Source of the DNA: Granulicella sp. S190
GTDB taxonomy: Bacteria > Acidobacteriota > Terriglobia > Terriglobales > Acidobacteriaceae
Direction of reading: 5' to 3'
DNA: 64,000 nucleotides
Assembly (NCBI RefSeq): GCF_009766095.1
Contig: NZ_LMUD01000009.1
Location: 431,151 to 495,150 of the forward strand
Position 1 is the stretch's first letter. Every line of letters begins with the position of its first letter. Below, piece after piece: positions 1 through 64,000 of this stretch. Below the pieces are notes generated by a model. That model ran no database searches. It was not told the origin of the DNA and worked only from the letters and a program-made list of their open reading frames with translations. A program made the translations under genes and the position numbers.

Positions 1-417
1 GACGAGCTCGTAGTACCCGTGACGACCGCCGCTGCGAGTGCCCGCCCGCAACGGTATGCCGTGCGTCGCGGAGACACGCTGGTCACCGTCGCCGATCGAT
101 TCGGCGTCTCTGTTGAAGAGCTGCGGCGATGGAATCATCTTTCGTCGAATACTGTGCGCCCGGGTGCGTCTCTCGCAGTAGCGGAGCCGGTGAAGCTCGC
201 GCCTGGTACGCGCCTGCGCGGCAGGCGTGCTCGAACAGGAAGCCGCGCATACACTTCTTCGACCAGTGTTTCTCAGGGTGCGGCGCACTCCTCCGCCAAA
301 CACTCCGGCTCGAAGGCGAGTGGATTGACTGCAACAGGGAGGGCATCGAGTAAGAAAAATTTGGCGGCAGCGAAGCAGAGTGTGACATCCAAAACTAAAA
401 AGAAAGCTACACGATAA
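1..417 (+). CDS. LysM-domain protein, C-terminal fragment (probable cell-wall lytic transglycosylase)
   Basis: The frame is already open at base 1, so the true start lies before the window. About 138 residues are visible. A LysM peptidoglycan-binding domain sits at roughly residues 19-62 (YAVRRGDTL, then FGVSVEELRRWNHL and a Leu-Ala-Val end). It is followed by a Ser/Thr/Lys/Ala-rich basic tail ending in KTKKKATR. LysM domains bind GlcNAc-containing glycans. A C-terminal LysM with a basic tail is typical of MltD-like lytic transglycosylases, but the catalytic domain is outside the window, so that name is an inference. Confidence 0.7.
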   Translation, partial: DELVVPVTTAAASARPQRYAVRRGDTLVTVADRFGVSVEELRRWNHLSSNTVRPGASLAVAEPVKLAPGTRLRGRRARTGSRAYTSSTSVSQGAAHSSAKHSGSKASGLTATGRASSKKNLAAAKQSVTSKTKKKATR

Positions 418-572
418 GCTTCCTCACCAAAAAGAGTACTTGCCTTCGGTAGCGCTTGGATGCATCCTGTTGCTAGAATCTCGTGCCGGGAAGTAAACGA
501 GTTTATCGCCGTAGCGAATTGTAAGACGAAGCAGAGAGCGCCGAAGGTAAGAGCAGTGAGGGGATAACAACA

Positions 573-1346
573 ATGATGTTCGATGACACAATCAAGCTTT
601 ACGCAACTGCAGCCGATGACGATCACAGCTATGGCGATGAACCCGAAGACGACGAGGACGACCTGCACAGCTTCAGCGATGACGACGAAGAAGAAGAGGA
701 GGTCACGATGACCTCGGATGACGATGACGACGAGGAAGACGAAGATCTGCACGGAACCCACGCAGAAGACGCAAAGGTCTTCGCGGCGCCAGCCTCGCCG
801 ATAAGCAGCTACCAGCCGGCGACGAAGCAGTCCGAAGTCCCGACGCCGATTCCGACCTCCACCCCGCCGACGAAGCCAGCTGCAAAGAAGGCCCCTGCGA
901 AGAAAGCTGCTCCCGCCAAAAAGGCTGCTCCAGCAAAGGCGGCGAAAAAGGCAACCAAGCCGGCGGTCAAGAAGGCTGTTGCCAAGAAGGCTGTGGTTAA
1001 AAAGACTGCGACGAAGAAGGTTGCAGCAAAAAAAGTTCTGGCGAAGAAGGCAGCTCCAAAGAAAGCCTCCGCCAAATCGAAATCTGCCGCGAAGAAGGTC
1101 AGTGCTCTGCGCGGCGGTAAGGTCGCCCCTAAAAAGGCGGTCGGCAACAAGAGCACTGGAAGCAGTAAAAAACTAAAGACGAGAGGTACTACCTTGGCAA
1201 CTAAGAAAGCAGCAAAGAAGGCTCCAGCGAAGAAGGCAGCAGCAAAGAAGGCTCCTGCTAAGAAGGCAGCCAAGAAGGCTCCTGCAAAGAAAGCCGTAAA
1301 GAAGGCTGTAAAAAAGGCACCAGCAAAGAAGGCCGTAAAGAAGTAA
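573..1346 (+). CDS. Histone H1-like Lys/Ala-rich protein with acidic N-terminus
   Basis: A 257-residue protein of strongly biased composition. About residues 15-66 are runs of Asp/Glu, then a short Pro/Thr linker, then some 150 residues of Lys-Ala-Pro repeats (PAKKA, AKKAV) like the C-terminal tail of eukaryotic histone H1 and bacterial H1-like proteins. The basic part probably binds DNA or RNA. The acidic head could mask it or bind a partner (inference). GAGGGG lies 8 bases before the first of two adjacent ATG codons. Near codon 208 an in-frame TTG at 1194 is preceded by GAGAGGT, so a separate product of about 50 residues is possible. A strong terminator follows. Confidence 0.75.
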   Translation: MMFDDTIKLYATAADDDHSYGDEPEDDEDDLHSFSDDDEEEEEVTMTSDDDDDEEDEDLHGTHAEDAKVFAAPASPISSYQPATKQSEVPTPIPTSTPPTKPAAKKAPAKKAAPAKKAAPAKAAKKATKPAVKKAVAKKAVVKKTATKKVAAKKVLAKKAAPKKASAKSKSAAKKVSALRGGKVAPKKAVGNKSTGSSKKLKTRGTTLATKKAAKKAPAKKAAAKKAPAKKAAKKAPAKKAVKKAVKKAPAKKAVKK

Positions 1347-1367
1347 CTAACACCAAGGCAAGCAAAT

Positions 1368-1404
1368 AGGCCCGGACTCCTCAATTGAGAGCCCGGGCCT
1401 TTTT
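1368..1404 (+). terminator. Intrinsic terminator after the histone-like gene
   Basis: AGGCCCGG-CTC pairs with GAG-CCGGGCCT around a loop containing CAATTG, followed by TTTTT on the plus strand. It lies between two convergent genes. The minus-strand reading has a weaker T-run (TATTT), so it may also stop the peroxiredoxin transcript. Confidence 0.85.
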
Positions 1405-1422
1405 GCGTCTGCTGATAAGTAT

Positions 1423-1971
1423 TTACTTTTTGTCGGCGTTGATTGCAGCCAGAACTTCCGTACTGTGAACATTGGGATCGACCTTCTCCCACACCTTGAC
1501 GACCTTGCCTTCGGGCGAGATCAGGAAGGTCTCACGGTTGGCAAACTTCGCGACGCCGAAGTTCTTCACCGGAACGCCGTACATGTCGACGACCTTGTGA
1601 TCCGGGTCGGCCAGCAGCTTGAAGCTGAACGTATCCTTCGAGCACCAGGTCTTATGGCCCTCGACGGTATCCAGGCTGACGCCGAGAACGACCGCATTCA
1701 GAGCGTCATACTTGGCGATGTCGCGCTGGAAGTTATGCGCCTCGATGGTGCAGCCGGTGGTCTGGTCCTTGGGGTAGAAGTAGAGGACGACCCACTTGCC
1801 CTTGTAGTCGGTCAGGCTGACGGGCTTGTCTTCCTGCGAGGGCAGGGTAAAGTTGGGCGCCGTGGCTCCAGCCTGTAGTGTATCTGCCGCGGGCGCTGCA
1901 TGGGCTCTCAGGCCTACGCCGCACGCCGCTGCTATGCCGATGATTGCTGCGATCCAAACTGCTTTGCGCAT
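1423..1971 (-). CDS. Exported peroxiredoxin of the Bcp/PrxQ type
   Basis: A 182-residue AhpC/TSA-fold thiol peroxidase that reduces peroxides using a peroxidatic Cys, seen in YPKDQTTGCTIEA. It begins with a signal peptide (MRKAVWIAAIIGIAAACG, probable cleavage after AHA), so it should act in the periplasm, unlike the usual cytoplasmic Bcp. The core shows ATAPNFTLPSQEDKPVSLTD and later FLISPEGKV. The ATG at 1971 is chosen because it starts the signal peptide and has AAGGGGA 6 bases upstream; the frame stays open 40 codons further. A second Cys in HKTWCSKD may be the resolving residue (inference). Confidence 0.88.
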   Translation of the reverse strand: MRKAVWIAAIIGIAAACGVGLRAHAAPAADTLQAGATAPNFTLPSQEDKPVSLTDYKGKWVVLYFYPKDQTTGCTIEAHNFQRDIAKYDALNAVVLGVSLDTVEGHKTWCSKDTFSFKLLADPDHKVVDMYGVPVKNFGVAKFANRETFLISPEGKVVKVWEKVDPNVHSTEVLAAINADKK

Positions 1972-2096
1972 GGTGGTTCCCCTTATAGGTTTCTTTTTGC
2001 TGTAGACGTCTGGTAGCCGCACGAAGACGCGACTGAAGCCCGTGTGAGCAATTTTACGCTTCCGCAGAACGCTCTCTAGCGCCCGTGACAATATCT

Positions 2097-2969
2097 TTAC
2101 TTTGCGACGATGGTAATTCCGGCAGCGTCGGCGGCGTTAAGGATCGACGCAGGGTCGAACATCAGCGTTCTCTCTGCCTCAATCGCGAGGCAGGTAGCGC
2201 CAGCGGCCTGCATGGTTGCGATGGTCGCAACTCCAATGACGGGCACATCGAAGCGCATGTCCTGGTTGGGTTTGGCCACTTTGACCACGGTAAGAGTCCG
2301 GCGCAGCGTCGTCTCTCCCTCGCCGTCGTCATCGAGCGAACGAAAGAGCTCACCAGCGCGCGCGATGGTCGCGTCGGTGCCCTCCATGGCCTCAACAGCG
2401 ACACAGGCCTGGGCTGCAATCACCACCGTTTGGCCCAGATCGTACGCGGCGATAGCCTGCGCCACGCCGCGGCCATAGGCCACATCCTTCTCCTCTTCCT
2501 CGTTAGGAGCGCGTCGCGTCAGCACACCGGCCTTCGCAAGCAGCGGCTCCAGATACTGCGTGGACGAGATCAGTTCAATACCTTCATCGCCGAGCACCTT
2601 TGCCACCGCGCCCAACAGCATATCGGTGTTGCGCGTGCGCAGGTTGAGCAGCAGCTTGGCCAGGCGCCAGTCCGGGCGAATGCTCGAAAAGATCTGCTTG
2701 TGCTTCACCTGCCCAGCCATCACGGCGCGGGTCACGCCCTCGGCGCGAAAGGTTTCGATCAGTCGCGACAGCTCGCCGAGCGACATCCAGTGAACGTGAA
2801 TCGCAGAGTCGGCAGCAGCGCGGTCGTTGATCTCGGGGTCGGTCTCCTCCTTGATCGCTGCAACGACCACCTGCAGACCATGAGCGCGTGCGGCGTCCAA
2901 TAGCAGAAACGGAAAGCGCCCGTTCCCCGCTATCAGCCCGAGCTTGTCGAGATTGCCTGGTTCACTCAT
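2097..2969 (-). CDS. lpxI: UDP-2,3-diacylglucosamine pyrophosphatase LpxI
   Basis: About 290 residues matching the LpxI (DUF1009) family, which hydrolyses UDP-2,3-diacylglucosamine to lipid X and UMP at the inner membrane in lipid A synthesis; it replaces LpxH in many bacteria. Visible marks are the N-terminal KLGLIAGNGRFPFLLLDAA, the central MAGQVKHKQIF and LLGAVAKVLGDEGIELISST, and the C-terminal PVIGVATIATMQAAGATCLA. It is 17 bases downstream of an exported oxidoreductase gene and in line with lpxA and fabZ, so it probably belongs to the same transcript. A TTG two codons upstream (2975) is an alternative start; neither has a clear ribosome site. Confidence 0.93.
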   Translation of the reverse strand: MSEPGNLDKLGLIAGNGRFPFLLLDAARAHGLQVVVAAIKEETDPEINDRAAADSAIHVHWMSLGELSRLIETFRAEGVTRAVMAGQVKHKQIFSSIRPDWRLAKLLLNLRTRNTDMLLGAVAKVLGDEGIELISSTQYLEPLLAKAGVLTRRAPNEEEEKDVAYGRGVAQAIAAYDLGQTVVIAAQACVAVEAMEGTDATIARAGELFRSLDDDGEGETTLRRTLTVVKVAKPNQDMRFDVPVIGVATIATMQAAGATCLAIEAERTLMFDPASILNAADAAGITIVAK

Positions 2970-2986
2970 GGCCAACGTAAGAAGAA

Positions 2987-4138
2987 CTACTTCGCCGTCG
3001 CAACTTCATGCGCGAGATAAATCGTCTTGCCTGTCTTAGCGGAGCGGCGCGCGGCATCCAGGATCCGAACCACGGTAATGTTGGTGTCGAGTGAGTTGAG
3101 ATCGTGTTGCGGCTTCACTGTCCCGCTCAGCACAGCACCGAGGTAGTTCAGCGAATCATTCTGCGGAGCCTGGAGCGGCGGCGCAGTCTCGACATGTTCG
3201 GTCTTCTCCCCGGTCAAACGAGCGCGATACTTCGCGCCAGGTGCTCGGTCTTCATAGAGCGTATCGACGTACCCGGTCGCGCCGTAGATCTCCATATCCT
3301 TCCGCGCAAAGGGCCAATTCCACGAGCCCTGGATAATCGCCTGCGAGTGCGGATAGGTCAGAACGACCGTGCTGTCATCGTCGACGTTGGGGTAGATCTG
3401 CGGCTTAATCTGAAGCGTGACCGCCGTCACTGATGTGGGAAGCTCTCCATGCTGGATCCAAGTGGCCAGATCAACGCCGTAGCAGCCGAAGTCGAACAGA
3501 GCACCCGCGCCGTTCTGCTTCGGGTCGGTAAGCCAGTTCAGGAACTCCGGATCAACCCCAATCTCCTTCGGGCCTTCGTGGCCGTCGTGGACGACCAGCT
3601 TCCGCAGATCGCCGATCTTCCCCTCCTGGAGCATCTTCACGGCAGCAGTGTTCGAGTTGTACCAGGTCGTCTCATAGTTCGTAAGGACAGGGACGTTGTA
3701 CCGCTCCGACAGCGCCTGGATGGCGAGCGCGTCTTCCACCGTAGTCGCCAGAGGCTTCTCCACCATCGCCGCGATATGCAGCGGAGCAGCCTCTTCGATA
3801 GCGGCTCGGTGTCCCACGATCGAGGTGTAAACCAGAATCGCCTGCGGCTGCGTACGCTTCAGCATCTCCGCTTCCGTGGCGAAGAACATGCTGCTGGGCA
3901 AGTGAGTCTTCGCCATGTATTTCTCGCGCAACGCAGCATCCGGTTCAGAGATGCCCACCAAGTGAACCTCAGGGTGAGAGGTGAGATTGTGCAGAAATCC
4001 CTGGACATGGCCATGAACGAGCCCGACAATCGCCACCCGTGTCGGCGTAGCAGACTGAGCCGCAGCATCTGCGGGAGAGCATGTCGCAAAGAGAAGTGAA
4101 GCTGCGGCGAGAAGACAAGTCGAAACGGAGCGGATCAT
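2987..4138 (-). CDS. Exported Gfo/Idh/MocA-family oxidoreductase
   Basis: 383 residues. After a Sec-type signal peptide (MIRSVSTCLLAAASLL, then ATCSPADAAAQ) comes a Rossmann dinucleotide-binding domain (VAIVGLVHGHVQG) with the family's EKP motif (VEKPLATTVEDA), followed by the C-terminal alpha/beta domain (DGHEGPKEIGVDP, GALFDFGCYGVDLA). Family members oxidise or reduce sugars with bound NAD(P). The gene lies between lpxA and lpxI, where some bacteria carry the UDP-GlcNAc oxidoreductase GnnA, but GnnA is cytoplasmic and this protein appears exported, so that role is unlikely. There is no twin-arginine motif. The ATG at 4138 starts the signal peptide. Substrate unknown. Confidence 0.8.
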   Translation of the reverse strand: MIRSVSTCLLAAASLLFATCSPADAAAQSATPTRVAIVGLVHGHVQGFLHNLTSHPEVHLVGISEPDAALREKYMAKTHLPSSMFFATEAEMLKRTQPQAILVYTSIVGHRAAIEEAAPLHIAAMVEKPLATTVEDALAIQALSERYNVPVLTNYETTWYNSNTAAVKMLQEGKIGDLRKLVVHDGHEGPKEIGVDPEFLNWLTDPKQNGAGALFDFGCYGVDLATWIQHGELPTSVTAVTLQIKPQIYPNVDDDSTVVLTYPHSQAIIQGSWNWPFARKDMEIYGATGYVDTLYEDRAPGAKYRARLTGEKTEHVETAPPLQAPQNDSLNYLGAVLSGTVKPQHDLNSLDTNITVVRILDAARRSAKTGKTIYLAHEVATAK

Positions 4139-4185
4139 AAAAGAGAGACTCCCATCTGTTTGCAAAAGACTCAGGATAAGCGCGC

Positions 4186-4971
4186 TTACTTGATGATTCC
4201 GCGCTCGCTGTTGGCAATAAAGTCGGCGAGATAGACGACATGTTCGCCCGCCTCGCCGGAGGCGATGGTCTCACGAATGGCAGCCAGCGCATCGGTGGTG
4301 TTGAGCTTCGAGGCAAGCAGCGTTCGGTACGCCACACGCAGCTCTTTGAGCTGTTGCGGAGTAAAGCCCTTTCGCTCCAGCCCCACTTTGTTCAGTCCGT
4401 AGGCGTGGTTGTTGCGTTCGATGGAGGTCAAGGAATAGGGAAGCACGTTCTGCGTGATAGTCGTCCCACCGCCGATATAAGCATATCTGCCGATGCGGCA
4501 GAACTGGTGCACCGGGCAGAGCGCGCCGACAACGGCGTAGTCTTCCACCGTCACATGGCCCGCAAGCGTGGCGGAGTTCGCGAGGATGCAGCTGTTGCCA
4601 ATCTGCGAATCGTGGCCGATGTGGGTATAGGCCATGATCAGGCACTCATCCCCCATCCTCGTCACGCCGCCGCCACCCGCGGTCCCGCGCGAGATGGTCA
4701 CGTACTCGCGAATGGTGTTGCGATCGCCGATCTCGAGCCGCGTCGGCTCCCCGGCGTACTTTAGATCCTGCGGCGAGATGCCCAGGCACGCAAACGAAAA
4801 GACGCGGTTCCCGCGGCCCATCGTCAGGTGGCCGTCGAGCACGACATGCGAGACAAGTTCGCACTCATCACCCAGCACCACATCAGGACCGATCGTGCAG
4901 TAGGGCCCCACCTTGCAGCTTGCGGGGATCTGAGCGCCCGCCGCAACGATGGCTGTGGGATGAATGCTCAC
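4186..4971 (-). CDS. lpxA: Acyl-ACP:UDP-N-acetylglucosamine O-acyltransferase LpxA
   Basis: 261 residues, essentially the family length. LpxA transfers a hydroxyacyl chain from ACP to UDP-GlcNAc, the first step of lipid A synthesis in the cytoplasm. The N-terminal two-thirds is a left-handed beta-helix of hexapeptide repeats. The catalytic His region is MAYTHIGHDSQIGN, and the C-terminal helical part contains FTPQQLKELRVAYRTLL. The GTG at 4971 is chosen because it starts SIHPTAIV, gives the normal length and overlaps the fabZ stop as GTGA, indicating translational coupling. The frame stays open 41 codons upstream but that stretch lies in fabZ. Confidence 0.95.
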   Translation of the reverse strand: MSIHPTAIVAAGAQIPASCKVGPYCTIGPDVVLGDECELVSHVVLDGHLTMGRGNRVFSFACLGISPQDLKYAGEPTRLEIGDRNTIREYVTISRGTAGGGGVTRMGDECLIMAYTHIGHDSQIGNSCILANSATLAGHVTVEDYAVVGALCPVHQFCRIGRYAYIGGGTTITQNVLPYSLTSIERNNHAYGLNKVGLERKGFTPQQLKELRVAYRTLLASKLNTTDALAAIRETIASGEAGEHVVYLADFIANSERGIIK

Positions 4972-5483
4972 TCTGCCGGTGCCTCTGCTTTTTTTACGGC
5001 ACGCGGCACCACCTGGCACATTACCGTGGCGTCGCAGACGAGCTTGCCGTCGACGGTAATGCTGCCGAGCATCTTCACCGCGCGGCTCCTCCACTGCAGA
5101 ACCGTCACCTCAATGCGCAGCTGGTCTCCCGGCAGCACTGGCCGTCGAAAGCGTGCGTTCTCGATTCCCGTAAACACCATCAGCTTCTGGTCGCGGTCGG
5201 GAATCTCTGTAAGCAGCAGCGCCCCGCCTGCTTGCGCAATAGCTTCCACCATCAGCACGCCGGGCATGATCGGGTAGTCCGGAAAGTGTCCCTGAAAGTG
5301 AGGCTCGTTGATCGTCACATTCTTAATTGCAACGATGCGCTGCTTGCGCTCCATCTCGACCACGCGGTCGATCAACAGAAAGGGGTAGCGGTGCGGCAGC
5401 AGGGACATGATCTCGAGGATGTCCATCGTCGTCTTGGCCGCTGGTTGTTCGTCGGAAGGCTGTTCGGGCGTTGTCTCACTCAT
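4968..5483 (-). CDS. fabZ: 3-hydroxyacyl-ACP dehydratase FabZ
   Basis: 171 residues with a hot-dog fold. It dehydrates beta-hydroxyacyl-ACP in fatty acid elongation and competes with LpxA for hydroxyacyl-ACP. Signature: MDILEIMSLLPHRYPFLLID, then the active-site segment HFQGHFPDYPIMPGVLMVEA with catalytic His and Glu. An N-terminal extension of about 19 residues (MSETTPEQPSDEQ) precedes the core, and an Ala/Glu/Lys-rich tail follows it. It is the first gene of the lipid A group; its stop overlaps the lpxA start. Confidence 0.95.
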   Translation of the reverse strand: MSETTPEQPSDEQPAAKTTMDILEIMSLLPHRYPFLLIDRVVEMERKQRIVAIKNVTINEPHFQGHFPDYPIMPGVLMVEAIAQAGGALLLTEIPDRDQKLMVFTGIENARFRRPVLPGDQLRIEVTVLQWRSRAVKMLGSITVDGKLVCDATVMCQVVPRAVKKAEAPAE

Positions 5484-5529
5484 GGCAAAGATGAGTATAA
5501 ACGCCGGACTACGCCCTTGCGCTGGCGGC

Positions 5530-5619
5530 GGTCACTTCGTGACGTGTACCCCTTCGGTTGGCTGCTTCTGTTGGTCACCGGCCATTGGGCGAAGCCGGTA
5601 TACATGTCACGAAGTAACC
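5530..5619. repeat. Long inverted repeat, REP-like, overlapping the end of cysK
   Basis: The left arm at 5530-5550 (GGTCACTTCGTGACGTGTAC) and right arm at 5597-5619 are inverted copies with few differences, separated by 46 bases that can partly pair (CCTTCGG / GCGAAGCC). The right arm contains the last codons and stop of cysK (Val-Thr-Ser-stop), so the repeat has become the gene's 3' end. A related sequence is at 51729-51751 in the other orientation, which supports a dispersed family. It may also slow or terminate transcription between cysK and fabZ, although no T-run is present. Confidence 0.7.
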
Positions 5620-6662
5620 TGAAGCTGCAAACTCGGCGTCGACCGGGCGATCTCCAACTCCTCCGGAGTCATATCCACCGCGATGTCGGCAAAAAGCGGC
5701 GTGCTGAGGTAGCGTTCCCCGGTATCCGGCAGCATGCATAGCACCGTCGAACCCTTGGGAGCCTCTGCGCACACACGCAGCGCTCCTGCAAACGTCGCCC
5801 CCGACGTGATGCCCACAAAGATCCCCTCCTTCAGCGCCAGTTCGCGGCTGCATCGCATCGCGTCCGCGTTCTCAATCAGTAGCACCTGGTCGATGCGGTG
5901 TTTGTCGATAGATTCCTGCGTCAGGGTTGAGATCAAGTCCGGGCTCCACCCCTGCTGCGGATGCGGAGTCCACGCCGGGTGGCTCGCAGACGCTGATCCA
6001 TCCGGGTTGCGCGGCTGCAGCAACCCACTCGAGATCATCGGCGCCGAAGTCGGCTCGCACACCACAATCTTCGTCTCCGGCCGCTTCTCCTCCAGCACCC
6101 GCGACACGCCGGTCAGCGTTCCGCCAGTGCCAAATCCGGTCACCCAGTAGTCCAACCGGTCGCCCTCGAAGTCTCTCAAAATCTCCTGCGCCGTCGTCCG
6201 CGAGTGGATCTCCGCGTTTGCCTCGTTGTCGAACTGCTTGGTCTGAAACCACCCATGCTTCTCCGCCAGCTCGTTGGTCTTTTGAATCATGCCGACAGCC
6301 CGCCCCGCCGCAGGCGTCAGCACAATCCGCGCCCCCAGAAATCTCATCAGCTTCCGCCGCTCAATGCTGAACGTCTCCGCCATCACAATCACCAGCGGAT
6401 AGCCCTTCTGCGCGCACACCATCGCCAGCCCAATCCCAGTATTGCCGCTGGTCGCTTCAATCACCGTCTGCCCCGGCTTCAGCGTTCTGCGGCGCTCCGC
6501 ATCTTCAATCACGCCCAGCGCCAGCCTGTCCTTCACAGAGCCCAGCGGGTTGAACGCCTCCACCTTCACGTAGAGATTCACATCGGCCGGAGCCAGTTTA
6601 TTGATGCGAACGACAGGCGTGTTTCCTATGGTCTCGAGAATGTTCGCGAACTTCCGTTTCAT
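5607..6662 (-). CDS. cysK: Cysteine synthase (O-acetylserine sulfhydrylase)
   Basis: 351 residues, PLP-dependent fold type II. It makes cysteine from O-acetylserine and sulfide in the cytoplasm. The PLP Lys lies in NPLGSVKDRLA, the substrate loop is EATSGNTGIGLA, the phosphate-binding loop is GFGTGGTLTG, and the C-terminus carries LPDTGERYLST. It is about 40 residues longer than typical CysK because of an insert around QPRNPDGSASASHPAW, where the usual HKIQGIGAGF segment is replaced by HPQQGWSPDLIS. A CysM or cystathionine-synthase-like activity cannot be excluded. The gene end lies in an inverted repeat. Confidence 0.9.
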   Translation of the reverse strand: MKRKFANILETIGNTPVVRINKLAPADVNLYVKVEAFNPLGSVKDRLALGVIEDAERRRTLKPGQTVIEATSGNTGIGLAMVCAQKGYPLVIVMAETFSIERRKLMRFLGARIVLTPAAGRAVGMIQKTNELAEKHGWFQTKQFDNEANAEIHSRTTAQEILRDFEGDRLDYWVTGFGTGGTLTGVSRVLEEKRPETKIVVCEPTSAPMISSGLLQPRNPDGSASASHPAWTPHPQQGWSPDLISTLTQESIDKHRIDQVLLIENADAMRCSRELALKEGIFVGITSGATFAGALRVCAEAPKGSTVLCMLPDTGERYLSTPLFADIAVDMTPEELEIARSTPSLQLQVTS

Positions 6663-6709
6663 ATCGTGTCACTCCTTCTGTCTACAGAAAGTGTACTCAG
6701 GCTCCGCCT

Positions 6710-7570
6710 CTACTGCTTTTTCTTCAGCAAGACATCGGGGTTAAACATATCCGGGGAAGCCTCCACGTCATACTCCACCTTCAGCAGAAACGTCTGGCTT
6801 GCCAGGTCGCCGTTATGATACCGGCTGATCGTCAACGCTGTCGGCAGGCCCTGGAGGGTGTGATAGTCCGCATACTCCTCCGCGTCTTCGTCGAAGTCCT
6901 TGAAGGTCTCATTCCTCCACTCGAAGGTGCGCCGCAGGGGCAGGTGAGTCGTCGCGTCCAGGTCCAGCGTCACGGCGTCGTTATTCGCGCTCAAGATCGA
7001 AACCTTCTCCGCGAGCCGCCGCTCCACCATGCTCGTCCCCTCGTACACCACCACCACGCCCGGAGCCTTCAGCCACGTATTCACCACCGCCTCCACCGAG
7101 TGTTCACTCCGTCGGTAAAAGTCCTCCACCTGATCCTTCGGCAGCTCCACCCGCCCCTTGTACGTAACCTCATACCCCTTGCCAGCCGTCCAGATCTGCA
7201 CGATATCGATCTTCTTGCCGGGCAGAAGAATGCTCTTGTCCGTAATAAATCCCACCCGCAGCGCCTCAAAACGATCCGTAGTAGGGAACTGGCGCGTCGA
7301 GGTGAAGTCGATCACAATACCCGTCGGCGTGCCGCGAAAGAAGCGTCCAATGTGTCCAAGCTGGCGCTCGTTGCGGCGGTGCAGCCATGCGTCGCCGCCC
7401 AGCGCCTCGACCATCTCGTCCAGCAACTTCCGCCCGTGCTCCTCCGCGGTCTGCCCAGCCGGCACCACCGGCGCGGCACTGGGAATCTCACTCGCCTGCG
7501 ACCACACCGTAGGAGCAGACAAAAAACCGAGAGCAACCGCAACGCCGATTCGAAGGACAACCTGCTTCAT
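6710..7570 (-). CDS. Exported protein of unknown function, possible LolA-like fold
   Basis: 286 residues beginning with a clear signal peptide (MKQVVLRIGVAVALGFLSAP, cleavage probably after VWSQA). The mature part starts with a helix (HGRKLLDEMVEALGGDAWL) followed by beta-rich sequence ending in LPLRRTFEWR, DYHTLQGLPTALTISRY and DMFNPDVLL. That layout resembles the outer-membrane lipoprotein-sorting fold, but no diagnostic motif is present. The ATG at 7570 has GGAG 5 bases upstream; an ATG five codons earlier (7585) overlaps the upstream stop as ATGA and is an alternative. It is probably cotranscribed with the preceding dehydrogenase gene. Confidence 0.7.
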   Translation of the reverse strand: MKQVVLRIGVAVALGFLSAPTVWSQASEIPSAAPVVPAGQTAEEHGRKLLDEMVEALGGDAWLHRRNERQLGHIGRFFRGTPTGIVIDFTSTRQFPTTDRFEALRVGFITDKSILLPGKKIDIVQIWTAGKGYEVTYKGRVELPKDQVEDFYRRSEHSVEAVVNTWLKAPGVVVVYEGTSMVERRLAEKVSILSANNDAVTLDLDATTHLPLRRTFEWRNETFKDFDEDAEEYADYHTLQGLPTALTISRYHNGDLASQTFLLKVEYDVEASPDMFNPDVLLKKKQ

Positions 7571-7581
7571 GAAAGCTCCGC

Positions 7582-8385
7582 TCATCCGGCCAGCACCGCG
7601 CCGCCGTTCACGTTGAAGATCTCGCCGGAGATAAACCCCGCGAAGGGAGTGCACAGAAAAAGTATAGGAGCGGCGATCTCGTCCACATGCGCAGGCCGCC
7701 CCAGTGGAATCAGCGAGAGCAGCCGCTTCGAAACCTCAGGATCGCTGAGCACGCCCACCGTAGCATCGGTCGCCACCCAGCCGGGAGCGACGCAGTTGCA
7801 GTAGATTCCCTGGCCGATCAGCTCAGTGGAGAGACTCTTGGTCAGGCTGATCAGCGCTCCCTTCGTCGCTGCATAATCTGCATGAAACGCCTCACCCCGC
7901 TGGCCGGCGGTAGAGCTCACCAGCACGATATGCCCACGCTCCGCACCGATCTGCACCTGACTCTTCATTCTGCCCACCGCCGCGCGGATCACGCCGAACA
8001 CGCTGTCGAGATTCGTCCCCATCGTCGTGCGCCACTGTTCGCTCGTCATCTCGGCGATCGGCGCGTCATGTGCCGGCCAGATGCCATGGTTCAAAATCGC
8101 GCAGTCGATCCGCCCAAACGCAGCAACAGCAGCGGCAACCAGCGCTTCACCGTCTTCAGGGGTAGAAAGTGGCTGCTGAACTGCCAGACAGAGATCCCCA
8201 CCGCCGCACTCTGCAACGATCGCATCCGCCTGCTCTGAGGCCGACCGGTAGTTGAAGACCACCTTCGCCCCCGCCTGGCGAAACATCCGAACCGTCGCCG
8301 CGCCGATCCCACGCGAACCGCCCGTAATCAACGCTACTTTCCCAGCCAGCGACAACGTAACACCAGAGCTACCGATATTCAGCAT
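7582..8385 (-). CDS. SDR-family NAD(P)-dependent oxidoreductase
   Basis: 267 residues of a classical short-chain dehydrogenase. Nucleotide-binding motif TGGSRGIGAAT; NHG in place of NAG; catalytic Ser and Tyr-x3-Lys in VSSTAGQRGEAFHADYAATK; and the C-terminal NVNGGAVLAG. The pattern resembles FabG-type beta-ketoacyl reductases, but the substrate is not determined. The ATG at 8385 is used; a TTG six codons upstream (8403) is possible. The stop overlaps a potential start of the next gene, suggesting an operon of two. Confidence 0.85.
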   Translation of the reverse strand: MLNIGSSGVTLSLAGKVALITGGSRGIGAATVRMFRQAGAKVVFNYRSASEQADAIVAECGGGDLCLAVQQPLSTPEDGEALVAAAVAAFGRIDCAILNHGIWPAHDAPIAEMTSEQWRTTMGTNLDSVFGVIRAAVGRMKSQVQIGAERGHIVLVSSTAGQRGEAFHADYAATKGALISLTKSLSTELIGQGIYCNCVAPGWVATDATVGVLSDPEVSKRLLSLIPLGRPAHVDEIAAPILFLCTPFAGFISGEIFNVNGGAVLAG

Positions 8386-8476
8386 AGATTTCGACTTATC
8401 CAATCAATCTTCTTGACGCAATTGAAGCACACACAGAGAATTCTCTACCAGATCCCCTCGAAGGAGTTCGCCACCC

Positions 8477-8863
8477 ATGAAAATCGCTGTCCTCATCGCC
8501 CGCATTCTGCTTGGACTCGTCTTCCTCATCTTTGGGCTCAACGACTTCTTCCACTTCTTCCCCATGCATCCATTGCCCGGAGACGCCGGCGTCTTCGCCA
8601 CCATCATGTACACGCACGGCTGGCTCACCTTTCATGGCATCCTCTACACCCTCGCCGGAATCCTTCTGCTCATCGGCCGATACGTCCCCGTCGCCCTGGT
8701 AATCCTCGGCCCCATCCTCGTCAACATCCTGCTCTTCCACCTCACCCTGATGCCTGCTGGCGTAGGCCCCGGCGTCGTCTGCGCTCTCCTCGAGATCTTC
8801 CTGATCTGGGCTTACTGGCCCGCCTTCGAAGGAATCTTCACCCCAGACGGCCGCCGAGTCTAA
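8477..8863 (+). CDS. DoxX-like small membrane protein
   Basis: 128 residues with four predicted membrane helices: IARILLGLVFLIFGLNDF, a segment around FHGILYTLAGILLLIG, VALVILGPILVNILLFHL, and VCALLEIFLIWAYW. FGLNDFFHFFP fits the first helix of the DoxX family, whose members are often found near oxidoreductases and whose biochemical role is poorly defined. AAGGAG lies 10 bases before the ATG. It is divergent from the dehydrogenase gene with about 90 bases between them. Confidence 0.8.
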   Translation: MKIAVLIARILLGLVFLIFGLNDFFHFFPMHPLPGDAGVFATIMYTHGWLTFHGILYTLAGILLLIGRYVPVALVILGPILVNILLFHLTLMPAGVGPGVVCALLEIFLIWAYWPAFEGIFTPDGRRV

Positions 8864-8957
8864 ACAGCCGCCGCAGCCGCAGTTGCTTTCGCAGCCCTCA
8901 AAAACCGTCAAACAATCGCGTCATGAGACGCGCCGATCGCCTTATCCTGTGGGAAAG

Positions 8958-9488
8958 ATGACAATCCCTCTTCAACCAGCAAAGGAAACCGACTTCCCGG
9001 CAATTATCGCCATCATGAACGCTGCTTTTCGGGGTGCAGAGGGCGAACAGGGTTGGAGTGTTGAACTCGGCTTTATAACGGGTGAGCGCATCAACGAATC
9101 CCTGCTCCGTGAAGAGATTTCCAAAGGCGCTCTCTACCTGCTTGCGAAAGACGAAGTGACCTCGGACCTTCAGGGATGCGTAAGTTTGCAGGCAATATCG
9201 CCTGAGAAGTGGTATTTGGGTTCACTCACCGTTGGACCTGCTTTGCAGAACACGGGGTTCGGCCGTGCGCTTCTCAGCGCAGCGGAGGAGTACACCGTGA
9301 AGCACGGAGCTCGAACCATTGAAATGACTGTAGTCAATGTTCGCGATACGCTCATCTCCTGGTATGAGCGGAGAGGCTATCGGCAAACAGGCGAGACTCG
9401 TCCATTCCCGTACGGAGACCATCGCTATGGAACCCCGACACGGAGCGATCTGGAGTTTGTCGTCCTTGAAAGGCATCTGCGCGAGTAG
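8958..9488 (+). CDS. GNAT-family N-acetyltransferase
   Basis: 176 residues with the GNAT fold. The acetyl-CoA-binding motif A is LTVGPALQNTGFGRALL (Q-x2-G-x-G), followed by AAEEYTVKHGARTIEMTVVN and ISWYERRGYRQTGETRPFP, a common C-terminal arrangement of small-molecule acetyltransferases. The acceptor is unknown. The ATG at 8958 opens the family-typical MTIPLQPAKETDFPAI; the frame extends 25 codons upstream but without family resemblance. GGGAAAG is just upstream. Confidence 0.85.
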   Translation: MTIPLQPAKETDFPAIIAIMNAAFRGAEGEQGWSVELGFITGERINESLLREEISKGALYLLAKDEVTSDLQGCVSLQAISPEKWYLGSLTVGPALQNTGFGRALLSAAEEYTVKHGARTIEMTVVNVRDTLISWYERRGYRQTGETRPFPYGDHRYGTPTRSDLEFVVLERHLRE

Positions 9489-9618
9489 GAACCCATCAGA
9501 ACATCAACCTCGCGTTCACCTCTGCCACTCCCACGAAATGCAATCGAAAGAACGAGGGCGGTTGAAATTCCTTGTTCTAGGGTTACCAGTGCGAGTCTTC
9601 GGCGGTTGTGTTTAGGAC

Positions 9619-10767
9619 TCAGCCCTGCTTTACGAGGAATCTCCTGCTCAACCATCGCCGCATCGGCTCGTCGTAGAGTTTCAGGGCGGTATAAGCGATC
9701 GTCAAGGCCGCGACTGCGACAAGAACCGCCGGGAGAATGCCCTGAGCCGCTGTCGGTTTAGCCCTTACGACCCAGGCCGTATAGATGTAAATCAACGGGT
9801 AGTGCGTGATGTAAAGCGGATAGGACAAGTCTCCGAAAAATCGCGCCACCCGGATCGATCCACCGGCAACACGTTTTTCCCCAGCACCAATCGCCACAAT
9901 AAGCGGGAACAGAAGGATGACGCAGAGCGCTTCGTAGAGACCGTTCATCCAGTGATGCTGTGTGCCGCCAAATCGCGGAAGCGACAGCGCAATAACCAGC
10001 AGCAGACTGGCGATGCCGAACGCATTCTTCAACTGGATACGCGCTCCAATCCGACTAAGCAGGATCCCCGCGAAAAAAGGAAACAGCAGCCGTGCGAACC
10101 CGACATGGAGTTCCTTTGCGTTAAGAGCCCAGCCGCCAATCAGGTCTCCACCCTCACCAAAGACCGCCAGGTGAAGGAGAAAAATTGCCATAAGGAAAAC
10201 GAGGACACTCAACAGAGTCTTGGAAAGTTTACGCAGGCCCACTGCATAAAGAATATTGGCGATGTACTCAAAAAAGAGCGACCAGGCCGGTCCGTCGAGC
10301 GGATGCATCTCCTGCCAGCCCCGGATGTCCATCGATATCGGGAGAGGAAGCAGGGTGCAGCCCACCAACATGACAAGCAGCATCTTCCATACGGGGGTGG
10401 CGGCGATCAGGGGAAAGGCTGATCCCTTCTGGAAATAAAAGAGTGCTGCGCCAATAAGACTTCCCATGATGACCATGGGTTGCAGGCGAATAAGTCGTCG
10501 TTTATAAAAGTCCCACTGCGTCATGCGCGTCCAACGGTCGTCGTACGCATAAGCGATCACGAACCCGGAGAGCATGAAGAAAAAATCGACCGCCAAATAG
10601 CCATGATTGATGATCTGCTTAACCGGATTCTCACCAGAAAACGGCTCGCAGAGGTGAAACGCCAGGACCATCAACGAAGCGACGCCACGGAGCCCATCAA
10701 GGATGACATAGTGATTCTTTGCGGGCGAGATTGCGGTGGTAGAGGTTGCAGCGGAAGCAGTATCCAT
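9619..10767 (-). CDS. Acyltransferase-3 family membrane protein (OafA/YrhL-like)
   Basis: 382 residues with about ten hydrophobic segments. The N-terminus carries the family signature LDGLRGVASLMVLAFHL, containing the conserved Arg and His, then HGYLAVDFFFMLSGFVIAY. Such proteins move acyl groups onto surface sugars, lipids or antibiotics across the inner membrane; the acceptor here is unknown. No glycan gene cluster is adjacent. It is convergent with the acetyltransferase gene (130 bases between, no clear terminator). Confidence 0.9.
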   Translation of the reverse strand: MDTASAATSTTAISPAKNHYVILDGLRGVASLMVLAFHLCEPFSGENPVKQIINHGYLAVDFFFMLSGFVIAYAYDDRWTRMTQWDFYKRRLIRLQPMVIMGSLIGAALFYFQKGSAFPLIAATPVWKMLLVMLVGCTLLPLPISMDIRGWQEMHPLDGPAWSLFFEYIANILYAVGLRKLSKTLLSVLVFLMAIFLLHLAVFGEGGDLIGGWALNAKELHVGFARLLFPFFAGILLSRIGARIQLKNAFGIASLLLVIALSLPRFGGTQHHWMNGLYEALCVILLFPLIVAIGAGEKRVAGGSIRVARFFGDLSYPLYITHYPLIYIYTAWVVRAKPTAAQGILPAVLVAVAALTIAYTALKLYDEPMRRWLSRRFLVKQG

Positions 10768-10943
10768 AGAGCAGGTCGCGGTTCCTTTTAGTACTTCACG
10801 GTTCGTGCGTTCCAGTAGAACATGCTATCTCGTTGGAGTCTGCGGTATTGTTGCATTCTTCCTTCAAGCGTCTTCATCAGACGACAGTCAGCTCGTCAAT
10901 ACAGCCTCACACCCGTCCGCCGTAGAAGTGGGAATCGAACCAT

Positions 10944-11399
10944 TCATCCCTCTTTCGCAGTCTTCGCAGCCAGCAACTTCCGCCGCTCCACAATCATCTT
11001 CTTCTGCTGCGCCGCAGGCATATCGAGCACCGCCCGAACCTTCGGCGGCAGCTTCGCCAGCGTAAGCGCATGCGCCCCACTCAACTCCCGCTCCCACTCC
11101 GCCTTGCGAAAGACATCCCACCCAGCCACCGCGACCCAGAAGATACGAGCCACATACGGCGCAGGAAAGATCCCTTCGGCCTCAAGCAGCTCCGAGTAGC
11201 GCTCCGCCCCAACAAGGTACGAGATCACACGAGCCTTCTCACTCCGCTCCAAGCTCTCGTTCTCATCCAGCGGCAGCATCACGAACATCTTGCCGCCAAT
11301 CGCCTTATCGCCCACCCAGAAGACGAGCCCACCCCACTGCGCCGTCTCAACGACATGCGGCAACGTCAGCAGGTACGCGCGAATGCGTTCGATATCCAT
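10944..11399 (-). CDS. MmcQ/YjbR-family protein
   Basis: 151 residues. It begins MDIERIRAYLLTLPHVVETA and contains WGGLVFWVGDKAIGGKMFVM, a pattern of the MmcQ/YjbR (CyaY-like fold) family, often annotated as DNA-binding without a proven function. The C-terminus is basic (QQKKMIVERRKLLAAK). It heads a run of three small minus-strand genes separated by short gaps. About 176 bases after its stop hold nothing recognisable. Confidence 0.8.
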   Translation of the reverse strand: MDIERIRAYLLTLPHVVETAQWGGLVFWVGDKAIGGKMFVMLPLDENESLERSEKARVISYLVGAERYSELLEAEGIFPAPYVARIFWVAVAGWDVFRKAEWERELSGAHALTLAKLPPKVRAVLDMPAAQQKKMIVERRKLLAAKTAKEG

Positions 11400-11435
11400 G
11401 CCGGAAGTATAGCGGCAACTAAGGCCACGAAGCCC

Positions 11436-11696
11436 TTACTTACTGGCCTTGGGATTAGGCCTCCCCATCTTCTCCAGCTTCGACGCGGCAGCAGCCTTTT
11501 GCGTAGCCTTCTTGGTCGCTTTGCTATGTCTCCCAGGCTCGGGCTTGCAGCTTCCCTTCGTTCGAGGCGTCTTGCCGGGAACCGGCTCAAAGCCCGGCCA
11601 GCACGGATTTCCCTTCTTCGATGCGGAGGATTTGCTGGCCTTGGGGGTAGCCTTTTTTGCGGTTGATCTCTTAGAGGTTGTTTTAGCAGTGGTCAT
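11436..11696 (-). CDS. Small Lys/Ala-rich basic protein with a CWPGFEPVPG motif
   Basis: 86 residues. Both ends are Lys/Ala/Ser/Thr-rich (STAKKATPKASKSSASKK and KATKKATQKAAAASK). The centre carries a compact motif, NPCWPGFEPVPG followed by KGSCKPEPG, with two Cys residues. Short proteins with this central motif occur widely in bacteria without assigned function. The basic composition suggests nucleic-acid binding (inference). Confidence 0.7.
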   Translation of the reverse strand: MTTAKTTSKRSTAKKATPKASKSSASKKGNPCWPGFEPVPGKTPRTKGSCKPEPGRHSKATKKATQKAAAASKLEKMGRPNPKASK

Positions 11697-11769
11697 CCCG
11701 GTTTAGAAGCAGATCCCTTGCAGCACGCCGGATGCAACGACCGGCTTCTTTCTCGGCAAAGCCCGAATT

Positions 11770-12180
11770 TCAACGCAATCGCAAACGGATGGCACCCTTT
11801 GCAGTGGAGGCATCAACCACGTGTCCATGCTGCGTGATAACGATCTTTCCCGCGGCCACCAGGCGCCGGGCGGCCGCACGTGCAGGCTCCATCAGCCCCT
11901 CCCAGTCGCGCCGAGTTTCATCTCCTCCCACTGCCTTCGCCGCCTCGGACGGACATATCGTCTTGTCGCGGCCTCGTTCAGCAAGAAGCTCAAGGATCGC
12001 AGCCTCGAGCGCCGCATCAGAGGCTCCGGGCTTGTGGCCACGGCACGCATCGCTGCAATACTTGATCACATCCCAGTCCTGCTCCCACTTCTTGCGCCAC
12101 TCAAACGTCCGCCCACAGGTCTTGCAGATCTTGTCCCTGTGCGGAGTCGTTCGTTCCGGTTTGCGCTTACGGTCAGGCAT
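11770..12180 (-). CDS. DUF2256-DUF3253 two-domain protein
   Basis: 136 residues. The N-terminal zinc-ribbon-like domain (residues about 12-47) has [18 protein letters not shown] and [10 protein letters not shown], the DUF2256 pattern with four Cys. The C-terminal part (about 55-136) has [20 protein letters not shown], then [20 protein letters not shown] and KGAIRLR, the DUF3253 winged-helix-like pattern. These domains also exist as separate proteins. A role in nucleic-acid binding is likely but unproven. It begins ATG-CCT-GAC at 12180, next to a repeat-rich stretch. Confidence 0.82.
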
Positions 12181-12232
12181 AAGAGAGAAAGATGCAGAAA
12201 TCCCGAAGGCGATCTTCGGTTGCCGTTGCTTT

Positions 12233-12340
12233 TCTTGTTGTCATCCCGCAGGGATCTGCTGTTGTCGTGGCAGTGGCACTAGCACTTGTTGTTGCCGTTG
12301 CCGGTCTTTTTGTTGTCATCCCGTAGGGATCTGCGGTTGC
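12233..12340. repeat. Two copies of the TGTCATCCCGTAGGGATCTG repeat
   Basis: Copies at about 12233-12265 (with CGCAGGG) and 12308-12340. The core ATCCCGTAGGGAT is a small palindrome. The second copy is identical over 33 bases to 60711-60743, 48 kb away. GTTGCCGTTGC hexamer runs lie beside both copies. Confidence 0.85.
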
Positions 12341-12416
12341 CGCTTGCACAGCCCCGGCAATCTCATGAAAATTTTACAAAAAAGATGGCGCATTTCTTGG
12401 GTGCCTAAAAATGACG

Positions 12417-12451
12417 GCTCCAGCTCCACCTCAGCCACGCAAACCACCGCG
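12417..12451. repeat. A/C-rich dispersed repeat, copy A
   Basis: This 35-base segment (GCTCCAGCTCCACCTCAGCC and onward) matches 61576-61610 at about 30 of 35 positions. Both copies are followed by A/C-rich DNA containing TGCAAAA and CCCCTG. Confidence 0.7.
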
Positions 12452-12579
12452 TCGCCACCACAAACTACCACCACAAAACACACGCAAATCTGCAAAACCC
12501 CCTGTAAAAGACCACATAGGTACCCGCCAATTTTTTTCACGGAGAACCCCGCGAATTTAGGAGAGACTGATAGCAACCC

Positions 12580-13761
12580 ATGACGAAACAGAAGAAGCAA
12601 ACCAACAAGCCCACCCCCAAAAAGCTCCGCGTCGGCATTCTCTTCGGCGGCCGCTCCGGAGAGCACGAGGTCTCCCTTCTCTCCGCCGCCTCCATCCTCA
12701 AATCCATCGACCAGACCAGGTACGACGTCATCCCCATCGGCATCACCAAGCAGGGCCAGTGGCTCACCTCGGGCGATGCCCAAAGCCTGCTCGCAGACGA
12801 TACAAAACCCGCTCCAGCCGCGAAGAAACGCGCCGCCATCAAATCTATCGAACTCCGAGCCGGCGCCGATCTCGCGCAGCAAAACGGCTCTCTCGCCCAG
12901 TCACTGGACGTCATCTTCCCCGTCCTCCACGGCACCTTCGGCGAAGACGGCACCATCCAGGGCCTCTTCGAACTCGCCGACATCGCCTACGTCGGCTCCG
13001 GCGTCCTCGGCTCTGCCACCGGCATGGATAAGTCCGCGATGAAGCAGCTCTTCGCCGCTGCCGGCCTGCCTCAAACGCCGCATGTCAACCTGCTGCGTAG
13101 CGAATGGAAGGCCGACGCCAAACGCTGCATCAAGCGCATCGAGAAGAAGCTCGCCTATCCCGTCTTCGTAAAACCCGCGAATCTAGGCTCTTCCGTTGGC
13201 ATCAGCAAGGTGCACGACCGCGACGAGCTTGCCCCTGCGATGGACCTCGCCGCCAGCTTCGACCGCAAGCTCATCATCGAACAGGGAGTAGGCGGCCCCG
13301 GCGCGAAGCCCCGTGAGCTCGAAGTCGCCGTTCTCGGCAACGACTCTCCCGAAGCCTCTGTCGTCGGCGAGATCGTCCCCGGTGCCGAGTTCTACGACTA
13401 CAACGCCAAGTACCACTCCGACGCATCCATCCCCATCATTCCTGCCAAGCTTTCGAAGTCCGAAGCCAAACAGATTCGCGAGATGGCCATCGCAGCCTTC
13501 CGCGCCTGCGACTGCGCCGGTCTCGCCCGCGTCGACTTCCTCATGGAGCCCGCCGTCAAAAACAAGAAGGGGAAGGAAGGAAAGCCGGCTCGCATCTACC
13601 TCAACGAAATCAATACGATGCCCGGCTTCACCAGCATCAGCATGTACCCCAAGCTCTGGGAGGCAACCGGCTTGCCCTACAAACAACTGATCGACCGCCT
13701 CATCGCCCTGGCCACGGAACGTCATCAGGAAAAACAACAGACGACCTTCAGCCGCGTCTAA
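12580..13761 (+). CDS. ddl: D-alanine--D-alanine ligase
   Basis: 393 residues of the ATP-grasp fold. It joins two D-Ala residues for peptidoglycan precursors in the cytoplasm. Motifs in order: [17 protein letters not shown] (N-terminal substrate site), [30 protein letters not shown] (ATP grasp), EFYDYNAKY (omega loop) and [10 protein letters not shown] (metal-binding Glu and Asn). It has a Lys-rich N-terminal extension ([15 protein letters not shown]) and a short charged insert [18 protein letters not shown] is about 15 bases upstream of the ATG. It is followed by a TonB-like gene after 56 bases. Confidence 0.96.
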
Positions 13762-13817
13762 CCAGGATCAACGAAGCGCGTAAGGTCGCGTCTCAATGAG
13801 AGATAGGAGGGAGAAAC

Positions 13818-14453
13818 ATGGAGACCATCGGTAAACCTATAGCCCCGCAGCGCAGCACACCGCGCTACGCGATAGCCTCCGTCTCTTTGCATCTCCTTGT
13901 GATCGCTCTTCTCGTCCATCAACCCGCTAGTTGGATTGCATCCATTCGTCTCCCCGGGAGTCCGCATGGGACGAACCTTCTGCTGACATATTCACCAGGC
14001 AAGGCGCCGCTCCAGACCTCTGCTCCAAACCCCAAAACTCAGCCACAGAAGGCGAACTCCGCTACCCCTCTGCCGACTCCCCCTACGCAGAAGCTAAAAG
14101 AGACTACGACTTCACCCAATACCAACTCTCCCGCTTCCGCAACGCCAGACTCTTCCGCAGGCGCGGACTCCCTCGGCTCCGGCAATATCAACATCGCTCT
14201 GGTCAGCTATTTTCCGACGCCGAAGCCCGATCTTTCCACGCTTCCGCGCGGCACGAAAGGCGATGTGATCTTGGACATCGTCATCGATACTTCAGGAAAG
14301 ATCTCCGACATCAAAATGGCGAGCGGCCTTGGCCATGGCGTGGACGAAGACGTAATCGCAACAGTCCAGCAGTGGACCTTTCATCCCGCAACGAAAGACG
14401 GCCAGCCCGTAGCCAGTGAGCAGGAGCTGCACTTCCACTACGAGAAAGGCTGA
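13818..14453 (+). CDS. TonB-like energy transducer
   Basis: 211 residues. One N-terminal membrane helix (residues about 17-40: YAIASVSLHLLVIALLV), then a Pro/Thr/Ser-rich periplasmic linker (residues about 65-115), then a TonB C-terminal domain with GTKGDVILDIVIDTSGKISD and VIATVQQWTFHPATKDGQPV. Such proteins pass proton-motive-force energy to outer-membrane receptors, but many Acidobacteriota paralogs have unknown partners. AGGAGGGAG precedes the ATG closely. No receptor or ExbBD gene is adjacent. Confidence 0.85.
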   Translation: METIGKPIAPQRSTPRYAIASVSLHLLVIALLVHQPASWIASIRLPGSPHGTNLLLTYSPGKAPLQTSAPNPKTQPQKANSATPLPTPPTQKLKETTTSPNTNSPASATPDSSAGADSLGSGNINIALVSYFPTPKPDLSTLPRGTKGDVILDIVIDTSGKISDIKMASGLGHGVDEDVIATVQQWTFHPATKDGQPVASEQELHFHYEKG

Positions 14454-14474
14454 TTCAAATCCTTCTCAAGCCAG

Positions 14475-15713
14475 CTAGACGACCCGGCTATGCCTGTAGC
14501 CGGCCGCGGTCATCGCCGCCAGTAACTCTTCTACCTGCTCCCGTCCGCGCGTCTCCAGTGTAATGTCGATCGTAGTATCGCCAAGATTTACACCATAGTA
14601 AGCCCGGTTGTAGAGTGTATCGACAATATTGGCGCGGTATTTAGCTATCAAGAATGTCAACTCTGCCAATGCTCCTGGCTTATCCAGAAGGTGGATTCGC
14701 AGTCGAATCATTCTTCCGTCTTGCACGAGTCCGCGCTCGATGATTCTGCTCAAAAGCGTCACATCGATATTTCCGCCGCACACCATGACGGCGGTGTGAG
14801 CACCCTGCAGCGAGGTTTTCTTCTGCAACAATGCCGCAAGCGCTGCAGCTCCCGCGCCCTCGGCAAGCGTCTTCTCCCGCTCCAGCAGGACGAGAATCGC
14901 TGAAGCGATCTCATCTTCATCGACGGTGACGATCTCGTCGACATAGCGTTCCACCACAGGGAACGTCGCATCGCCCGCGCGCCGCACGGCGATACCATCC
15001 GCAATCGTCGTCGAGGGCTCCAAGGTGACAGGATGACCAGCCGCACGCGCCGCGATCATCGAAGACAGCCTTGCGGTCTGAACTCCAATCACTCTTATCT
15101 CTGGACGCGACTCCTTGATCGCACAGGCAATTCCGCCGATCAATCCGCCGCCGCCGATGGGCACCACCACTGCTTCCAGGAGAGGTACCTGTTCCAGCAG
15201 TTCGAGGCCGATTGTGCCTTGTCCGGCCATCACCATCGCGTCATCGAACGGATGGATAAACGTCATCCCCTCCTCAGCGCAGAGCCGGGTCGCTTCATCG
15301 CACGCCTCGTCGTAGTTGGCTCCATGGAGCACCACCTCGGCACCGAACCCGCGTGTCGCTGTCACCTTCACCAGGGGCGTCGCCAATGGCATCACAATCA
15401 GCGACCTGATCCCTCGCTTCGTCGCATGGTAAGCCACGCCTTGCGCATGGTTTCCGGCGCTGGCCGCAACCACGCCGCGTGCCGTCTGCTCCGGCGTCAA
15501 CAATGCGATTCGATTCAGTGCTCCACGCTCCTTGAATGAGCCCGTCATCTGCAGGTTTTCTAGCTTAAGGTAAACCTGCTGACCCGTCAGCGCGGACAGC
15601 ATCTGCGAGTGTGGACATGGGGAGTAGTAGATCGCCTCCCGTACCCGCTCCCGCGCCGCCGCCACATCTGCGAGGCTAATACTTAGTTGGTCTATCGATT
15701 GCTTCCCAGGCAT
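14475..15713 (-). CDS. ilvA: Threonine ammonia-lyase with ACT domain
   Basis: 412 residues. A PLP-dependent enzyme that deaminates threonine to 2-oxobutyrate, for isoleucine synthesis or threonine catabolism. The PLP Lys is in TGSFKERGAL, the Asn loop is SAGNHAQGVAYH, and the phosphate site is PIGGGGLIGG. The C-terminal region from about residue 335 (RLRIHLLDKPGALAELTFLI) is a single ACT domain, so allosteric control by an amino acid is likely. It is the last gene of the minus-strand aromatic run, 51 bases after tyrA, and converges on the TonB-like gene. Confidence 0.92.
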   Translation of the reverse strand: MPGKQSIDQLSISLADVAAARERVREAIYYSPCPHSQMLSALTGQQVYLKLENLQMTGSFKERGALNRIALLTPEQTARGVVAASAGNHAQGVAYHATKRGIRSLIVMPLATPLVKVTATRGFGAEVVLHGANYDEACDEATRLCAEEGMTFIHPFDDAMVMAGQGTIGLELLEQVPLLEAVVVPIGGGGLIGGIACAIKESRPEIRVIGVQTARLSSMIAARAAGHPVTLEPSTTIADGIAVRRAGDATFPVVERYVDEIVTVDEDEIASAILVLLEREKTLAEGAGAAALAALLQKKTSLQGAHTAVMVCGGNIDVTLLSRIIERGLVQDGRMIRLRIHLLDKPGALAELTFLIAKYRANIVDTLYNRAYYGVNLGDTTIDITLETRGREQVEELLAAMTAAGYRHSRVV

Positions 15714-15764
15714 CCTGATCTCTCTTTGAACTTGCAGCTTATATTTTTTCGTTCGACGCGAGAA

Positions 15765-16619
15765 TCATCGTCGCTGGCGAAATCGGTTTGCCAACGCAAA
15801 CTCATTCCGCAGCTCCGGCGTCCGTAGATTCTCGCGCACGTGTTGCAGCCTCTGTTCAAGTGCCAGTAGAGTCTCCGCCACGGGTCCCGTATTCGTCATC
15901 GCAACATCTCGCCACATACTGTAAGGGCTCGCTCCAAGCCGAGTGGTCTCCCGTAGTGCCCGGCCGCCAATCGCCGCAATCTCCGGTGCATCGCCAAATC
16001 TCTCCTCAAGCAGAGCCGCCAGCGCGGTCGACAGCATCTGCGGAAGGTGGCTCACCCACGCGCACATCTCATCGTGCCGTGTCGCGTCCAGATCCAGCAT
16101 GCGTGATCCGAAGCAGCCGACCCAGCCGCGCCATTCTTTCTCAATCGCAGCCATCTCGGGAGAGACCGGGGTGAATAGCCACATTGCCCCGTCGAAGAGA
16201 CCAGCCTCGGCCAGCAGGGCGCCACCCGACTCCTTGCCGGCCATCGGATGTCCTGGCAAAAAAACGGCGGTGGCATCTCCAGCGAACAATTGTTGTGCCA
16301 GCTCAACAATCTCAAGCTTTGTGCTCCCTACGTCGGTTACAAGTTGACCTGCGTGAAGCACGGGAGCCAGCAGCTGCATCCAGTCTTTGATCGCAAGCAC
16401 CGGCACGGCGAGGACAATGACATCGGCCAGTCTAGCCAGCTCCAGCGCACTCTCACGACTTGCCGCTCGTCCATCAATGGCGCCCATTTGCACGGCGGAG
16501 GCCATCTCAAGTTGGCTGGTATCCCATCCGTCGATACGCCCTCCGAACCCAGCAGAACGCAGCGCCAGCCCGGTCGACGCGCCGATCAACCCTGTTCCGA
16601 TGATGAAAACCCTCTCCAT
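15765..16619 (-). CDS. tyrA: Prephenate dehydrogenase
   Basis: 284 residues. It oxidises prephenate to 4-hydroxyphenylpyruvate in tyrosine synthesis. Motifs: IIGTGLIGASTGLALR (NAD(P) binding), VTDVGSTKLEIVE, FLPGHPMAGKESGGA, and WVSHLPQMLSTALA, whose His-Leu-Pro is a hallmark of the family. There is no chorismate mutase or ACT domain fused; chorismate mutase is encoded separately two genes upstream. The start is 19 bases after the aroF stop. Confidence 0.95.
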   Translation of the reverse strand: MERVFIIGTGLIGASTGLALRSAGFGGRIDGWDTSQLEMASAVQMGAIDGRAASRESALELARLADVIVLAVPVLAIKDWMQLLAPVLHAGQLVTDVGSTKLEIVELAQQLFAGDATAVFLPGHPMAGKESGGALLAEAGLFDGAMWLFTPVSPEMAAIEKEWRGWVGCFGSRMLDLDATRHDEMCAWVSHLPQMLSTALAALLEERFGDAPEIAAIGGRALRETTRLGASPYSMWRDVAMTNTGPVAETLLALEQRLQHVRENLRTPELRNEFALANRFRQRR

Positions 16620-16638
16620 TTATGCTGAAATCCTCGTT

Positions 16639-17658
16639 CTACGCAATGGTTCTGTTCACTACAGGGGCCAGTAGTCTTAGCTGCTCCATGAGCTTTTGTA
16701 ACTGCTCCGGATACAAACTCTGCGCTCCGTCGCTCATAGCCTTATCCGGGTTAGGATGCATCTCCATTAGCAGCCCGTCAGCCCCTGCGGCCACGCTTGC
16801 CAGAGCCATCGGGGGCACCAGATCGCGAATCCCAACCCCATGCGACGGATCGCCAAGCACAGGCAGATGCGTCAACTTCTTCAGAACGGGAATCGCGGAG
16901 ATGTCCATCGTATTCCGTGTGTAGGTCTCGTAGGTTCGAATTCCGCGCTCGCACAACATCAGGTTATAGTTGCCACCTGACAGGATGTACTCCGCACTCA
17001 ACAAGACTTCTTCAATCGTCGCGGAGATCCCTCGCTTCATCAGTACCGGTTTGCGCACATGTCCGAGTTCGCGCAGCAGGTTGAAGTTCTGCATATTGCG
17101 CGCTCCCACTTGGAAGCAGTCAATGTACGGTAGCATCAACTCGATCTGCGAGATCTCCATGACCTCTGTGATTACCAGAAGCCCCGTCTCGTCGGAGACC
17201 TCTCGCAGAAGCTTTAGCCCATCCAGTCCCATCCCCTGAAAGCTGTACGGAGAACTCCGTGGCTTGAACGCGCCACCTCGCAAAAACCTCCCTCCCGCAG
17301 CAGCAACCTGTTTCGCACTGGTTAGAATCTGCTCGCGCGACTCCACCGAGCAAGGCCCGGCCATTATGACTACTTCTTTCCCGCCGACCACCACTCCGTT
17401 AGGAAATGTGACCGTCGTTCCCTCTGGTCGAAAGTTGCGGCCCGCGAGTTTATAGGGAGAGGAGATCCGATAGGCGTCGTATACCCCCGATAGCACCTTG
17501 AACTCTGCGACCTCGAAGTGCTCCGGCGTCCCCACACCTGCCAGAATCGTCTGTGCCGCGCCTGTGGTCCGGTGAACGTTGAAGCCGAGCTCCACCATCC
17601 GTTCAATCACCTGCTGGATATTCTCTTCGGTCGCCTGACCATGCATCGCAACTATCAT
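16639..17658 (-). CDS. aroF: 3-deoxy-7-phosphoheptulonate synthase, type I-beta
   Basis: 339 residues. It condenses phosphoenolpyruvate and erythrose 4-phosphate, the first step of the shikimate pathway. An N-terminal ferredoxin-like regulatory domain (residues 1-70) precedes a KDO8PS-like TIM barrel with MAGPCSVESREQI, RGGAFKPRSSPYSFQGMG, GARNMQNFNLL, KPVLMKRG, LCERGIRTYE and LGDPSHGVGIRD. The N-terminal domain is the Thermotoga-type feedback module, so inhibition by an aromatic amino acid or prephenate is plausible. It lies 82 bases after the chorismate mutase gene. Confidence 0.95.
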   Translation of the reverse strand: MIVAMHGQATEENIQQVIERMVELGFNVHRTTGAAQTILAGVGTPEHFEVAEFKVLSGVYDAYRISSPYKLAGRNFRPEGTTVTFPNGVVVGGKEVVIMAGPCSVESREQILTSAKQVAAAGGRFLRGGAFKPRSSPYSFQGMGLDGLKLLREVSDETGLLVITEVMEISQIELMLPYIDCFQVGARNMQNFNLLRELGHVRKPVLMKRGISATIEEVLLSAEYILSGGNYNLMLCERGIRTYETYTRNTMDISAIPVLKKLTHLPVLGDPSHGVGIRDLVPPMALASVAAGADGLLMEMHPNPDKAMSDGAQSLYPEQLQKLMEQLRLLAPVVNRTIA

Positions 17659-17740
17659 CGTCTTCGCTTCACTCTCTTACTTGCGTAACTAAATTAGATA
17701 CAAAAACATGAAATATAAATCAGCTAATGCTGGGGTTTGG

Positions 17741-18004
17741 CTAAAGATCCCGTCGCTGCAATGTTCGCATCACATCGATAATTCGTTCGTAGACATGTAG
17801 TAGCTCTGCATCCGCCAACGGTCCTGGATTCGCCTTGCGTACGCGATCGAAGACATCCTGCTCACGACGTGGCTCGTAGACCGGTAGGTCCGCGGTCCGC
17901 TTAAGTTCTCCAATCGCACGCGCAGCCTCTGCACGCCGGTTGATGAGTCGAACGATCTCAACGTCCAGCTCATCGATCTTTTTTCTCCAGTCGGAGATAT
18001 CCAT
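17741..18004 (-). CDS. aroQ: Chorismate mutase, AroQ class
   Basis: 87 residues, all helical. It converts chorismate to prephenate. The sequence begins MDISDWRKKIDELDVEIVRL and contains INRRAEAARAIGELKR and YEPRREQDVFDRVRK, the active-site Arg, Lys and Glu pattern of AroQ. It is monofunctional and placed between trpA and aroF, feeding tyrA. The gap to trpA is 127 bases; no promoter was identified in it. Confidence 0.93.
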   Translation of the reverse strand: MDISDWRKKIDELDVEIVRLINRRAEAARAIGELKRTADLPVYEPRREQDVFDRVRKANPGPLADAELLHVYERIIDVMRTLQRRDL

Positions 18005-18131
18005 TTACTCGCCTCACGGCAGCGGCGCAACTTCCTACGCAACTCGCTGCAAATCTTTGGTCCCGGCACAGCCGGTACAGATAATGATAAACGTCGCATC
18101 GCGCTGATTCGGCAAATCAGGCTCGCGGCTC

Positions 18132-18893
18132 TCAAGTGCTCAACCCCGCGATGAACTGTCCAATCACAGATGCTGCTTCCGCCGCCGGGGTCTTCTCGAT
18201 CAGGGCCACCAGAGCGCTTCCGATAATAGCCGCATCCGCAAACTCGCTAACGGCCTTTACATGCTCGGCGTTGGAGATTCCAAATCCGACCGCGATCGGA
18301 AGCTTTGTGAACTGCCTGAGCCGCATCACCAGCCCAGAAGCATCTCCCGCGACCTGTTGTTGTGTTCCTGTAATTCCGACGCGCGAAATGGCATAGACAA
18401 ATCCCTGCGAGACGGCTGCGATTGCTTTCAAACGGGCATCCGGACTTGTCGGGGCAGCCAAAAATATTGGCGCCAGCCGATTCGCCTGCATCTCGTCCAG
18501 ATACTCCCGCGCCTCTTCGACGATCATATCCGTCAACAACACTCCATCCACACCGGCCTCGGCAGCGCGCGCGCAAAATGCCTTCATGCCCATGCGAACG
18601 ACAGGGTTGAGATAAGAGAACAACACCAGCCCCGCAGCAGGCCGAGCGGTGCGCAGCTCCTTCGCGAGTTCCAGAACATCGGTCAGCCTGACCCCTCGGG
18701 CCACGGCTCGTTCACTGGCTCGCTGAATCACAGGGCCATCCGCAAGCGGATCGCTGAACGGCACGCCTAGCTCAATAACGTCTGCACCGTTATCAATTGC
18801 TGCCAGCGCAATATCACGAGTCGTTGCAAGATCTGGATCACCCGCAGTCAAATAAGCAACAATACCCGGTCTTTTCTTGAACTCAATCGCCAT
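18132..18893 (-). CDS. trpA: Tryptophan synthase alpha subunit
   Basis: 253 residues, TIM barrel. It cleaves indole-3-glycerol phosphate and channels indole to TrpB. Catalytic Glu and Asp are in VIELGVPFSDPLADGPVIQR; the barrel also shows AYLTAGDPD, FSYLNPVVRMG, SRVGITGTQQQ and PIAVGFGISNAEHV. The usual DLP segment reads DGVLLTDMIVEEA here, a mild departure. It starts 9 bases after trpB and is certainly in the same transcript. Confidence 0.96.
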   Translation of the reverse strand: MAIEFKKRPGIVAYLTAGDPDLATTRDIALAAIDNGADVIELGVPFSDPLADGPVIQRASERAVARGVRLTDVLELAKELRTARPAAGLVLFSYLNPVVRMGMKAFCARAAEAGVDGVLLTDMIVEEAREYLDEMQANRLAPIFLAAPTSPDARLKAIAAVSQGFVYAISRVGITGTQQQVAGDASGLVMRLRQFTKLPIAVGFGISNAEHVKAVSEFADAAIIGSALVALIEKTPAAEAASVIGQFIAGLST

Positions 18894-18902
18894 CGTTCCG
18901 TC

Positions 18903-20141
18903 TTACCCTTTCGTTCTTTCGCTGCCCTTCAGGTCAAGCTCCCGCGCCAGTATTCCCATATCTTTATCGCCGCGACCGGACAGATTCACCATCAGTACAT
19001 CTGTCTTTGCCATCGTCGGAGCCAATCGAATGGCCTCCGCCACCGCATGAGCGCTCTCGAGTGCCGGCAAGATCCCCTCGGTGCGCGACAAAGTTACCGT
19101 CGCCTTCAACGCCGCATCGTCGGAGCAGGAGACATAGCTCGCCCGCCCCGAATCATGCAGCATGGCATGCTCCGGACCAACACTTGCATAGTCCAAACCC
19201 GCAGAGACGGAGTGAGTACTGCTTATCTGGCCAGCGTCATTCTGTAACACGTAGGAGTACGTACCTTGAAGCACTCCCGGTACGCCGCCTCCGATCTTTT
19301 GAAACCGTGCCGCATGTTCGCCCAACGCAGTGCCGCGCCCCCCTGCTTCCACGCCGATAAGTTCTACATCCGTATCCGGCAAAAACTCATAGAACGCGCC
19401 AATCGCATTGGATCCTCCACCCACACAAGCCACAATCGCAGTCGGCAGCTTACCTTCCTGCTCCAGCATCTGAGCCCGCGCCTCGCGGCTGATCACGCGG
19501 TGAAAGTCCCGCACCATCGTCGGATAAGGATGAGCCCCCAGTGCGCTCCCGAGGACGTAGTACGTCGTACGAACGTTCGTGACCCAATCGCGCATCGCTT
19601 CATTGATGGCGTCCTTCAGCGTCGCCGAGCCAGCCGACACTCCGCGTACTTCCGCACCCAGCAAACGCATTCGGTAGACATTCAGCTCCTGGCGCTGCAT
19701 ATCTTCCACGCCCATGTAGACGACGCACTCCAGCCCCAACAGGGCACAGACAGTCGCCGTCGCCACCCCATGCTGCCCAGCGCCTGTCTCCGCGATAATG
19801 CGTTGCTTGCCCATCCGCCGCGCTAGCAAACCCTGGCCCAGCGCGTTATTAATCTTGTGTGCGCCGGTATGCAGCAGATCTTCGCGCTTCAAATAAATCT
19901 TTGCCCCGCCAAGCTGTTCGGTCAGCCTCTTCGCAAAGTAGAGCGGCGTTGGTCGCCCGCAATAGTTGTGCAGAAGATCCTCGAGTTCAGCCTGAAACGC
20001 TGGATCTTTTTGAGCCAGCGCATAGGCCTCCTCAAGCTCCTCCAGCGCAGCCATCAGCGTCTCCGGAACATACCGGCCGCCATACGCTCCAAATCGCCCT
20101 GCCGCCGTCGCCGTTACATGGATCGTCGAACTCGCACTCAT
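18903..20141 (-). CDS. trpB: Tryptophan synthase beta subunit
   Basis: 412 residues. PLP-dependent; it joins indole and serine to make tryptophan. [16 protein letters not shown] opens the fold, the PLP Lys is in [20 protein letters not shown], and the phosphate loop is [10 protein letters not shown]. The ATG at 20141 is preceded by AGGAG at 8 bases. The frame extends 27 codons further up through a terminator hairpin, which cannot be coding. A leader with an attenuator-like structure precedes it. Confidence 0.97.
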
Positions 20142-20165
20142 CGGTCTTCTCCTGCAATGCTCGTG

Positions 20166-20203
20166 TAACAAAAACAAAAGCCGCGACTTGGAGGGTCGCG
20201 GCT
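20166..20203 (-). terminator. Intrinsic terminator in the trpB leader (candidate attenuator)
   Basis: On the minus strand AGCCGCGAC, a 7-base loop, then GTCGCGGCT form a perfect 9-bp stem followed by TTTTGTTTTTG. It ends about 25 bases before the trpB ATG, so it would cut the transcript just before the operon. It could also simply terminate rel, but it lies 177 bases past the rel stop, beyond a short reading frame and other pairing arms. Confidence 0.85.
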
Positions 20204-20288
20204 CGTAAGGATGTCGAATCAACTGAAGTTACAGAGATTTTTCAGATGAAGCTACTCCACCGAGGCCGCTATTGTGCGCCAATAGCGG
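20198..20288 (-). promoter_or_regulatory. Alternative RNA structures of the trpB leader
   Basis: On the minus strand, arm 1 CCGCTATT (20288-20281) pairs perfectly with AATAGCGG (20273-20266) around 7 bases. The overlapping arm GCGGC-C-TCG (20269-20261) can instead pair with CGAGCCGC (20205-20198), which contains the 5' half of the terminator stem. This gives mutually exclusive 1:2, 2:3 and 3:4 pairings as in amino-acid operon attenuators. The 2:3 stem is only 8 bp with one bulge. The function is inferred from sequence only. Confidence 0.6.
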
Positions 20289-20323
20289 GGAATAAACGAA
20301 ATTCGGCTGGATTGAAAAATCAT
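20252..20323 (-). CDS. Candidate leader peptide of the trp/aro operon
   Basis: A 23-codon frame starting ATG-ATT-TTT and ending TAG, encoding a peptide with ISFIPRYWRTIAA in its centre: Phe3, Phe10, Tyr14 and Trp15. The Tyr codon and the first base of the Trp codon lie in arm 1 of the leader hairpin. An in-frame ATG five codons upstream (20338) has GGA 9 bases before it and would give 28 residues; the later ATG has no good ribosome site. It has a single Trp codon, unlike the tandem codons of classical trp leaders, so the call is tentative. Confidence 0.5.
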   Translation of the reverse strand: MIFQSSRISFIPRYWRTIAASVE

Positions 20324-20379
20324 CTTGATTTCAACCATACATGCTGTCCGCTTGCTCTGCAACCCTCGCACTTGAGAGG

Positions 20380-22860
20380 CTAAATCTTCTGCACGCGCTG
20401 AACGTCACGTACCCCCGGCACCTTCCTGAGGTTCTGCACCAGCTTGTTCAAGTGTCGAACATCCACTGTCTCGACCACAAAGTCCACCATGACCTGGCCA
20501 TCCGGCATCGGCTTTGTATCCACGCTGCGTATATTCGTTCCGTCGTCGGATATGATCGCAGTAAATTCTTTCAACATGCCCGCTCGATCATCGCACAGCA
20601 CCGTCAGCTTCACGGGATACGTCTGGGCCTTTGTCGTTCCCGGTTCGTTTGGTGATGGCGACCACTCCACTTGGATCCTTCGGTCCGACTCGTAGAGCAA
20701 GTTCTGAACATTCGGACAGCTCCTTGCATGCACCGCGACGCCCTTGCCTCGTGTCACGTACCCCACAATCTCTTCCCCGCGAATTGGGTTACAACAACGT
20801 GCCCGATACACCAGCAGATCGTCCTGCCCCTCTACCTGCAGCGAGTCCGATCCCTTGCCGAAGAAGACTCGCTTCACCGCCTCCGACATCTGTCCAACGG
20901 TGTTGCCTACTCCACCCTCTGGCAGCGCAGGCTCTGCCGACATCGTCGATCCCGGCTCCAGTTTGTTCAACACCTGGCGCGCAGAGAATTTGCCAAATCC
21001 GACGCCAGCCAGCAGCTCAGCCTGTGTGCCCAGCCCATACTCGCTGGCTACCTTGTCATAGGCCTTCTCATCGAATTTGCCCAGCGCCAGCTTGTACTTT
21101 CTCGCCTCGCGATCCAGCAGCTTCTTGCCGATCTCGATCGCTCGCTCGCGCTGGTGCTCATTCAGCCAGTGTTTGATCTTGTTTCTGGCTCGCGAGCTCT
21201 TCGTAAAGCTAAGCCAGTCGCGGCTCGGCGCATGTCCTGCCTGCGTAGAGATCTCGACGATATCTCCATTACGCAGCTTGGTCCGAAGCGGAACGATGCG
21301 CCCGTTTACCTTTGCGCCGACGGTGGTGTTTCCAACCTCGGTGTGAATCGTATAGGCAAAATCGATCGGGCTCGCATCCTTCGGCAGCACCACTACCTTG
21401 CCCTTCGGCGTGAAGGTGTAGACCTCCTCGGGATATAGATCGATCTTCAGCGTCGACATGAACTCATTGGGATCGGTCATCTCCCGCTGCCATTCCATCA
21501 ACTGCCGGACCCATGCGAGCCTCTGTTCATCTTTCGCACTTACATTGTCGGACGCCTTGTACTTCCAATGCGCCGCAATGCCCTCCTCGGCGACACGGTG
21601 CATATCCTCCGTACGAATCTGCACCTCGAACTGATGCCCACCGTCAGCAATCAAAGTCGTATGCAACGATTGGTAGAGATTCGGCCGTGGCATCGCGATG
21701 AAGTCTTTGATCCTTCCTGGGACCGGCCGCCAGATCGAGTGCAGCAGCCCCAGCAGCGCATAGCAGTCCTGCACCGAGTTACAGATCACGCGAATGGCGA
21801 GCAGGTCATAGACCTGATCGACCGGAATCTTCTGATCCACCAGCTTCTGCTGAATCGAGTACAGCCGCTTGATGCGCGACTCGACGCGCCCCTGGATCTT
21901 GAACTCCTTCAGCTTCGCCTCAAGCTGCGTCACGATCTTCTGCAGAAACTCTTCGCCCGCGCCGCGCAGCGCGTCTACCTCGGTCGATACCTGCTCATAC
22001 GCATAAGGATCGGTGTATCGAAACGCCAGATCCTCGAGTTCGCCGCGCAGCTTACCCATGCCCAGACGATGCGCCAGCGGGGCATAGATATCCAGCGTCT
22101 CGCGGGCAATCTTCTGCTGCTTTTCAGGCTTCAGGTGCTCGAGCGTCCGCATATTATGCAGCCGGTCCGCGAGCTTGATAATCACCACGCGAACGTCGGT
22201 GACCATCGCCAGAAGCATCTTGCGAATGTTCTCCGCCTGGTGGTCTTCGCGATTGGCAAACTTGATCTTCTCAAGCTTGGTTACGCCTTCGACGATGTGT
22301 GCGACCTGATCACCGAATCGCTTCGCGATCTCAGCGGAGGTGACGTCTGTATCTTCTACCGCATCATGCAGCAGCCCCGCTGCAATCGCAGTCGAATCCA
22401 TCTTCAACTCGGCGAGCACCTGCGCGACTTCAAGCGGATGAATGATGTAGGGCTCGCCGCTGGCCCGCTTCTGGCCCTCGTGCTGCTGCAGGCAAAACGT
22501 CCATGCCTTGCGAATGATCTCGAGATCATCGGCTGGCCGGTTCTCATGCACCGTCTCGAGCAGCGTATGAAACTTCGCGTCTACAGATTGAATGGCGGCT
22601 GCTGAACTACCTGTGAGGTGACTGGCCGACGACTCATCGACGCCAGCGATGACAAGGGCAGAAGTATCAGGTATCGCAGCCTGTTTCTTTCGCTTCGCGC
22701 GAGGGGACGCATCCGAGGCGACCGGTGGGTCCGCGACTGGAAGAGCTGCCTCCAGCTCAATCCCCGTATCGGTTTGTTCCACTTGCGGTTCGCTCTTCGG
22801 TTCGTTGTGCGGCGTCGTCTGCGGGCCAGCCTGCGAAGAGGCCGGAGGAGCGATTGCCAT
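20380..22860 (-). CDS. Bifunctional (p)ppGpp synthetase/hydrolase Rel
   Basis: 826 residues of the long RSH family, making and degrading (p)ppGpp. After an unusual Pro/Ala-rich N-terminus of about 100 residues come the HD hydrolase domain (EPYIIHPLEVAQVL, AAGLLHDAVEDT, KLADRLHNMRTL), the synthetase domain (YDLLAIRVIC, GRIKDFIAMPRPNLYQSLHT), a TGS domain (YTFTPKGKVVVLP), a Cys-rich ZFD region (YRARCCNPIRGEEIVGYVTR) and a C-terminal ACT domain. The intact HD motif and the RxKD form of the synthetase loop indicate both activities. It lies directly upstream of the trp operon and divergent from the SpoIIE-type gene. Confidence 0.95.
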   Translation of the reverse strand: MAIAPPASSQAGPQTTPHNEPKSEPQVEQTDTGIELEAALPVADPPVASDASPRAKRKKQAAIPDTSALVIAGVDESSASHLTGSSAAAIQSVDAKFHTLLETVHENRPADDLEIIRKAWTFCLQQHEGQKRASGEPYIIHPLEVAQVLAELKMDSTAIAAGLLHDAVEDTDVTSAEIAKRFGDQVAHIVEGVTKLEKIKFANREDHQAENIRKMLLAMVTDVRVVIIKLADRLHNMRTLEHLKPEKQQKIARETLDIYAPLAHRLGMGKLRGELEDLAFRYTDPYAYEQVSTEVDALRGAGEEFLQKIVTQLEAKLKEFKIQGRVESRIKRLYSIQQKLVDQKIPVDQVYDLLAIRVICNSVQDCYALLGLLHSIWRPVPGRIKDFIAMPRPNLYQSLHTTLIADGGHQFEVQIRTEDMHRVAEEGIAAHWKYKASDNVSAKDEQRLAWVRQLMEWQREMTDPNEFMSTLKIDLYPEEVYTFTPKGKVVVLPKDASPIDFAYTIHTEVGNTTVGAKVNGRIVPLRTKLRNGDIVEISTQAGHAPSRDWLSFTKSSRARNKIKHWLNEHQRERAIEIGKKLLDREARKYKLALGKFDEKAYDKVASEYGLGTQAELLAGVGFGKFSARQVLNKLEPGSTMSAEPALPEGGVGNTVGQMSEAVKRVFFGKGSDSLQVEGQDDLLVYRARCCNPIRGEEIVGYVTRGKGVAVHARSCPNVQNLLYESDRRIQVEWSPSPNEPGTTKAQTYPVKLTVLCDDRAGMLKEFTAIISDDGTNIRSVDTKPMPDGQVMVDFVVETVDVRHLNKLVQNLRKVPGVRDVQRVQKI

Positions 22861-22871
22861 AGTTCATTATA
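22861..22871 (-). promoter_or_regulatory. Consensus -10 box 5 bases before the rel start
   Basis: The minus strand reads TATAAT-GAACT-ATG. If used, transcription would begin at or next to the A of ATG, giving a leaderless mRNA. No Shine-Dalgarno sequence is visible. No good -35 is found at 16-18 bases (TTGACC lies only 8 bases upstream), so the promoter is tentative. Confidence 0.4.
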
Positions 22872-23115
22872 GGCTGAACGGTCAACCCCTTTGCAGCCAC
22901 AACGAAAGAAGGGATGGGCCATGATCCTGAAAGACCCGCATACGCGGAATCGCTATGCCAGCATCAACGTGTGCGCTGCGGGATCTGTCTGCCCATCTGG
23001 TCGTATCGACATAGAGACATAGAGGACAAGAGAAACGAAAGACAAATGCTGCGCGCAACCGAGACTCCACTATAGTACCGATCAGGATCAATCCCATCCA
23101 ACTGGTGACCCGAAC

Positions 23116-25233
23116 GTGCTCGATCGGAACGTAGTGAAGTCTTTTGCTTTCCTGCTGCTGTCTTTTTTCAGCCTTGCCTCCGTCGCTCAGACCGCCAAAC
23201 CTGAACCGCAGCAAGCCGATGCCACGAACTCTGCCTTTGTGCGCGTCCAGCCCGCCCTCCTTGCGGATGACGACATCGCACACATCACCCTCGGCCAGTC
23301 CATCTACCCGCTTAACGGCCCGTGGAAGTTCACCGTCGGCGACTCGCCGCTTGATCCTGCCACGCACCAGCCTCTATGGGCCGAACCCAGCTTCGACGAC
23401 TCGCACTGGGAGACCGTCGACCTCACCCCGCCGCCCGGCTCCTTCAACTCCTTGACCGGCGCACCCGGCTTCGTCCCCGGCTGGACGGCCAGGGGCCATC
23501 CCGGCTACTCCGGCTACGCCTGGTACCGCATCCGGGTCAGGCTCAACGCGTCACCTGGCGAGAAGCTCTCCCTTGCAGGACCCAACGATGTAGACGACGC
23601 CTTCCAGGTCTTCGCCAACGGGTCGCTGCTGGGCAGCTTTGGCGACTTCTTCAGGACCCATCCCGCAATCTACGAAAGCCAGCCGACACTCTTCCCCATT
23701 CCACCCTCAGCGCAGGGCACCGCAGCCGACGGCACCCAGGTGCTCGCCTTTCGCCTCTGGATGGATCCATCTACGCTCACACTGGAGGATGATCCAGGCG
23801 GCATCCACACCGCCCCGCTGCTCGGTCAGGCGGGCACCCTCTCCGCCAATTACCAGGTCCGTTGGCTGGAACGGACTCGCTCCTATACGTTAGTGTTTGT
23901 TGAGTTTCTTCTCTTCTCCCTGCTTGCGGTGCTGGCCTTCAGCCTGTCCATCTTCGATCGCTCCGACAAGATCTACTACTGGATCGCCGCAGTCTATGCG
24001 ATTTCGGCATGTGCGGAAGGTACGTCGCTCGCCGGCAATTTCAGCCAGTCCATCAGCGGATCAACAGTAAGCATATTATTGGACGTTATTTTCATTCCTT
24101 CCGTCCTTGGTGGCTGGGTGATGGTCTGGTGGCTCTGGTTCCAGCGGAGGCGGCCCACCTGGCTGCCAAAGGCCGTCGTGGTCCTGACGCTGCTCTACAT
24201 GGTCGGCAACTTTCTGGGCGAAGAGATCGTCTTCGGCCTCGTCCCCCACTCTGTCGCAGTAAAGTTTCATCTGCTCTCAGTCGCGGCCCGGCTGGCCTTC
24301 CTTGCGCTGCTGGTGTTGGTCGTCATCCTCGGAATCCGCTACAAGGGGCGCGAGGGTTGGATCGCCCTGCCCGCCGTTCTTATGCTCAGTATTGCAAGGT
24401 TCCAGAATGAACTCAGCACGCTTCACGTCCACCACAACTGGTTTGCCTTCGGGATACGACTCAGCCTTGGCACGGCTGCGAACTTGCTTCTAGTCCTCAC
24501 CCTGTTCGTCCTCCTGCTGCGCCGCATGTTCGTCTCCCTGCGCGTCCAGCGCGAGCGGGCCCTCGACATCAAGCAGGCCGCCGAGGTCCAGCAGGTCATC
24601 CTCCCCGAGTCCCACTTCACCTTCCCCGGCCTCGCCATCGAAACCGAGTATCGCCCCGCCCGCGAAGTCGGCGGCGACTTCTTCCAGCTCATCCCTCATC
24701 CCACTGACGGCAGCCTGCTCATCGTCGCCGGAGACGTCACCGGCAAAGGCCTCCAAGCGGGCATGCTCGTCGCGCTGTTGGTCGGCGCCGCCCGCTCCAC
24801 CGCCGAGATCAACCCCGATCCCCTCTTTCTCCTTCAGGCGCTAAACCGCCGTCTGCTCGGTCGCCGCTCCGCCCAGGCTACTTGCCTGGCCCTGCGTATC
24901 GCCGCCGACGGCTCCGCCACGCTCGCCAACGCGGGACATCTGCCGCCGTATGTCAACGGGAGACCACTCAACATGGAAGGTGCCCTCCCGCTCGGCATCA
25001 TCGACGGAGCAGAGTTCTCCGTCATGCACTTCCAGCTAACCTCCAGCGATAAGCTCGTCGTCATCTCCGACGGCATCCTTGAAGCCACCGACGCGCACGG
25101 CGAGTTATTCGGCTTCGACCGCGTCGCCGAACTCCTGCGAAACTCCACCCCCGTCAAAGCCCTGGCCGACGCCGCCCAGCTCTTCGGCCAGAACGACGAC
25201 ATCAGCCTCGTTGCCCTCACCCGCACCACGTAA
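23116..25233 (+). CDS. Membrane-bound SpoIIE/RsbU-type PP2C phosphatase
   Basis: 705 residues. Signal peptide (FAFLLLSFFSLASVAQ), then a periplasmic beta-sandwich region (residues about 55-250; NGPWKFTVGDSPLD, FDDSHWETVDL, YAWYRIRV) like sugar-binding jelly rolls of DISM-type receptors, then seven hydrophobic helices (about 265-480), then a cytoplasmic PP2C domain with EYRPAREVGGDFFQL, VAGDVTGKGLQAGM, VISDGILEATD and NDDISLVAL. It probably dephosphorylates an anti-anti-sigma factor in response to an external ligand; no partner is adjacent. Start is GTG at 23116; a GTG at 23134 with GGA upstream is an alternative. Confidence 0.88.
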   Translation: MLDRNVVKSFAFLLLSFFSLASVAQTAKPEPQQADATNSAFVRVQPALLADDDIAHITLGQSIYPLNGPWKFTVGDSPLDPATHQPLWAEPSFDDSHWETVDLTPPPGSFNSLTGAPGFVPGWTARGHPGYSGYAWYRIRVRLNASPGEKLSLAGPNDVDDAFQVFANGSLLGSFGDFFRTHPAIYESQPTLFPIPPSAQGTAADGTQVLAFRLWMDPSTLTLEDDPGGIHTAPLLGQAGTLSANYQVRWLERTRSYTLVFVEFLLFSLLAVLAFSLSIFDRSDKIYYWIAAVYAISACAEGTSLAGNFSQSISGSTVSILLDVIFIPSVLGGWVMVWWLWFQRRRPTWLPKAVVVLTLLYMVGNFLGEEIVFGLVPHSVAVKFHLLSVAARLAFLALLVLVVILGIRYKGREGWIALPAVLMLSIARFQNELSTLHVHHNWFAFGIRLSLGTAANLLLVLTLFVLLLRRMFVSLRVQRERALDIKQAAEVQQVILPESHFTFPGLAIETEYRPAREVGGDFFQLIPHPTDGSLLIVAGDVTGKGLQAGMLVALLVGAARSTAEINPDPLFLLQALNRRLLGRRSAQATCLALRIAADGSATLANAGHLPPYVNGRPLNMEGALPLGIIDGAEFSVMHFQLTSSDKLVVISDGILEATDAHGELFGFDRVAELLRNSTPVKALADAAQLFGQNDDISLVALTRTT

Positions 25234-25314
25234 CCGCGTCCAGGTTTCACAACGCTGGCCGCAGAAGTATCGGTCTCTCAGTTGCCAGATCGCCGGGTGC
25301 GCTAGTCGATCAGG

Positions 25315-25374
25315 AAACCCCGGGTGCCCCATATCTCGATTTTGAGATGTGGGTATTCGCGCAGAGCGCGAACC
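25315..25374. repeat. Double-hairpin REP-like element
   Basis: CCCATATCTC-GATTTT-GAGATGTGGG (one G-T pair) is followed immediately by TTCGCGC-AGA-GCGCGAA. Two compact stem-loops side by side are typical of extragenic palindromic repeats. Only one copy was seen in this window. Confidence 0.6.
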
Positions 25375-25685
25375 GTCGTCCCCAAGCCTATCCGCGACAC
25401 CAACCTCTAGCAGCCAATCCAGATCCCAACCACCAAACATGTCAATCCCCAAAACCACGAATCCCCTCTCCAATCCAGCACATTCGCGTGGCGCATCGGT
25501 TATGTTCCCACCGTTATACTGAATGCAGAGAAACACAAGCCACCAGATCGAGCGGGGAGCCTCTCCTAGCAACCCGCAACTCATTCATTCTAAGTATTTT
25601 GCACTCAACCCCTTTATTCTGAATATTTTGCAGACGAGGGCTGTCTGTAAGCAATTCAAAGGAAAAGAGTTAGCCCCAAGATACC

Positions 25686-25721
25686 AAGGAAGGGGGGAGG
25701 GGGTACCCTCCCCCCTTCCTT
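25686..25721. terminator. 16-bp perfect purine/pyrimidine inverted repeat after acnA
   Basis: AAGGAAGGGGGGAGGG, a 4-base loop, then its exact complement. It lies 25 bases past the aconitase stop. There is no T-run on either side, so it is an unconventional terminator or an mRNA 3'-end stabiliser. The G-rich arm could also form a quadruplex. Confidence 0.6.
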
Positions 25722-25746
25722 AGAAAGAATTAACGGCGGTACACCT

Positions 25747-28653
25747 CTAAGCCGAGGCCGGAACCTTCCCCGCCAGTTGCCGAAGGACGTACTGCAGAAT
25801 TCCGCCGTTCTGGTAGTAGAGAATCTCCTGCGGAGTATCGATGCGCACGGTAGCCGAAAACTCGATCGTCTTCCCCAGATCAGACTCCGCGAACACGGTG
25901 ACCATCCTGCCCTCGGCGAACTTGCTGTCGAGCATGCTCTTCAACTGGCCCGCCGCATCCCCGATGGCAAACACCTCTTCGCCTGTCAGATGGAGCGACT
26001 CGGCGTTCTGCCCCGGCAAAAACTGCAGCGGCAAAATCCCCATTCCGACGAGGTTCGATCGGTGAATCCGCTCATAGCTCTCAGCGATCACAAACTTGAT
26101 CCCCAGCAGCCGCGGACCCTTCGCCGCCCAGTCGCGCGACGATCCCGATCCATACTCCTTGCCTGCCAGAATCGCCAACGGCGTCCCGCGCTTCGCATAC
26201 TCGACGCTCGCGTCATAGATCGACATCGGCACATCTTCAGGAAGAAGCCGGGTCACGCCGCCTTCGGTTCCGGGAGCCAGCTTGTTCCGGAGCCGCACAT
26301 TGGCAAACGTCCCGCGCACCATCACCTCATGGTTGCCTCTGCGCGAGCCGTAGCTGTTGAAGTCCGAAGGCTTCACGCCGTTTTCGATCAGATACTTTCC
26401 TGCAGGCCCGTTGAGCTTGATCGATCCCGCCGGCGAGATGTGATCCGTCGTCACGGAATCTCCAAGCACCGCCAGCACTCTTGCCCCGTGAATATCCTCG
26501 ACAGGAGCAGGCGTCGCCGGCATGCCGTCGAAGTAAGGAGCCTTACGAATGTAGGTCGAGTCCGCCTCCCACCCGTACGTCTCCCCATCAGGAAACTTCA
26601 GGCTCTTCCAATTATTGTCGCCGTCAGAGATCGTGCTGTACTGTCGCCGGAACATCTCCGAATCGATCGACGAGTTCACCGCCTCTGAAACCTCCGCCTG
26701 CGTCGGCCAGATATCTTTCAGAAAAACCGGCTTGCCATCGAGATCACGGCCGAGCGCTTCTTTGTCGAAGTCGTGTGCAATATGGCCAGCCAGCGCATAG
26801 GCCACCACCAGCGGCGGACTCATCAGGTAGTTCGCCCTTACCTCCGGCGAGATTCTTCCCTCAAAGTTCCTGTTGCCTGAGAGCACCGATACGGCTACCA
26901 GTCCATGGTCCTCAATCGACTTCGAAACATCCGTCGGCAGTGGTCCGGAGTTTCCGATGCAGGTGGTACAGCCATACCCCACTACCTGGAATCGCAGCTG
27001 GTCAAGATAAGGCATCAATCCCGCCTTCACGTAGTAGTCCGTGACGACTCGCGAGCCTGGAGCGAGCGAAGTCTTGACCCACGGCGGCGTGCTCAAACCC
27101 TTCTCGACAGCCTTCTTCGCAAGCAGACCCGCAGCCATCATCACGTAAGGATTCGAAGTGTTCGTGCAGGAGGTGATTGCCGCGATCACAATCGACCCAT
27201 GGTCGAGATACTGATCCGGATCCACTCCAAACCTGCTCCGGATTGAAACATGCGGAGCCTCGAGATGCGGCACCGTCTCATCTTTGATCGTAATCACCGG
27301 CACCACCGGGGACTCCACCACCGGTGCAGAAGCCCCAACGCTGCTGCTGAGATCGCCCGATGCGGAAGCGGTCCCGCCCTCTCCCTCCCAACGGACCATC
27401 TGACGAATCACATGCTTGTTGCCATTCGGCCCCAGCAGTCCAGGCAGCTGCTCTTTGAAGCTGGCTGCTGCGCCCGACAGCGCAACCCGGTCCTGCGGAC
27501 GCTTCGGCCCGGCAACGCTGGGTTCGACGGTAGCCAGATCAAGCGCGATCGTTGTCGAGTACACGGCCTCCTTCGCATCACCGGTGTGGAACATCCCCTG
27601 CTCGCGGTAGTAGGCCTCCACGAGTGCAATCTGTTCTTCGCTGCGCCCAGTCAGACGCATATAGCGAAGCGTCTCTACATCCACCGGAAAGATGCCGCAG
27701 GTCGCGCCATATTCGGGAGCCATATTCGCGATCGTCGCGCGATCAGCCAGCGGCAGCTCTGCTATCCCTGAGCCATAGAACTCGACAAACTTGCCTACGA
27801 CGCCCAGTTTGCGCAGCATCTCCGTCACGGTCAGTACGAGATCGGTAGCGGTTGTTCCTTCCTTCAACTTGCCAGTCAACTTGAACCCGACCACCTGCGG
27901 TATCAGCATACTTACCGGTTGCCCCAGCATCGCAGCCTCTGCTTCGATGCCGCCCACGCCCCATCCCAGCACTCCCAACCCGTTGACCATCGTCGTATGC
28001 GAGTCTGTTCCCACCAGCGTATCGGGATAAGCAAAGACCTTACCCTGTGCATTCGGTGTCGTCGTAAACACCACTCGCGCCAGGTACTCCAGATTCACTT
28101 GGTGGCAGATACCCATGCCGGGCGGCACCGCCGAAAAATTATTGAAGGCTGTCTGTCCCCACTTCAAGAAGGCATACCGCTCGCGATTCCGTTGAAACTC
28201 CAACGCAGCATTCAGGTCATAGGCCCGCTGTGTTCCAAACTCATCTACTTGCACCGAGTGGTCGATCACCAGCTCCGCCGGTTGCAGCGGATTGATCTTC
28301 TCCGGATCGCCACCGAGCGCCTTCATCGCATCCCGCATCGCAGCCAGATCGACAATCGCAGGCACGCCGGTAAAGTCCTGCATCAGTACACGCGCCGGCA
28401 TGTAAGCAATCTCACGCGAAGGCTCTGCGTTCGGATCCCAGCAAGCCAGAAACTGGATATCATCCGCGGTTACTGTGCGGCCATCCTCATGACGCAGCAG
28501 GTTCTCCAGCAGAATCCTCAGAGAGAAGGGAAGGCGGCTAAGATCAACGCCCGTTTCCTCCAGCGCCTTTAGTCGAAACAAGTCGTACGTAGTCTTTCCT
28601 ACAGACAGGGTGGACGAGCTCTTAAACGAATCAGGATGCGATTGGGTCGGCAT
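25747..28653 (-). CDS. acnA: Aconitate hydratase A
   Basis: 968 residues, TCA-cycle conversion of citrate to isocitrate with a [4Fe-4S] cluster. The cluster Cys are in [11 protein letters not shown] and [14 protein letters not shown]. Other marks are [39 protein letters not shown] and the swivelling-domain [20 protein letters not shown]. It is longer than usual because of a Ser/Ala/Val-rich insert ([19 protein letters not shown]) before [10 protein letters not shown]. The ATG at 28653 ([10 protein letters not shown]) has GGAGAAG 8 bases upstream and is preferred to a longer frame. It is flanked by long intergenic regions, so probably monocistronic. Confidence 0.96.
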
Positions 28654-29060
28654 GGTATCTTCTCCGAGGCGCGCTCTTGGTAGCGCGATGGTTGGGGCCG
28701 TGGTCACATCTTCGAACCGCAGACAGCAACGGCTGAAGCCTATCAAGTTTTCAGGGGAGGGGTCGAACTAGCAGCGGCCGCGGTCAGGGCGACCGTGGCG
28801 AAAGCGCTTCGTGTTGGCAAGGCAGCCAGCCATCGAACCAATTTTACTGCTATCCGGTCCTCTGCGGTAAAGTCCATGTGGTAAGGCGCTAAGTCTATGC
28901 CAGGCCCTAGATGCCAAGGTCTTGGTACTCTCGAAAAGCAGCGAAAGCTGCGCCTTATCAGAGCGCTGCCTCAGCCCAAAAATAGCAGTCCATAAAAAAG
29001 GTGCATCTCAATTCAGAAGTTCGTGTTTATACCTGCAGCAGGTAAGAGGAGACTGGCAGT
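28654..29060. other. Divergent promoter region between acnA and the lipoprotein gene
   Basis: No gene is seen. Near 28775-28800 there is an imperfect hairpin (CCGCGGTC / GACCGTGG). Just before the lipoprotein ribosome site lies the palindrome ACCTGC-A-GCAGGT (29033-29045), a possible regulatory site. No confident -35/-10 pair was identified. Confidence 0.5.
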
Positions 29061-30596
29061 ATGTACAAATCATTTCCCAAACTTTTTCTTGGTCTATCGC
29101 TTGGCTTGGCATCGTTCGCAGCAACAATGACCCTCTCCGGCTGCCATAAAGGCGTAGATCCTGCAGCCATCCCGGATAACTCCGGCCCCGATCCTGCTGA
29201 TGCGAATACGGCCCCTGTGGACGGTAGCCAACCTCAGGCCGCTCCAGCCGCACAACCTGCTGCACCACGTAGAGTTCTCGGTGTCCGCTCGCAGGATACG
29301 CCGCAGCAAAGCTCCGAGCAGTACGCGCAGCAGACTGCGCCTCCGCCGCCAAATGAAGCTTACAGCGCCGCTCAGAATGCGCAACCCTCCGATCAAAACA
29401 ACGACCAGAACTATAACTACAATGCCCCTCAAAGCTACGACGATTCGCAGGTAGACGCCGGCCAGCAGGCGCTCGAAGAAGCCAACGAGCCGCCCCCACC
29501 TCTGCCGGACTATGAGCAGCCCGAGGCCCCCGCGCCCAACTATCTCTGGACTCCCGGCTACTGGGGATACGCTCCCACCGGCTATTACTGGGTTCCTGGA
29601 GCCTGGTGCGCTCCGCCTTACTATGGCGCTCTGTGGACTCCTGGATACTGGGGCTTCTTTGGGGGCCGCTACCTCCTGCACCGCGGTTTCTGGGGCCCGC
29701 ACATCGGCTTCTACGGTGGCGTTAACTACGGCTTCGGCTATACCGGCAGCGGATATCACGGCGGTTACTGGCAGGGGAACAACTTCTACTACAACCGTTC
29801 CGTAAACCGTATCAACACGACCCGAATCACCAACGTCTATAACCGGACGGTGATCAACAACACGGTCATCAACAATCGCGTGTCTTACAACGGCGGTCGC
29901 GGCGGCGTAAATGTCCGTCCACAGCCTGCCGAAATCGCAGCCAACCGTGGTCCGCGCACTCCGCCTATGGCTACTCAAATCCAGAACTCGCGCGAGGCCG
30001 CTCAGAATCGCCAGCAGTTCTATAACGTGAATAAAGGACGTCCTGCTGTGGTTGCCTCTCCGCGTCCCATCGCCGCAGTAGCCCGTCCTAATCCTGCCGT
30101 GCAGCCCAATCGCCCCGGGCAGCCCAATACGCGACCCGGCGAGGTCAACCGTCCGGCCGTTCAGCCTGAAAATCGCCCAGGTCAGCCCAATACACGGCCT
30201 GGTGAGATCAATCGTCCGGCGGTCCAGCCTGCAAACCGCCCCGCAGTCCAACCAGCGCGGCCTGTGCAACCGGAAAATCGTCCCGCCCAGCCTCAGGTCC
30301 GCCCCACGCAACCTGAGACTCGTCCTGTCCAGCCGCAGGTACGACCAACTCAACCAGAGGCCAGACCAGTTCAACCGCAGCAACCTCAGGTTCGACCAGC
30401 TCAACCGCAGGCTCGTCCAGTTCAACCTCAGGCGCGCCCTGAGCAACAGAACAGGCCAGCTCCCCGCCCGCAGGTTACAGCGCGTCCTCAACCTGCTCCA
30501 CGTCCTGCACCCCAATCCAGGCCACAGGCCCAGGCAAGACCTGCTCCTGCACCACGCCCCCAACCTGCTCCGAGGGAAGAAGGGAAGCCTCGCTAA
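29061..30596 (+). CDS. YxWxPGYW-repeat lipoprotein with Pro/Gln-rich tail
   Basis: 511 residues. Lipoprotein signal with lipobox LSGC (Cys28), so it should be membrane-anchored. An Ala/Pro/Gln linker follows, then a Tyr/Trp/Gly/Pro-rich section (residues about 155-245) with repeated YLWTPGYWGYAPTGYYWVPG-type units and Asn-rich stretches (TRITNVYNRTVINNTVINN). The last 170 residues are low-complexity repeats (RPAVQPENRPGQPNTRPGE, RPVQPQVRPTQPE). The function is unknown; a structural or cell-surface role is likely. GAGGAG precedes the ATG and a terminator follows. Confidence 0.85.
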   Translation: MYKSFPKLFLGLSLGLASFAATMTLSGCHKGVDPAAIPDNSGPDPADANTAPVDGSQPQAAPAAQPAAPRRVLGVRSQDTPQQSSEQYAQQTAPPPPNEAYSAAQNAQPSDQNNDQNYNYNAPQSYDDSQVDAGQQALEEANEPPPPLPDYEQPEAPAPNYLWTPGYWGYAPTGYYWVPGAWCAPPYYGALWTPGYWGFFGGRYLLHRGFWGPHIGFYGGVNYGFGYTGSGYHGGYWQGNNFYYNRSVNRINTTRITNVYNRTVINNTVINNRVSYNGGRGGVNVRPQPAEIAANRGPRTPPMATQIQNSREAAQNRQQFYNVNKGRPAVVASPRPIAAVARPNPAVQPNRPGQPNTRPGEVNRPAVQPENRPGQPNTRPGEINRPAVQPANRPAVQPARPVQPENRPAQPQVRPTQPETRPVQPQVRPTQPEARPVQPQQPQVRPAQPQARPVQPQARPEQQNRPAPRPQVTARPQPAPRPAPQSRPQAQARPAPAPRPQPAPREEGKPR

Positions 30597-30615
30597 CCTT
30601 CCATCCACTCACAGA

Positions 30616-30648
30616 AAAAGACCCGCCGTGTGCGGGTCTTTTCTTTTT
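30616..30648 (+). terminator. Intrinsic terminator after the lipoprotein gene
   Basis: AAAAGACCCGC, loop CGTGT, GCGGGTCTTTT, then CTTTTT. The 11-bp perfect stem with T-run also works on the minus strand (AAAAGACCCGC arm followed by TTTTTCTG), where it would stop the zinc-ribbon gene that ends at 30663. Confidence 0.9.
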
Positions 30649-30662
30649 CAGCAAAGAGCTTA

Positions 30663-31178
30663 TCAAGCCTCCCGTGAAGGATCGTCCTCCAGCCAGTCAT
30701 GGCCGCAGCTGTCGCATCGCCAGAGATTCGCTGGCTCGACGTCCTCCAGCAAGGTCTCGTGACTCCCGCACAATGGACATGTCGGCAGTTTGAACTCCTC
30801 CGATTCGGCATGTTCTACCTCAGTTCTAAACCTCTCTGCCAGCGGCTGGGACAGCAGTGTTGCGGCGTCCTCCGCGTCTTCGGGCGCCACCACCACGCGA
30901 GGACTCCGCACGTCCATCCTTATCCCATCGTCTGTCAGCACGACGCATTCAATCCCCGCCTCTCGAAGCGTCAGCGAAGCAGCCGAAGCGTCATGTAGTT
31001 CGGCATACTCGAAGACGCACTCTGCCGGTGCCAGCGCAGCAAACGCCCGCAGGTCGGTCAGATCGTCCTCACTCCGTACTCTTTGCTCTCGAAGTTCTTG
31101 GAGAGCCGTTACTTTCAATCCGCGTCGCGAGATCTCTCCACGTAAAGCATCCTGCGCCATCTCCGTCAGGTCATTCAT
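30663..31178 (-). CDS. Protein of unknown function with C-terminal zinc ribbon
   Basis: 171 residues. The N-terminal part (MNDLTEMAQDALRGEISRRG) is helical. A middle section (PRVVVAPEDAEDAATLL) resembles the signal-transducing-protein (DUF2007) type region. The C-terminus has two CxxC pairs, CPLCGSHE and WRCDSCGHDW, forming a zinc ribbon. The ATG at 31178 overlaps the stop of a 29-codon gene as ATGA, indicating coupled translation. It is the last gene behind mntH, so it may be expressed with manganese transport, though a link to metal handling is inference. Confidence 0.75.
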   Translation of the reverse strand: MNDLTEMAQDALRGEISRRGLKVTALQELREQRVRSEDDLTDLRAFAALAPAECVFEYAELHDASAASLTLREAGIECVVLTDDGIRMDVRSPRVVVAPEDAEDAATLLSQPLAERFRTEVEHAESEEFKLPTCPLCGSHETLLEDVEPANLWRCDSCGHDWLEDDPSREA

Positions 31179-31264
31179 TCCACCAGCCAGCACCAAAGTT
31201 CGTCATCGCCGTAGTCCGCATAGAGCGCCACCAGTCCCTGATACTGCGCCGCATCACCGATCAT
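31175..31264 (-). CDS. Small protein of 29 residues coupled to the zinc-ribbon gene
   Basis: An ATG at 31264 with an ideal AGGAG 6 bases upstream opens a 29-codon frame: MIGDAAQYQGLVALYADYG, then acidic residues and an aromatic tail ending WCWLVE. Its TGA overlaps the next gene's ATG (ATGA). It starts 30 bases past the mntH stop. The ribosome site, the overlap and a gap-free position in an operon all support a translated small gene. No family is recognised; Asp/Glu- and Trp/Cys-rich composition is notable. Confidence 0.65.
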   Translation of the reverse strand: MIGDAAQYQGLVALYADYGDDELWCWLVE

Positions 31265-31294
31265 TCTCTTCTCCTGTTTCGCCCGGTTAACAGC

Positions 31295-32617
31295 CTACAT
31301 CCCAAGAGCCGTCTGCCCCAGCAGCACCACGTTCAATATCACGATCACCCCCACAGCACACCACCCTGCGGCCCGCGTCAGCCGCGTGCTGACAAAACTT
31401 CTCATCACAGACTGCCTGTTGGTCAACAGAAGCAGCGGAATCAGCGCAAAGGGCAGCGTAAAACTCAGCACCACCTGAGACAGAATAAGAATCTTCAATG
31501 GGTCGAGCCCCACGGCGATCACTATCAGCGCGGGAATGATCGTGATCAGCCGCCGCAGAAAAATCGAGAATTTAATATCGAGAAACCCCTCGATAATCAC
31601 CTGTCCTGCCATCACACCCACGGTCGAAGAGGAAAGCCCCGAACATAGCAACGCTACCGCAAACACCGTCGCCGCAAATGGCCCCAGTAGCGGTCCCAAG
31701 GTGCGATGCGCGTCCTCGATCGTCGTTACAGGATTTGCAAGATGCCCAAACGCCACCGCCGCCATCACGATCATGGCTGAGTTAATCAGCCACGCGCCGT
31801 TCATCGCCACAAATACATCGATCAGCTCAAACCGAAGATAGTTCCGCCGCCGCGAAAACCCATCTCTCTTCGGCAGCTTGACCATCTCCTCTCGCCGCGG
31901 CTGCACCAGCGCCGAATGGAGATACACGACATGCGGCATCACCGTTGCTCCCAGCATAGCCACGGCCACATACAGGCTGCCGTGGAGATTCGCAGGATCG
32001 AGCGTGGGCACCAGCGTATGAAATGCTGCCAGTTTCCAGTCCGGATGCACAAGGAAGACCTCGAACCCGTAGCACAGCCCGATGATCCCCACGAACGCCA
32101 TGATCCCGCGCTCCAGCCATTGGTATCCCGCAAGGTCGAGCGCCAGAATGAGAAACACCGCCACTGCAGATACCAGTGCCGAAGCAAAGAGTGTCTCAGT
32201 CCGCGTCCATCCGTGCGCCAGCATCGCCGGTCCAAACAAGAGATACAGACCCAGTGCTGCCCCCAGAAACTCAGCGAGATCAGTAGCGATCGCTGACACC
32301 TCTGCTGCTATCCACAAAAATACCGTCAGTCGCCGGGAAAAATGCTTTCTGCAATTTTGCGGCAGTGTCAGTCCGGTCACAATTCCCAGCTTCGCCGAAA
32401 GGTACTGGATCAAAATCGCCATCGCATTTGACCACAGCAGAACCCACAACAGCCGATAGCCGAACCTGCTCCCTCCTTCGATATTCGCCGCAAAATTTCC
32501 TGGGTCGATGTAAGCCACGGAGGCGACAAACGCAGGCCCGAAGTATGTCCACATCTCGTTTCGCCGAAACTTCGGCTGAAACGATGGCTTGTTTTCACTA
32601 ATTTCAATATTAGCCAT
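31295..32617 (-). CDS. mntH: NRAMP-family Mn2+ transporter
   Basis: 440 residues and about eleven membrane helices. It imports Mn2+ (or Fe2+) with protons across the inner membrane. Helix 1 carries the metal-binding VAYIDPGNFAANIEGGS (Asp-Pro-Gly-Asn) and helix 6 carries GATVMPHVVYLHSALVQ (Met-Pro-His), the two family signatures. It is divergent from a DtxR-type regulator with 43 bases between the starts. The promoter predicts an mRNA beginning at the ATG, and no ribosome site is visible. Confidence 0.95.
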   Translation of the reverse strand: MANIEISENKPSFQPKFRRNEMWTYFGPAFVASVAYIDPGNFAANIEGGSRFGYRLLWVLLWSNAMAILIQYLSAKLGIVTGLTLPQNCRKHFSRRLTVFLWIAAEVSAIATDLAEFLGAALGLYLLFGPAMLAHGWTRTETLFASALVSAVAVFLILALDLAGYQWLERGIMAFVGIIGLCYGFEVFLVHPDWKLAAFHTLVPTLDPANLHGSLYVAVAMLGATVMPHVVYLHSALVQPRREEMVKLPKRDGFSRRRNYLRFELIDVFVAMNGAWLINSAMIVMAAVAFGHLANPVTTIEDAHRTLGPLLGPFAATVFAVALLCSGLSSSTVGVMAGQVIIEGFLDIKFSIFLRRLITIIPALIVIAVGLDPLKILILSQVVLSFTLPFALIPLLLLTNRQSVMRSFVSTRLTRAAGWCAVGVIVILNVVLLGQTALGM

Positions 32618-32651
32618 ACCTAAATATTACTTTAATGCTAACCTAAGTCAA
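32618..32651 (-). promoter_or_regulatory. mntH promoter with DtxR-type half-site
   Basis: On the minus strand TTGACT (32651-32646), 16 bases, TAATAT (32629-32624), 6 bases, ATG. The spacer, together with the last base of the -35, contains TTAGGTTAGC (32646-32637), identical to one half of the DtxR/IdeR operator consensus. A second ACCTAA lies at 32618-32623. Binding of the divergent regulator here would block the promoter. The other operator half is poorly conserved. Confidence 0.6.
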
Positions 32652-32660
32652 CCGATAGCT

Positions 32661-33386
32661 ATGGCCAAACTGCTTGCAAAGCAAAAACGAATGACCGACG
32701 CAGTACGAACCCAGGCCCCAGCCAGCGAAGCAGTCGACGATTACCTGAAGGCAATCTTTCAACTGAGCGGCCATCCCGAGCGCCAGGTAGCCAGTAACGA
32801 GATAGCCCTTCATCTCTCTATCACTCCCGCTTCTGTCACCAACATGCTGCAGAAACTTGCCGCACAAGAGCCGCCACTGGTGATCTACAAAAAACACCAC
32901 GGCGTCAAGCTCGCAAAGGCCGGCAAGAGGCGTGCTCTCGAGATCATCCGCCATCATCGCCTCATCGAAACCTTCCTCCATCAAGTCCTTGACTACCCAT
33001 GGGACGAGGTTCATCAAGAGGCCGAGCGTCTCGAGCACTTCATCTCCGAGCGCTTCGAAGAGCGCATCGCAGCGAAGCTTGGTCACCCTAAGTTCGACCC
33101 TCACGGACACGCCATTCCGGCGTTAGACGGCTCGCTCCCCAGCCAGGAGCCGCAGGCCTTCGCAATGCTCCGGCCAGGACAATCTGCAAATGTCTCCAGC
33201 GTCTCCGACAACGATCCCGAGATGCTCCGTTACCTTGCCGCGCAGGGGATCCGTCCCGGCGTCAGGCTCACTCTCAGCGAGCAACTCCCCTTCCAGGGCT
33301 CTTACCGGGTTCGCGTCGGCACCTCTTCGAAACTCGCTCTGCTCAGCCACTCTCTCGTTCAATCCATCTTTGTCACGATCAAGTAG
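32661..33386 (+). CDS. mntR: DtxR/MntR-family metal-dependent repressor
   Basis: 241 residues. N-terminal winged helix (AVDDYLKAIFQLSG, NEIALHLSITPASVTNMLQK), metal-binding and dimerisation domain (RHHRLIETFLHQVLDYPWDE, then EAERLEHFISERFEERI and HPKFDPHGHAIP), and a C-terminal SH3/FeoA-like domain. It probably represses mntH when Mn2+ or Fe2+ is sufficient. The ATG at 32661 is used; an ATG at 32691 is possible, and neither has a Shine-Dalgarno sequence. The gene symbol follows from the divergent mntH neighbour. Confidence 0.88.
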   Translation: MAKLLAKQKRMTDAVRTQAPASEAVDDYLKAIFQLSGHPERQVASNEIALHLSITPASVTNMLQKLAAQEPPLVIYKKHHGVKLAKAGKRRALEIIRHHRLIETFLHQVLDYPWDEVHQEAERLEHFISERFEERIAAKLGHPKFDPHGHAIPALDGSLPSQEPQAFAMLRPGQSANVSSVSDNDPEMLRYLAAQGIRPGVRLTLSEQLPFQGSYRVRVGTSSKLALLSHSLVQSIFVTIK

Positions 33387-33481
33387 CCGTTCCGGTTTGA
33401 CTTCATCTCCTGGCATGCCTAGCCTCGAAGTTGCGAAACAATTCGCACTCCATGGAGCCTGTAAGAGATGAAGGTCAGCGA

Positions 33482-34759
33482 ATGAAGATTCTGGTAATTG
33501 GTGGTGGTGGTCGCGAGCACGCACTTGTCTGGTCACTACGCAAATCGTCGCAAGTTACAGAGGTGATCTGCGCGCCCGGTAACGGCGGTATCGCCCAGTT
33601 CGCTCGCTGCCTTCCGGTCGATGTCGGAAACCTTCACGAGATGGTCAACCTCGTTGCCATTGAGCAGCCCGCCCTCACCGTCGTTGGACCCGAACTTCCT
33701 CTCTCCGTGGGTCTCGTCGACGAGCTTACCAAGCGCGGCCACCGTGTCTTCGGCCCAACCCGGGCGGCGGCTCAACTCGAAACCAGCAAGGCCTTCTCCA
33801 AAGAGTTCATGCGCCGCCACGATATCCCCACGGCCGAGTATGGCATCTGCACTAGTCTCGATCAGGTCCGCGAACAACTCCCCCGCTTCACGGCTCCCAT
33901 CGTGGTCAAAGCCTCTGGCTTGGCCGCGGGCAAAGGCGTCGTCATCTGCGAGACCCATCTCCAGGCGGAGACCGCAGCCGCCGAGATGTTCAGCGGTTCG
34001 CTCCTTGGCTCTCCCGAAAACGTGGTTGTCCTCGAAGAGTTTCTTACCGGCGAAGAACTCTCCTTCTTCGCGCTCTGCGACGGCACCCACGCGATAGAGA
34101 TTGCTTCTGCGCAGGACCACAAACGGGTCGGCGAAGGCGATACCGGCCCCAACACCGGCGGCATGGGCGCCTATTCCACTGATGGCATCGCCACCCCGGC
34201 CATGCGCGGCTGGCTCCTCCGTAACGTCGCACAGAAGGTTGTCGATGGCATGCGCTCCGAAGGCGAGCCCTTCAAGGGAATTCTCTTCTGCGGCATCATG
34301 ATGAGCCCGCGCGGCCCCATGGTTCTCGAGTTCAACACTCGCTTCGGCGATCCCGAGACAGAGGCCATCCTTCTCCGCCTTGAGACCGACATCCTCGATC
34401 TCTTCAACGCCTCGATCGACGGCACAGCCAACCAGCTTGCCGTCACCATGCGTCCCGGAGCCAGCGTCTGCGTGATCGCAGCCAGCGGCGGCTATCCGGG
34501 CAAATACGCCTCAGGCAAACCGATCGCTGGTTTGTCTCAGCAAAAGGACTCAAATGAAGACGTAGTTGTCTTCCACTCCGGCACAGCCTTGAAAGACGGC
34601 CAGATTGTTACCGCAGGAGGCCGCGTCCTCGCTGTCTCCGCAGTCGCACTCGACCTCCAGACTGCACTCGATAAGGCCTATAACGAGTTGGGCAAAATCT
34701 CCTTTGAAGGCATGCAGTTCCGCCGCGACATTGGTCATCGCGCCGTACGACAAAAATAG
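33482..34759 (+). CDS. purD: Phosphoribosylamine--glycine ligase
   Basis: 425 residues, ATP-grasp. Second step of purine synthesis, joining glycine to phosphoribosylamine. MKILVIGGGGREHALVWSL opens the family, followed by GPELPLSVGLVDEL, IVVKASGLAAGKGVV, the DTGPNTGGMGAYS segment and EFNTRFGDPETEAIL. The ATG at 33482 with AAGG upstream starts the family-typical N-terminus. It is separate from purF and purL in this genome and followed after 14 bases by a DinB-family gene. Confidence 0.96.
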   Translation: MKILVIGGGGREHALVWSLRKSSQVTEVICAPGNGGIAQFARCLPVDVGNLHEMVNLVAIEQPALTVVGPELPLSVGLVDELTKRGHRVFGPTRAAAQLETSKAFSKEFMRRHDIPTAEYGICTSLDQVREQLPRFTAPIVVKASGLAAGKGVVICETHLQAETAAAEMFSGSLLGSPENVVVLEEFLTGEELSFFALCDGTHAIEIASAQDHKRVGEGDTGPNTGGMGAYSTDGIATPAMRGWLLRNVAQKVVDGMRSEGEPFKGILFCGIMMSPRGPMVLEFNTRFGDPETEAILLRLETDILDLFNASIDGTANQLAVTMRPGASVCVIAASGGYPGKYASGKPIAGLSQQKDSNEDVVVFHSGTALKDGQIVTAGGRVLAVSAVALDLQTALDKAYNELGKISFEGMQFRRDIGHRAVRQK

Positions 34760-34773
34760 ACATAGGAGCAACC

Positions 34774-35268
34774 ATGAGCGGACCGAACCTCACAGCCCAA
34801 GACCTGCTTGCATGGCTCGAAAAAACTTCGAGTGGCTGGCGTCAACTTCTCACGCGTCATCCCGAACTTCTTGCGACTCCCTGCGACATCATGGAAGTCG
34901 CGACCGCCGGTCAGCTCCTTCAGCACATCGTGGCGGTTGAACTTCGCTACGCAGAACGGCTCGCTGACCTTCCTCCCACCGACTACTCCTCAATCCCGTA
35001 TGACTCCGCCGAATCCCTCTACGCCATCCACGACCGCGCCATCACCCTCCTGAAACAGCTCCTCGCCACCGATATCGACTGGGACGCTCCCATCGAGTTC
35101 GCAACCCGAACGATGGGTCCGGCCCGTTCTACCCGCAAGACGATCTTCTTCCACGCTCTCCTGCATGGCATCCGCCACTACGCCCAGCTTGCCACGCTGG
35201 CGCGACAACACGGCATCAAGCCTGACTGGCCGATGGATTATCTCCTCATGGATATCGAGCCCGTATGA
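34774..35268 (+). CDS. DinB-family protein
   Basis: 164 residues, four-helix bundle. Potential metal-binding His residues are in GQLLQHIVAVELRYAERL and FFHALLHGIRHYAQLATLA. DinB/YfiT relatives include thiol-dependent enzymes and proteins of unknown role. AGGAG is 7 bases before the ATG, and the gene is probably cotranscribed with purD. Confidence 0.82.
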   Translation: MSGPNLTAQDLLAWLEKTSSGWRQLLTRHPELLATPCDIMEVATAGQLLQHIVAVELRYAERLADLPPTDYSSIPYDSAESLYAIHDRAITLLKQLLATDIDWDAPIEFATRTMGPARSTRKTIFFHALLHGIRHYAQLATLARQHGIKPDWPMDYLLMDIEPV

Positions 35269-35335
35269 TCTGCTGTGCCTGCTTCGGGGAAAGCAGCTTT
35301 GACAAAGGTCGGACCACCAACTAAAGTTGTCTCCC

Positions 35336-36247
35336 ATGCGAAGAATCAGGCCCTTTCTCCCGCTTGTAACCCTACTTAGCCTTCTTCTCTCTGTATCAGG
35401 TTTCGCGCGCTCGCAACAGCGCCCCGCCATCACCGGCATCGCCTTCGTTCGGATGTACACCGCTGATCCTGCGGCCTCTGCCGCCTTCTACGGCAAGACC
35501 CTCGGCTTCGGACATGCAGAGAGCAAGGGGATCACGCGTTATTCCGTCAACGATCTCCAGTGGCTCGAAGTAGAAGCTCTGCCAACTCCTGCTCCCGCCA
35601 GCCGCCTCGCCGCTGTTGCCTTCACCACGCGCGATGCAGCCGCTCTCGAGCGTTATCTCAAGGCTCACAACGTCACCATCGAGCAGCCTCTGGCTCACGG
35701 CGCCTTCGCCGTCCACGATCCCGAAGGAAACCTTGTCTACTTCGTACAGCAGGACGCCAAGGTTCCCGGCCTGCCGGTTACCTCGCCTGACGCGACCTCT
35801 CATCGCATCATCCACACCGGCTTCATGGTCAAGGATCCTGCCGCCGAAGACCACTTCTACAAAGATCTCCTCGGCTTCCACCCCAACTGGCACGGCGGCA
35901 TGCACGAAGGCAAAACCGACTGGGTCAGCCTTCAGGTTCCCGAAGGCAGCGACTGGCTTGAGTACATGCTTGAAGCTGGCCCCAACCCCTCTGCCCACCA
36001 GCTAGGTGTCCTGAACCACTTTTCGCTGGGTACTACGCATATGAGCGATGTCGTTGCAGCGCTCGGCCGCAACCACTGCGAAGGTCCCAACTGCACGAAA
36101 TCCCAGATGGGCAAAGACGGTAAGGTGCAGCTCAACCTGTTCGACCCCGACCTTACCCGGGTTGAATATATGGAGTTCCTGCCCACCAGCACGCCCTGCT
36201 GCTCCCCGATTCTCGGCAAGGCACCCACCGAGATCGAGGACCGCTAA
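35336..36247 (+). CDS. Exported VOC-superfamily protein with two glyoxalase-like domains
   Basis: 303 residues. Signal peptide MRRIRPFLPLVTLLSLLLSV with cleavage near FARSQQ. The first betaalphabeta VOC unit (about residues 30-140) has YTADPAASAAFYGKTLGF and HDPEGNLVYFVQQD; the second (about 155-290) has HTGFMVKDPAAEDHFYKDLL and LFDPDLTRVEYMEF. Metal ligands of VOC enzymes are usually His/Glu at such positions. The substrate is unknown. It is followed after 31 bases by another exported enzyme. Confidence 0.82.
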   Translation: MRRIRPFLPLVTLLSLLLSVSGFARSQQRPAITGIAFVRMYTADPAASAAFYGKTLGFGHAESKGITRYSVNDLQWLEVEALPTPAPASRLAAVAFTTRDAAALERYLKAHNVTIEQPLAHGAFAVHDPEGNLVYFVQQDAKVPGLPVTSPDATSHRIIHTGFMVKDPAAEDHFYKDLLGFHPNWHGGMHEGKTDWVSLQVPEGSDWLEYMLEAGPNPSAHQLGVLNHFSLGTTHMSDVVAALGRNHCEGPNCTKSQMGKDGKVQLNLFDPDLTRVEYMEFLPTSTPCCSPILGKAPTEIEDR

Positions 36248-36278
36248 CACTCAGTAGTTGAAGAACAATGGAGAATAT

Positions 36279-37139
36279 ATGCCCACCCGACGCGACTTCC
36301 TTCGCCTGTCCGCCATGGCAACCGCCGCAGGCTGCACACTCGGCAGCGTCGGACCCGCCCTCGCTGCGGAAGCTCCTTTCGTATACGGCGTGCAACTCTA
36401 CATGGTCCGCGAACAGGCACTGAAGGATCTCGTCGGCATCCTCCGCGAGATCAGGCAGATTGGCTACACGCAGATCGAGCTTTACCCAGTCGTCTACACC
36501 CATCCCGCGCCAGAGCTACGCCGTATTGTCGTTGACTCGGGCCTCGGAGTGGTCGCTGCTCACTTCGACTACGCCAGCGTCCCCTCAAAGATCGACTACG
36601 CCCACCAGCTCGGGCTCGAATACATGGTCTGTCCCATGATCCCGCACGACCAATGGACGCAGGATGGCTTCCACAAGGCGGCCGAAGACTTCAACACCTG
36701 GGGCCGCAGCATTCACGACGCCGGCATGCAGTTTGTCTTTCATAATCACTGCTACGAGTTTGCCCCCCAAGGCAGCTCCTCTGGTTTTGACGAGCTCATG
36801 AAGCAAACTGACCCAGCCTTCGTGAAGCTCGAGTTCGACATGTACTGGCTCGCGCAGGCAGGGCAGGATCCTCTCACCATGCTCACCCGTTACGCCGACC
36901 GTGTCCGTCTTCTCCACCTCAAGGACCGCACTGCCAACGCGCCTACCGGCTTTACGCTCGACGCCAACGCCTTTCACATCACGGAACTCGGCAAGGGAGT
37001 CATCAACTGGCCCGCGATCTTTGCCCAGGCCCACAAGCAGGGCATCCGCTACGCCTTCGTGGATCAGGATAAGACGGAGTTCCCAATCCTCGAAAGCCTC
37101 AAACAAAACTACGCTTATCTCCAGACCATCAAGGTCTGA
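36279..37139 (+). CDS. Tat-exported sugar phosphate isomerase/epimerase-like TIM-barrel protein
   Basis: 286 residues. The N-terminus MPTRRDFLRLSAMATAAG is a twin-arginine signal, cleavage near ALAAEA. The rest is an AP-endonuclease-2/xylose-isomerase-like barrel: GVQLYMVREQALKD, GYTQIELYPV, FVFHNHCYEFAP, VKLEFDMYWLAQAG, LLHLKDRT and YAFVDQDKTEFPILESL, including the usual His, Glu and Asp metal ligands. GGAG lies 5 bases before the ATG. The Tat route implies folding with a cofactor before export. Substrate unknown. Confidence 0.85.
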   Translation: MPTRRDFLRLSAMATAAGCTLGSVGPALAAEAPFVYGVQLYMVREQALKDLVGILREIRQIGYTQIELYPVVYTHPAPELRRIVVDSGLGVVAAHFDYASVPSKIDYAHQLGLEYMVCPMIPHDQWTQDGFHKAAEDFNTWGRSIHDAGMQFVFHNHCYEFAPQGSSSGFDELMKQTDPAFVKLEFDMYWLAQAGQDPLTMLTRYADRVRLLHLKDRTANAPTGFTLDANAFHITELGKGVINWPAIFAQAHKQGIRYAFVDQDKTEFPILESLKQNYAYLQTIKV

Positions 37140-37152
37140 GAAGTCCCTCTCC

Positions 37153-37578
37153 TTAGCAAACACCGGCATCGGAGTGGGAACACCGTCTGCAATCCCTGCA
37201 GAAGGTGTGATTCATCCGGTGCGCACAGATCATCAGCACGCTTCCCGTCATCGTCACAGCGACCTCATATCCATGCGAGGGCAATCGCGCGCTGAAGAAT
37301 GCTCCGGCAAAGATACACCCTAGGCCAAGCCCCATAAGGCCAAGAATTAGCCTTCGGCCATGCGTCTGAAATCCACGTACCAGCGCAATGGCACCCAGCG
37401 CCGCGACTCCAACCGCCAACGTACGATGAGTCCTCTCCTCGCCAGGGAGAAAGCGTGCGAAGACTACAGACATCGAGACCAAGACAGGCGTCACCGCGCA
37501 GTGCACTACACAGAGAACAGAGGCCCATACGCCAAGGGCATCCGCTGAAAAAGCTGAAGTACGCAAAGTGGAGTTCAT
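37153..37578 (-). CDS. MerC-domain membrane protein
   Basis: 141 residues with about four hydrophobic segments. The N-terminal ALGVWASVLCVVHCAVTPVL carries the two Cys of the MerC family (mercury-transport-type proteins; most chromosomal members have unknown cargo). The tail is Cys-rich, MNHTFCRDCRRCSHSDAG and a final Cys, which could bind metal. No other mer gene is near. A palindrome upstream suggests metal-responsive control. The ATG at 37578 is chosen; no strong ribosome site is visible. Confidence 0.8.
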   Translation of the reverse strand: MNSTLRTSAFSADALGVWASVLCVVHCAVTPVLVSMSVVFARFLPGEERTHRTLAVGVAALGAIALVRGFQTHGRRLILGLMGLGLGCIFAGAFFSARLPSHGYEVAVTMTGSVLMICAHRMNHTFCRDCRRCSHSDAGVC

Positions 37579-37632
37579 GAAGTTCAAGAAATCTTTCTGG
37601 AGAGGCAGGCTGGCATAAGTTGATCTATGCTA

Positions 37633-37652
37633 TTGATATCCTATTATCAATT
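37633..37652 (-). promoter_or_regulatory. Palindrome upstream of the MerC gene, Fur/Zur-like
   Basis: ATTGATA-TCCTAT-TATCAAT, 7-bp perfect arms, 55-75 bases before the MerC start. On the minus strand it contains TTGATAAT and ATATCAA, resembling Fur-family operators (TGATAAT-type). The assignment is by resemblance only. Confidence 0.5.
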
Positions 37653-37732
37653 AAACCTTTTGTCTTTATCCCTCAGAGATTCTCCGGGAATTAATCGTTT
37701 AGGCGCCTCTCAACTGATTCCATGGCAATCGT

Positions 37733-39283
37733 TTATGCGGTAGTCACCGCAGGCAGGATCTCGGACACATCCACCCATTGCGTCGGATAGTCCCCCGTAT
37801 AACAAGCTGTGCAGAAGCTCGCCGGCGATAATCCATCCGCAGGCTCGCCCTTCGTACAGGCGTGCGTTAGCCCCACCAGGCTCAGGTACGCTAGCGAATC
37901 CGCTTCGACAAACTCGCAGATTTCTGCAACCGACTTACTCGCCGCAATCAGGTCCTTCTTCGAAGGCGTATCCACTCCGTAGAAGCAGGGGGAGATCGTC
38001 GGCGGACACGAGATCCTCAGATGCACTTCGGTTGCCCCTGCCGCCCGCACCATCCGGACAATCTTTCGTGAGGTTGTCCCGCGAATGATCGAGTCATCGA
38101 TCAACACCACGCGCTTGCCCTCCAGCAGATTGCGCATCGGGTTCAGCTTCATCCTCACTCCGAAGTCGCGCACCCTCTGTTCGGGCTGAATAAATGTGCG
38201 GCCCACATAGTGATTTCGGATCAGGCCGAAATTAAACGGAATCCCAGACTCCGCGGCATACCCAATCGCCGCGGTAACGCCCGAGTCCGGCACCGGCACG
38301 ATGAGATCAGCCGGCACACCCGACTCTCTCGCCAGTTGCCGCCCCATCTCTTCGCGCGACTGCTGCACCCAACGTCCGTAAACCTTCGAGTCCGGCCGGG
38401 AAAAATACACATGCTCGAAGACACAGCTGGCCTGCTCCGTCGTCGTGTCAAAATAGCGGCTCGTCACGCCATCTTCCGACACCATCACCAGCTCACCCGG
38501 CTTCACATCGCGCTCATACTTTGCATGCAGCAGGTCGAACGCGCACGTCTCACTCGCAAAGACAAACGTATCTGGCGCCCCATCCTTACCTTCGATCCGC
38601 CCCATCGCTAACGGTCGAAATCCACGTGGATCCCTCGCTGCAAAGATCCGGTTTCGCGTCATCATCACAATCGAAAACGCACCCTCCACCTGCATCAGCG
38701 CATCGGCGATGCAGTCAATCAGGGTGTTCTTGGTGCAGTGCGCAATTAGCTGAATGATGATCTCTGAGTCGGACGTGGTCTGAAAGATAGCTCCATCACG
38801 CTCCAACCGCTCCTTCGCCGTTCCCAGGTTAATCAGATTGCCATTGTGCGCAATCGCAATCAGCCCCTTCGTGCTCTCGACCGAGATCGGCTGCGCATTC
38901 AGCAGTGCCGAATCTCCCGTAGTCGAGTAGCGAGTATGTCCAATCGCAATATGTCCCGGCAGCTTCGTCAGTACTTCATCGGTGAAGATCTCCGACACCA
39001 GGCCCATCCCCTTGATGTCGTTCACCTGCATCCCATCCGCGCTGGCAATTCCGGCTGACTCCTGGCCCCGATGCTGCAGGGAATAGAGCCCCCAATACGT
39101 CATCCGCGCCGCGTCAGGATGGTTATAGATCGCCATCACGCCACACTCTTCGCGCAACTTATCGAAGGGTGCCTCGTCTTCTTCATCCACCTCAGACATC
39201 GTCATCTCGACAGGAACGGTAGCGTGGAGAGATCCCCGCATCTTGTTCTGCACTGCTACAACTTTCTCAGGAAGATCGTTCAT
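37733..39283 (-). CDS. purF: Amidophosphoribosyltransferase
   Basis: 516 residues. First step of purine synthesis, PRPP plus glutamine. The Ntn-hydrolase Cys is Cys47 in [15 protein letters not shown], released by removing a propeptide that is long here (46 residues; ATG codons at positions 27 and 29 are alternatives). PRPP loop [14 protein letters not shown]. Cys residues in CPPTISPC and [20 protein letters not shown] indicate the Fe-S-containing Bacillus-type enzyme. The ATG overlaps the purL stop as ATGA. A glutamine-amidotransferase domain occupies about residues 47-270. Confidence 0.95.
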
Positions 39284-41799
39284 GCCGTCACCACCTCCGC
39301 GGCCAACTGCTCTTCCAGTGCGCCCGTCCATGATCCCTTGAGCGAAGCAATCGGTTCATCGATCACCTTCTGTCCATTGATCACCATCTCGAAGTTGCCT
39401 GCAGTCACCTCGCCCAGCGGGGCCAGCCACATCTCGGTATGATCGGCGAGTACCTTCCGAATCGCTTCAACCTGCTCACCGTCTGCCGTCACGATCACCG
39501 AAGAACCAATCTCGCTGAAGAATCGCTCCTTCAACGCAAACGGCTCCATCTCGGAGACGTTCATGGATATCTTCACTCCCAGGTCCCTGGGGAAGCAGGC
39601 CTTTGCCAGCGCGACCAGCGAACCGCCGTCTGAGATGTCCGTAGCTGATGCCAGCAAACCTGCGGCCGAAAGTGCTGCAAGCGCCTTATGCAAAGCTGCC
39701 TCTTCCTTCAGATCAAGCACCGGCGGCGCACCCCACAGCTCGTGCATCACTGTCTTCGCATACTCGGTCGAGCCGAACTCCTGTTCAATCTTGCGTCCTC
39801 GGCCCTGAAACGCGGAAAGAAAGAGCACCGCATCCCCAGCCGCGCGAAAGGCCGCAGGAACAGCCTTTGTCGAATCCTCGATAATGCCAACAATCCCAAG
39901 CACAGGCGTCGGATAGATCCCTTCGCCTTTGGTCTCGTTATAGAGCGAGACATTGCCTCCGGTCACCGGCGTGCCCAGCGCGATACAAGCCTCTGCAATT
40001 CCATCAATCGCCTGAGCAAGCTGAGCCATGATCTCCGGTTTCTCAGGATTCCCAAAGTTAAGGCAGTTCGTCGCAGACACCGGCGTCGCACCAGTACAAG
40101 CGACCTTTCGCGCCGCCTCAGCCACCGCATGCATCGCGCCAAGCTTCGGATCGAGATACGTCCATCGTCCATTTCCTGCCAGCGCCATCGCCAATCCTCG
40201 ATCACCCTTCTCCGCATGCGCAAACTCATGCGAAGCATCTGGATCGACCACTGGATTCGTAGCATCCACGCTATCGGTTGCAAGCGTCGCCTCACCCTTC
40301 GGTGTCGACGAGGCCACCAGATCAGCCAGCTTTCCCAGCAGACCGCGATGATGCGCAGCACCCGAAGTCTTGCCGGTTCCCTTGATGCGAATCACGCCAG
40401 CCTCGCCGCCAGGACCCTGAACCGTATTTGTCTGCACCATCGAGTCATACTGCTCGAACACCCATCGCTTGTCGCAGATATTCGCGCTTGCCAGCAGCTT
40501 CTTCAGATCGGTCGTATAGTCTCGCGGCCTCTTCAGCTCTTCCAGCACATGCGCCGGAGGATCCAGCGGTACCGGTGCCTTCCACACTCCCACAGGCCGG
40601 TGGTATAGCGGAGCATCGTCGGTCAAACTCCTGTTCGGGATATCCGCCATCAGTTCGCCATGCTGGGTAATCACCATGTTTGGCTTCTCTGTCACCACCC
40701 CGACGATGGAAGCGTCCAGCCCCCACTTTGCGAACACATCCAGAACCTCTTGGGCGCGTGGCTTATCAGCCACCAGCAGCATGCGCTCCTGGCTCTCCGA
40801 CAACATAATCTCGTAACTCGACATCCCCGTCTCGCGCTGCGGCACCAGATCCAGCTCTACCGTCAGGCCAAGATCTCCACGCCCACCCATCTCACACGTC
40901 GAGCAGGTCAAACCGGCCGCACCCATATCCTGAATCCCGAGCACCGCGCCTGTGGCCATCGCCTCGAGACACGCCTCCAGCAATAGCTTCTCCAGAAACG
41001 GATCGCCCATCTGCACATTCGGGCGCTTCTGTTCCGAGCCTTCGGTAAACTCTTCGGACGCCATCGTGGCTCCGTGAATCCCATCCCGCCCGGTCTTCGC
41101 GCCTACATAAATCACCGGATTGCCAACGCCTGTTGCCTTGGCATAGAAAATCTCATCGCTGCGCACCAGCCCCAGCGCAAACGCATTCAGCAGAGGATTA
41201 CCCGAATAGCAAGTCTCAAACCGCGTCTCTCCGCCAACATTCGGAACACCAAAGCAGTTCCCATACCCAGCCACGCCATGCACCACGCCGGTCGCGATCT
41301 GGTGGTTTCTTCGCCGCAGCGTCTCGTCGGGCTCAGCTTCATCCAACGGGCCAAATCGCAGCGAATCCATCACCGCCAGCGGCCGCGCATTCATCGTAAA
41401 AATATCTCGTAGAATCCCGCCCACGCCCGTAGCCGCACCTTGATACGGCTCGATATAGCTCGGATGATTATGGCTCTCGATCTTGAAGGCGCAAGCCCAC
41501 CCATCGCCCACATCGATGATTCCGGCATTCTCCCCTGGCCCCTGTACCACGCTGCCGGGTCCGGTCTTGCGCTCCCCCGTTGTCGGCAGTCGCTTCAGAT
41601 GCACGCGCGAAGACTTGTAGGAGCAGTGCTCCGACCACATCACAGAAAAAATCCCTAACTCAGTCAGGGAAGGGGTGCGTCCAAGCGCAGCTTCAATGCG
41701 GCTGTACTCCTCCGGAGTGATACTGTGCTGCTTGAGCAGCGCCGGAGTAATGGTGGCTGGGGAGGGGGCTTTGGCTTGCTGGGCTTGCAGATTTGGCAT
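39280..41799 (-). CDS. purL: Phosphoribosylformylglycinamidine synthase subunit PurL (small type)
   Basis: 839 residues. Fourth step of purine synthesis; the small PurL works with separate PurQ and PurS, which are not in the window. Motifs: [51 protein letters not shown]-like [36 protein letters not shown] and [18 protein letters not shown]. It is somewhat longer than the usual 720-760 residues, partly from an extra segment around [18 protein letters not shown]. Its stop is coupled to purF. Confidence 0.95.
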
Positions 41800-41843
41800 G
41801 GCTCGCTATTAAGATTGTCGCACGCTAAGCCCCCTGCTGCACC

Positions 41844-42740
41844 TTACCGCCGCTCCAGCGTCGCCCGATCCCACTTCGCCACATCCGCAGCCGCCCCATA
41901 TGCGCTCTCCAGAAACTCCATCAGAGCCTTTTCCGGAGCCGCCAGCGCCCGCACTGCGTCGTACTTAAACACAAACTCCCCCAAAGCCTTATCCCATCCC
42001 GCCTCATCAGGCCGAATCGTCGCCTCCGACAGCCCACCCGGTACCGGCGCCGCATAGCAGTAGAACGCCGCCGCGCCATAACCACCGTTCCCCGGCCAGA
42101 ACCCCGCCGAGATTACTTCATGCGAGTAGGCCTCCCGTTGAATCATGTCCGCGCCCGGTCTCGACGGCGCAAGCCGTCCAGAAAACCGAGTCACCGCCAG
42201 ATCGAAGCTTCCCCAGAAAAAGTGCACTGGGCTCACCTTCCCCAGGAATCCCGTTCCCCAGGCACGAAACACCTTCTCCGCCTGCACCAGCACCTGCCAG
42301 AACCGATGCACATACTTCGCGTCGTACGACTTGTGCTCCGTATCGATATCGAACCGCACCGGATTGGCCACCTCCACCGGCATCGGAATAATCTTCACCG
42401 AAACCCCAAGCGCCTCCAGGCAACCGAGATATTCCTTGTAAAAATCGGCTACCGTTCGCGGCTTCAGCTTCATCACCTGCGTTCCGCCCGTTCCCATCCG
42501 CAGGTGCAGCTGATGTGCCACAAAGTCGAACTCGATATCGAGCACATCGTCACCGTAATTCATCGCAGAGGTGCCCAGACCACGCGCCGTCACATACAAA
42601 GGCACATTCCACCAGTGGTTCTGCAGCGGAGTCAGCGCGAGCCGTGTCTTACCCACAATCTGCGTCCACATGTGCAGCGTATCCGCAGTCGCCGACCAAT
42701 CACCCCACGCCAACTCAGGCCACTGCGAAGCTCCACCCAT
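41844..42740 (-). CDS. DUF5996-family protein
   Basis: 298 residues. The pattern WPELAWGDWSATADTLHMWT, KTRLALTPLQNHWWNVPLYV and VHFFWGSFDLAVTRFSGR matches the DUF5996 family, conserved but uncharacterised. The ATG at 42740 has GGGAGGT 3-4 bases before it, the best ribosome site in the region; an ATG at 42779 would add 13 residues without such a site. It follows dut by about 50 bases and is probably cotranscribed. Confidence 0.82.
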   Translation of the reverse strand: MGGASQWPELAWGDWSATADTLHMWTQIVGKTRLALTPLQNHWWNVPLYVTARGLGTSAMNYGDDVLDIEFDFVAHQLHLRMGTGGTQVMKLKPRTVADFYKEYLGCLEALGVSVKIIPMPVEVANPVRFDIDTEHKSYDAKYVHRFWQVLVQAEKVFRAWGTGFLGKVSPVHFFWGSFDLAVTRFSGRLAPSRPGADMIQREAYSHEVISAGFWPGNGGYGAAAFYCYAAPVPGGLSEATIRPDEAGWDKALGEFVFKYDAVRALAAPEKALMEFLESAYGAAADVAKWDRATLERR

Positions 42741-42790
42741 AACACCTCCCGCGGACTCAAAACCAGTAGCCGAAAGCATACGCCGCAAAC

Positions 42791-43243
42791 CTAACTCCCC
42801 GTACTCCCAAACCCCTTTATTCCTCGAGGAGCTTCCCTCAGTTCCCGCACCTCTTCGAACTCCGCCTCGATCTTCCTCACAATCCTTAGCTGGGCAATGC
42901 GGTCCCCGGCCTTGATCTCTACCGCCGCAGTGCTCAGGTTAGTCATCACCACCTTGATCTCCCCGCGATACCCCGGATCGATTACTCCAGCCAGCGTTGT
43001 AATCCCACGCATCGCCAGCCCCGACCGGTCCTCCACCAATGCCCCATGCGTAGCCGGAAACTCCATCGCCACACCTGTAGCGACTGCCATCGTCGCTCCC
43101 GCATCGAGTGTTGCCGCCACCACCGCATAAAGATCCGCTGCCAGATCTCCAAACTCACCAACGTGTGCATACCGCGGCAACTGCGCCTCAGGGTGCAACT
43201 TCATCACGCGAACCCGCACCGAATCTTCCACTCCCAACGTCAT
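42791..43243 (-). CDS. dut: dUTP diphosphatase
   Basis: 150 residues, trimeric dUTPase. It hydrolyses dUTP to dUMP, keeping uracil out of DNA. Conserved motifs: DLAADLYAVV (motif I), EDRSGLAMRGI (II), AGVIDPGYRGEIKVV (III), GDRIAQLRI (IV) and the glycine-rich end RGIKGFGSTGS (V). GGAG is 5 bases before the ATG. First gene of a likely two-gene transcript with the DUF5996 gene. Confidence 0.94.
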   Translation of the reverse strand: MTLGVEDSVRVRVMKLHPEAQLPRYAHVGEFGDLAADLYAVVAATLDAGATMAVATGVAMEFPATHGALVEDRSGLAMRGITTLAGVIDPGYRGEIKVVMTNLSTAAVEIKAGDRIAQLRIVRKIEAEFEEVRELREAPRGIKGFGSTGS

Positions 43244-43425
43244 CGCATCTCCATAAAATCTTTCTCACTCTTATTTTCACCTGCGCCGCAGTTACTGTCC
43301 TCTTATTCACATCCCTCACAACTATGCTTCGTTTTGTATCCCACCTTTGGGGGAGAACCCCGTGCTCATTTTCCGAGTTTTCCTCGCCTTCCCAGAGTCC
43401 AATCAATAGCGAGGGACGTCTTGAT

Positions 43426-43920
43426 ATGCAGTGCCCGAATCAACAGGAGAGTCGTATCGTGGCTATCAATGCCGAAAAGTTGACTGTAACTCCGTTGCGC
43501 CGCACCACAGACCCATCCCCCACCGTTTGGCTGAAGCGCCTCGTCGATAACGGTACCCTTTATGTCCCCCAGAACCTGACCCTCGCCCAGTTCGCGACCC
43601 TGCAGGCCATCACCCTGCTTCTGTCCTATCCTGGCTCCCACTATGCCGCCTCCCGCCTCGATGCCTGCCTCGCAACCAGCGCTGGCAACGCCGAACCGGA
43701 CGCCCCTCCGCCCCCCATCGCCTTCGACTACCACCTCGGACTCGACGAGCTTGAAACTATCACCCGCACCCGCACCGGCTACTCCTTTGCGGAACTCACC
43801 TCGGATCTTCAGGACGCCATTCTCAGCCTCATCGCCACCCGCGACCTCACCACCCGCAAGCTGGACCTCGCGCTCTGGCTCGAACACCTGCACATTCAAA
43901 CTCTGGCTCTCGCCGCCTGA
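43426..43920 (+). CDS. Protein of unknown function
   Basis: 164 residues from the ATG at 43426 (MQCPNQQESRIVAIN), which has GAGGGA about 11 bases upstream. The frame is open much further (to 43108), but that stretch is antisense to dut. The C-terminal half (VPQNLTLAQFATLQAITLLL, FAELTSDLQDAILSLIATRD) has a helical layout faintly like gluconate 2-dehydrogenase subunit 3, which is not enough for a name. It converges on aspS. Confidence 0.55.
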   Translation: MQCPNQQESRIVAINAEKLTVTPLRRTTDPSPTVWLKRLVDNGTLYVPQNLTLAQFATLQAITLLLSYPGSHYAASRLDACLATSAGNAEPDAPPPPIAFDYHLGLDELETITRTRTGYSFAELTSDLQDAILSLIATRDLTTRKLDLALWLEHLHIQTLALAA

Positions 43921-43966
43921 ACCAGAAGCGCCAGCGCCATCAGAGCAGCGCTGGCCACGCCAACCA

Positions 43967-45823
43967 CTAACTCCGCGTCGTCGTCCGCAGCGAAAGCTCA
44001 CGCATCTGCTGCTCGCTCACAGGCGTAGGAGCATCAACCATCAGGTCAATCGCCTTCGCGGTCTTCGGGAATGCGATCACCTCACGCAGGCTCGTCGCTC
44101 CAGCCAGAATCATCACGATGCGGTCCAGCCCTAGCGCAATGCCGCCATGCGGAGGCGTGCCGTACTCCAGCGCATCGAGGAAGAACCCAAACCGCTCCTT
44201 CGCCTCAGCATCGCTCATGCCCAGCGAGCGGAAGATCTCCGCCTGCACATCCTGCCGGTGAATACGAATCGACCCCGAACCCAGCTCCGTTCCGTTCAGC
44301 ACGATGTCGTAGGCCAGAGCCCTTACGGCGCCCTTATCGTTGGTCAGCTTGCCCGACTTGATGTCCTCTTCGTGAGGAGAGGTAAACGGATGATGCGCCG
44401 CGTTCCAGACCTTCGTCTCTTCATCCCACTCATACATCGGAAAATCGGTCACCCACAGAAACTTGTAGTCAGCCTCGGTACCGGTCTTCGTAAACCGTCC
44501 ATGCTTGTCGGCAAACTTCGCGGCAAGCTGCAACCGCAACGCACCTACCCGCTTATAAATCCACTGCGGATCATGGTTCCACTTCGCAGGCGTTCCAATC
44601 TTCGGAGTTACGACGATCACAAGATCGCCGGCATCGACCTGAGTCGGTGCACCTTCAAAGCGAGTCTGCTCCTCAGAGAGCTTCGCTTCAATCGCCAAAG
44701 CTAGCGGAGCAAACGCCTCGTTCGTTTTGAGCCGTGCCACATCCAGGAAGTCCAGACCGCAATCCCCAAACGTAGCGCGAATCTCATCCACCAGCGCACG
44801 CTTCTGCGTCCCGCTCAGCGTACCCCCCTTGGGAATCGCGAACCCAAGCACCGGCAGCTCCTTCTCAATCTTCAGTGACTCGCGCAGCTCGGGAGTCAGC
44901 ACCTCAGTCAGCGACACCATCGCCGGCAGCCGCATATCCGGCTTGTCAATCCCATAGCTGCGAATCGCATCGTCGTAGGTCATCTGCACAAACGGGGTTG
45001 TCAGCGAGATCGAAGCCGTCTTGAACGCCGCCGTCAAAAATCCTTCGACCACGCGAAAGACCTTCTCCTGCTGGGGAAAGCTCATCTCAAGATCGATCTG
45101 GGTAAACTCTGGCTGACGGTCCGCCCGCAGATCTTCATCGCGGAAGCAGCGTGCAATCTGAAAGTACTTATCGAAACCCGAGATCATCAGGATCTGCTTG
45201 AAGATCTGCGGCGACTGCGGCAGCGCATAGAAGCTGCCCGCATGCACCCGGCTTGGAACCAGATAATCCCGCGCCCCTTCAGGCGTAGACCGCGTCATGA
45301 AGGGAGTTTCAATCTCAAGAAAGCCCTGGTCCACAAGGTAGTTGCGAATCGCCATCGCAACCTTGCTGCGCAGCTCGAAGTTATGCTGCATCGGAGGCCG
45401 TCGCAGATCGAGATAGCGATACTTCAGCCGTACCTCTTCATTCGCGATCGCATCTTCCGCAGGCGAAAACGGTGGCGTCTTCGACTCGTTCAGCAGTAGC
45501 AGCTCCTGCGCAACCACTTCAATCGCGCCCGTCGGCATATTGGGGTTGTCGAGCCCCGCACCGCGCCGCCGCACCTTCCCCTTCACCGCGACCACGTACT
45601 CCGACCGCGCAGCCTCAGCCTTCGCATGCGCCTCGCCGGAGATCTCTTTATCGAGCACAACCTGTGTAATCCCGCTCCGGTCACGCACGTCGAGAAAGAT
45701 CAGATTGCCATGGTCCCGCCGACGGTTCACCCATCCCATCAGGATCACCGGTTGTCCGTCCTGCTCCACGCGAAGCTCGCCACACATGTGGGTCCGCTGC
45801 AAACTTCCTAAAAAATCCAGCAT
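43967..45823 (-). CDS. aspS: Aspartate--tRNA ligase
   Basis: 618 residues, class II. N-terminal OB-fold anticodon domain (GWVNRRRDHGNLIFLDVRDR), catalytic core with RYLDLRRPPMQHNFELRS (motif 1), FRDEDLRADRQPEFTQIDLE (motif 2), a bacterial GAD insert, and GGIALGLDRIVMILAG (motif 3). His38 in RRRDHG is the residue linked in Pseudomonas-type enzymes to non-discriminating AspRS, which also charges tRNA-Asn, whereas E. coli has Leu there; this is an inference. The ATG at 45823 fits the family start. 49 bases after hisS. Confidence 0.95.
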   Translation of the reverse strand: MLDFLGSLQRTHMCGELRVEQDGQPVILMGWVNRRRDHGNLIFLDVRDRSGITQVVLDKEISGEAHAKAEAARSEYVVAVKGKVRRRGAGLDNPNMPTGAIEVVAQELLLLNESKTPPFSPAEDAIANEEVRLKYRYLDLRRPPMQHNFELRSKVAMAIRNYLVDQGFLEIETPFMTRSTPEGARDYLVPSRVHAGSFYALPQSPQIFKQILMISGFDKYFQIARCFRDEDLRADRQPEFTQIDLEMSFPQQEKVFRVVEGFLTAAFKTASISLTTPFVQMTYDDAIRSYGIDKPDMRLPAMVSLTEVLTPELRESLKIEKELPVLGFAIPKGGTLSGTQKRALVDEIRATFGDCGLDFLDVARLKTNEAFAPLALAIEAKLSEEQTRFEGAPTQVDAGDLVIVVTPKIGTPAKWNHDPQWIYKRVGALRLQLAAKFADKHGRFTKTGTEADYKFLWVTDFPMYEWDEETKVWNAAHHPFTSPHEEDIKSGKLTNDKGAVRALAYDIVLNGTELGSGSIRIHRQDVQAEIFRSLGMSDAEAKERFGFFLDALEYGTPPHGGIALGLDRIVMILAGATSLREVIAFPKTAKAIDLMVDAPTPVSEQQMRELSLRTTTRS

Positions 45824-45872
45824 GATCTCATTCACTTTCAATTCGCAGTTGCACGACGCGCGGGCAGCAAGC

Positions 45873-47168
45873 TCAAGCTCGCAGAAAACCCACAAGCTCA
45901 GTTCGAGCAACCTTCGTCTGCTCGCCAGCACTAAAGTCTTTAACCGTCAGAATACCCGACGAAACCTCATCTTCGCCTACGATCACCATCCGCCGCGCCA
46001 GCTTATCCGCAGCTTCGAAAGACTTCTTCAGGCGGAAGCTTCCATCGCCGACCTCAACCGCCAGCCCCGCGCGGCGAAGCTCTTGCGCCAGTGCCAGCGC
46101 CGCGGCATTCTGTCCCATTCCCATCGGCGCAACAAACGCATCGAGTTTCTTCTCCACGGCAGCAGCTGCCTGCGCCTGCAAGGTCAGGATCAGCCGGTCT
46201 TCCCCGATCGCAAATCCAATCCCTGGAGCCTTCGGTCCGCTCAGCATCTCAGACAGTCCGTCATACCGGCCGCCACCAAGCAGAGCGTTCTGCGTCCCCA
46301 ATCCGCTTCCATCCGGCACCGTAAACTCAAAAGTCGTGCGGGTGTAGTAGTCCAAACCACGCACCAGCCGAGGATTTACGGTGTAAGCCACACCACACGC
46401 ATCGAGCGCCGCCAGCACCTGCGCAAAATGCTCCTTGCTCGCATCATCCAGAAAGTCCGCTATCTTCGGCAGGCCGTCGATGATCTCCTGATCGCCCGGC
46501 TCCTTCGAGTCCAGCACTCGCAAAGGATTCGTCTCCGCCCTGCGCTGGTTATCCGCGCTCATCCGGCTCTTCACCGGAGCCAAAGCCTCACGCAACGCAG
46601 CGATGTACCTGGGGCGATCGGTCGAGGAGCCAACCGAGTTCACCTCGAGCTTCCATCCCTTCACCCCAACCTCGTTCAGGAAGGTCGAAAGCATCTCCAA
46701 CACCTCGGCATCGCGAAGCGAACTATCCGCGCCCGACCACGCCGGTCCAAGCACCTCTGCACCAATCTGCCAGAACTGGCGATACCTTCCGCGCTGCGGC
46801 CGCTCGCGCCGGAACTGTGGCCCGATGTAGAAAAGCTTCTGCAGCATGCCTGTATCCGCAAGCTTGTGTTCGATGTAAGCACGCACAACTCCAGCCGTAT
46901 TCTCCGGCCGCAGCGTCAGGCTCTGCGCACTATCGCTATCGGCTCGTGTGCGGTCTTCCCACGTGTACATCTCCTTGGAGACGATGTCGGTCTCCTCCCC
47001 AACACCGCGCGCAAACAGCGCCGTATCCTCGAAGATCGGCGTACGAATCTCCCCAAACCCATAGCGCGCAAAGACGGCTCTAGCCGTTGCTTCCACATAG
47101 TTCCAAAGCGCTGTCTCCGGAGGTAACAGATCCCGGGTCCCACGTACTGCCTTCAAAGTAGCCATCAT
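45873..47168 (-). CDS. hisS: Histidine--tRNA ligase
   Basis: 431 residues, class II. Motif 1 around YGFGEIRTPIFEDTALFARG; motif 2 FYIGPQFRRERPQRGRYRQF; HisA/HisB motifs LVRGLDYYTRTTFEF and GGGRYDGL; motif 3 APGIGFAIGEDRLIL. The C-terminal anticodon domain follows (AFVAPMGMGQNAAALALAQE). Starts at 47171 (GTG), 47168 and 47165 (ATG) are equally placed and none has a clear ribosome site. It precedes aspS, forming a common hisS-aspS pair. Confidence 0.95.
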   Translation of the reverse strand: MMATLKAVRGTRDLLPPETALWNYVEATARAVFARYGFGEIRTPIFEDTALFARGVGEETDIVSKEMYTWEDRTRADSDSAQSLTLRPENTAGVVRAYIEHKLADTGMLQKLFYIGPQFRRERPQRGRYRQFWQIGAEVLGPAWSGADSSLRDAEVLEMLSTFLNEVGVKGWKLEVNSVGSSTDRPRYIAALREALAPVKSRMSADNQRRAETNPLRVLDSKEPGDQEIIDGLPKIADFLDDASKEHFAQVLAALDACGVAYTVNPRLVRGLDYYTRTTFEFTVPDGSGLGTQNALLGGGRYDGLSEMLSGPKAPGIGFAIGEDRLILTLQAQAAAAVEKKLDAFVAPMGMGQNAAALALAQELRRAGLAVEVGDGSFRLKKSFEAADKLARRMVIVGEDEVSSGILTVKDFSAGEQTKVARTELVGFLRA

Positions 47169-47194
47169 CACCAGTGTAGCGAAAACAAATCGCT

Positions 47195-47716
47195 TTACGC
47201 TCCCGCTGTCTCTGCGAGATAGATCGCCGTGTAGTCCAGATAGTTCTGCGCGTACTTCAAAATGAGCGCCCGGTCGTCATCCCCAAGCGTCCGCCGAATC
47301 TTGCCCGGTACACCCGCTACTAGGGAGTTCGGCGGAATCACCATCTGTTCAGGAATCACCGCACCCGCAGCGATGATCGAGCCCTCCCCGATCCGCGCAT
47401 TGTTCAGGATGGTCGCGCCGATGCCGACCAGAACAGCATCTTCCAGCACGCACCCATGCACCGTCGCATTGTGGCCGATCGTCACCATCTCGCCGACGAT
47501 CACCGGGTAAAGATGGCGCATGCCATGGAGCACAGCGCAATCCTGAATGTTGCTCCGCGCTCCAATGCGGATCGAGTTGACGTCGCCCCGCAGAACCGCG
47601 TTCATCCAGACGCTGGACTGCTCGCCCAGGCTGACATCGCCGATCACCTGCGCCGACGGATCGATGTAGCAACCGGAAAAAATTACCGGGTTTATTCCTT
47701 GAAAGGACCGAATCAT
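47195..47716 (-). CDS. Gamma-carbonic-anhydrase family hexapeptide protein
   Basis: 173 residues, left-handed beta-helix trimer type. Zinc His residues are in LHGMRHLYP and TIGHNATVHGC; the conserved Arg, Asp and Gln are in LRGDVNSIRIGARSNIQD. Relatives such as YrdA/PaaY often lack strong anhydrase activity, so the reaction is uncertain. The ATG at 47716 (MIRSFQG) is chosen. It is upstream of hisS by 27 bases and divergent from rpsU. Confidence 0.88.
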   Translation of the reverse strand: MIRSFQGINPVIFSGCYIDPSAQVIGDVSLGEQSSVWMNAVLRGDVNSIRIGARSNIQDCAVLHGMRHLYPVIVGEMVTIGHNATVHGCVLEDAVLVGIGATILNNARIGEGSIIAAGAVIPEQMVIPPNSLVAGVPGKIRRTLGDDDRALILKYAQNYLDYTAIYLAETAGA

Positions 47717-47869
47717 AGAAGAGATTTTACGCTTGGCCTGCAAAAGCTTTCAGGTTGCAGATCTGGGCAATACTCGCCCCACAATTACCAACGATTTATG
47801 TGTTTTTCCTTGAAAAAGCGCGTATTCTGGAATGTATCCCCATTGGGACTGGTTGGAGGTGTATTTTTC

Positions 47870-48067
47870 TTGGCAGAGGTTCGAGTACAAGAAGGCGAAC
47901 CCCTTGAGAATGCCCTGCGGCGCTTCAAGCGCAAGGTGCAGACAGAAGACATTATCAAGGAAGTCAAGCGTCACTCTTTTTATCTGAAACCGGGTGAAAA
48001 GAAGCGTGTGAAAGAAGCACTTGCTCGCAAGCGCAATCGCAAGAAGGTCCGTAAGGAGCAGGATTAG
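47870..48067 (+). CDS. rpsU: 30S ribosomal protein S21
   Basis: 65 residues, the normal size, with LENALRRFKRKVQTEDIIKE and the basic C-terminus KRVKEALARKRNRKKVRKEQ. S21 binds the 30S platform near the anti-Shine-Dalgarno region. The start is a TTG at 47870 (reads AEVRVQEGEP): GGAGGT lies 8 bases upstream and upstream sequence in the same frame does not resemble S21. TTG is unusual for a ribosomal protein gene. Confidence 0.92.
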   Translation: MAEVRVQEGEPLENALRRFKRKVQTEDIIKEVKRHSFYLKPGEKKRVKEALARKRNRKKVRKEQD

Positions 48068-48089
48068 TCGGAGCTCCAAAACCATGGCT

Positions 48090-48178
48090 GGCCGTCTCCT
48101 CCTCTCTCGTAGAGTCTGAGAGAGACGGCCGCCATAATCGCTAGAGGTGGACTCCCGCCGCCCTCTAGCCCCGGCAGA
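48090..48178. repeat. Two adjacent inverted repeats after rpsU
   Basis: GGCCGTCTC (48090-48098) pairs with GAGACGGCC (48122-48130), and CTAGAGG (48141-48147) with CCTCTAG about 25 bases on. No T-run follows, so they are either REP-like elements or processing/attenuation hairpins. Confidence 0.5.
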
Positions 48179-48357
48179 GAGAGTCTGGTCAGCGACTCAC
48201 ATTGACCGGCACATCGAATCAAATTCCACGAAATCGCAGTTTCGGGCCCCTTCAAATCTTCAAAAGCAATGGTCATCAGTAAAGGTAAACTCCCTTGTGG
48301 TGTCGCCAGAATGAGGCCCCTTGGGTGTCTTCCTTTCCATCGGACGGGAGAAGCGGC

Positions 48358-48771
48358 ATGGAATTTCTGGATCGGCTATTAACCTGCGCAGACTGTGGCG
48401 GCGAGTTTATCTTCACCGCCGGGGAACAACTCTTTTTCTTCGACAAGCAATTCAAGAACGACCCGAAGCGATGCAAGCCCTGCAAGTCGAAGCGCTCCGG
48501 CATCGGTCTCAAGACCGGCACGGGCCCTGCTGCGGCTGGCCTGTCACGTACAGAGACTCGTACTGAGTGCTCCGAGTGCGGGATTGAAACCACGGTGCCG
48601 TTCAAGCCCACCCAGGGGCGCCCGGTGCTCTGCAGGCAGTGCTTCCAGGCCAAGCGAGCGCCTACCACCGGCGCGCTGGTCACTGCGGCTGCCACTTCGG
48701 AGATGGTCTCCGGCTCACTCGGAGAGCACGTCGCGCCCAGCGTAGAGCTGCTCGCTGCTTCCAGAGTCTAG
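48358..48771 (+). CDS. Small protein with two zinc-ribbon segments
   Basis: 137 residues. The N-terminus LLTCADCGGEFIFTAGEQLF with CKPCKSKR is the probable-zinc-ribbon (zf-trcl) type; a second Cys4 unit TECSECGIETTVPFKPTQGR with LCRQCF follows. The tail is Ala/Ser/Thr-rich. Four CxxC pairs give two metal sites. Similar proteins are often found with RNA helicase or cold-shock genes, but the function is unproven. GGGAG is 8 bases before the ATG and a strong terminator follows after a 115-base trailer. Confidence 0.8.
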   Translation: MEFLDRLLTCADCGGEFIFTAGEQLFFFDKQFKNDPKRCKPCKSKRSGIGLKTGTGPAAAGLSRTETRTECSECGIETTVPFKPTQGRPVLCRQCFQAKRAPTTGALVTAAATSEMVSGSLGEHVAPSVELLAASRV

Positions 48772-48885
48772 TCGGCGAACCCAGCCTCTAATCCCTCACT
48801 TGCGAAGGGTGGGACCTCTATGGACTTTGTTGGAAGAATCAGCAGATCTCTGGGTATTGAAACAAACACGTATACACGCCTCTCA

Positions 48886-48922
48886 ACGCGAAAGACCCTG
48901 CCAAGGCAGGGTCTTTTAGCGT
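48886..48922. terminator. Bidirectional intrinsic terminator
   Basis: ACGC-AAAGACCCTGCC, loop AA, GGCAGGGTCTTTT-GCGT: a 16-bp stem with one mismatch and T/A runs in both directions. It lies between the convergent zinc-ribbon gene and rpmA and probably serves both. Confidence 0.9.
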
Positions 48923-48953
48923 GAATCGGATATCTTTGTGCCGACTGTGAGGC

Positions 48954-49229
48954 TTAGACGGGTACTGAAGTCAGCTCGGCTGGGTCGACGTTGACGAAGC
49001 GGCCCTGCTGCCCTTTGTCCTGGAAGCGGACGATGCCGTTGACCTTCGCGAAGAGGGTGTCGTCCTTGCCGCGACCGACGTTGGCGCCGGGCTTCAGCGG
49101 AGTTCCACGCTGACGGACAATGATGCCGCCGCCGAGGATCGTCTGACCGCCGAATACCTTGACTCCAAGCCGCTGCGCGTTTGAGTCGCGGCCGTTTTTA
49201 GAAGAACCTAAACCTTTTTTATGTGCCAT
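48954..49229 (-). CDS. rpmA: 50S ribosomal protein L27
   Basis: 91 residues with the family pattern [20 protein letters not shown] and [20 protein letters not shown]. The N-terminus reaches the peptidyl-transferase centre; there is no Firmicutes-type cleaved extension. It follows rplU by 90 bases in the usual rplU-rpmA order; the obg gene that often comes next is absent. Confidence 0.97.
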
Positions 49230-49319
49230 TCGATTGCCTCTTTCGCGCTGCCCTCTGGGCCTGTGCGCTCACTGAATCTTGAAAATCTAAAACCAAACTC
49301 TTTGCCGGGAAGTCTAGTC

Positions 49320-49646
49320 TTACGCTTCCTTGAAGCTCTTGCCGTTGACCAGGATCTCGTTGATCTTGACCTCAACGAAGTTCTGGCGGTGGCCCTGCAT
49401 CTTCTTGTACTGCTTCTTGCGCTTCAGCTTGAAGACGAGAATCTTTTCGCCACGGCCTTCGCCGACGACAGACGCCAGAACCTTGGCGCCCGAAAGGTCG
49501 GACTCGAACTTGCCCGCTTCGCCGCTGACAGCAAGGACGTCGGAGAACTCGATGTTGCCGTTCTCGTGGGCGGTGGTTTCAATCTTCAACTTCTCGCCAG
49601 GAGAGACCAGATACTGTTTGCCGCCGGTGCGGATGACTGCGTACAT
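49320..49646 (-). CDS. rplU: 50S ribosomal protein L21
   Basis: 108 residues: MYAVIRTGGKQYLVSPGEKL at the start and KLKRKKQYKKMQGHRQNF near the end, the L21 signature. GAGGT lies 7 bases upstream of the ATG, with a 6-bp hairpin immediately before it. First gene of the rplU-rpmA pair. Confidence 0.97.
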   Translation of the reverse strand: MYAVIRTGGKQYLVSPGEKLKIETTAHENGNIEFSDVLAVSGEAGKFESDLSGAKVLASVVGEGRGEKILVFKLKRKKQYKKMQGHRQNFVEVKINEILVNGKSFKEA

Positions 49647-49992
49647 GACTAGAACCTCAAGCGGTCTAAAGGAAGCCGACCGCTTTCTTCAAAGATAGAT
49701 TGTGCTGCATGGGCGCATACAGGAGCACTACAGTAAGCCAACCGGTCAAGCCATCGCAGTCTGTTTCCACAGTGACCGCCGGGCCTAAGCCTGTCGTCCC
49801 TGCAACCCCTGACTTGATATCAGACACATGGGCTGCAGCGCCAAACTTAATGAGTGTATCGCGTTCCTTGAGGGGGGTCAACGAGAGAAGAGCGACTTTT
49901 TCTCGACGCCAGGGCCCGATCCTCTCCAAATCAGAGATTGGACCCATAAGTCCAATCATACGAGAACCCGCCAGTGCGATACCCTCGGAGGC
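49647..49992. other. Divergent region between rplU and an SDR gene
   Basis: 346 bases without a supported gene. A minus-strand frame of 97 codons crosses it but has no family resemblance. It should hold the promoters of rplU and the SDR gene; a TTGACC on the minus strand near 49750 lacks a matching -10. Confidence 0.5.
49661..49683 (-). promoter_or_regulatory. Hairpin directly before the rplU ribosome site
   Basis: GCGGTC, 11 bases, GACCGC on the minus strand, ending just upstream of GAGGT. It could be part of an L21 autoregulatory leader, but the stem is short and this is a guess from position. Confidence 0.35.
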
Positions 49993-50763
49993 ATGAAAGT
50001 TGCGATTGTTACCGGGGCGGCACAGGGGATCGGACGTAAAACAGCAGAGATTCTCGCTGGAGCGGGATATGCTCTGCTGCTGATGGACCTGCAGGGTTGT
50101 TCGGAGACGCTGGCGGCGGTAACAGCGCAGGGCGTCGAAGCTGCAGAGATACTCGGTGATATCTCCCAGGAGACCGTCGTGGCCAGGGCGGCGGAGGCGG
50201 TCCGCTCGCGGTGGGGGCGCGCGGATGTGCTCGTGAACAACGCCGGCATCAGCTTCATCGCGCCGGCCGAGACGGTCGAAGGAGGAGCATTTCTGAGAGT
50301 TCTTGCCGTAAACCTGGTTGCTCCATTCCTGCTATCGAAGGCCTTTGGCGCAATGATGCTCGAGCAGGGAAGCGGAAGCATCGTCAATGTGGCATCCATC
50401 GCGGGTCTGGTCGGAATCAGTGACAGGTCCGCCTACAACGCCTCGAAGCATGGGCTCATCGGTCTCACCCGAACCCTTGCGGCGGAGTGGGGTGGTCGCG
50501 GCGTACGCTGCAACGCCGTATGTCCAGGCTGGGTGAAGACGGAGATGGACGTCGCCGACCAGGCGGGCGGCGGCTATACCGATGCCGACATTGAGGGCGT
50601 GAATCCGATGGGGCGGTTCGCGGCTCCGGAAGATATCGCGCGGGCGATTCTGTTTCTCGCCGACCCCGAGCAGAGCGGCTTCATCAATGGGCAGGCACTG
50701 GCCATCGATGGCGGATGGACCGTGGATGGAAGCTGGCAGAGTCTGCGCCTGCGAAAACGGTAG
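49993..50763 (+). CDS. SDR-family oxidoreductase
   Basis: 256 residues. VAIVTGAAQGIGRKTAEIL (cofactor site), LVNNAGISFIAP, catalytic Ser and Tyr-x3-Lys in NVASIAGLVGISDRSAYNASK, PGWVKTEMD and a C-terminal AIDGGWTVDG. A typical classical SDR acting on an unknown alcohol or ketone. The ATG at 49993 fits the family start; GGAGG lies only one base before it, closer than normal. Convergent with the rhomboid-like gene. Confidence 0.87.
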   Translation: MKVAIVTGAAQGIGRKTAEILAGAGYALLLMDLQGCSETLAAVTAQGVEAAEILGDISQETVVARAAEAVRSRWGRADVLVNNAGISFIAPAETVEGGAFLRVLAVNLVAPFLLSKAFGAMMLEQGSGSIVNVASIAGLVGISDRSAYNASKHGLIGLTRTLAAEWGGRGVRCNAVCPGWVKTEMDVADQAGGGYTDADIEGVNPMGRFAAPEDIARAILFLADPEQSGFINGQALAIDGGWTVDGSWQSLRLRKR

Positions 50764-50785
50764 ATTCAAGCTTCTGGCAGAACCG

Positions 50786-51613
50786 TTAGTTCATCCAGCG
50801 CTTGTCGTTAGGATTCTTCCGAAGTTCGTCTGGGTCAACATAACGCCCGTCCTTATCGAAGTGGACCTCGCGGTTCTGCTTGCGCATGTAGACCTCGAAC
50901 TTGCGGGCGGCACGGCGTCGCTTCCATCGGTAGTAGCGGTTGCGGACGCCGAAGTACTGCTCAGAGGCAGCAAACGCAAGGCCGCGGCGCGGAGCGAACT
51001 TGACGAAGAGAAAGCCGCAGAGCGCGCCCGAGAGCTGGATGAGCGCGTTGAAGCTGTCGGCCTGTTTCAGCAGGATCGCGACCGCGATAAGGATGTAGAT
51101 CGCGACCATGTACTTGGCCTTGATGCGAAGGACAAACCAGAGCAGAAACTCCTGGTCGCCGAAGATCATCGCAATGGCGATCATCATGCCGAAGATGCCC
51201 GACCACGCTCCTGCAGCGACGACATCGGGACGCAGGCCAAGGATGTGGGTAAAGGAGATCGCCGAGGCCACGATCGCGCCGCCGATCACCGAGGTCAGGT
51301 AGAGCTCCGTCAGCCAGCGCCCGCCAAACGACGGTTCAAGCAGCGAACCCGTGAACCACAGGGTCAGCATACCGAACAGAATGCCGAGGATGCCCTGTTC
51401 GACGAAGGAGTACGTAAGCAGCTGCCAGATCTCGCCATGTGCGACGGCCAGGGGCTCGAGGATCAGATGCGCTAGCAGGACTGCCTGGAACTGCGGAGCG
51501 AGCCAGCGCAGAAGCAACAGGCCGAAGAAGACGCCGACATTCGCAAGGATGAGCTTGCGGGTGGCGCCGCCGAAGGCTGGAAGGCTGAGCGAGATGGGGC
51601 CTGAACGGGGCAT
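50786..51613 (-). CDS. Rhomboid-like membrane protein, probably proteolytically inactive
   Basis: 275 residues with six or so membrane helices and the rhomboid outline HGEIWQLLTYSFVEQ, then GILFGMLTLWFTGSLLEPSF. The nucleophile motif is present as GAWSGIFG (Ser138), but the catalytic His position in the last helix reads LIQLSGALCG (Gln193), and the L1/helix-2 His and Asn are also replaced. Loss of the His suggests a pseudoprotease. A charged cytoplasmic tail (YYRWKRRRAARKFEVYMRKQ) follows. Partners unknown. Confidence 0.78.
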   Translation of the reverse strand: MPRSGPISLSLPAFGGATRKLILANVGVFFGLLLLRWLAPQFQAVLLAHLILEPLAVAHGEIWQLLTYSFVEQGILGILFGMLTLWFTGSLLEPSFGGRWLTELYLTSVIGGAIVASAISFTHILGLRPDVVAAGAWSGIFGMMIAIAMIFGDQEFLLWFVLRIKAKYMVAIYILIAVAILLKQADSFNALIQLSGALCGFLFVKFAPRRGLAFAASEQYFGVRNRYYRWKRRRAARKFEVYMRKQNREVHFDKDGRYVDPDELRKNPNDKRWMN

Positions 51614-51728
51614 GGGTGCTTTCTCATTCCATCATAGGCTGTCTTCGAAGCGATAGGTTCTCCTCCCGTAAGTCGAGCATCATCGCCCACCAACGGGAGG
51701 AACCATACCCATCATTCCGCCGCAACAA

Positions 51729-51771
51729 GGTACACGCGCCACGAAGTGGCCGCTCCACGCGAAGTGGGCCC
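51729..51771. repeat. REP-like element related to the repeat at 5530-5619
   Basis: GGTACACGCGCCACGAAGTG followed by GCC, then CCACGCGAAGTGGG. Two small stems (GCCAC-GAA-GTGGC and CCAC-GCGAA-GTGG) lie head to tail. Apart from two inserted bases it matches the reverse complement of the 5530 arm. Confidence 0.65.
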
Positions 51772-51790
51772 GTCCGGCAGGACAGCATTG

Positions 51791-53365
51791 CTAATTAGCA
51801 GGCTTACCCGGAGTCGGAGCAGCCTGCCGCGGCCCGCGCTCAGGCGTAGGAAGAACAGCCACGCTGCGATGCCCAGCAGGATCAACCGAGCGCACGCCGA
51901 AGACGACATTGTCCTTGGAGATAGCAAGCTTGAGGCTAAGCGCTGCCCCGGCACTGGCAGAGTCAGTCCACACCGGCTGGTCGGTCTCACGCCAGACCAC
52001 CTCGTAGGTGGTGCTGGCAGGTGCACCGGCAGGTGCCTGCCAGGTGAGCTCCGAGTTGTTGTCCAGCGCGGCGGTAAGAATGCGGACGTTCTGCGGCTCG
52101 CCGGGCGCCGAGGCCAGTGTAGCGAGCGTTGCAGCGTTGAGCCGCGCAACATTCGCAACGTAGTTGAAGTCCACGTACTGCAGCATGTCGCCGAACTGAA
52201 CGCCATTCTCAACCCGAATATCCTGGTGCTGGTGGTCGAAGTTCTCGGCCCACTCGGTAAATCGAACCGCAGCGAAGCCCTCCTGGTTGAAGCTCGTGTG
52301 ATCCCCGCCACGCAGAAAGCGGTCGCGGCGGAAGATCAGCACCGGGTGGAACGCCGGGATCATCCGCATAGCCATGTTGTGTGGCCGATTGGCAGGCGTA
52401 CCCGCCGAAAGGCGCTGCGAGCCGGGATGGAAATAGGTGGAGTCGACCTCGACAATCGTGCGGGCCAGTTCGCGGGAGGGGGAGTCGCCCTCCGCGCCGA
52501 GGCTCTGAATCGCGTGAATCTGCTCAGGCGTGGCGTTGGCCGGGATGCCCTCGGAGAAGACACGGACCGTGGTCTTGTCGGGGATATTCGGCGGGGTAGT
52601 ATTGCCGGGAGTCGTATCTCCGCCGACGATATCGTTGTTGAGCACTGCTTCCAGCTGCCAGTGCTCTTCTTTCGCCACTTTAGCAAGATGAGCGCTCCCG
52701 TTGAGGCCTTGCTCCTCGCCCGCTACTGCGACAAAGACGATCGTGCTGGGGAACTTCAGCTTCGACAGGACGCGAGCCGATGCAAGCGAGACCGCGACTC
52801 CACTGGCATCGTCGTTGGCGCCGGGTGCTGCGTCGTGGGAGTTTTCGTTCTTCGAGTTGCGAGAGTCATAGTGACCCGTGACAAGGACCATGCGCGCAGC
52901 CTGGGCCGGGTCCGTCCCGCGAAGGATGGCGTAGACGTTGCTGATTCTGGTTGGCTTCGTGATCCGGGCGTAGGGTGCCGTACTGGCAGGCTCGATGAAG
53001 GTGTCGCGTTTGACCTCGAGGCAGTTGCCGCAGGCGGCGGAGATGGCTTTGAACTCGGATTCGATCCAGTCGGCGGCCGCGTTGACGCCGGTGTTCGGCG
53101 CAAGGTCGGTATCCATGCTGGAGAGCGTGCTGCGATTGTTGAACGAGACCAGCTTCGTGATGGTCGCTTTGATCTGGTCGGGTGAGACCTGCTGCAGCGC
53201 GGCGGCGATTGCAGGGTCTGCCGGTGCAGGTGTGATCGGTCTGCCGGTGGTAAGCGGCTGCTGGGCGTACAGCAGGCTGCAGGCGAGCAAGCTGGCCGCA
53301 GCAACCGTACGAGAAGGAAAGATCATCCGATGCAGTCGTGTAGGGACGAGAGAGACAGCGGTCAC
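51791..53365 (-). CDS. Exported M28-family metallopeptidase with C-terminal Fn3-like domain
   Basis: 524 residues. Signal peptide SRTVAAASLLACSLLYAQQ. The zinc peptidase core has VTGHYDSRNS (His, Asp), GANDDASGVA (bridging Asp), AVAGEEQGLNGS (catalytic Glu-Glu), LNNDIVGGD (Asp) and FLRGGDHTSFN (His). The C-terminus (about residues 420-510; LTWQAPAGAPASTTYEVVW) resembles a fibronectin-III domain. Probably an aminopeptidase outside the inner membrane. The GTG at 53365 is chosen because AAGGAG lies 9 bases upstream; an ATG at 53326 is the bare signal-peptide start. Confidence 0.9.
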   Translation of the reverse strand: MTAVSLVPTRLHRMIFPSRTVAAASLLACSLLYAQQPLTTGRPITPAPADPAIAAALQQVSPDQIKATITKLVSFNNRSTLSSMDTDLAPNTGVNAAADWIESEFKAISAACGNCLEVKRDTFIEPASTAPYARITKPTRISNVYAILRGTDPAQAARMVLVTGHYDSRNSKNENSHDAAPGANDDASGVAVSLASARVLSKLKFPSTIVFVAVAGEEQGLNGSAHLAKVAKEEHWQLEAVLNNDIVGGDTTPGNTTPPNIPDKTTVRVFSEGIPANATPEQIHAIQSLGAEGDSPSRELARTIVEVDSTYFHPGSQRLSAGTPANRPHNMAMRMIPAFHPVLIFRRDRFLRGGDHTSFNQEGFAAVRFTEWAENFDHQHQDIRVENGVQFGDMLQYVDFNYVANVARLNAATLATLASAPGEPQNVRILTAALDNNSELTWQAPAGAPASTTYEVVWRETDQPVWTDSASAGAALSLKLAISKDNVVFGVRSVDPAGHRSVAVLPTPERGPRQAAPTPGKPAN

Positions 53366-53526
53366 GAAAATATTCTCCTTGTGCAAAAAACCGAAGTGCT
53401 GCATAGATCGTATGCTTGACGAATGGGCGGGACGGTCGCTAAATAAATAGCAAGGGCGCCCGCGGGGATGTTCCCTGTAATCCTAATAGACGGGCGAGCG
53501 GACCCAAAGACCCTGGAGGCAAGATC

Positions 53527-53727
53527 ATGGCTGTTGTTTGTCCTGAGTGCGATAACCCGATTGTCGTGGACCCGGATGAAGTGGAAGAGGGTGAGACCCT
53601 GCAGTGCGACGAGTGCGGCATCGACCTTGAAGTAGTTTCGGTCGATCCGCTGGAGCTGGCAGCCGTCGACGAGGCGGGCTATGACGACGAAGACACAACC
53701 CACGCCGGCGACGAGGAAGACGAGTAA
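53527..53727 (+). CDS. LysW-like small zinc-ribbon protein
   Basis: 66 residues. [39 protein letters not shown]: two CxxC pairs and the EGE/CDECG-LEVV pattern of LysW, the amino-group carrier of lysine/arginine biosynthesis. The tail is acidic and ends in Glu (AGDEEDE) but lacks the EDWGE ending of proven carriers. No LysX, LysZ or LysY gene is near, so another carrier role is possible. GGAGG is 7 bases before the ATG. Confidence 0.75.
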
Positions 53728-53765
53728 CGGCGGATCTGGATGGAGATAGCCGTATACTGAAAGCT

Positions 53766-54152
53766 ATGAAGCGCACTGATCTTTTGTTCCGTTCATTTGC
53801 CGGGAAGGTCATTCTGGCCTCTTGCTCGATGCTGATACTCTCCGGAGCAGTATCGTCTGTCTCTGCGCTTGCGGAGCAGCGTGGCCCTGTCCAGCGCGTG
53901 GTTCAAGGCAAGGTCACCGATACCGGGGGGACGATTGTGAAGGGTGCCATCGTCTATCTCAAGGACGACCACAGCCTCTCCGTCAAGAGTTACTTCTCTG
54001 ATGAGCAAGGCGAATATCGCTTCGGACAACTCGCGCAAAACACCGACTACGAGATCTGGGCTGAGAACAACGGGAAAAAGAGCGCGGTGAAGACGATCAG
54101 CTCATTCGACAACAAGAATCAATTTTTCATCGACCTGAAGCTCGGAAAATAA
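53766..54152 (+). CDS. Exported carboxypeptidase-regulatory-like beta-sandwich protein
   Basis: 128 residues. Signal peptide region VILASCSMLILSGAVSSVSA, then a single transthyretin-like domain with VVQGKVTDTGGTIVKGAIVY, YFSDEQGEYRFGQLAQNTDY and FFIDLKLG. Such domains occur alone or at the N-terminus of TonB-dependent transporters in Acidobacteriota. The standalone function is unknown. A terminator follows. Confidence 0.82.
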   Translation: MKRTDLLFRSFAGKVILASCSMLILSGAVSSVSALAEQRGPVQRVVQGKVTDTGGTIVKGAIVYLKDDHSLSVKSYFSDEQGEYRFGQLAQNTDYEIWAENNGKKSAVKTISSFDNKNQFFIDLKLGK

Positions 54153-54169
54153 AGACTTCGTAATTCGCA

Positions 54170-54213
54170 AAAAGCAATGGCGCCGGATCAGACGATTCGG
54201 CGCCGTTGCTTTT
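54170..54213 (+). terminator. Intrinsic terminator between convergent genes
   Basis: GCAA-GGCGCCG, 12-base loop, CGGCGCC-TTGC followed by TTTT. On the minus strand AAAGCAA with TTTTTGCG downstream also gives a T-run, so it may serve the ferritin-like gene too. Confidence 0.8.
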
Positions 54214-54224
54214 GCGGTCAGAAG

Positions 54225-54698
54225 TTAGTCGGCAATGCCGGGATTGGGTGGGTCGATGCCCAGCGCCGTGGCAAGAGCGGTAAGGTGATCCTGCTCCTGC
54301 ATCAGAATCTCGCGAATCGACTCGCCGATGGCGAACTCGTTCAGTTCGTCGCACTGCTTCACGCGGCGGCGGTAGTTGGCAATCGTCTCACGCTCATTTT
54401 CGAGATCGAAGCGAAGCATCTCCTCGGCCTTCTCGGAGGTCTTGACCGGCTTGGGAACAACTGAAGGCATGCCGCCGAGATAGTCCACATGATTTGCGAT
54501 CGCGATGGCGTGGGCCAGCTCCTCGGCCGCGTGGACGGCGAGCTCGTCGGCGATGTTCATGTACTGCGCGCCCTTCAGTACCTGCGAGTAGTTCACATAG
54601 GCGATGATCGCCTGGTACTCGCGAGAGAGATCTTCGTTGAGTAGATCGATGAGCTTTTCGCGCGTGATGGCGGGTGATGCACTTGCTTTGTCGGACAT
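54225..54698 (-). CDS. Ferritin-like (bacterioferritin-type) diiron protein
   Basis: 157 residues, four-helix bundle. Diiron ligands are visible as NEDLSREYQAIIAYVNY (Glu), AAEELAHAIAIANHVDYLGG (Glu-x2-His), FDLENERETIANY (Glu) and MQEQDHLTAL (Glu-x2-His). It likely stores or oxidises iron in the cytoplasm; no haem-binding Met can be assigned. The ATG at 54698 has GGAG at 5 bases. Confidence 0.85.
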   Translation of the reverse strand: MSDKASASPAITREKLIDLLNEDLSREYQAIIAYVNYSQVLKGAQYMNIADELAVHAAEELAHAIAIANHVDYLGGMPSVVPKPVKTSEKAEEMLRFDLENERETIANYRRRVKQCDELNEFAIGESIREILMQEQDHLTALATALGIDPPNPGIAD

Positions 54699-54837
54699 GT
54701 CTTCTCCAGTAAATTTTCGTTTTTGTTGTCTGAGATGCACGAAGCCAGCCTCGAGTTTATGACGTCCTGATACTGTTTCCCAAAAGGGAAACTAAATATA
54801 CTGACCCCAAAGACGGTTAAGGTAGGAGCAGGATGCG

Positions 54838-54936
54838 ATGAAGCTGATCTTTCTCTATGGCATGCCGGCAACGGGCAAGCTGACCGTCGCGCAGGAGAGA
54901 ACGCAACTAAAACCTCACGTCAAACTCCTGACGTGA
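54838..54936 (+). pseudogene. N-terminal remnant of a P-loop kinase-like gene
   Basis: An ATG at 54838 with AGGAG 12 bases upstream starts MKLIFLYGMPATGKLTVAQE, a Walker A motif (GMPATGKLT) in the exact N-terminal setting of small AAA/shikimate-kinase-like proteins. After about 20 residues the resemblance ends; the frame stops at 54936 inside the galU terminator. Only the first fifth or less of a normal gene is left, so it is a truncated relic. Confidence 0.6.
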
Positions 54937-54938
54937 GG
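54905..54938 (-). terminator. galU terminator
   Basis: On the minus strand CCTCACGTCA, loop GGAGTT, TGACGTGAGG, then TTTTAGTT: a perfect 10-bp stem and T-run, 25 bases past the galU stop. Confidence 0.88.
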
Positions 54939-54962
54939 CCGGCAGAATGCTGCGGCTTAGTT

Positions 54963-55871
54963 CTAGATCGGAAAAGCCTTCAGCCACTCGCGAAACGAAG
55001 GCCCAAGTTCCTTATTCTTAAGCGCAAACTCGACGGTAGCCCGCAGAAAGCCCTGTTTATCGCCGGCGTCGTGCCGCTTGCCCTCGTAGACGAAGCCGTA
55101 AACCTTCTCATATTGCAGCAGCGCCTTGATGCCGTCGGTAAGTTGCAGCTCGCCTCCCGCGCCGGGCGTAATGTGCTCCAGCATGTCGAAGATACGAGGC
55201 GTAAGGATGTAGCGGCCGATGATGGCGTTCTGCGAGGGCGCGTCTTCAGGTTTCGGCTTTTCGACCATGTTTTTCACGGCCAGCAGACGCGGATTCTTCG
55301 GATCAGGCGTGCAGTCGAGACAGCCATAGTTCTGGATAGCCGCGCCTTCGACAACCTCGGAGCCAAGAATGCTCGACATCTCTCCGTTTATCGCCTGCGT
55401 CTCGTTGAAGGCCTCCACCATCTGCCTCATGCACGGAATGGCGGCATCCACAATGTCGTCCGGAAGCAGAACGGCGAACGGCTCATCGCCAACGAGCTCC
55501 TTCGCCATTAGCACGGCATGGCCCAGTCCCAGCGGCGCAGGCTGCCGCGTATACGTGATCTTGGCCAGCTTCGAGACCGAACGCGCAACTTCCAGCAGCG
55601 CGGTCTTATTCTTCGCCGCAAGCGAGGCTTCAAGCTCTGGGCTGGAGTCGAAGTGGTCCTCCATCGTGGACTTGCCCCGTCCAGTCACGATGATGATCTC
55701 GGTGCATCCAGCCGCGACGGCCTCCTCCACGCCGTACTGAATCAAAGGCTTGTCGACGAGGCAGAGCATCTCTTTGGGGGTGGCCTTGGTGGCGGGAAGG
55801 AAGCGCGTGCCCATACCTGCGGCAGGAAAGACTGCTTTACGAATCTTCTGGCGAGTCATGGTTTCGGTCAT
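54963..55871 (-). CDS. galU: UTP--glucose-1-phosphate uridylyltransferase
   Basis: 302 residues. It makes UDP-glucose for polysaccharides and glycolipids. Nucleotide site AAGMGTRFLPATKATPKEML, then DKPLIQYGVEEAVAAG, RQPAPLGLGHAVLMAKELVG, LLPDDIVD and the C-terminal KRHDAGDKQGFLRATVEF, all typical of GalU. AAAGGAGTTG precedes the ATG at 55871, which also fits the family length; the longer frame is rejected. Confidence 0.95.
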   Translation of the reverse strand: MTETMTRQKIRKAVFPAAGMGTRFLPATKATPKEMLCLVDKPLIQYGVEEAVAAGCTEIIIVTGRGKSTMEDHFDSSPELEASLAAKNKTALLEVARSVSKLAKITYTRQPAPLGLGHAVLMAKELVGDEPFAVLLPDDIVDAAIPCMRQMVEAFNETQAINGEMSSILGSEVVEGAAIQNYGCLDCTPDPKNPRLLAVKNMVEKPKPEDAPSQNAIIGRYILTPRIFDMLEHITPGAGGELQLTDGIKALLQYEKVYGFVYEGKRHDAGDKQGFLRATVEFALKNKELGPSFREWLKAFPI

Positions 55872-56017
55872 CAACTCCTTTGATGCAAACACGGTTACTG
55901 GAAATGCTAGCAGGGCAGCATCAAAAATTGCATGACCCAATCGGGTCGGGTAAAACGGCTCAGCCTCTGCGGCGAACGATTAGGCTGACCATGTCGCCTG
56001 CCGCATATATTGAGCCG

Positions 56018-57793
56018 CTACAGCACCGGCGAGTCGTCATGAAGCATGGCCTTCCGTACAACCTTGATCGGGGCAAATCCCTGCCTCATAAAGTTGTCGT
56101 GGAAGGTCTGCAGATTGAAGGCTGCACCCTCTTTCTTCATCATATCGGCGCGCAGCTTCATGATCTCCAGCTTACCCAGCGTGTAGTACAGATACGTCGC
56201 ATCGGCAGTGCCGCGCTTGGTCTCAACCAGGCCCACCGAGTGAGACTGGTACCCATCGGTGACGAAGAAGTTCACCGCCTGGTCGAAGGTGAACTGGCCC
56301 GTGTGAAGCTTGATGGAGTTGACGAAGCGCGCATCGCGCAGCAGCGCATCCTGAATCTGGCCCAGGCGAATCAGCTTCGCCTCGCGCTCATCCTTCGCGC
56401 CTGTGCCCGGTTGGCCGTAGCCCTGGTCCAGCATCATCTGCTCGGTGTAATGTGCCCAGCCTTCGATATTCGTGTTCGCTCCAAGAACCTTGCGAACGGT
56501 CGAAGGAAACTGCGGGGTCCACAGGAACTGAATGTAGTGGCCGGGGTAAGCCTCATGCACGCTCGTGCTGATGATCGTACCGACATTGAACTCCGCCATA
56601 TGCTCGGCGATGTGCTCCGGCGTCCAGTCTTTTTCAGGCAGCGTCACATTGAAGTACGCCTTGGTGGAGTGGGTCTCGAACGGGCCCGGAGGGTCCATCG
56701 AGGCCGAGGTCGTAGCACGCTCAAACGGCGGTGTCTCTTCGAGCGTCGGCTCGACCTTCGAGGGGATCGTGATGATGTGGTGCGTGTTGATGAACTCGAT
56801 CAGGCTTGCAAACGTATCGTTGAAGGTGCTCAGCAGCTTGTCGGGCGCAGGATGAATCGTCGCCAGCTCAGCCAGAACCTCCTGCGGAGTCTTGCTCGGG
56901 TCCACTTCCTTCGCCACCCGGGCAAACTCGGCCTGGTTCTTGTGCAGATCCGCATAGGCGATCTCAAGCAGGCGGTCGAGCGGTGTATCCACCATCTCGT
57001 CATAGCTCAGCTTCTTCGCAAACGTCTCAGCGCCGAACTTGAAGTCGCCGTTCGAGCGCGGCAGCAGGTCCGACTTGAGCCACGCCCCGTAGGACTGAAG
57101 CGCTTCGATCACGGCAGCGTTCGACTTCGCAAAGGCAGCCTTCGTGCCTGCATCCGTTGCGTCGGTGAACGCAGACGGAACGTCGTTCTGGAAGAAGCTG
57201 ACGTCGCCGCCGATCTGCTCCAGCGCAATCTCGGTATAGATATGGGGAGGATTCTTCAGGTTCTTACGCGCCTCCTGCAGAGCCTGCGGCATCTGCTTCT
57301 CGCGCTCCACCAGAGCCTTCAGACGAACATCGGCAGGCGCGTAAGGCCGCTCCATAATCACGAACGCAGCGCTGGTGATGCCGGAGGAGTAGTTGTCCGG
57401 GTTCTTCTCCCACGGGCGTATCACCTCAAGCGTCAGCAGCGTGCTGCGGATGCTGTTCAGCAGAATCTGCCGGTCGGCGGCAACCGAGGCATCCAGGGCC
57501 GACGGATCGATGCCCTCAACCTTCTTCTCATACGCATGAAGAGCGGCAACCTGTCTTTGGATGTTCCCTGCGGAGTAGTCCTCCAGCTGGGTGTCGTACT
57601 GGTGTAGACCGTTCGCGGTGCCGTTGGTCGGCCCGAAGTGAAAGTAAACATCGGAGAAGTACTGGTCCGCCACATAGTTGAACGTCTGGCCGCCGCCATC
57701 GGCAGAGACGCGCTGGCCGTGAGCCACAGGCCCCGGTGAGAGGAGGAACGTTACAAGCAGGAGAGTCGAAAGGAACGGGCGTCTCATTGACAT
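56018..57793 (-). CDS. Exported DUF885-family metallopeptidase-like protein
   Basis: 591 residues. Signal peptide (RRPFLSTLLLVTFLLSPGPV, cleavage near AHGQ). The helical body matches DUF885: SVHEAYPGHYIQFLW contains the HExxxxH-type zinc motif and GWAHYTEQMMLDQGYG supplies the following Glu. Members are thought to be zinc peptidases but few are tested. ATG codons at 57793 and 57787 are possible starts. The opposite strand is open for 575 codons here, an artefact of codon composition. Confidence 0.87.
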   Translation of the reverse strand: MSMRRPFLSTLLLVTFLLSPGPVAHGQRVSADGGGQTFNYVADQYFSDVYFHFGPTNGTANGLHQYDTQLEDYSAGNIQRQVAALHAYEKKVEGIDPSALDASVAADRQILLNSIRSTLLTLEVIRPWEKNPDNYSSGITSAAFVIMERPYAPADVRLKALVEREKQMPQALQEARKNLKNPPHIYTEIALEQIGGDVSFFQNDVPSAFTDATDAGTKAAFAKSNAAVIEALQSYGAWLKSDLLPRSNGDFKFGAETFAKKLSYDEMVDTPLDRLLEIAYADLHKNQAEFARVAKEVDPSKTPQEVLAELATIHPAPDKLLSTFNDTFASLIEFINTHHIITIPSKVEPTLEETPPFERATTSASMDPPGPFETHSTKAYFNVTLPEKDWTPEHIAEHMAEFNVGTIISTSVHEAYPGHYIQFLWTPQFPSTVRKVLGANTNIEGWAHYTEQMMLDQGYGQPGTGAKDEREAKLIRLGQIQDALLRDARFVNSIKLHTGQFTFDQAVNFFVTDGYQSHSVGLVETKRGTADATYLYYTLGKLEIMKLRADMMKKEGAAFNLQTFHDNFMRQGFAPIKVVRKAMLHDDSPVL

Positions 57794-57889
57794 TGCTAAT
57801 GAGTCTACGGCAACCTGCAGCAAATTTGCTGTACGAAACTCGCCGCCCAGAGCCTGTTCGAATTACTTCCTCAAGCCGGCATCGACGAA

Positions 57890-59122
57890 CTAGCTACTCG
57901 CGAAACGCAGCTCTCTTCGGCGGGCCAGAATATAGACTGCGACCAGCGCAGCGGTAAAGCCTGCCCCGGCACCCACAGCGAGCGACCAGCGCGGGCCAAA
58001 GTGGTTGGCAACCCAGCCAACGATCGGAGCGCCAATCGTCATTCCACCAAGTGCAATGCCGACTCGGAGAGCCATCACCCTGCCGCGCATCGAAGGTTCT
58101 GTCGAGAGCTGCATGATGCTGTTCGTGCCGTTGGTGAAGGTCAGTACAGCTGCGCCGCTGACCGCGAGAGCAGCCGCAAACCACCAGTATCCCGGCGCGA
58201 GTGCGGCAAGCGTACAGCCCAGCCCGAAGACACCGGCTCCTATCGACAGCGACGCTAAGCTTGGTCTCTTCCGGCCGGCAGCAAACAACGCTCCTGACAG
58301 AGTCCCCACTGCCATGATGGAGGAGAGCAAGCCGAAGCCACGCGCGTCGGAGTGAAAGACGTTCACGGCCATAGTCGCGATAAAGATTGGAGTATTCAGC
58401 CCGAAGGTGCCGATCAGAAACAGCATGATCAGGATCGCCCTGAGATCCGGCTCTCTCCACACGTAACGGAAACCCTTGAGAAATCCAGCCGTCGTGCGAT
58501 GCGCTCTGGCGCTCGCATGCAGTTCGGTAAGGCGGAAGAAAGACATCGAGAGGAGGACCGCTCCGAACGAAAACCCATTCAGAAGAAAGGCCCATCCAAT
58601 GCCGACCTTTGCGATAAGAAGGCCAGCAACTGCGGGACCGATCATCTGTGCAGCATTGAAGGAAGTTGAGTTCAATGCGACGGCATTAGAGAGATCCGCA
58701 TCGCCCACCATCTCCGCAACGAAGGTCTGTCTCACAGGGGCATCCAGCGCGGCGGCAGAGCCGGACAGGAAGGCGAACACGTACACGTGCCACAGCCGGA
58801 CGATTCCTGCAACCGTAAGAGCTCCCAGGGCAAGCGCAAGCACTCCCATGGAAGCCTGGGTCAGCATCAGGAGCTTGCGCTGATTCAGCCGGTCTGCTGC
58901 CGAGCCCGTCCAGGGCAGGAACAGAAGCTGCGGTGCGAACTGCAGGCCCATCACGATACCCAGCGCCGACGCGTCATGATGCGTCAACTGAGTCAGCACG
59001 AGCCAGTCTTGCGCGACGCGCTGCATCCACGTCCCGACGTTCGACACCAGAGAGCCTGCCGTCCACAAGCGGAAGTTGAAGCTTCTCAGGGAGCGAAAAG
59101 TACCGGCCACATGGTTCTTCAT
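57890..59122 (-). CDS. MFS efflux transporter (EntS-like)
   Basis: 410 residues, about twelve membrane helices. RSLRSFNFRLWTAGSLVSNV and GTWMQRVAQDWLVLTQL at the start and AADRLNQRKLLMLTQASMGV in loop 2-3 match the MFS_3/EntS group of exporters. The start overlaps the previous stop (ATGA). It is the last of four genes beginning with a MarR regulator, which suggests inducible export of a toxic or secreted compound (inference). Confidence 0.88.
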   Translation of the reverse strand: MKNHVAGTFRSLRSFNFRLWTAGSLVSNVGTWMQRVAQDWLVLTQLTHHDASALGIVMGLQFAPQLLFLPWTGSAADRLNQRKLLMLTQASMGVLALALGALTVAGIVRLWHVYVFAFLSGSAAALDAPVRQTFVAEMVGDADLSNAVALNSTSFNAAQMIGPAVAGLLIAKVGIGWAFLLNGFSFGAVLLSMSFFRLTELHASARAHRTTAGFLKGFRYVWREPDLRAILIMLFLIGTFGLNTPIFIATMAVNVFHSDARGFGLLSSIMAVGTLSGALFAAGRKRPSLASLSIGAGVFGLGCTLAALAPGYWWFAAALAVSGAAVLTFTNGTNSIMQLSTEPSMRGRVMALRVGIALGGMTIGAPIVGWVANHFGPRWSLAVGAGAGFTAALVAVYILARRRELRFASS

Positions 59123-59448
59123 GTGCGTTCCGGCGCGTTGCCCCCATGAAACTGGCCGAAGTGACGCGCAGAAAAGATGCTGATAAGCAGCGCTCCCAGG
59201 CCAAACGCAAGAGTGTGGCTCGTAGCCCGCAAATCGAAAGCACCGACGCGCGCGACCAGCAGGTATCCAACCACCGCGTTGAAGAATCCCCAGACAACGT
59301 TGACCGTCGCGGAGGAGAGCCCTTCACCGGGCGGTTTTGCAAAGGGACTTTGAAAGGCGCGTCCCATCATGCCGGAGACAAAGTGAGGGATGGCGTTTAC
59401 CGCAAAAACTGCCCCGAAAAAATACGACACAAGCCAAGGCCAATTCAT
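59119..59448 (-). CDS. Small membrane protein of unknown function
   Basis: 109 residues with three to four hydrophobic segments: WPWLVSYFFGAVFAVNAIPH, VNVVWGFFNAVVGYLLVARV and LAFGLGALLISIFSARHF. It contains IPHFVSGMMGRAFQSPFAKP, seen in small proteins of this type. Overlaps of 4 bases with the genes on both sides indicate tight coupling. Confidence 0.75.
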   Translation of the reverse strand: MNWPWLVSYFFGAVFAVNAIPHFVSGMMGRAFQSPFAKPPGEGLSSATVNVVWGFFNAVVGYLLVARVGAFDLRATSHTLAFGLGALLISIFSARHFGQFHGGNAPERT

Positions 59449-60029
59449 AGTGTTGCGCTCTTTCTTCCCAACGAACTCTCCAGCAGCGCGATGATCTCCT
59501 GCGTAGATCCAGTCTCGCCGAGGCGAGGGAAGACGCTCCTGATGCTGTACTCGTGCGCCTCCTCCCGAAGATCGGTCATCGCATCGAGTGCAAGGGTCAC
59601 ATGGAATCCCTGCTCGTAGGCCTGGCGGGCGGTCGCCTCAACGCCAACCGATGTTGCCACTCCAGTCACAACAACCTGGGTAACGCCTAGCGCCTTCAGT
59701 TGGCGCTCAAGATCTGTCGTTGCGAATGCGCCCCAGCTTCGTTTCGTGATGACAATATCGCTCGGTTGCTGATCCAGCTGCGGCAGAAGGTCTGCCCATC
59801 CCTCGGAAAACGAGAGGTTGCCGCGCGGACCCTGTTCCGTGCGGCCCGGTGCACGCCCCGTCACATTCACCAGCACCACGGGAAGGTTCTTTGCGCGGAA
59901 GACATCCAGCAGCTCCCGCGTCCGGTCAACGATCTCGCCAATAGGATGAAGGAGCTTCTGATCGGCTATCCCCCTCTGCAGGTCAATGACAATCAACGCG
60001 GTGGTGGGATCAAGTGCAGTAAGCGGCAT
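59445..60029 (-). CDS. Isochorismatase/cysteine-hydrolase family protein without the Cys
   Basis: 194 residues. The catalytic Asp is in TALIVIDLQRGIAD and the Lys in VITKRSWGAF, but the nucleophile position in VVTGVATSVGVEATARQA is Gly instead of Cys. True isochorismatases also lack the Cys, so it may cleave a vinyl ether or be a non-classical hydrolase. AAGGAG lies 10 bases before the ATG. Second gene of the MarR operon. Confidence 0.83.
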   Translation of the reverse strand: MPLTALDPTTALIVIDLQRGIADQKLLHPIGEIVDRTRELLDVFRAKNLPVVLVNVTGRAPGRTEQGPRGNLSFSEGWADLLPQLDQQPSDIVITKRSWGAFATTDLERQLKALGVTQVVVTGVATSVGVEATARQAYEQGFHVTLALDAMTDLREEAHEYSIRSVFPRLGETGSTQEIIALLESSLGRKSATL

Positions 60030-60080
60030 TGAATTCTTCTCCTTGTATAAAAATCAAAGTCGGTCACAAGCAGGGGCGAG

Positions 60081-60533
60081 CTAATCTTCAGCAAGCCGCC
60101 TCAGCAACTCCAGCGCTTCCACAAGCTTTTCCTGCTCGCCGGCAGAGAGCCTCTGCGAAATGGTTGTAGTGAGCCAGTCCTGTCTCGCGGCCCTGCCCTC
60201 CTCAAGCCACTTCAGGCATTTGGGCGTGAGAGACATCAGGGTTTGGCGCCCGTCGTCTGGGTCAGGCGCACCACGGACCAGGCCAGTCTCCTGCAGTGGC
60301 ATCACCACAGCGCTCATGGACTGGGGGCGCATGCCTTCCACTCGCGCCAGGCTTGAAACCGTAGCCGGGCCATCCTTTTCCAGTCGAAGAACGACAGAGA
60401 CTTGGGACTGTGTAAGATCGCTGCGCCCGCCATGCTCGCGTAAGCGCAGCTTCAGCTTGCGGGATGTCGCACGAATCTCGGCAGCAAGTGTCGAAGCGAG
60501 ATTTCTCTGCGAAGATAACTTTCGATTGCTCAC
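60081..60533 (-). CDS. MarR-family transcriptional regulator
   Basis: 150 residues, winged helix. LTQSQVSVVLRLEKDGPATV, SSLARVEGMRPQSMSAVVMP and LVRGAPDPDDGRQTLMSLT (wing) are characteristic. The start is a GTG at 60533. It heads the operon with the hydrolase, the small membrane protein and the MFS exporter and probably represses it until a ligand binds. An A/T-rich palindrome lies just upstream. Confidence 0.9.
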   Translation of the reverse strand: MSNRKLSSQRNLASTLAAEIRATSRKLKLRLREHGGRSDLTQSQVSVVLRLEKDGPATVSSLARVEGMRPQSMSAVVMPLQETGLVRGAPDPDDGRQTLMSLTPKCLKWLEEGRAARQDWLTTTISQRLSAGEQEKLVEALELLRRLAED

Positions 60534-60540
60534 TCAATCA

Positions 60541-60554
60541 ATATGTCATATATG
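60541..60554 (-). promoter_or_regulatory. A/T palindrome before the MarR gene
   Basis: ATATG-T-CATAT overlapping CATATATG, 8-21 bases upstream of the GTG. Position and symmetry fit a MarR operator or an extended -10 region; short and unproven. Confidence 0.35.
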
Positions 60555-60581
60555 CAGACAAACTGTAAAGTTTACCTGTCC

Positions 60582-60873
60582 TTTTACTGTCGTCCCATAG
60601 AGATCTACAGTTGCAGTTGCAGTTGCAGTTGCAGTTGCAGTTGCAGTTGCAGTTGCAGTTGCAGTTGCAGTTGCAGTTGCAGTTGCTGCGGCTGTTGCCG
60701 TTGCCTGTCCTTTTGTTGTCATCCCGTAGGGATCTGCGGTTGCGGTTGCAGTTATCGTTGCTGCGGCCGTTGCCGTTGCCCGTTCTTTTGTTGTCATCCC
60801 GTAGGGATCTGCAGTTGCAGTTGCAGTTGCCGTTGCATGTCCTTTGTTGTTATCCGTAGTGATCCGCAGTCGC
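60582..60873. repeat. Four-copy array of the TGTCATCCCGTAGGGATCTG repeat
   Basis: Copies at 60582-60614 (diverged, CGTCCCATAGAGATCTAC), 60711-60743, 60786-60818 and 60840-60873 (diverged). The second is identical over 33 bases to the copy at 12308-12340; the third has one change. Each core is an ATCCC-GTA-GGGAT palindrome and each is followed by TTGCAG/TTGCGG-type hexamers. Confidence 0.88.
60611..60686 (+). repeat. TTGCAG hexanucleotide microsatellite
   Basis: 76 bases of uninterrupted TTGCAG, about 12.7 units, starting right after the first copy of the hairpin repeat, then degenerating into TTGCTGCGGCTGTTGCCG. Confidence 0.95.
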
Positions 60874-60904
60874 TGCTACACCTGCAGTTGCCGTCTCCAT
60901 CAGC

Positions 60905-61327
60905 CTACCCGGACGGAGTTACGCCATAGCGGGCCATCACCTGGCTGATGCCCACGATATCCGGAGGGCCCTCTGCATTGAGTGCGGTAGCCAGTTCGCG
61001 GAAGTACTCGGGCCCGACAAGACCCGGCGTGAGCAGGCACATCATGCGGGCGGCACCACTGTGTAGGTTCGTATAAGAGTGGACCGTGCCCCGCGGAATC
61101 TCGAGCTGTTGACCCGGATGCACCTGGACCTGCGTCCCGTCGATCGTCCACGTGGCGATGCCGTTGAGGCCGAAGATCGTCTCATCGTAGTCGCGGTGCA
61201 GGTGCGGCACATTGAGAAAGGCATTAGGCGGGACGATGAGCTCGAACAGGTCGAACGCTCCGCCGGTCTCGTGGCGGCTCTGCAGGAAGGTGATACTGAT
61301 CTTTCCGATTTGAATGGGGTGATGCAT
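60905..61327 (-). CDS. Cupin-domain protein
   Basis: 140 residues, one beta-barrel. Metal-binding motif 1 in VPHLHRDYDETIFGLNGIAT (His-x-His, Glu) and motif 2 in IPRGTVHSYTNL. The C-terminal helices resemble quercetinase-type small cupins, but the reaction is unknown. The ATG at 61327 has a GGGGA site upstream; a longer frame has no support. Confidence 0.83.
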   Translation of the reverse strand: MHHPIQIGKISITFLQSRHETGGAFDLFELIVPPNAFLNVPHLHRDYDETIFGLNGIATWTIDGTQVQVHPGQQLEIPRGTVHSYTNLHSGAARMMCLLTPGLVGPEYFRELATALNAEGPPDIVGISQVMARYGVTPSG

Positions 61328-61721
61328 GCGTGATCCCCTTTCTTCTTCCTCTGAGACGGGCCCGATCCTGCATTCTTCTGCTAAAACCCACAAAAAGACC
61401 AAAAGTTTGCATGCTGGAGACAAAACCTTATGGGATTGCCGGCAAGGGGGACTAACAGGCGTGTCTTACAGGCGCGGCAATTGACATTCTCTCTCCCGGG
61501 AAGCTCGACAAAAATCCGCCATCTCAAAATAAAGTTAGAAAGGATGTCACTTTTTTCAGGCCTCGAAAAGTGGTTGCTCCGGCACCACATCAGCCACGCA
61601 ATCCACCACGTTTACACCAGCGAAAAACCATGGCGAAGCTACCTGATTTTGCAAAAAACCCCTGCAAAATCGCCATCCACCACACCCCAAAAATATCCTT
61701 CCAGGAAAACGAAAAGAGAAA
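61328..61721. other. Intergenic stretch between the cupin gene and mfd
   Basis: No gene is supported. It holds the second copy of the A/C-rich repeat family and a 9-bp hairpin (GATTTTGCA / TGCAAAATC at 61645-61671) about 50 bases past the mfd stop. Confidence 0.7.
61576..61671. repeat. A/C-rich dispersed repeat, copy B, with hairpin
   Basis: 61576-61610 matches 12417-12451 at about 30 of 35 bases. Downstream, GATTTTGCA (61645-61653) pairs with TGCAAAATC (61663-61671) around AAAAACCCC; in copy A the same place has a degenerate TGCAAAACCCCCTGTAAAA. Confidence 0.65.
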
Positions 61722-64000
61722 TTAGTTGGGGCGAGGAACATCGAGAGCGTCGAGCAGCGCGCGCGTCTCAGCCAGAACCTCCTCTGCCTTAGCCGAGGGC
61801 AGCGGCCAGCGGAGCGTTCCCTGCGGCGTAAACTGCGCGCCCCGCTTGGAGTTGCGGCTGACCAGCTTCATCAGTGTGCCAGGATCGATAGGAGCCTGTG
61901 CAAGCGTAACGGCATCAGCATTCACCGCGGCAAATTTGACATGCAGCATCTCGACGAAAGCCTTGATGGACTGCTTCTTATTCCCGTTGGGACTAGGCAG
62001 TTCCACCTGCGTACGTTTGCGGTCCAGCTGCGATATGCCAAGCTGTTCGCAATGCAGGCGTATCTCCCCCGCTGCCAACAAGTTAAGGACAGTCTCCGGT
62101 GGCGTGCCGTAGCGGTCCTGTAGTTCAGCGCGCACATCGGTAAGATCGGCCTGCGTCTCGGCGCCCGCAATGCGCTTGTACATGCGAAGACGTTGATTCT
62201 CTTCAGCAATGTAGTCCGAATCGATGCGGACGGAGATGCCGAGGTTGATAACGGTATTGGCATGCGCTGGCTTCTCTTCTTCGCCCTTCATCTTGCGCAC
62301 AGCCTCTTCGAGCATGGTGGTGTACATCTCAAAGCCGATGGCTTCGATGTGACCGGACTGCTCACCGCCAAGCATGTTGCCTGCACCGCGTAGTTCCAGG
62401 TCGAGCGCGGCGATCTTGAAGCCTGCTCCGAGGTCGGAGAACTCCTTGAGCGCGGCCAGACGACGGCGGGCAATCTCGGTTAATTCCGTGTCGGGCGGAA
62501 TAAGCAAATACGAATAGGCGCGGCGGTTGCTGCGGCCCACGCGGCCGCGTAGCTGGTAGAGCTCGCTGAGCCCGTGGCGGTCGGCGCGGTTGATGATGAT
62601 GGTGTTGGCCAGCGGAATGTCGAGGCCGTTTTCGATGATGGAGGTGGCGACGAGGACGTCGTACTCGTGGTTCATGAAGGCGAGCATGACGCGCTCGAGC
62701 TCGGCCTCGGGAAGTTGGCCGTGGCCAATGACGATGCGCGCCTGCGGCACCAGCTCGCGAATCTTGGATGCGAGGTCGTAGATAGTTTCTACGCGGTTGT
62801 GGACGAAGTAAACTTGCCCGCCGCGCTCTAGCTCCATCTCGACTGCGGTGCGGATTAGTTTTTCATCGAACTTAGCCACGATGGTCTGGATAGCCATGCG
62901 GTCTTTGGGGGGAGTCTCAATGACTGACATATCGCGAAGGCCGATGAGCGACATATGCAGGGTGCGAGGGATAGGCGTGGCGGACATGGAGAGCACGTCA
63001 ATGGCGGCGCGCATCTGCTTAAGGCGTTCTTTGTGGCGAACACCGAAGCGCTGCTCTTCGTCGACGATGAGCAAACCAAGGTCTTGGAACTTCAGGTCTT
63101 TGGAGAGAACCGCGTGGGTGCCAATGAGGATGTCGATCTTTCCGGCTTCGGCTTTTTCGAGGATGATCTTTTTCTCTTTAGCGGTGCGGAAGCGAGAGAT
63201 CATCTCGATATTGACAGGGAAGTTGGCGAACCGTTTTTTAAAGGATTCATAGTGCTGGAAGCTGAGCACGGTTGTCGGCGTGAGCACCGCGACCTGTTTC
63301 CCGTCTTGTACGGCCTTGAAGGCGGCGCGCATGGCTACTTCAGTCTTTCCATAGCCGACGTCGCCGCAGAGGAGGCGATCCATGGGGCGAGTGGACTCCA
63401 TGTCGGCCTTGATGTCGGCGATGGCGGTGAGCTGGTCATCGGTCTCGTTGAAGTCGAAGGCGTCTTCGAACTCATGCTGCATATTGGTGTCGGGCGAGAA
63501 GGGTGTGCCAACGGCGGCCTGACGTTGCGCATAGAGCTTGAGCAGCTCTGCGGTCATGTCGGCCATTGCCTTCTTTACACGGGCTTTGGTCTTTTGCCAG
63601 GCTTGGGAGCCGAGTTTGTTGAGCTCGGGCGCTGGGCCGCTTTCGCTGGAGCGGTACTTCTGGATGAGGTCGAGGCGAGTGAGCGGGACGTAGAGTTTCG
63701 CTTCGTCCGCGAACTCGAGGATCATTAGCTCGAGTGGCGGCTGATCGTTCTCCTCGATGACACGGAGGCCGCAATACTGCGCGATGCCGTGTTCGACGTG
63801 GACGACGTAATCGCCTACGGCGAGGTCCCGGAAGTCTGAGATGAAGGCAGCGGCTTTGGATTTGCCACGACGGACGGGCCGGGTTGTGACGTCAGCATCA
63901 TCGGTGAGGTCCTGTGCCCCGAAGATGACCAGCTGGCTTGCGGTGGCTTTGGCTTGCGAATCGCGGAGGTCGAGGATTTGGACCCCGGCGGCGATGGGTG
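61722..64000 (-). CDS. mfd: Transcription-repair coupling factor Mfd, C-terminal part
   Basis: The frame is open through base 64000, so the N-terminus lies outside. About 758 residues are present. The RNA-polymerase-interacting domain (VGDYVVHVEHGIAQYCGL) is followed by the RecG-like helicase: LLCGDVGYGKTEVAMRAAF (Walker A), LLIVDEEQRFGVRHKE (Walker B), SMSATPIPRTLHMSL, TSIIENGLDIPLANTIIINR, QLRGRVGRSNRRAYSYLL and the C-terminal TRCF domain. Mfd removes RNA polymerase stalled at DNA lesions and recruits UvrA. Confidence 0.96.
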   Translation of the reverse strand, partial: PIAAGVQILDLRDSQAKATASQLVIFGAQDLTDDADVTTRPVRRGKSKAAAFISDFRDLAVGDYVVHVEHGIAQYCGLRVIEENDQPPLELMILEFADEAKLYVPLTRLDLIQKYRSSESGPAPELNKLGSQAWQKTKARVKKAMADMTAELLKLYAQRQAAVGTPFSPDTNMQHEFEDAFDFNETDDQLTAIADIKADMESTRPMDRLLCGDVGYGKTEVAMRAAFKAVQDGKQVAVLTPTTVLSFQHYESFKKRFANFPVNIEMISRFRTAKEKKIILEKAEAGKIDILIGTHAVLSKDLKFQDLGLLIVDEEQRFGVRHKERLKQMRAAIDVLSMSATPIPRTLHMSLIGLRDMSVIETPPKDRMAIQTIVAKFDEKLIRTAVEMELERGGQVYFVHNRVETIYDLASKIRELVPQARIVIGHGQLPEAELERVMLAFMNHEYDVLVATSIIENGLDIPLANTIIINRADRHGLSELYQLRGRVGRSNRRAYSYLLIPPDTELTEIARRRLAALKEFSDLGAGFKIAALDLELRGAGNMLGGEQSGHIEAIGFEMYTTMLEEAVRKMKGEEEKPAHANTVINLGISVRIDSDYIAEENQRLRMYKRIAGAETQADLTDVRAELQDRYGTPPETVLNLLAAGEIRLHCEQLGISQLDRKRTQVELPSPNGNKKQSIKAFVEMLHVKFAAVNADAVTLAQAPIDPGTLMKLVSRNSKRGAQFTPQGTLRWPLPSAKAEEVLAETRALLDALDVPRPN

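Follow-up and report, generated by a model that had tools for sequence, protein, structure and literature searches.

The phe leader attenuator of enteric bacteria is of the same kind as the trp and his leaders. The enteric leaders share with the RNA described here a short open reading frame with codons for the cognate amino acid, arms that pair as 1:2, 2:3 and 3:4, an intrinsic terminator and a biosynthetic operon downstream (for trp and his, passages of PMC1183508). The trp attenuators of Corynebacterium and Streptomyces were also predicted by comparison and likewise have a leader peptide, an antiterminator and a GC-rich terminator, one species of that set carrying its attenuator upstream of a trpB2A operon (passages of PMC1262725); the word aroF is absent from the main text of that article. 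In Acholeplasma, the uORFC-13-1 motif combines an upstream frame holding one or more Phe codons with a terminator before aroF, the gene for DAHP synthase (passages of PMC8632094). According to a 2010 survey, hardly any attenuator predicted in phyla such as the Acidobacteria had an associated function (passages of PMC2965389), and leader-to-gene distance statistics that include the phylum name no aromatic attenuator there (passages of PMC4833913). No published description of the element analysed here was found in the titles, abstract openings and passages of the open-access literature.

The window analysed here is the whole stretch of 64,000 nucleotides from Granulicella sp. S190, within which a candidate attenuator element was read directly from the sequence. 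On comparative grounds it is considered with high confidence to be a ribosome-mediated transcription attenuator that senses the charging of aromatic tRNAs, and to be one copy of a previously undescribed RNA family of the Acidobacteriota.

The probable attenuator locus

The element occupies the minus strand of the rel/spoT-trpB intergenic region, and its features and those of its surroundings are as follows.

20380-22860: rel/spoT, upstream neighbour of the attenuator element
20357-20362, minus strand: -35-like box, TTGCAG
20334-20339, minus strand: -10-like box, TATGGT
20252-20323, minus strand: leader open reading frame MIFQSSRISFIPRYWRTIAASVE, 23 codons from ATG to TAG (UAG at 20254-20252), with Phe3, Phe10, Tyr14 and Trp15
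20280-20288, minus strand: arm 1, CCGCTATTG, spanning the codons for Arg and Tyr and the beginning of the one for Trp
20266-20274, minus strand: arm 2, CAATAGCGG, partner of arm 1
20261-20269, minus strand: predicted antiterminator, 5' side, GCGGCCTCG, the distal half of arm 2 and beyond, pairing with 20198-20205
20198-20205, minus strand: predicted antiterminator, 3' side, and arm 3, CGAGCCGC, from pairing comparison and folding
20178-20204, minus strand: intrinsic terminator hairpin, arms 3 and 4, GAGCCGCGAC/GTCGCGGCTT, then the T-rich TTGTTTTTGTT
18903-20141, minus strand: trpB, the first structural gene (TIGR00263, above cut-off), its start at 20141 preceded by AGGAG
18132-18893, minus strand: trpA (TIGR00262, above cut-off)
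17741-18004, minus strand: aroQ, chorismate mutase of 87 aa (TIGR01807, 62.6 bits, below the cut-off of 69.55)
16639-17658, minus strand: aroF, DAHP synthase (TIGR01361, above cut-off)
15765-16619, minus strand: tyrA, prephenate dehydrogenase (best models all under their cut-offs)

Downstream of the attenuator the gene order on one strand is trpB, trpA, aroQ, aroF, tyrA, ilvA, and the attenuated operon is taken to extend over trpBA-aroQ-aroF-tyrA. The ilvA gene (threonine ammonia-lyase, 14475-15713, same strand) begins 51 bases past tyrA and is a candidate member of that operon.

The leader frame with Phe, Phe, Tyr and Trp codons noticed in the preliminary description is present, and its 23-codon version is conserved in relatives. 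The longer, 28-codon version also proposed there was discarded: its start ATG overlaps the -10 box (20339-20334), so that only the 23-codon frame is compatible with the likely transcript. The hairpin formed by arms 1 and 2, initially reported as a perfect 8-bp stem, has one closing G-C pair more and is a 9-bp stem (20288-20280 / 20274-20266). A terminator with a T-run before trpB was seen where it had been described and also figures in a terminator-scan list; its stem comprises 10 bp (nine Watson-Crick pairs and one G-U), and the alternative pairing between arm 2 and the 5' arm of the terminator is likewise present in the sequence. The folded region reaches -54 kcal/mol against a shuffle mean of -40.0 kcal/mol (z -3.37) and is more stable than 200 of 200 dinucleotide shuffles. 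No Rfam 15 family, the T-box and known leader families included, matched the window at the gathering score, and a search of 20050-20450 at E<=10 returned one chance-level match (E 0.61) on the opposite strand; T-boxes, riboswitches and known leader families were rejected on this absence of a match.

The -35-like and -10-like boxes are separated by a 17-nt spacer in Granulicella sp. S190, and the pattern of TTGC and TA...T at a spacing of 17/18 is kept in relatives under ad hoc scoring. The -10-like box lies 10 nt 5' of the leader ATG, with a predicted transcription start at about 20327. This putative promoter is absent from a generic promoter scan of the window and was recognised by comparison with relatives. 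A hand-built score, its weights set after the relatives' boxes had been inspected, gave a strong match at 119 of 130 leaders versus 100 of 906 control ATGs scored identically. The distance from the -10 box to the AUG was 7-12 nt in 95 of the 119 strong-promoter leaders and 9-10 nt in 74 of them, a spacing that is thus established by comparison, and a Shine-Dalgarno-like string was found in 14 of the 130 leaders only. The typical 5' UTR would accordingly measure about 3-4 nt, making the RNA near-leaderless and not strictly leaderless. The weakness of the ribosome site, raised as a caveat in the preliminary description, is answered in part, since it fits a 5' UTR predicted to be very short. A survey of leaderless genes counts the Acidobacteria with the groups whose gene starts have a TANNNT box directly 5' of them, and leaderless genes average 13.3% in three Acidobacteria genomes (passages of PMC3160421).

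Distribution and target genes

Conservation of frame and stems in related genomes had been proposed as a check, and comparison established that both are kept. A DNA search with a 321-base query against 40 relatives and the own genome (E below 1e-8) picked up the trpB leader in 21 of the 25 genomes of the genus, the own genome included. Two further genus genomes have a trpB leader, one divergent and recognised by reading (L122), the other detected by a covariance model (L130). The AUG, Phe10, Trp15 and the UAG stop are invariant in an alignment of 20 of the 23 trpB leaders, which left out two with hairpin-loop insertions (L013, L018) and the divergent L122; in the wider set of 45 trpB leaders the stops are UAG in 34, UGA in eight and UAA in three. 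No such leader was seen by eye in up to 330 nt upstream of 15 more distant trpB loci (L033-L047). Among named records, those with the closest trpB belong to the Acidobacteriaceae and Granulicella. Second copies before the shikimate kinase gene aroK were reached via secondary matches of the DNA search; that of the own genome (G000:C6:620680-620845, L190) encodes the leader MSSRFQFAFFTYSYWRHPAASGVLACISENT. By eye, the 700 nt upstream of trpE and of two ilvB-type matches in the own genome contain no such leader.

At E<=1, 95 of the 200 family genomes, from 45 of the 79 genera, gave a match to a covariance model built from 20 trpB leaders. Among the 90 family loci examined (L123-L212, four of which, from G000, G001, G012 and G015, are training sequences), 83 lie immediately 5' of trpB, aroK, aroF or aroQ, and some aroQ targets then continue with pheA and aroF. 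The seven loci without an aromatic gene comprise one at a contig end (L151) and six unrelated matches with E-values of 0.0024-0.028 (L192, L197, L198, L199, L204, L208). Target labels of 30 genus loci were set by hand, and the identity of the L122 trpB and of 11 aroK genes comes from inspection of their open reading frames. An NCBIfam check of representatives placed DAHP synthase and prephenate dehydratase above a cut-off and gave shikimate kinase (E 6.5e-34) and two chorismate mutases (E 5.5e-19 and 3.1e-17) as best matches below the cut-off.

A class-wide search returned matches in 79 of 399 genomes at E<=0.1 and added members in families f5 and f7; 16 of the 20 class matches retrieved precede aromatic genes, the exceptions being L241, L250, L254 and L255, and loci L213-L235 (n=23) were left out of one-by-one reading. 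When the phylum was searched with a model built on 44 leaders of the aroF/aroQ type, 62 of 396 genomes gave a match at E<=0.01. The 20 phylum matches retrieved, 19 from outside the class and one from the own family (eight of the 26 match genomes outside the class being left out), stand before aromatic genes in 13 cases, before cysteine-synthase-like or sulfite/nitrite-reductase-like genes in three and before neither in four. Model matches at E<=0.01 occur in 43 of 79 sampled own-family genera and in 24 of 210 phylum genera, and are candidate members of which part were read as loci. These counts refer to genomes and not to independent events. One aroQ leader of family f7 (L237, G365) is nearly identical to leaders of genus g58 in another family, which could reflect transfer or a mis-binned contig.

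Leader codons and the target pathway

The 130 tabulated leaders precede trpB (45), aroF (33), aroK (32), aroQ (18), pheA (one) and a contig end (one). A Trp codon falls within the first 20 residues of 45/45 trpB, 32/32 aroK and 27/33 aroF leaders and of 0/18 aroQ leaders in this main set, and also of the single pheA leader and the contig-end leader. Every leader of the trpB, aroK, aroF and aroQ groups has a Phe codon, and a Tyr codon is found in 44/45 trpB, 32/32 aroK, 31/33 aroF and 18/18 aroQ leaders. Contrary to the main set, three of seven aroQ-first leaders of the outgroup family f34 contain a Trp codon. Trp is required by the branch of trpB and not by that of chorismate mutase, and the comparison indicates that leader codons track the target pathway and match the operon product. 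The suggestion that a leader reading several aromatic codons would suit an operon serving several pathways is supported: all 32 aroK leaders combine Phe, Tyr and Trp, 27 of 33 aroF leaders include Trp, and the 18 main-set chorismate-mutase leaders have Phe and Tyr only. Sensing of Trp alone was rejected, the main-set aroQ leaders being entirely without Trp.

In order to assess frame specificity, the codons before arm 2 were counted in the 117 leaders that have just one open ATG frame, where aromatic codons make up 34.5% in frame versus 5.2% and 11.7% in the two alternative frames; the background in eight structural proteins is 5.5% for Phe, Tyr and Trp together and 0.65% for Trp. For the remaining 13 of 130 leaders, without exactly one open ATG frame, the aromatic-rich frame was tabulated where there were several, and L209, with none, was entered by hand with its short frame. 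This last aroF leader (L209:601-752, G151) has a TGA stop at the Trp position, its peptide ending right after Arg-Tyr. Frame-specific aromatic codons and a frame kept in relatives are the sequence observations that bear on translation of the leader. The Trp codon ends exactly 9 nt 5' of the GCGG core in 38 of 44 trpB leaders, seven leaders without a GCGG core having been dropped from the distance counts.

Covariation of the competing stems

In an alignment of 98 members, 95.6% of cells are paired versus 37.5-49.6% for slid partners. The alignment was made by fitting to the covariance model, whose own stems are thereby favoured, and includes 17 training rows; this version (A4) replaces an unfiltered one (A3) in which antisense terminator matches were mixed in. 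Both sides have changed in 19 of the 26 modelled pairs, with 148 doubly changed cells versus 32 in shuffles, a total reached in none of 500 shuffles. The doubly changed cells divide into 47 in stem 1:2, 47 in terminator 3:4 and 54 in the outer stem, and pairs changed on both sides number seven of nine in stem 1:2 and, with pairing kept, five of ten in the terminator. An intrinsic terminator between the leader frame and the first gene was located by script in 129 of 130 leaders.

The competing duplex between arms 2 and 3 stands outside the covariance model and was compared separately. Depending on the pair, bases of the GCGGC block face complementary bases of the GCCGC block in 82 to 92 of the 98 rows. 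The own arm 2-arm 3 duplex is on average 2.8 kcal/mol better than swapped partners and 2.7 kcal/mol better within the same target class, and against shuffled arm 2 sequences its mean z is -2.63. With L114 dropped, the own partner beats the mean swap in 97 of 129 leaders, and in 90 of 127 within class; the 32 of 129 leaders in which it does not count against the pairing. In L236 and L238 (family f5) the core of arms 2, 3 and 4 is swapped as a set to GAGTGG/CCACTC/GAGTGG, and L239 of the same family retains GTGG against CCAC. Within the trpB group alone the arm 2-arm 3 rod is 92.5% paired and near-invariant, with one doubly changed pair, as frequent in shuffles. The comparison is thus consistent with an antiterminator in that group, not proof of it, and because of this near-invariance the covariation support comes from more distant members. 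The rod does offer a reason for the conservation of the ASAE codons and the stop.

Coding and pairing changes go together within stem 1:2. In L032, Arg-Tyr-Trp has become Arg-Thr-Trp and both arms of the hairpin have changed to match, so that Trp and the pairing are kept and Tyr is lost, and elsewhere the choice of TAT or TAC for Tyr goes with ATA (Ile) or GTA (Val) on the opposite arm, with six doubly changed cells at that pair.

Proposed mechanism

The leader and its competing hairpins very probably switch the trpB operon on when Phe, Tyr or Trp is short, as judged from the comparisons above. Transcription would begin about 4 nt before the leader AUG, and the ribosome would load almost at the 5' end. 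With Phe, Tyr or Trp scarce, it would stall at Phe10, Tyr14 or Trp15 and occupy arm 1, leaving GCGGC-CTCG free to pair with CGAG-CCGC of arm 3 within a long antiterminator rod; this fold would block the terminator and permit readthrough into trpBA-aroQ-aroF-tyrA. With charged aromatic tRNAs, the ribosome would proceed to the UAG, which lies 10 nt beyond the GCGGC core, and would cover that core, and arms 3 and 4 would pair and terminate. Were the leader to go untranslated, stem 1:2 would form and the terminator would follow. Antiterminator and terminator are predicted to be mutually exclusive from both sequence and folding.

The folding assumed that a ribosome extends 11 nt beyond its A site, an expected reach to which the 9-nt distance between Trp codon and core comes close. 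With this value, RNA of the window made as far as the terminator loop folds at -25.0 kcal/mol when the ribosome sits on Phe10 or Tyr14, at -19.5 kcal/mol at Trp15 and at -3.9 kcal/mol at the stop. The objection that a ribosome stalled at Trp would partly cover arm 2 is answered in part: the half covered would be the one that pairs with arm 1, and most of the GCGGC-CTCG that pairs with arm 3 would stay free. Given the assumed reach, a ribosome at Phe10 or Tyr14 allows the full antiterminator and one at Trp15 a shortened form.

Once arm 4 is complete, the lowest-energy fold with the ribosome at Tyr14 includes the terminator (-28.8 versus -25.0 kcal/mol for the antiterminator before arm 4). As the terminator is favoured even during a Tyr14 stall, the switch would have to be kinetic, with the order of synthesis deciding the outcome. 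The two folds of the textbook attenuator are described as similarly stable (passages of PMC1183508). In a simple folding model applied across leaders, at least five arm 3 bases pair upstream in the stalled state in 41/44 trpB, 15/30 aroK, 24/32 aroF and 12/18 aroQ leaders. With the ribosome at the stop, such pairs persist in 31/44, 8/30, 7/32 and 6/18 leaders respectively, and are weak, with means of -5.7, -1.7, -3.3 and -2.8 kcal/mol in the same order.

Alternative explanations

A leader peptide of this kind might instead act as a TnaC-like arrest peptide, the nascent chain binding a free aromatic amino acid so that arrest, and not tRNA charging, sets the fold. A core near F-T-Y-R-Y-W does recur across the four targets, and many trpB leaders close alike, with ASAE or GSAD ahead of the stop. 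However, much of the conserved part consists of aromatic positions that vary between Phe, Tyr and Trp or of codons that lie within stems, the Arg codon sitting in arm 1 and the ASAE codons in the antiterminator rod, and L179 keeps the nucleotides CCGCT although its frame reads Thr-Ala. It can also be reasoned that stalling at high Trp would turn a biosynthetic operon on amid plentiful product. An arrest peptide is accordingly considered very improbable.

The strongly conserved structure with its terminator would also be expected of an RNA that binds a ligand or a tRNA, such as a riboswitch or a T-box-like element, in which the frame is incidental. The absence of an Rfam match at gathering in the window, the concentration of aromatic codons in one frame and the way in which these codons follow the target gene all oppose this explanation, which is given even less credence than the arrest peptide. 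Finally, the element could be an ordinary constitutive terminator and promoter around a decorative short frame, without regulation. In favour of this, terminator-like sites are not enriched in the region 14000-30000, which holds 10 of them versus a mean of 11.1 in shuffles; the competing pairings are nevertheless conserved, the codons match the pathway and the spacing is fixed, and an unregulated element is scarcely credible. Attenuation by a ribosome that reads aromatic codons is retained as the best explanation of the trpB leader; the original observation is confirmed in the sequence, and comparison with relatives supports its interpretation as an attenuator.

Other amino acid leaders in the phylum

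Upstream of hisG (PF01634) in the own genome (G000:C42; L257, L260) lies a His-rich leader, MSSLRLHHGHSHHHHAKSVLAAVSGVAK, with counterparts in relatives (L261-L279) such as MSVRLQHHGHHHHHAQSVLAAVSGVAK; a GCCCGC...GCGGGC terminator follows in 20 of 20 loci examined, and several relatives have a TTGACA box near the ATG. The gene behind this leader, beside hisG, is presumably hisI. From its sequence this is likely a histidine attenuator of similar build. In another family of the phylum the aromatic model also picked up Cys-rich leaders with terminators (e.g. MNKSCFCFCCCVCCACCWGRD...). Two of these precede cysteine-synthase-like genes (L344, L348) and one a sulfite/nitrite-reductase-like gene (L349), with NCBIfam matches that are strong but below the cut-offs. 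At a further locus (L351, G661) aroF is preceded by the leader MNTGRQYFYFYYFYLK, whose GGCAGACAG arm is repeated in the first of a tandem pair of terminators, in a compact textbook layout.

A broader proposal, towards which the evidence leans slightly, is that amino acid biosynthesis in the Acidobacteriota is largely under near-leaderless attenuators, one paralogous cassette having spread by copying to four or more aromatic operons (trpB, aroK, aroF and aroQ-pheA) and retuned by swaps between Phe, Tyr and Trp codons, with similarly built His and Cys leaders in the phylum. For one attenuator family of the Acidobacteriota, the present analysis proposes what it does, which amino acids it senses and which genes it controls, and supplies a model with which to search for it. 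Across its leaders, nature has set one RNA frame with differing control codons before different branch-point genes, and this makes both the codon-pathway rule and attenuation from an almost absent 5' UTR directly testable.

Comparison with known attenuators

In contrast to the enteric leaders, the Acidobacteriota RNA serves trpB, aroK, aroF and aroQ with retuned codons, its Trp codons are few and mixed with those for Phe and Tyr, its frame mostly runs through arm 2, and almost no 5' UTR is predicted. A likeness in this last respect exists with trpL of Sinorhizobium meliloti, whose transcript begins with the leader AUG, the start being a predicted one here; trpL controls trpE(G) in cis, and both the trpL RNA and its peptide have further targets in trans (passages of PMC7298713). 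The Corynebacterium and Streptomyces attenuators differ in their double or triple Trp codons and in belonging to the Actinobacteria (passages of PMC1262725), and the uORFC-13-1 motif differs in occurring in other bacteria, in 24 sequences and before aroF only, with a ribosome-binding site described (passages of PMC8632094). The mechanism proposed for the trpB leader is thus of an established kind, and what is new is the family, in its distribution, its targets, the tuning of its codons and its predicted near-leaderless start.
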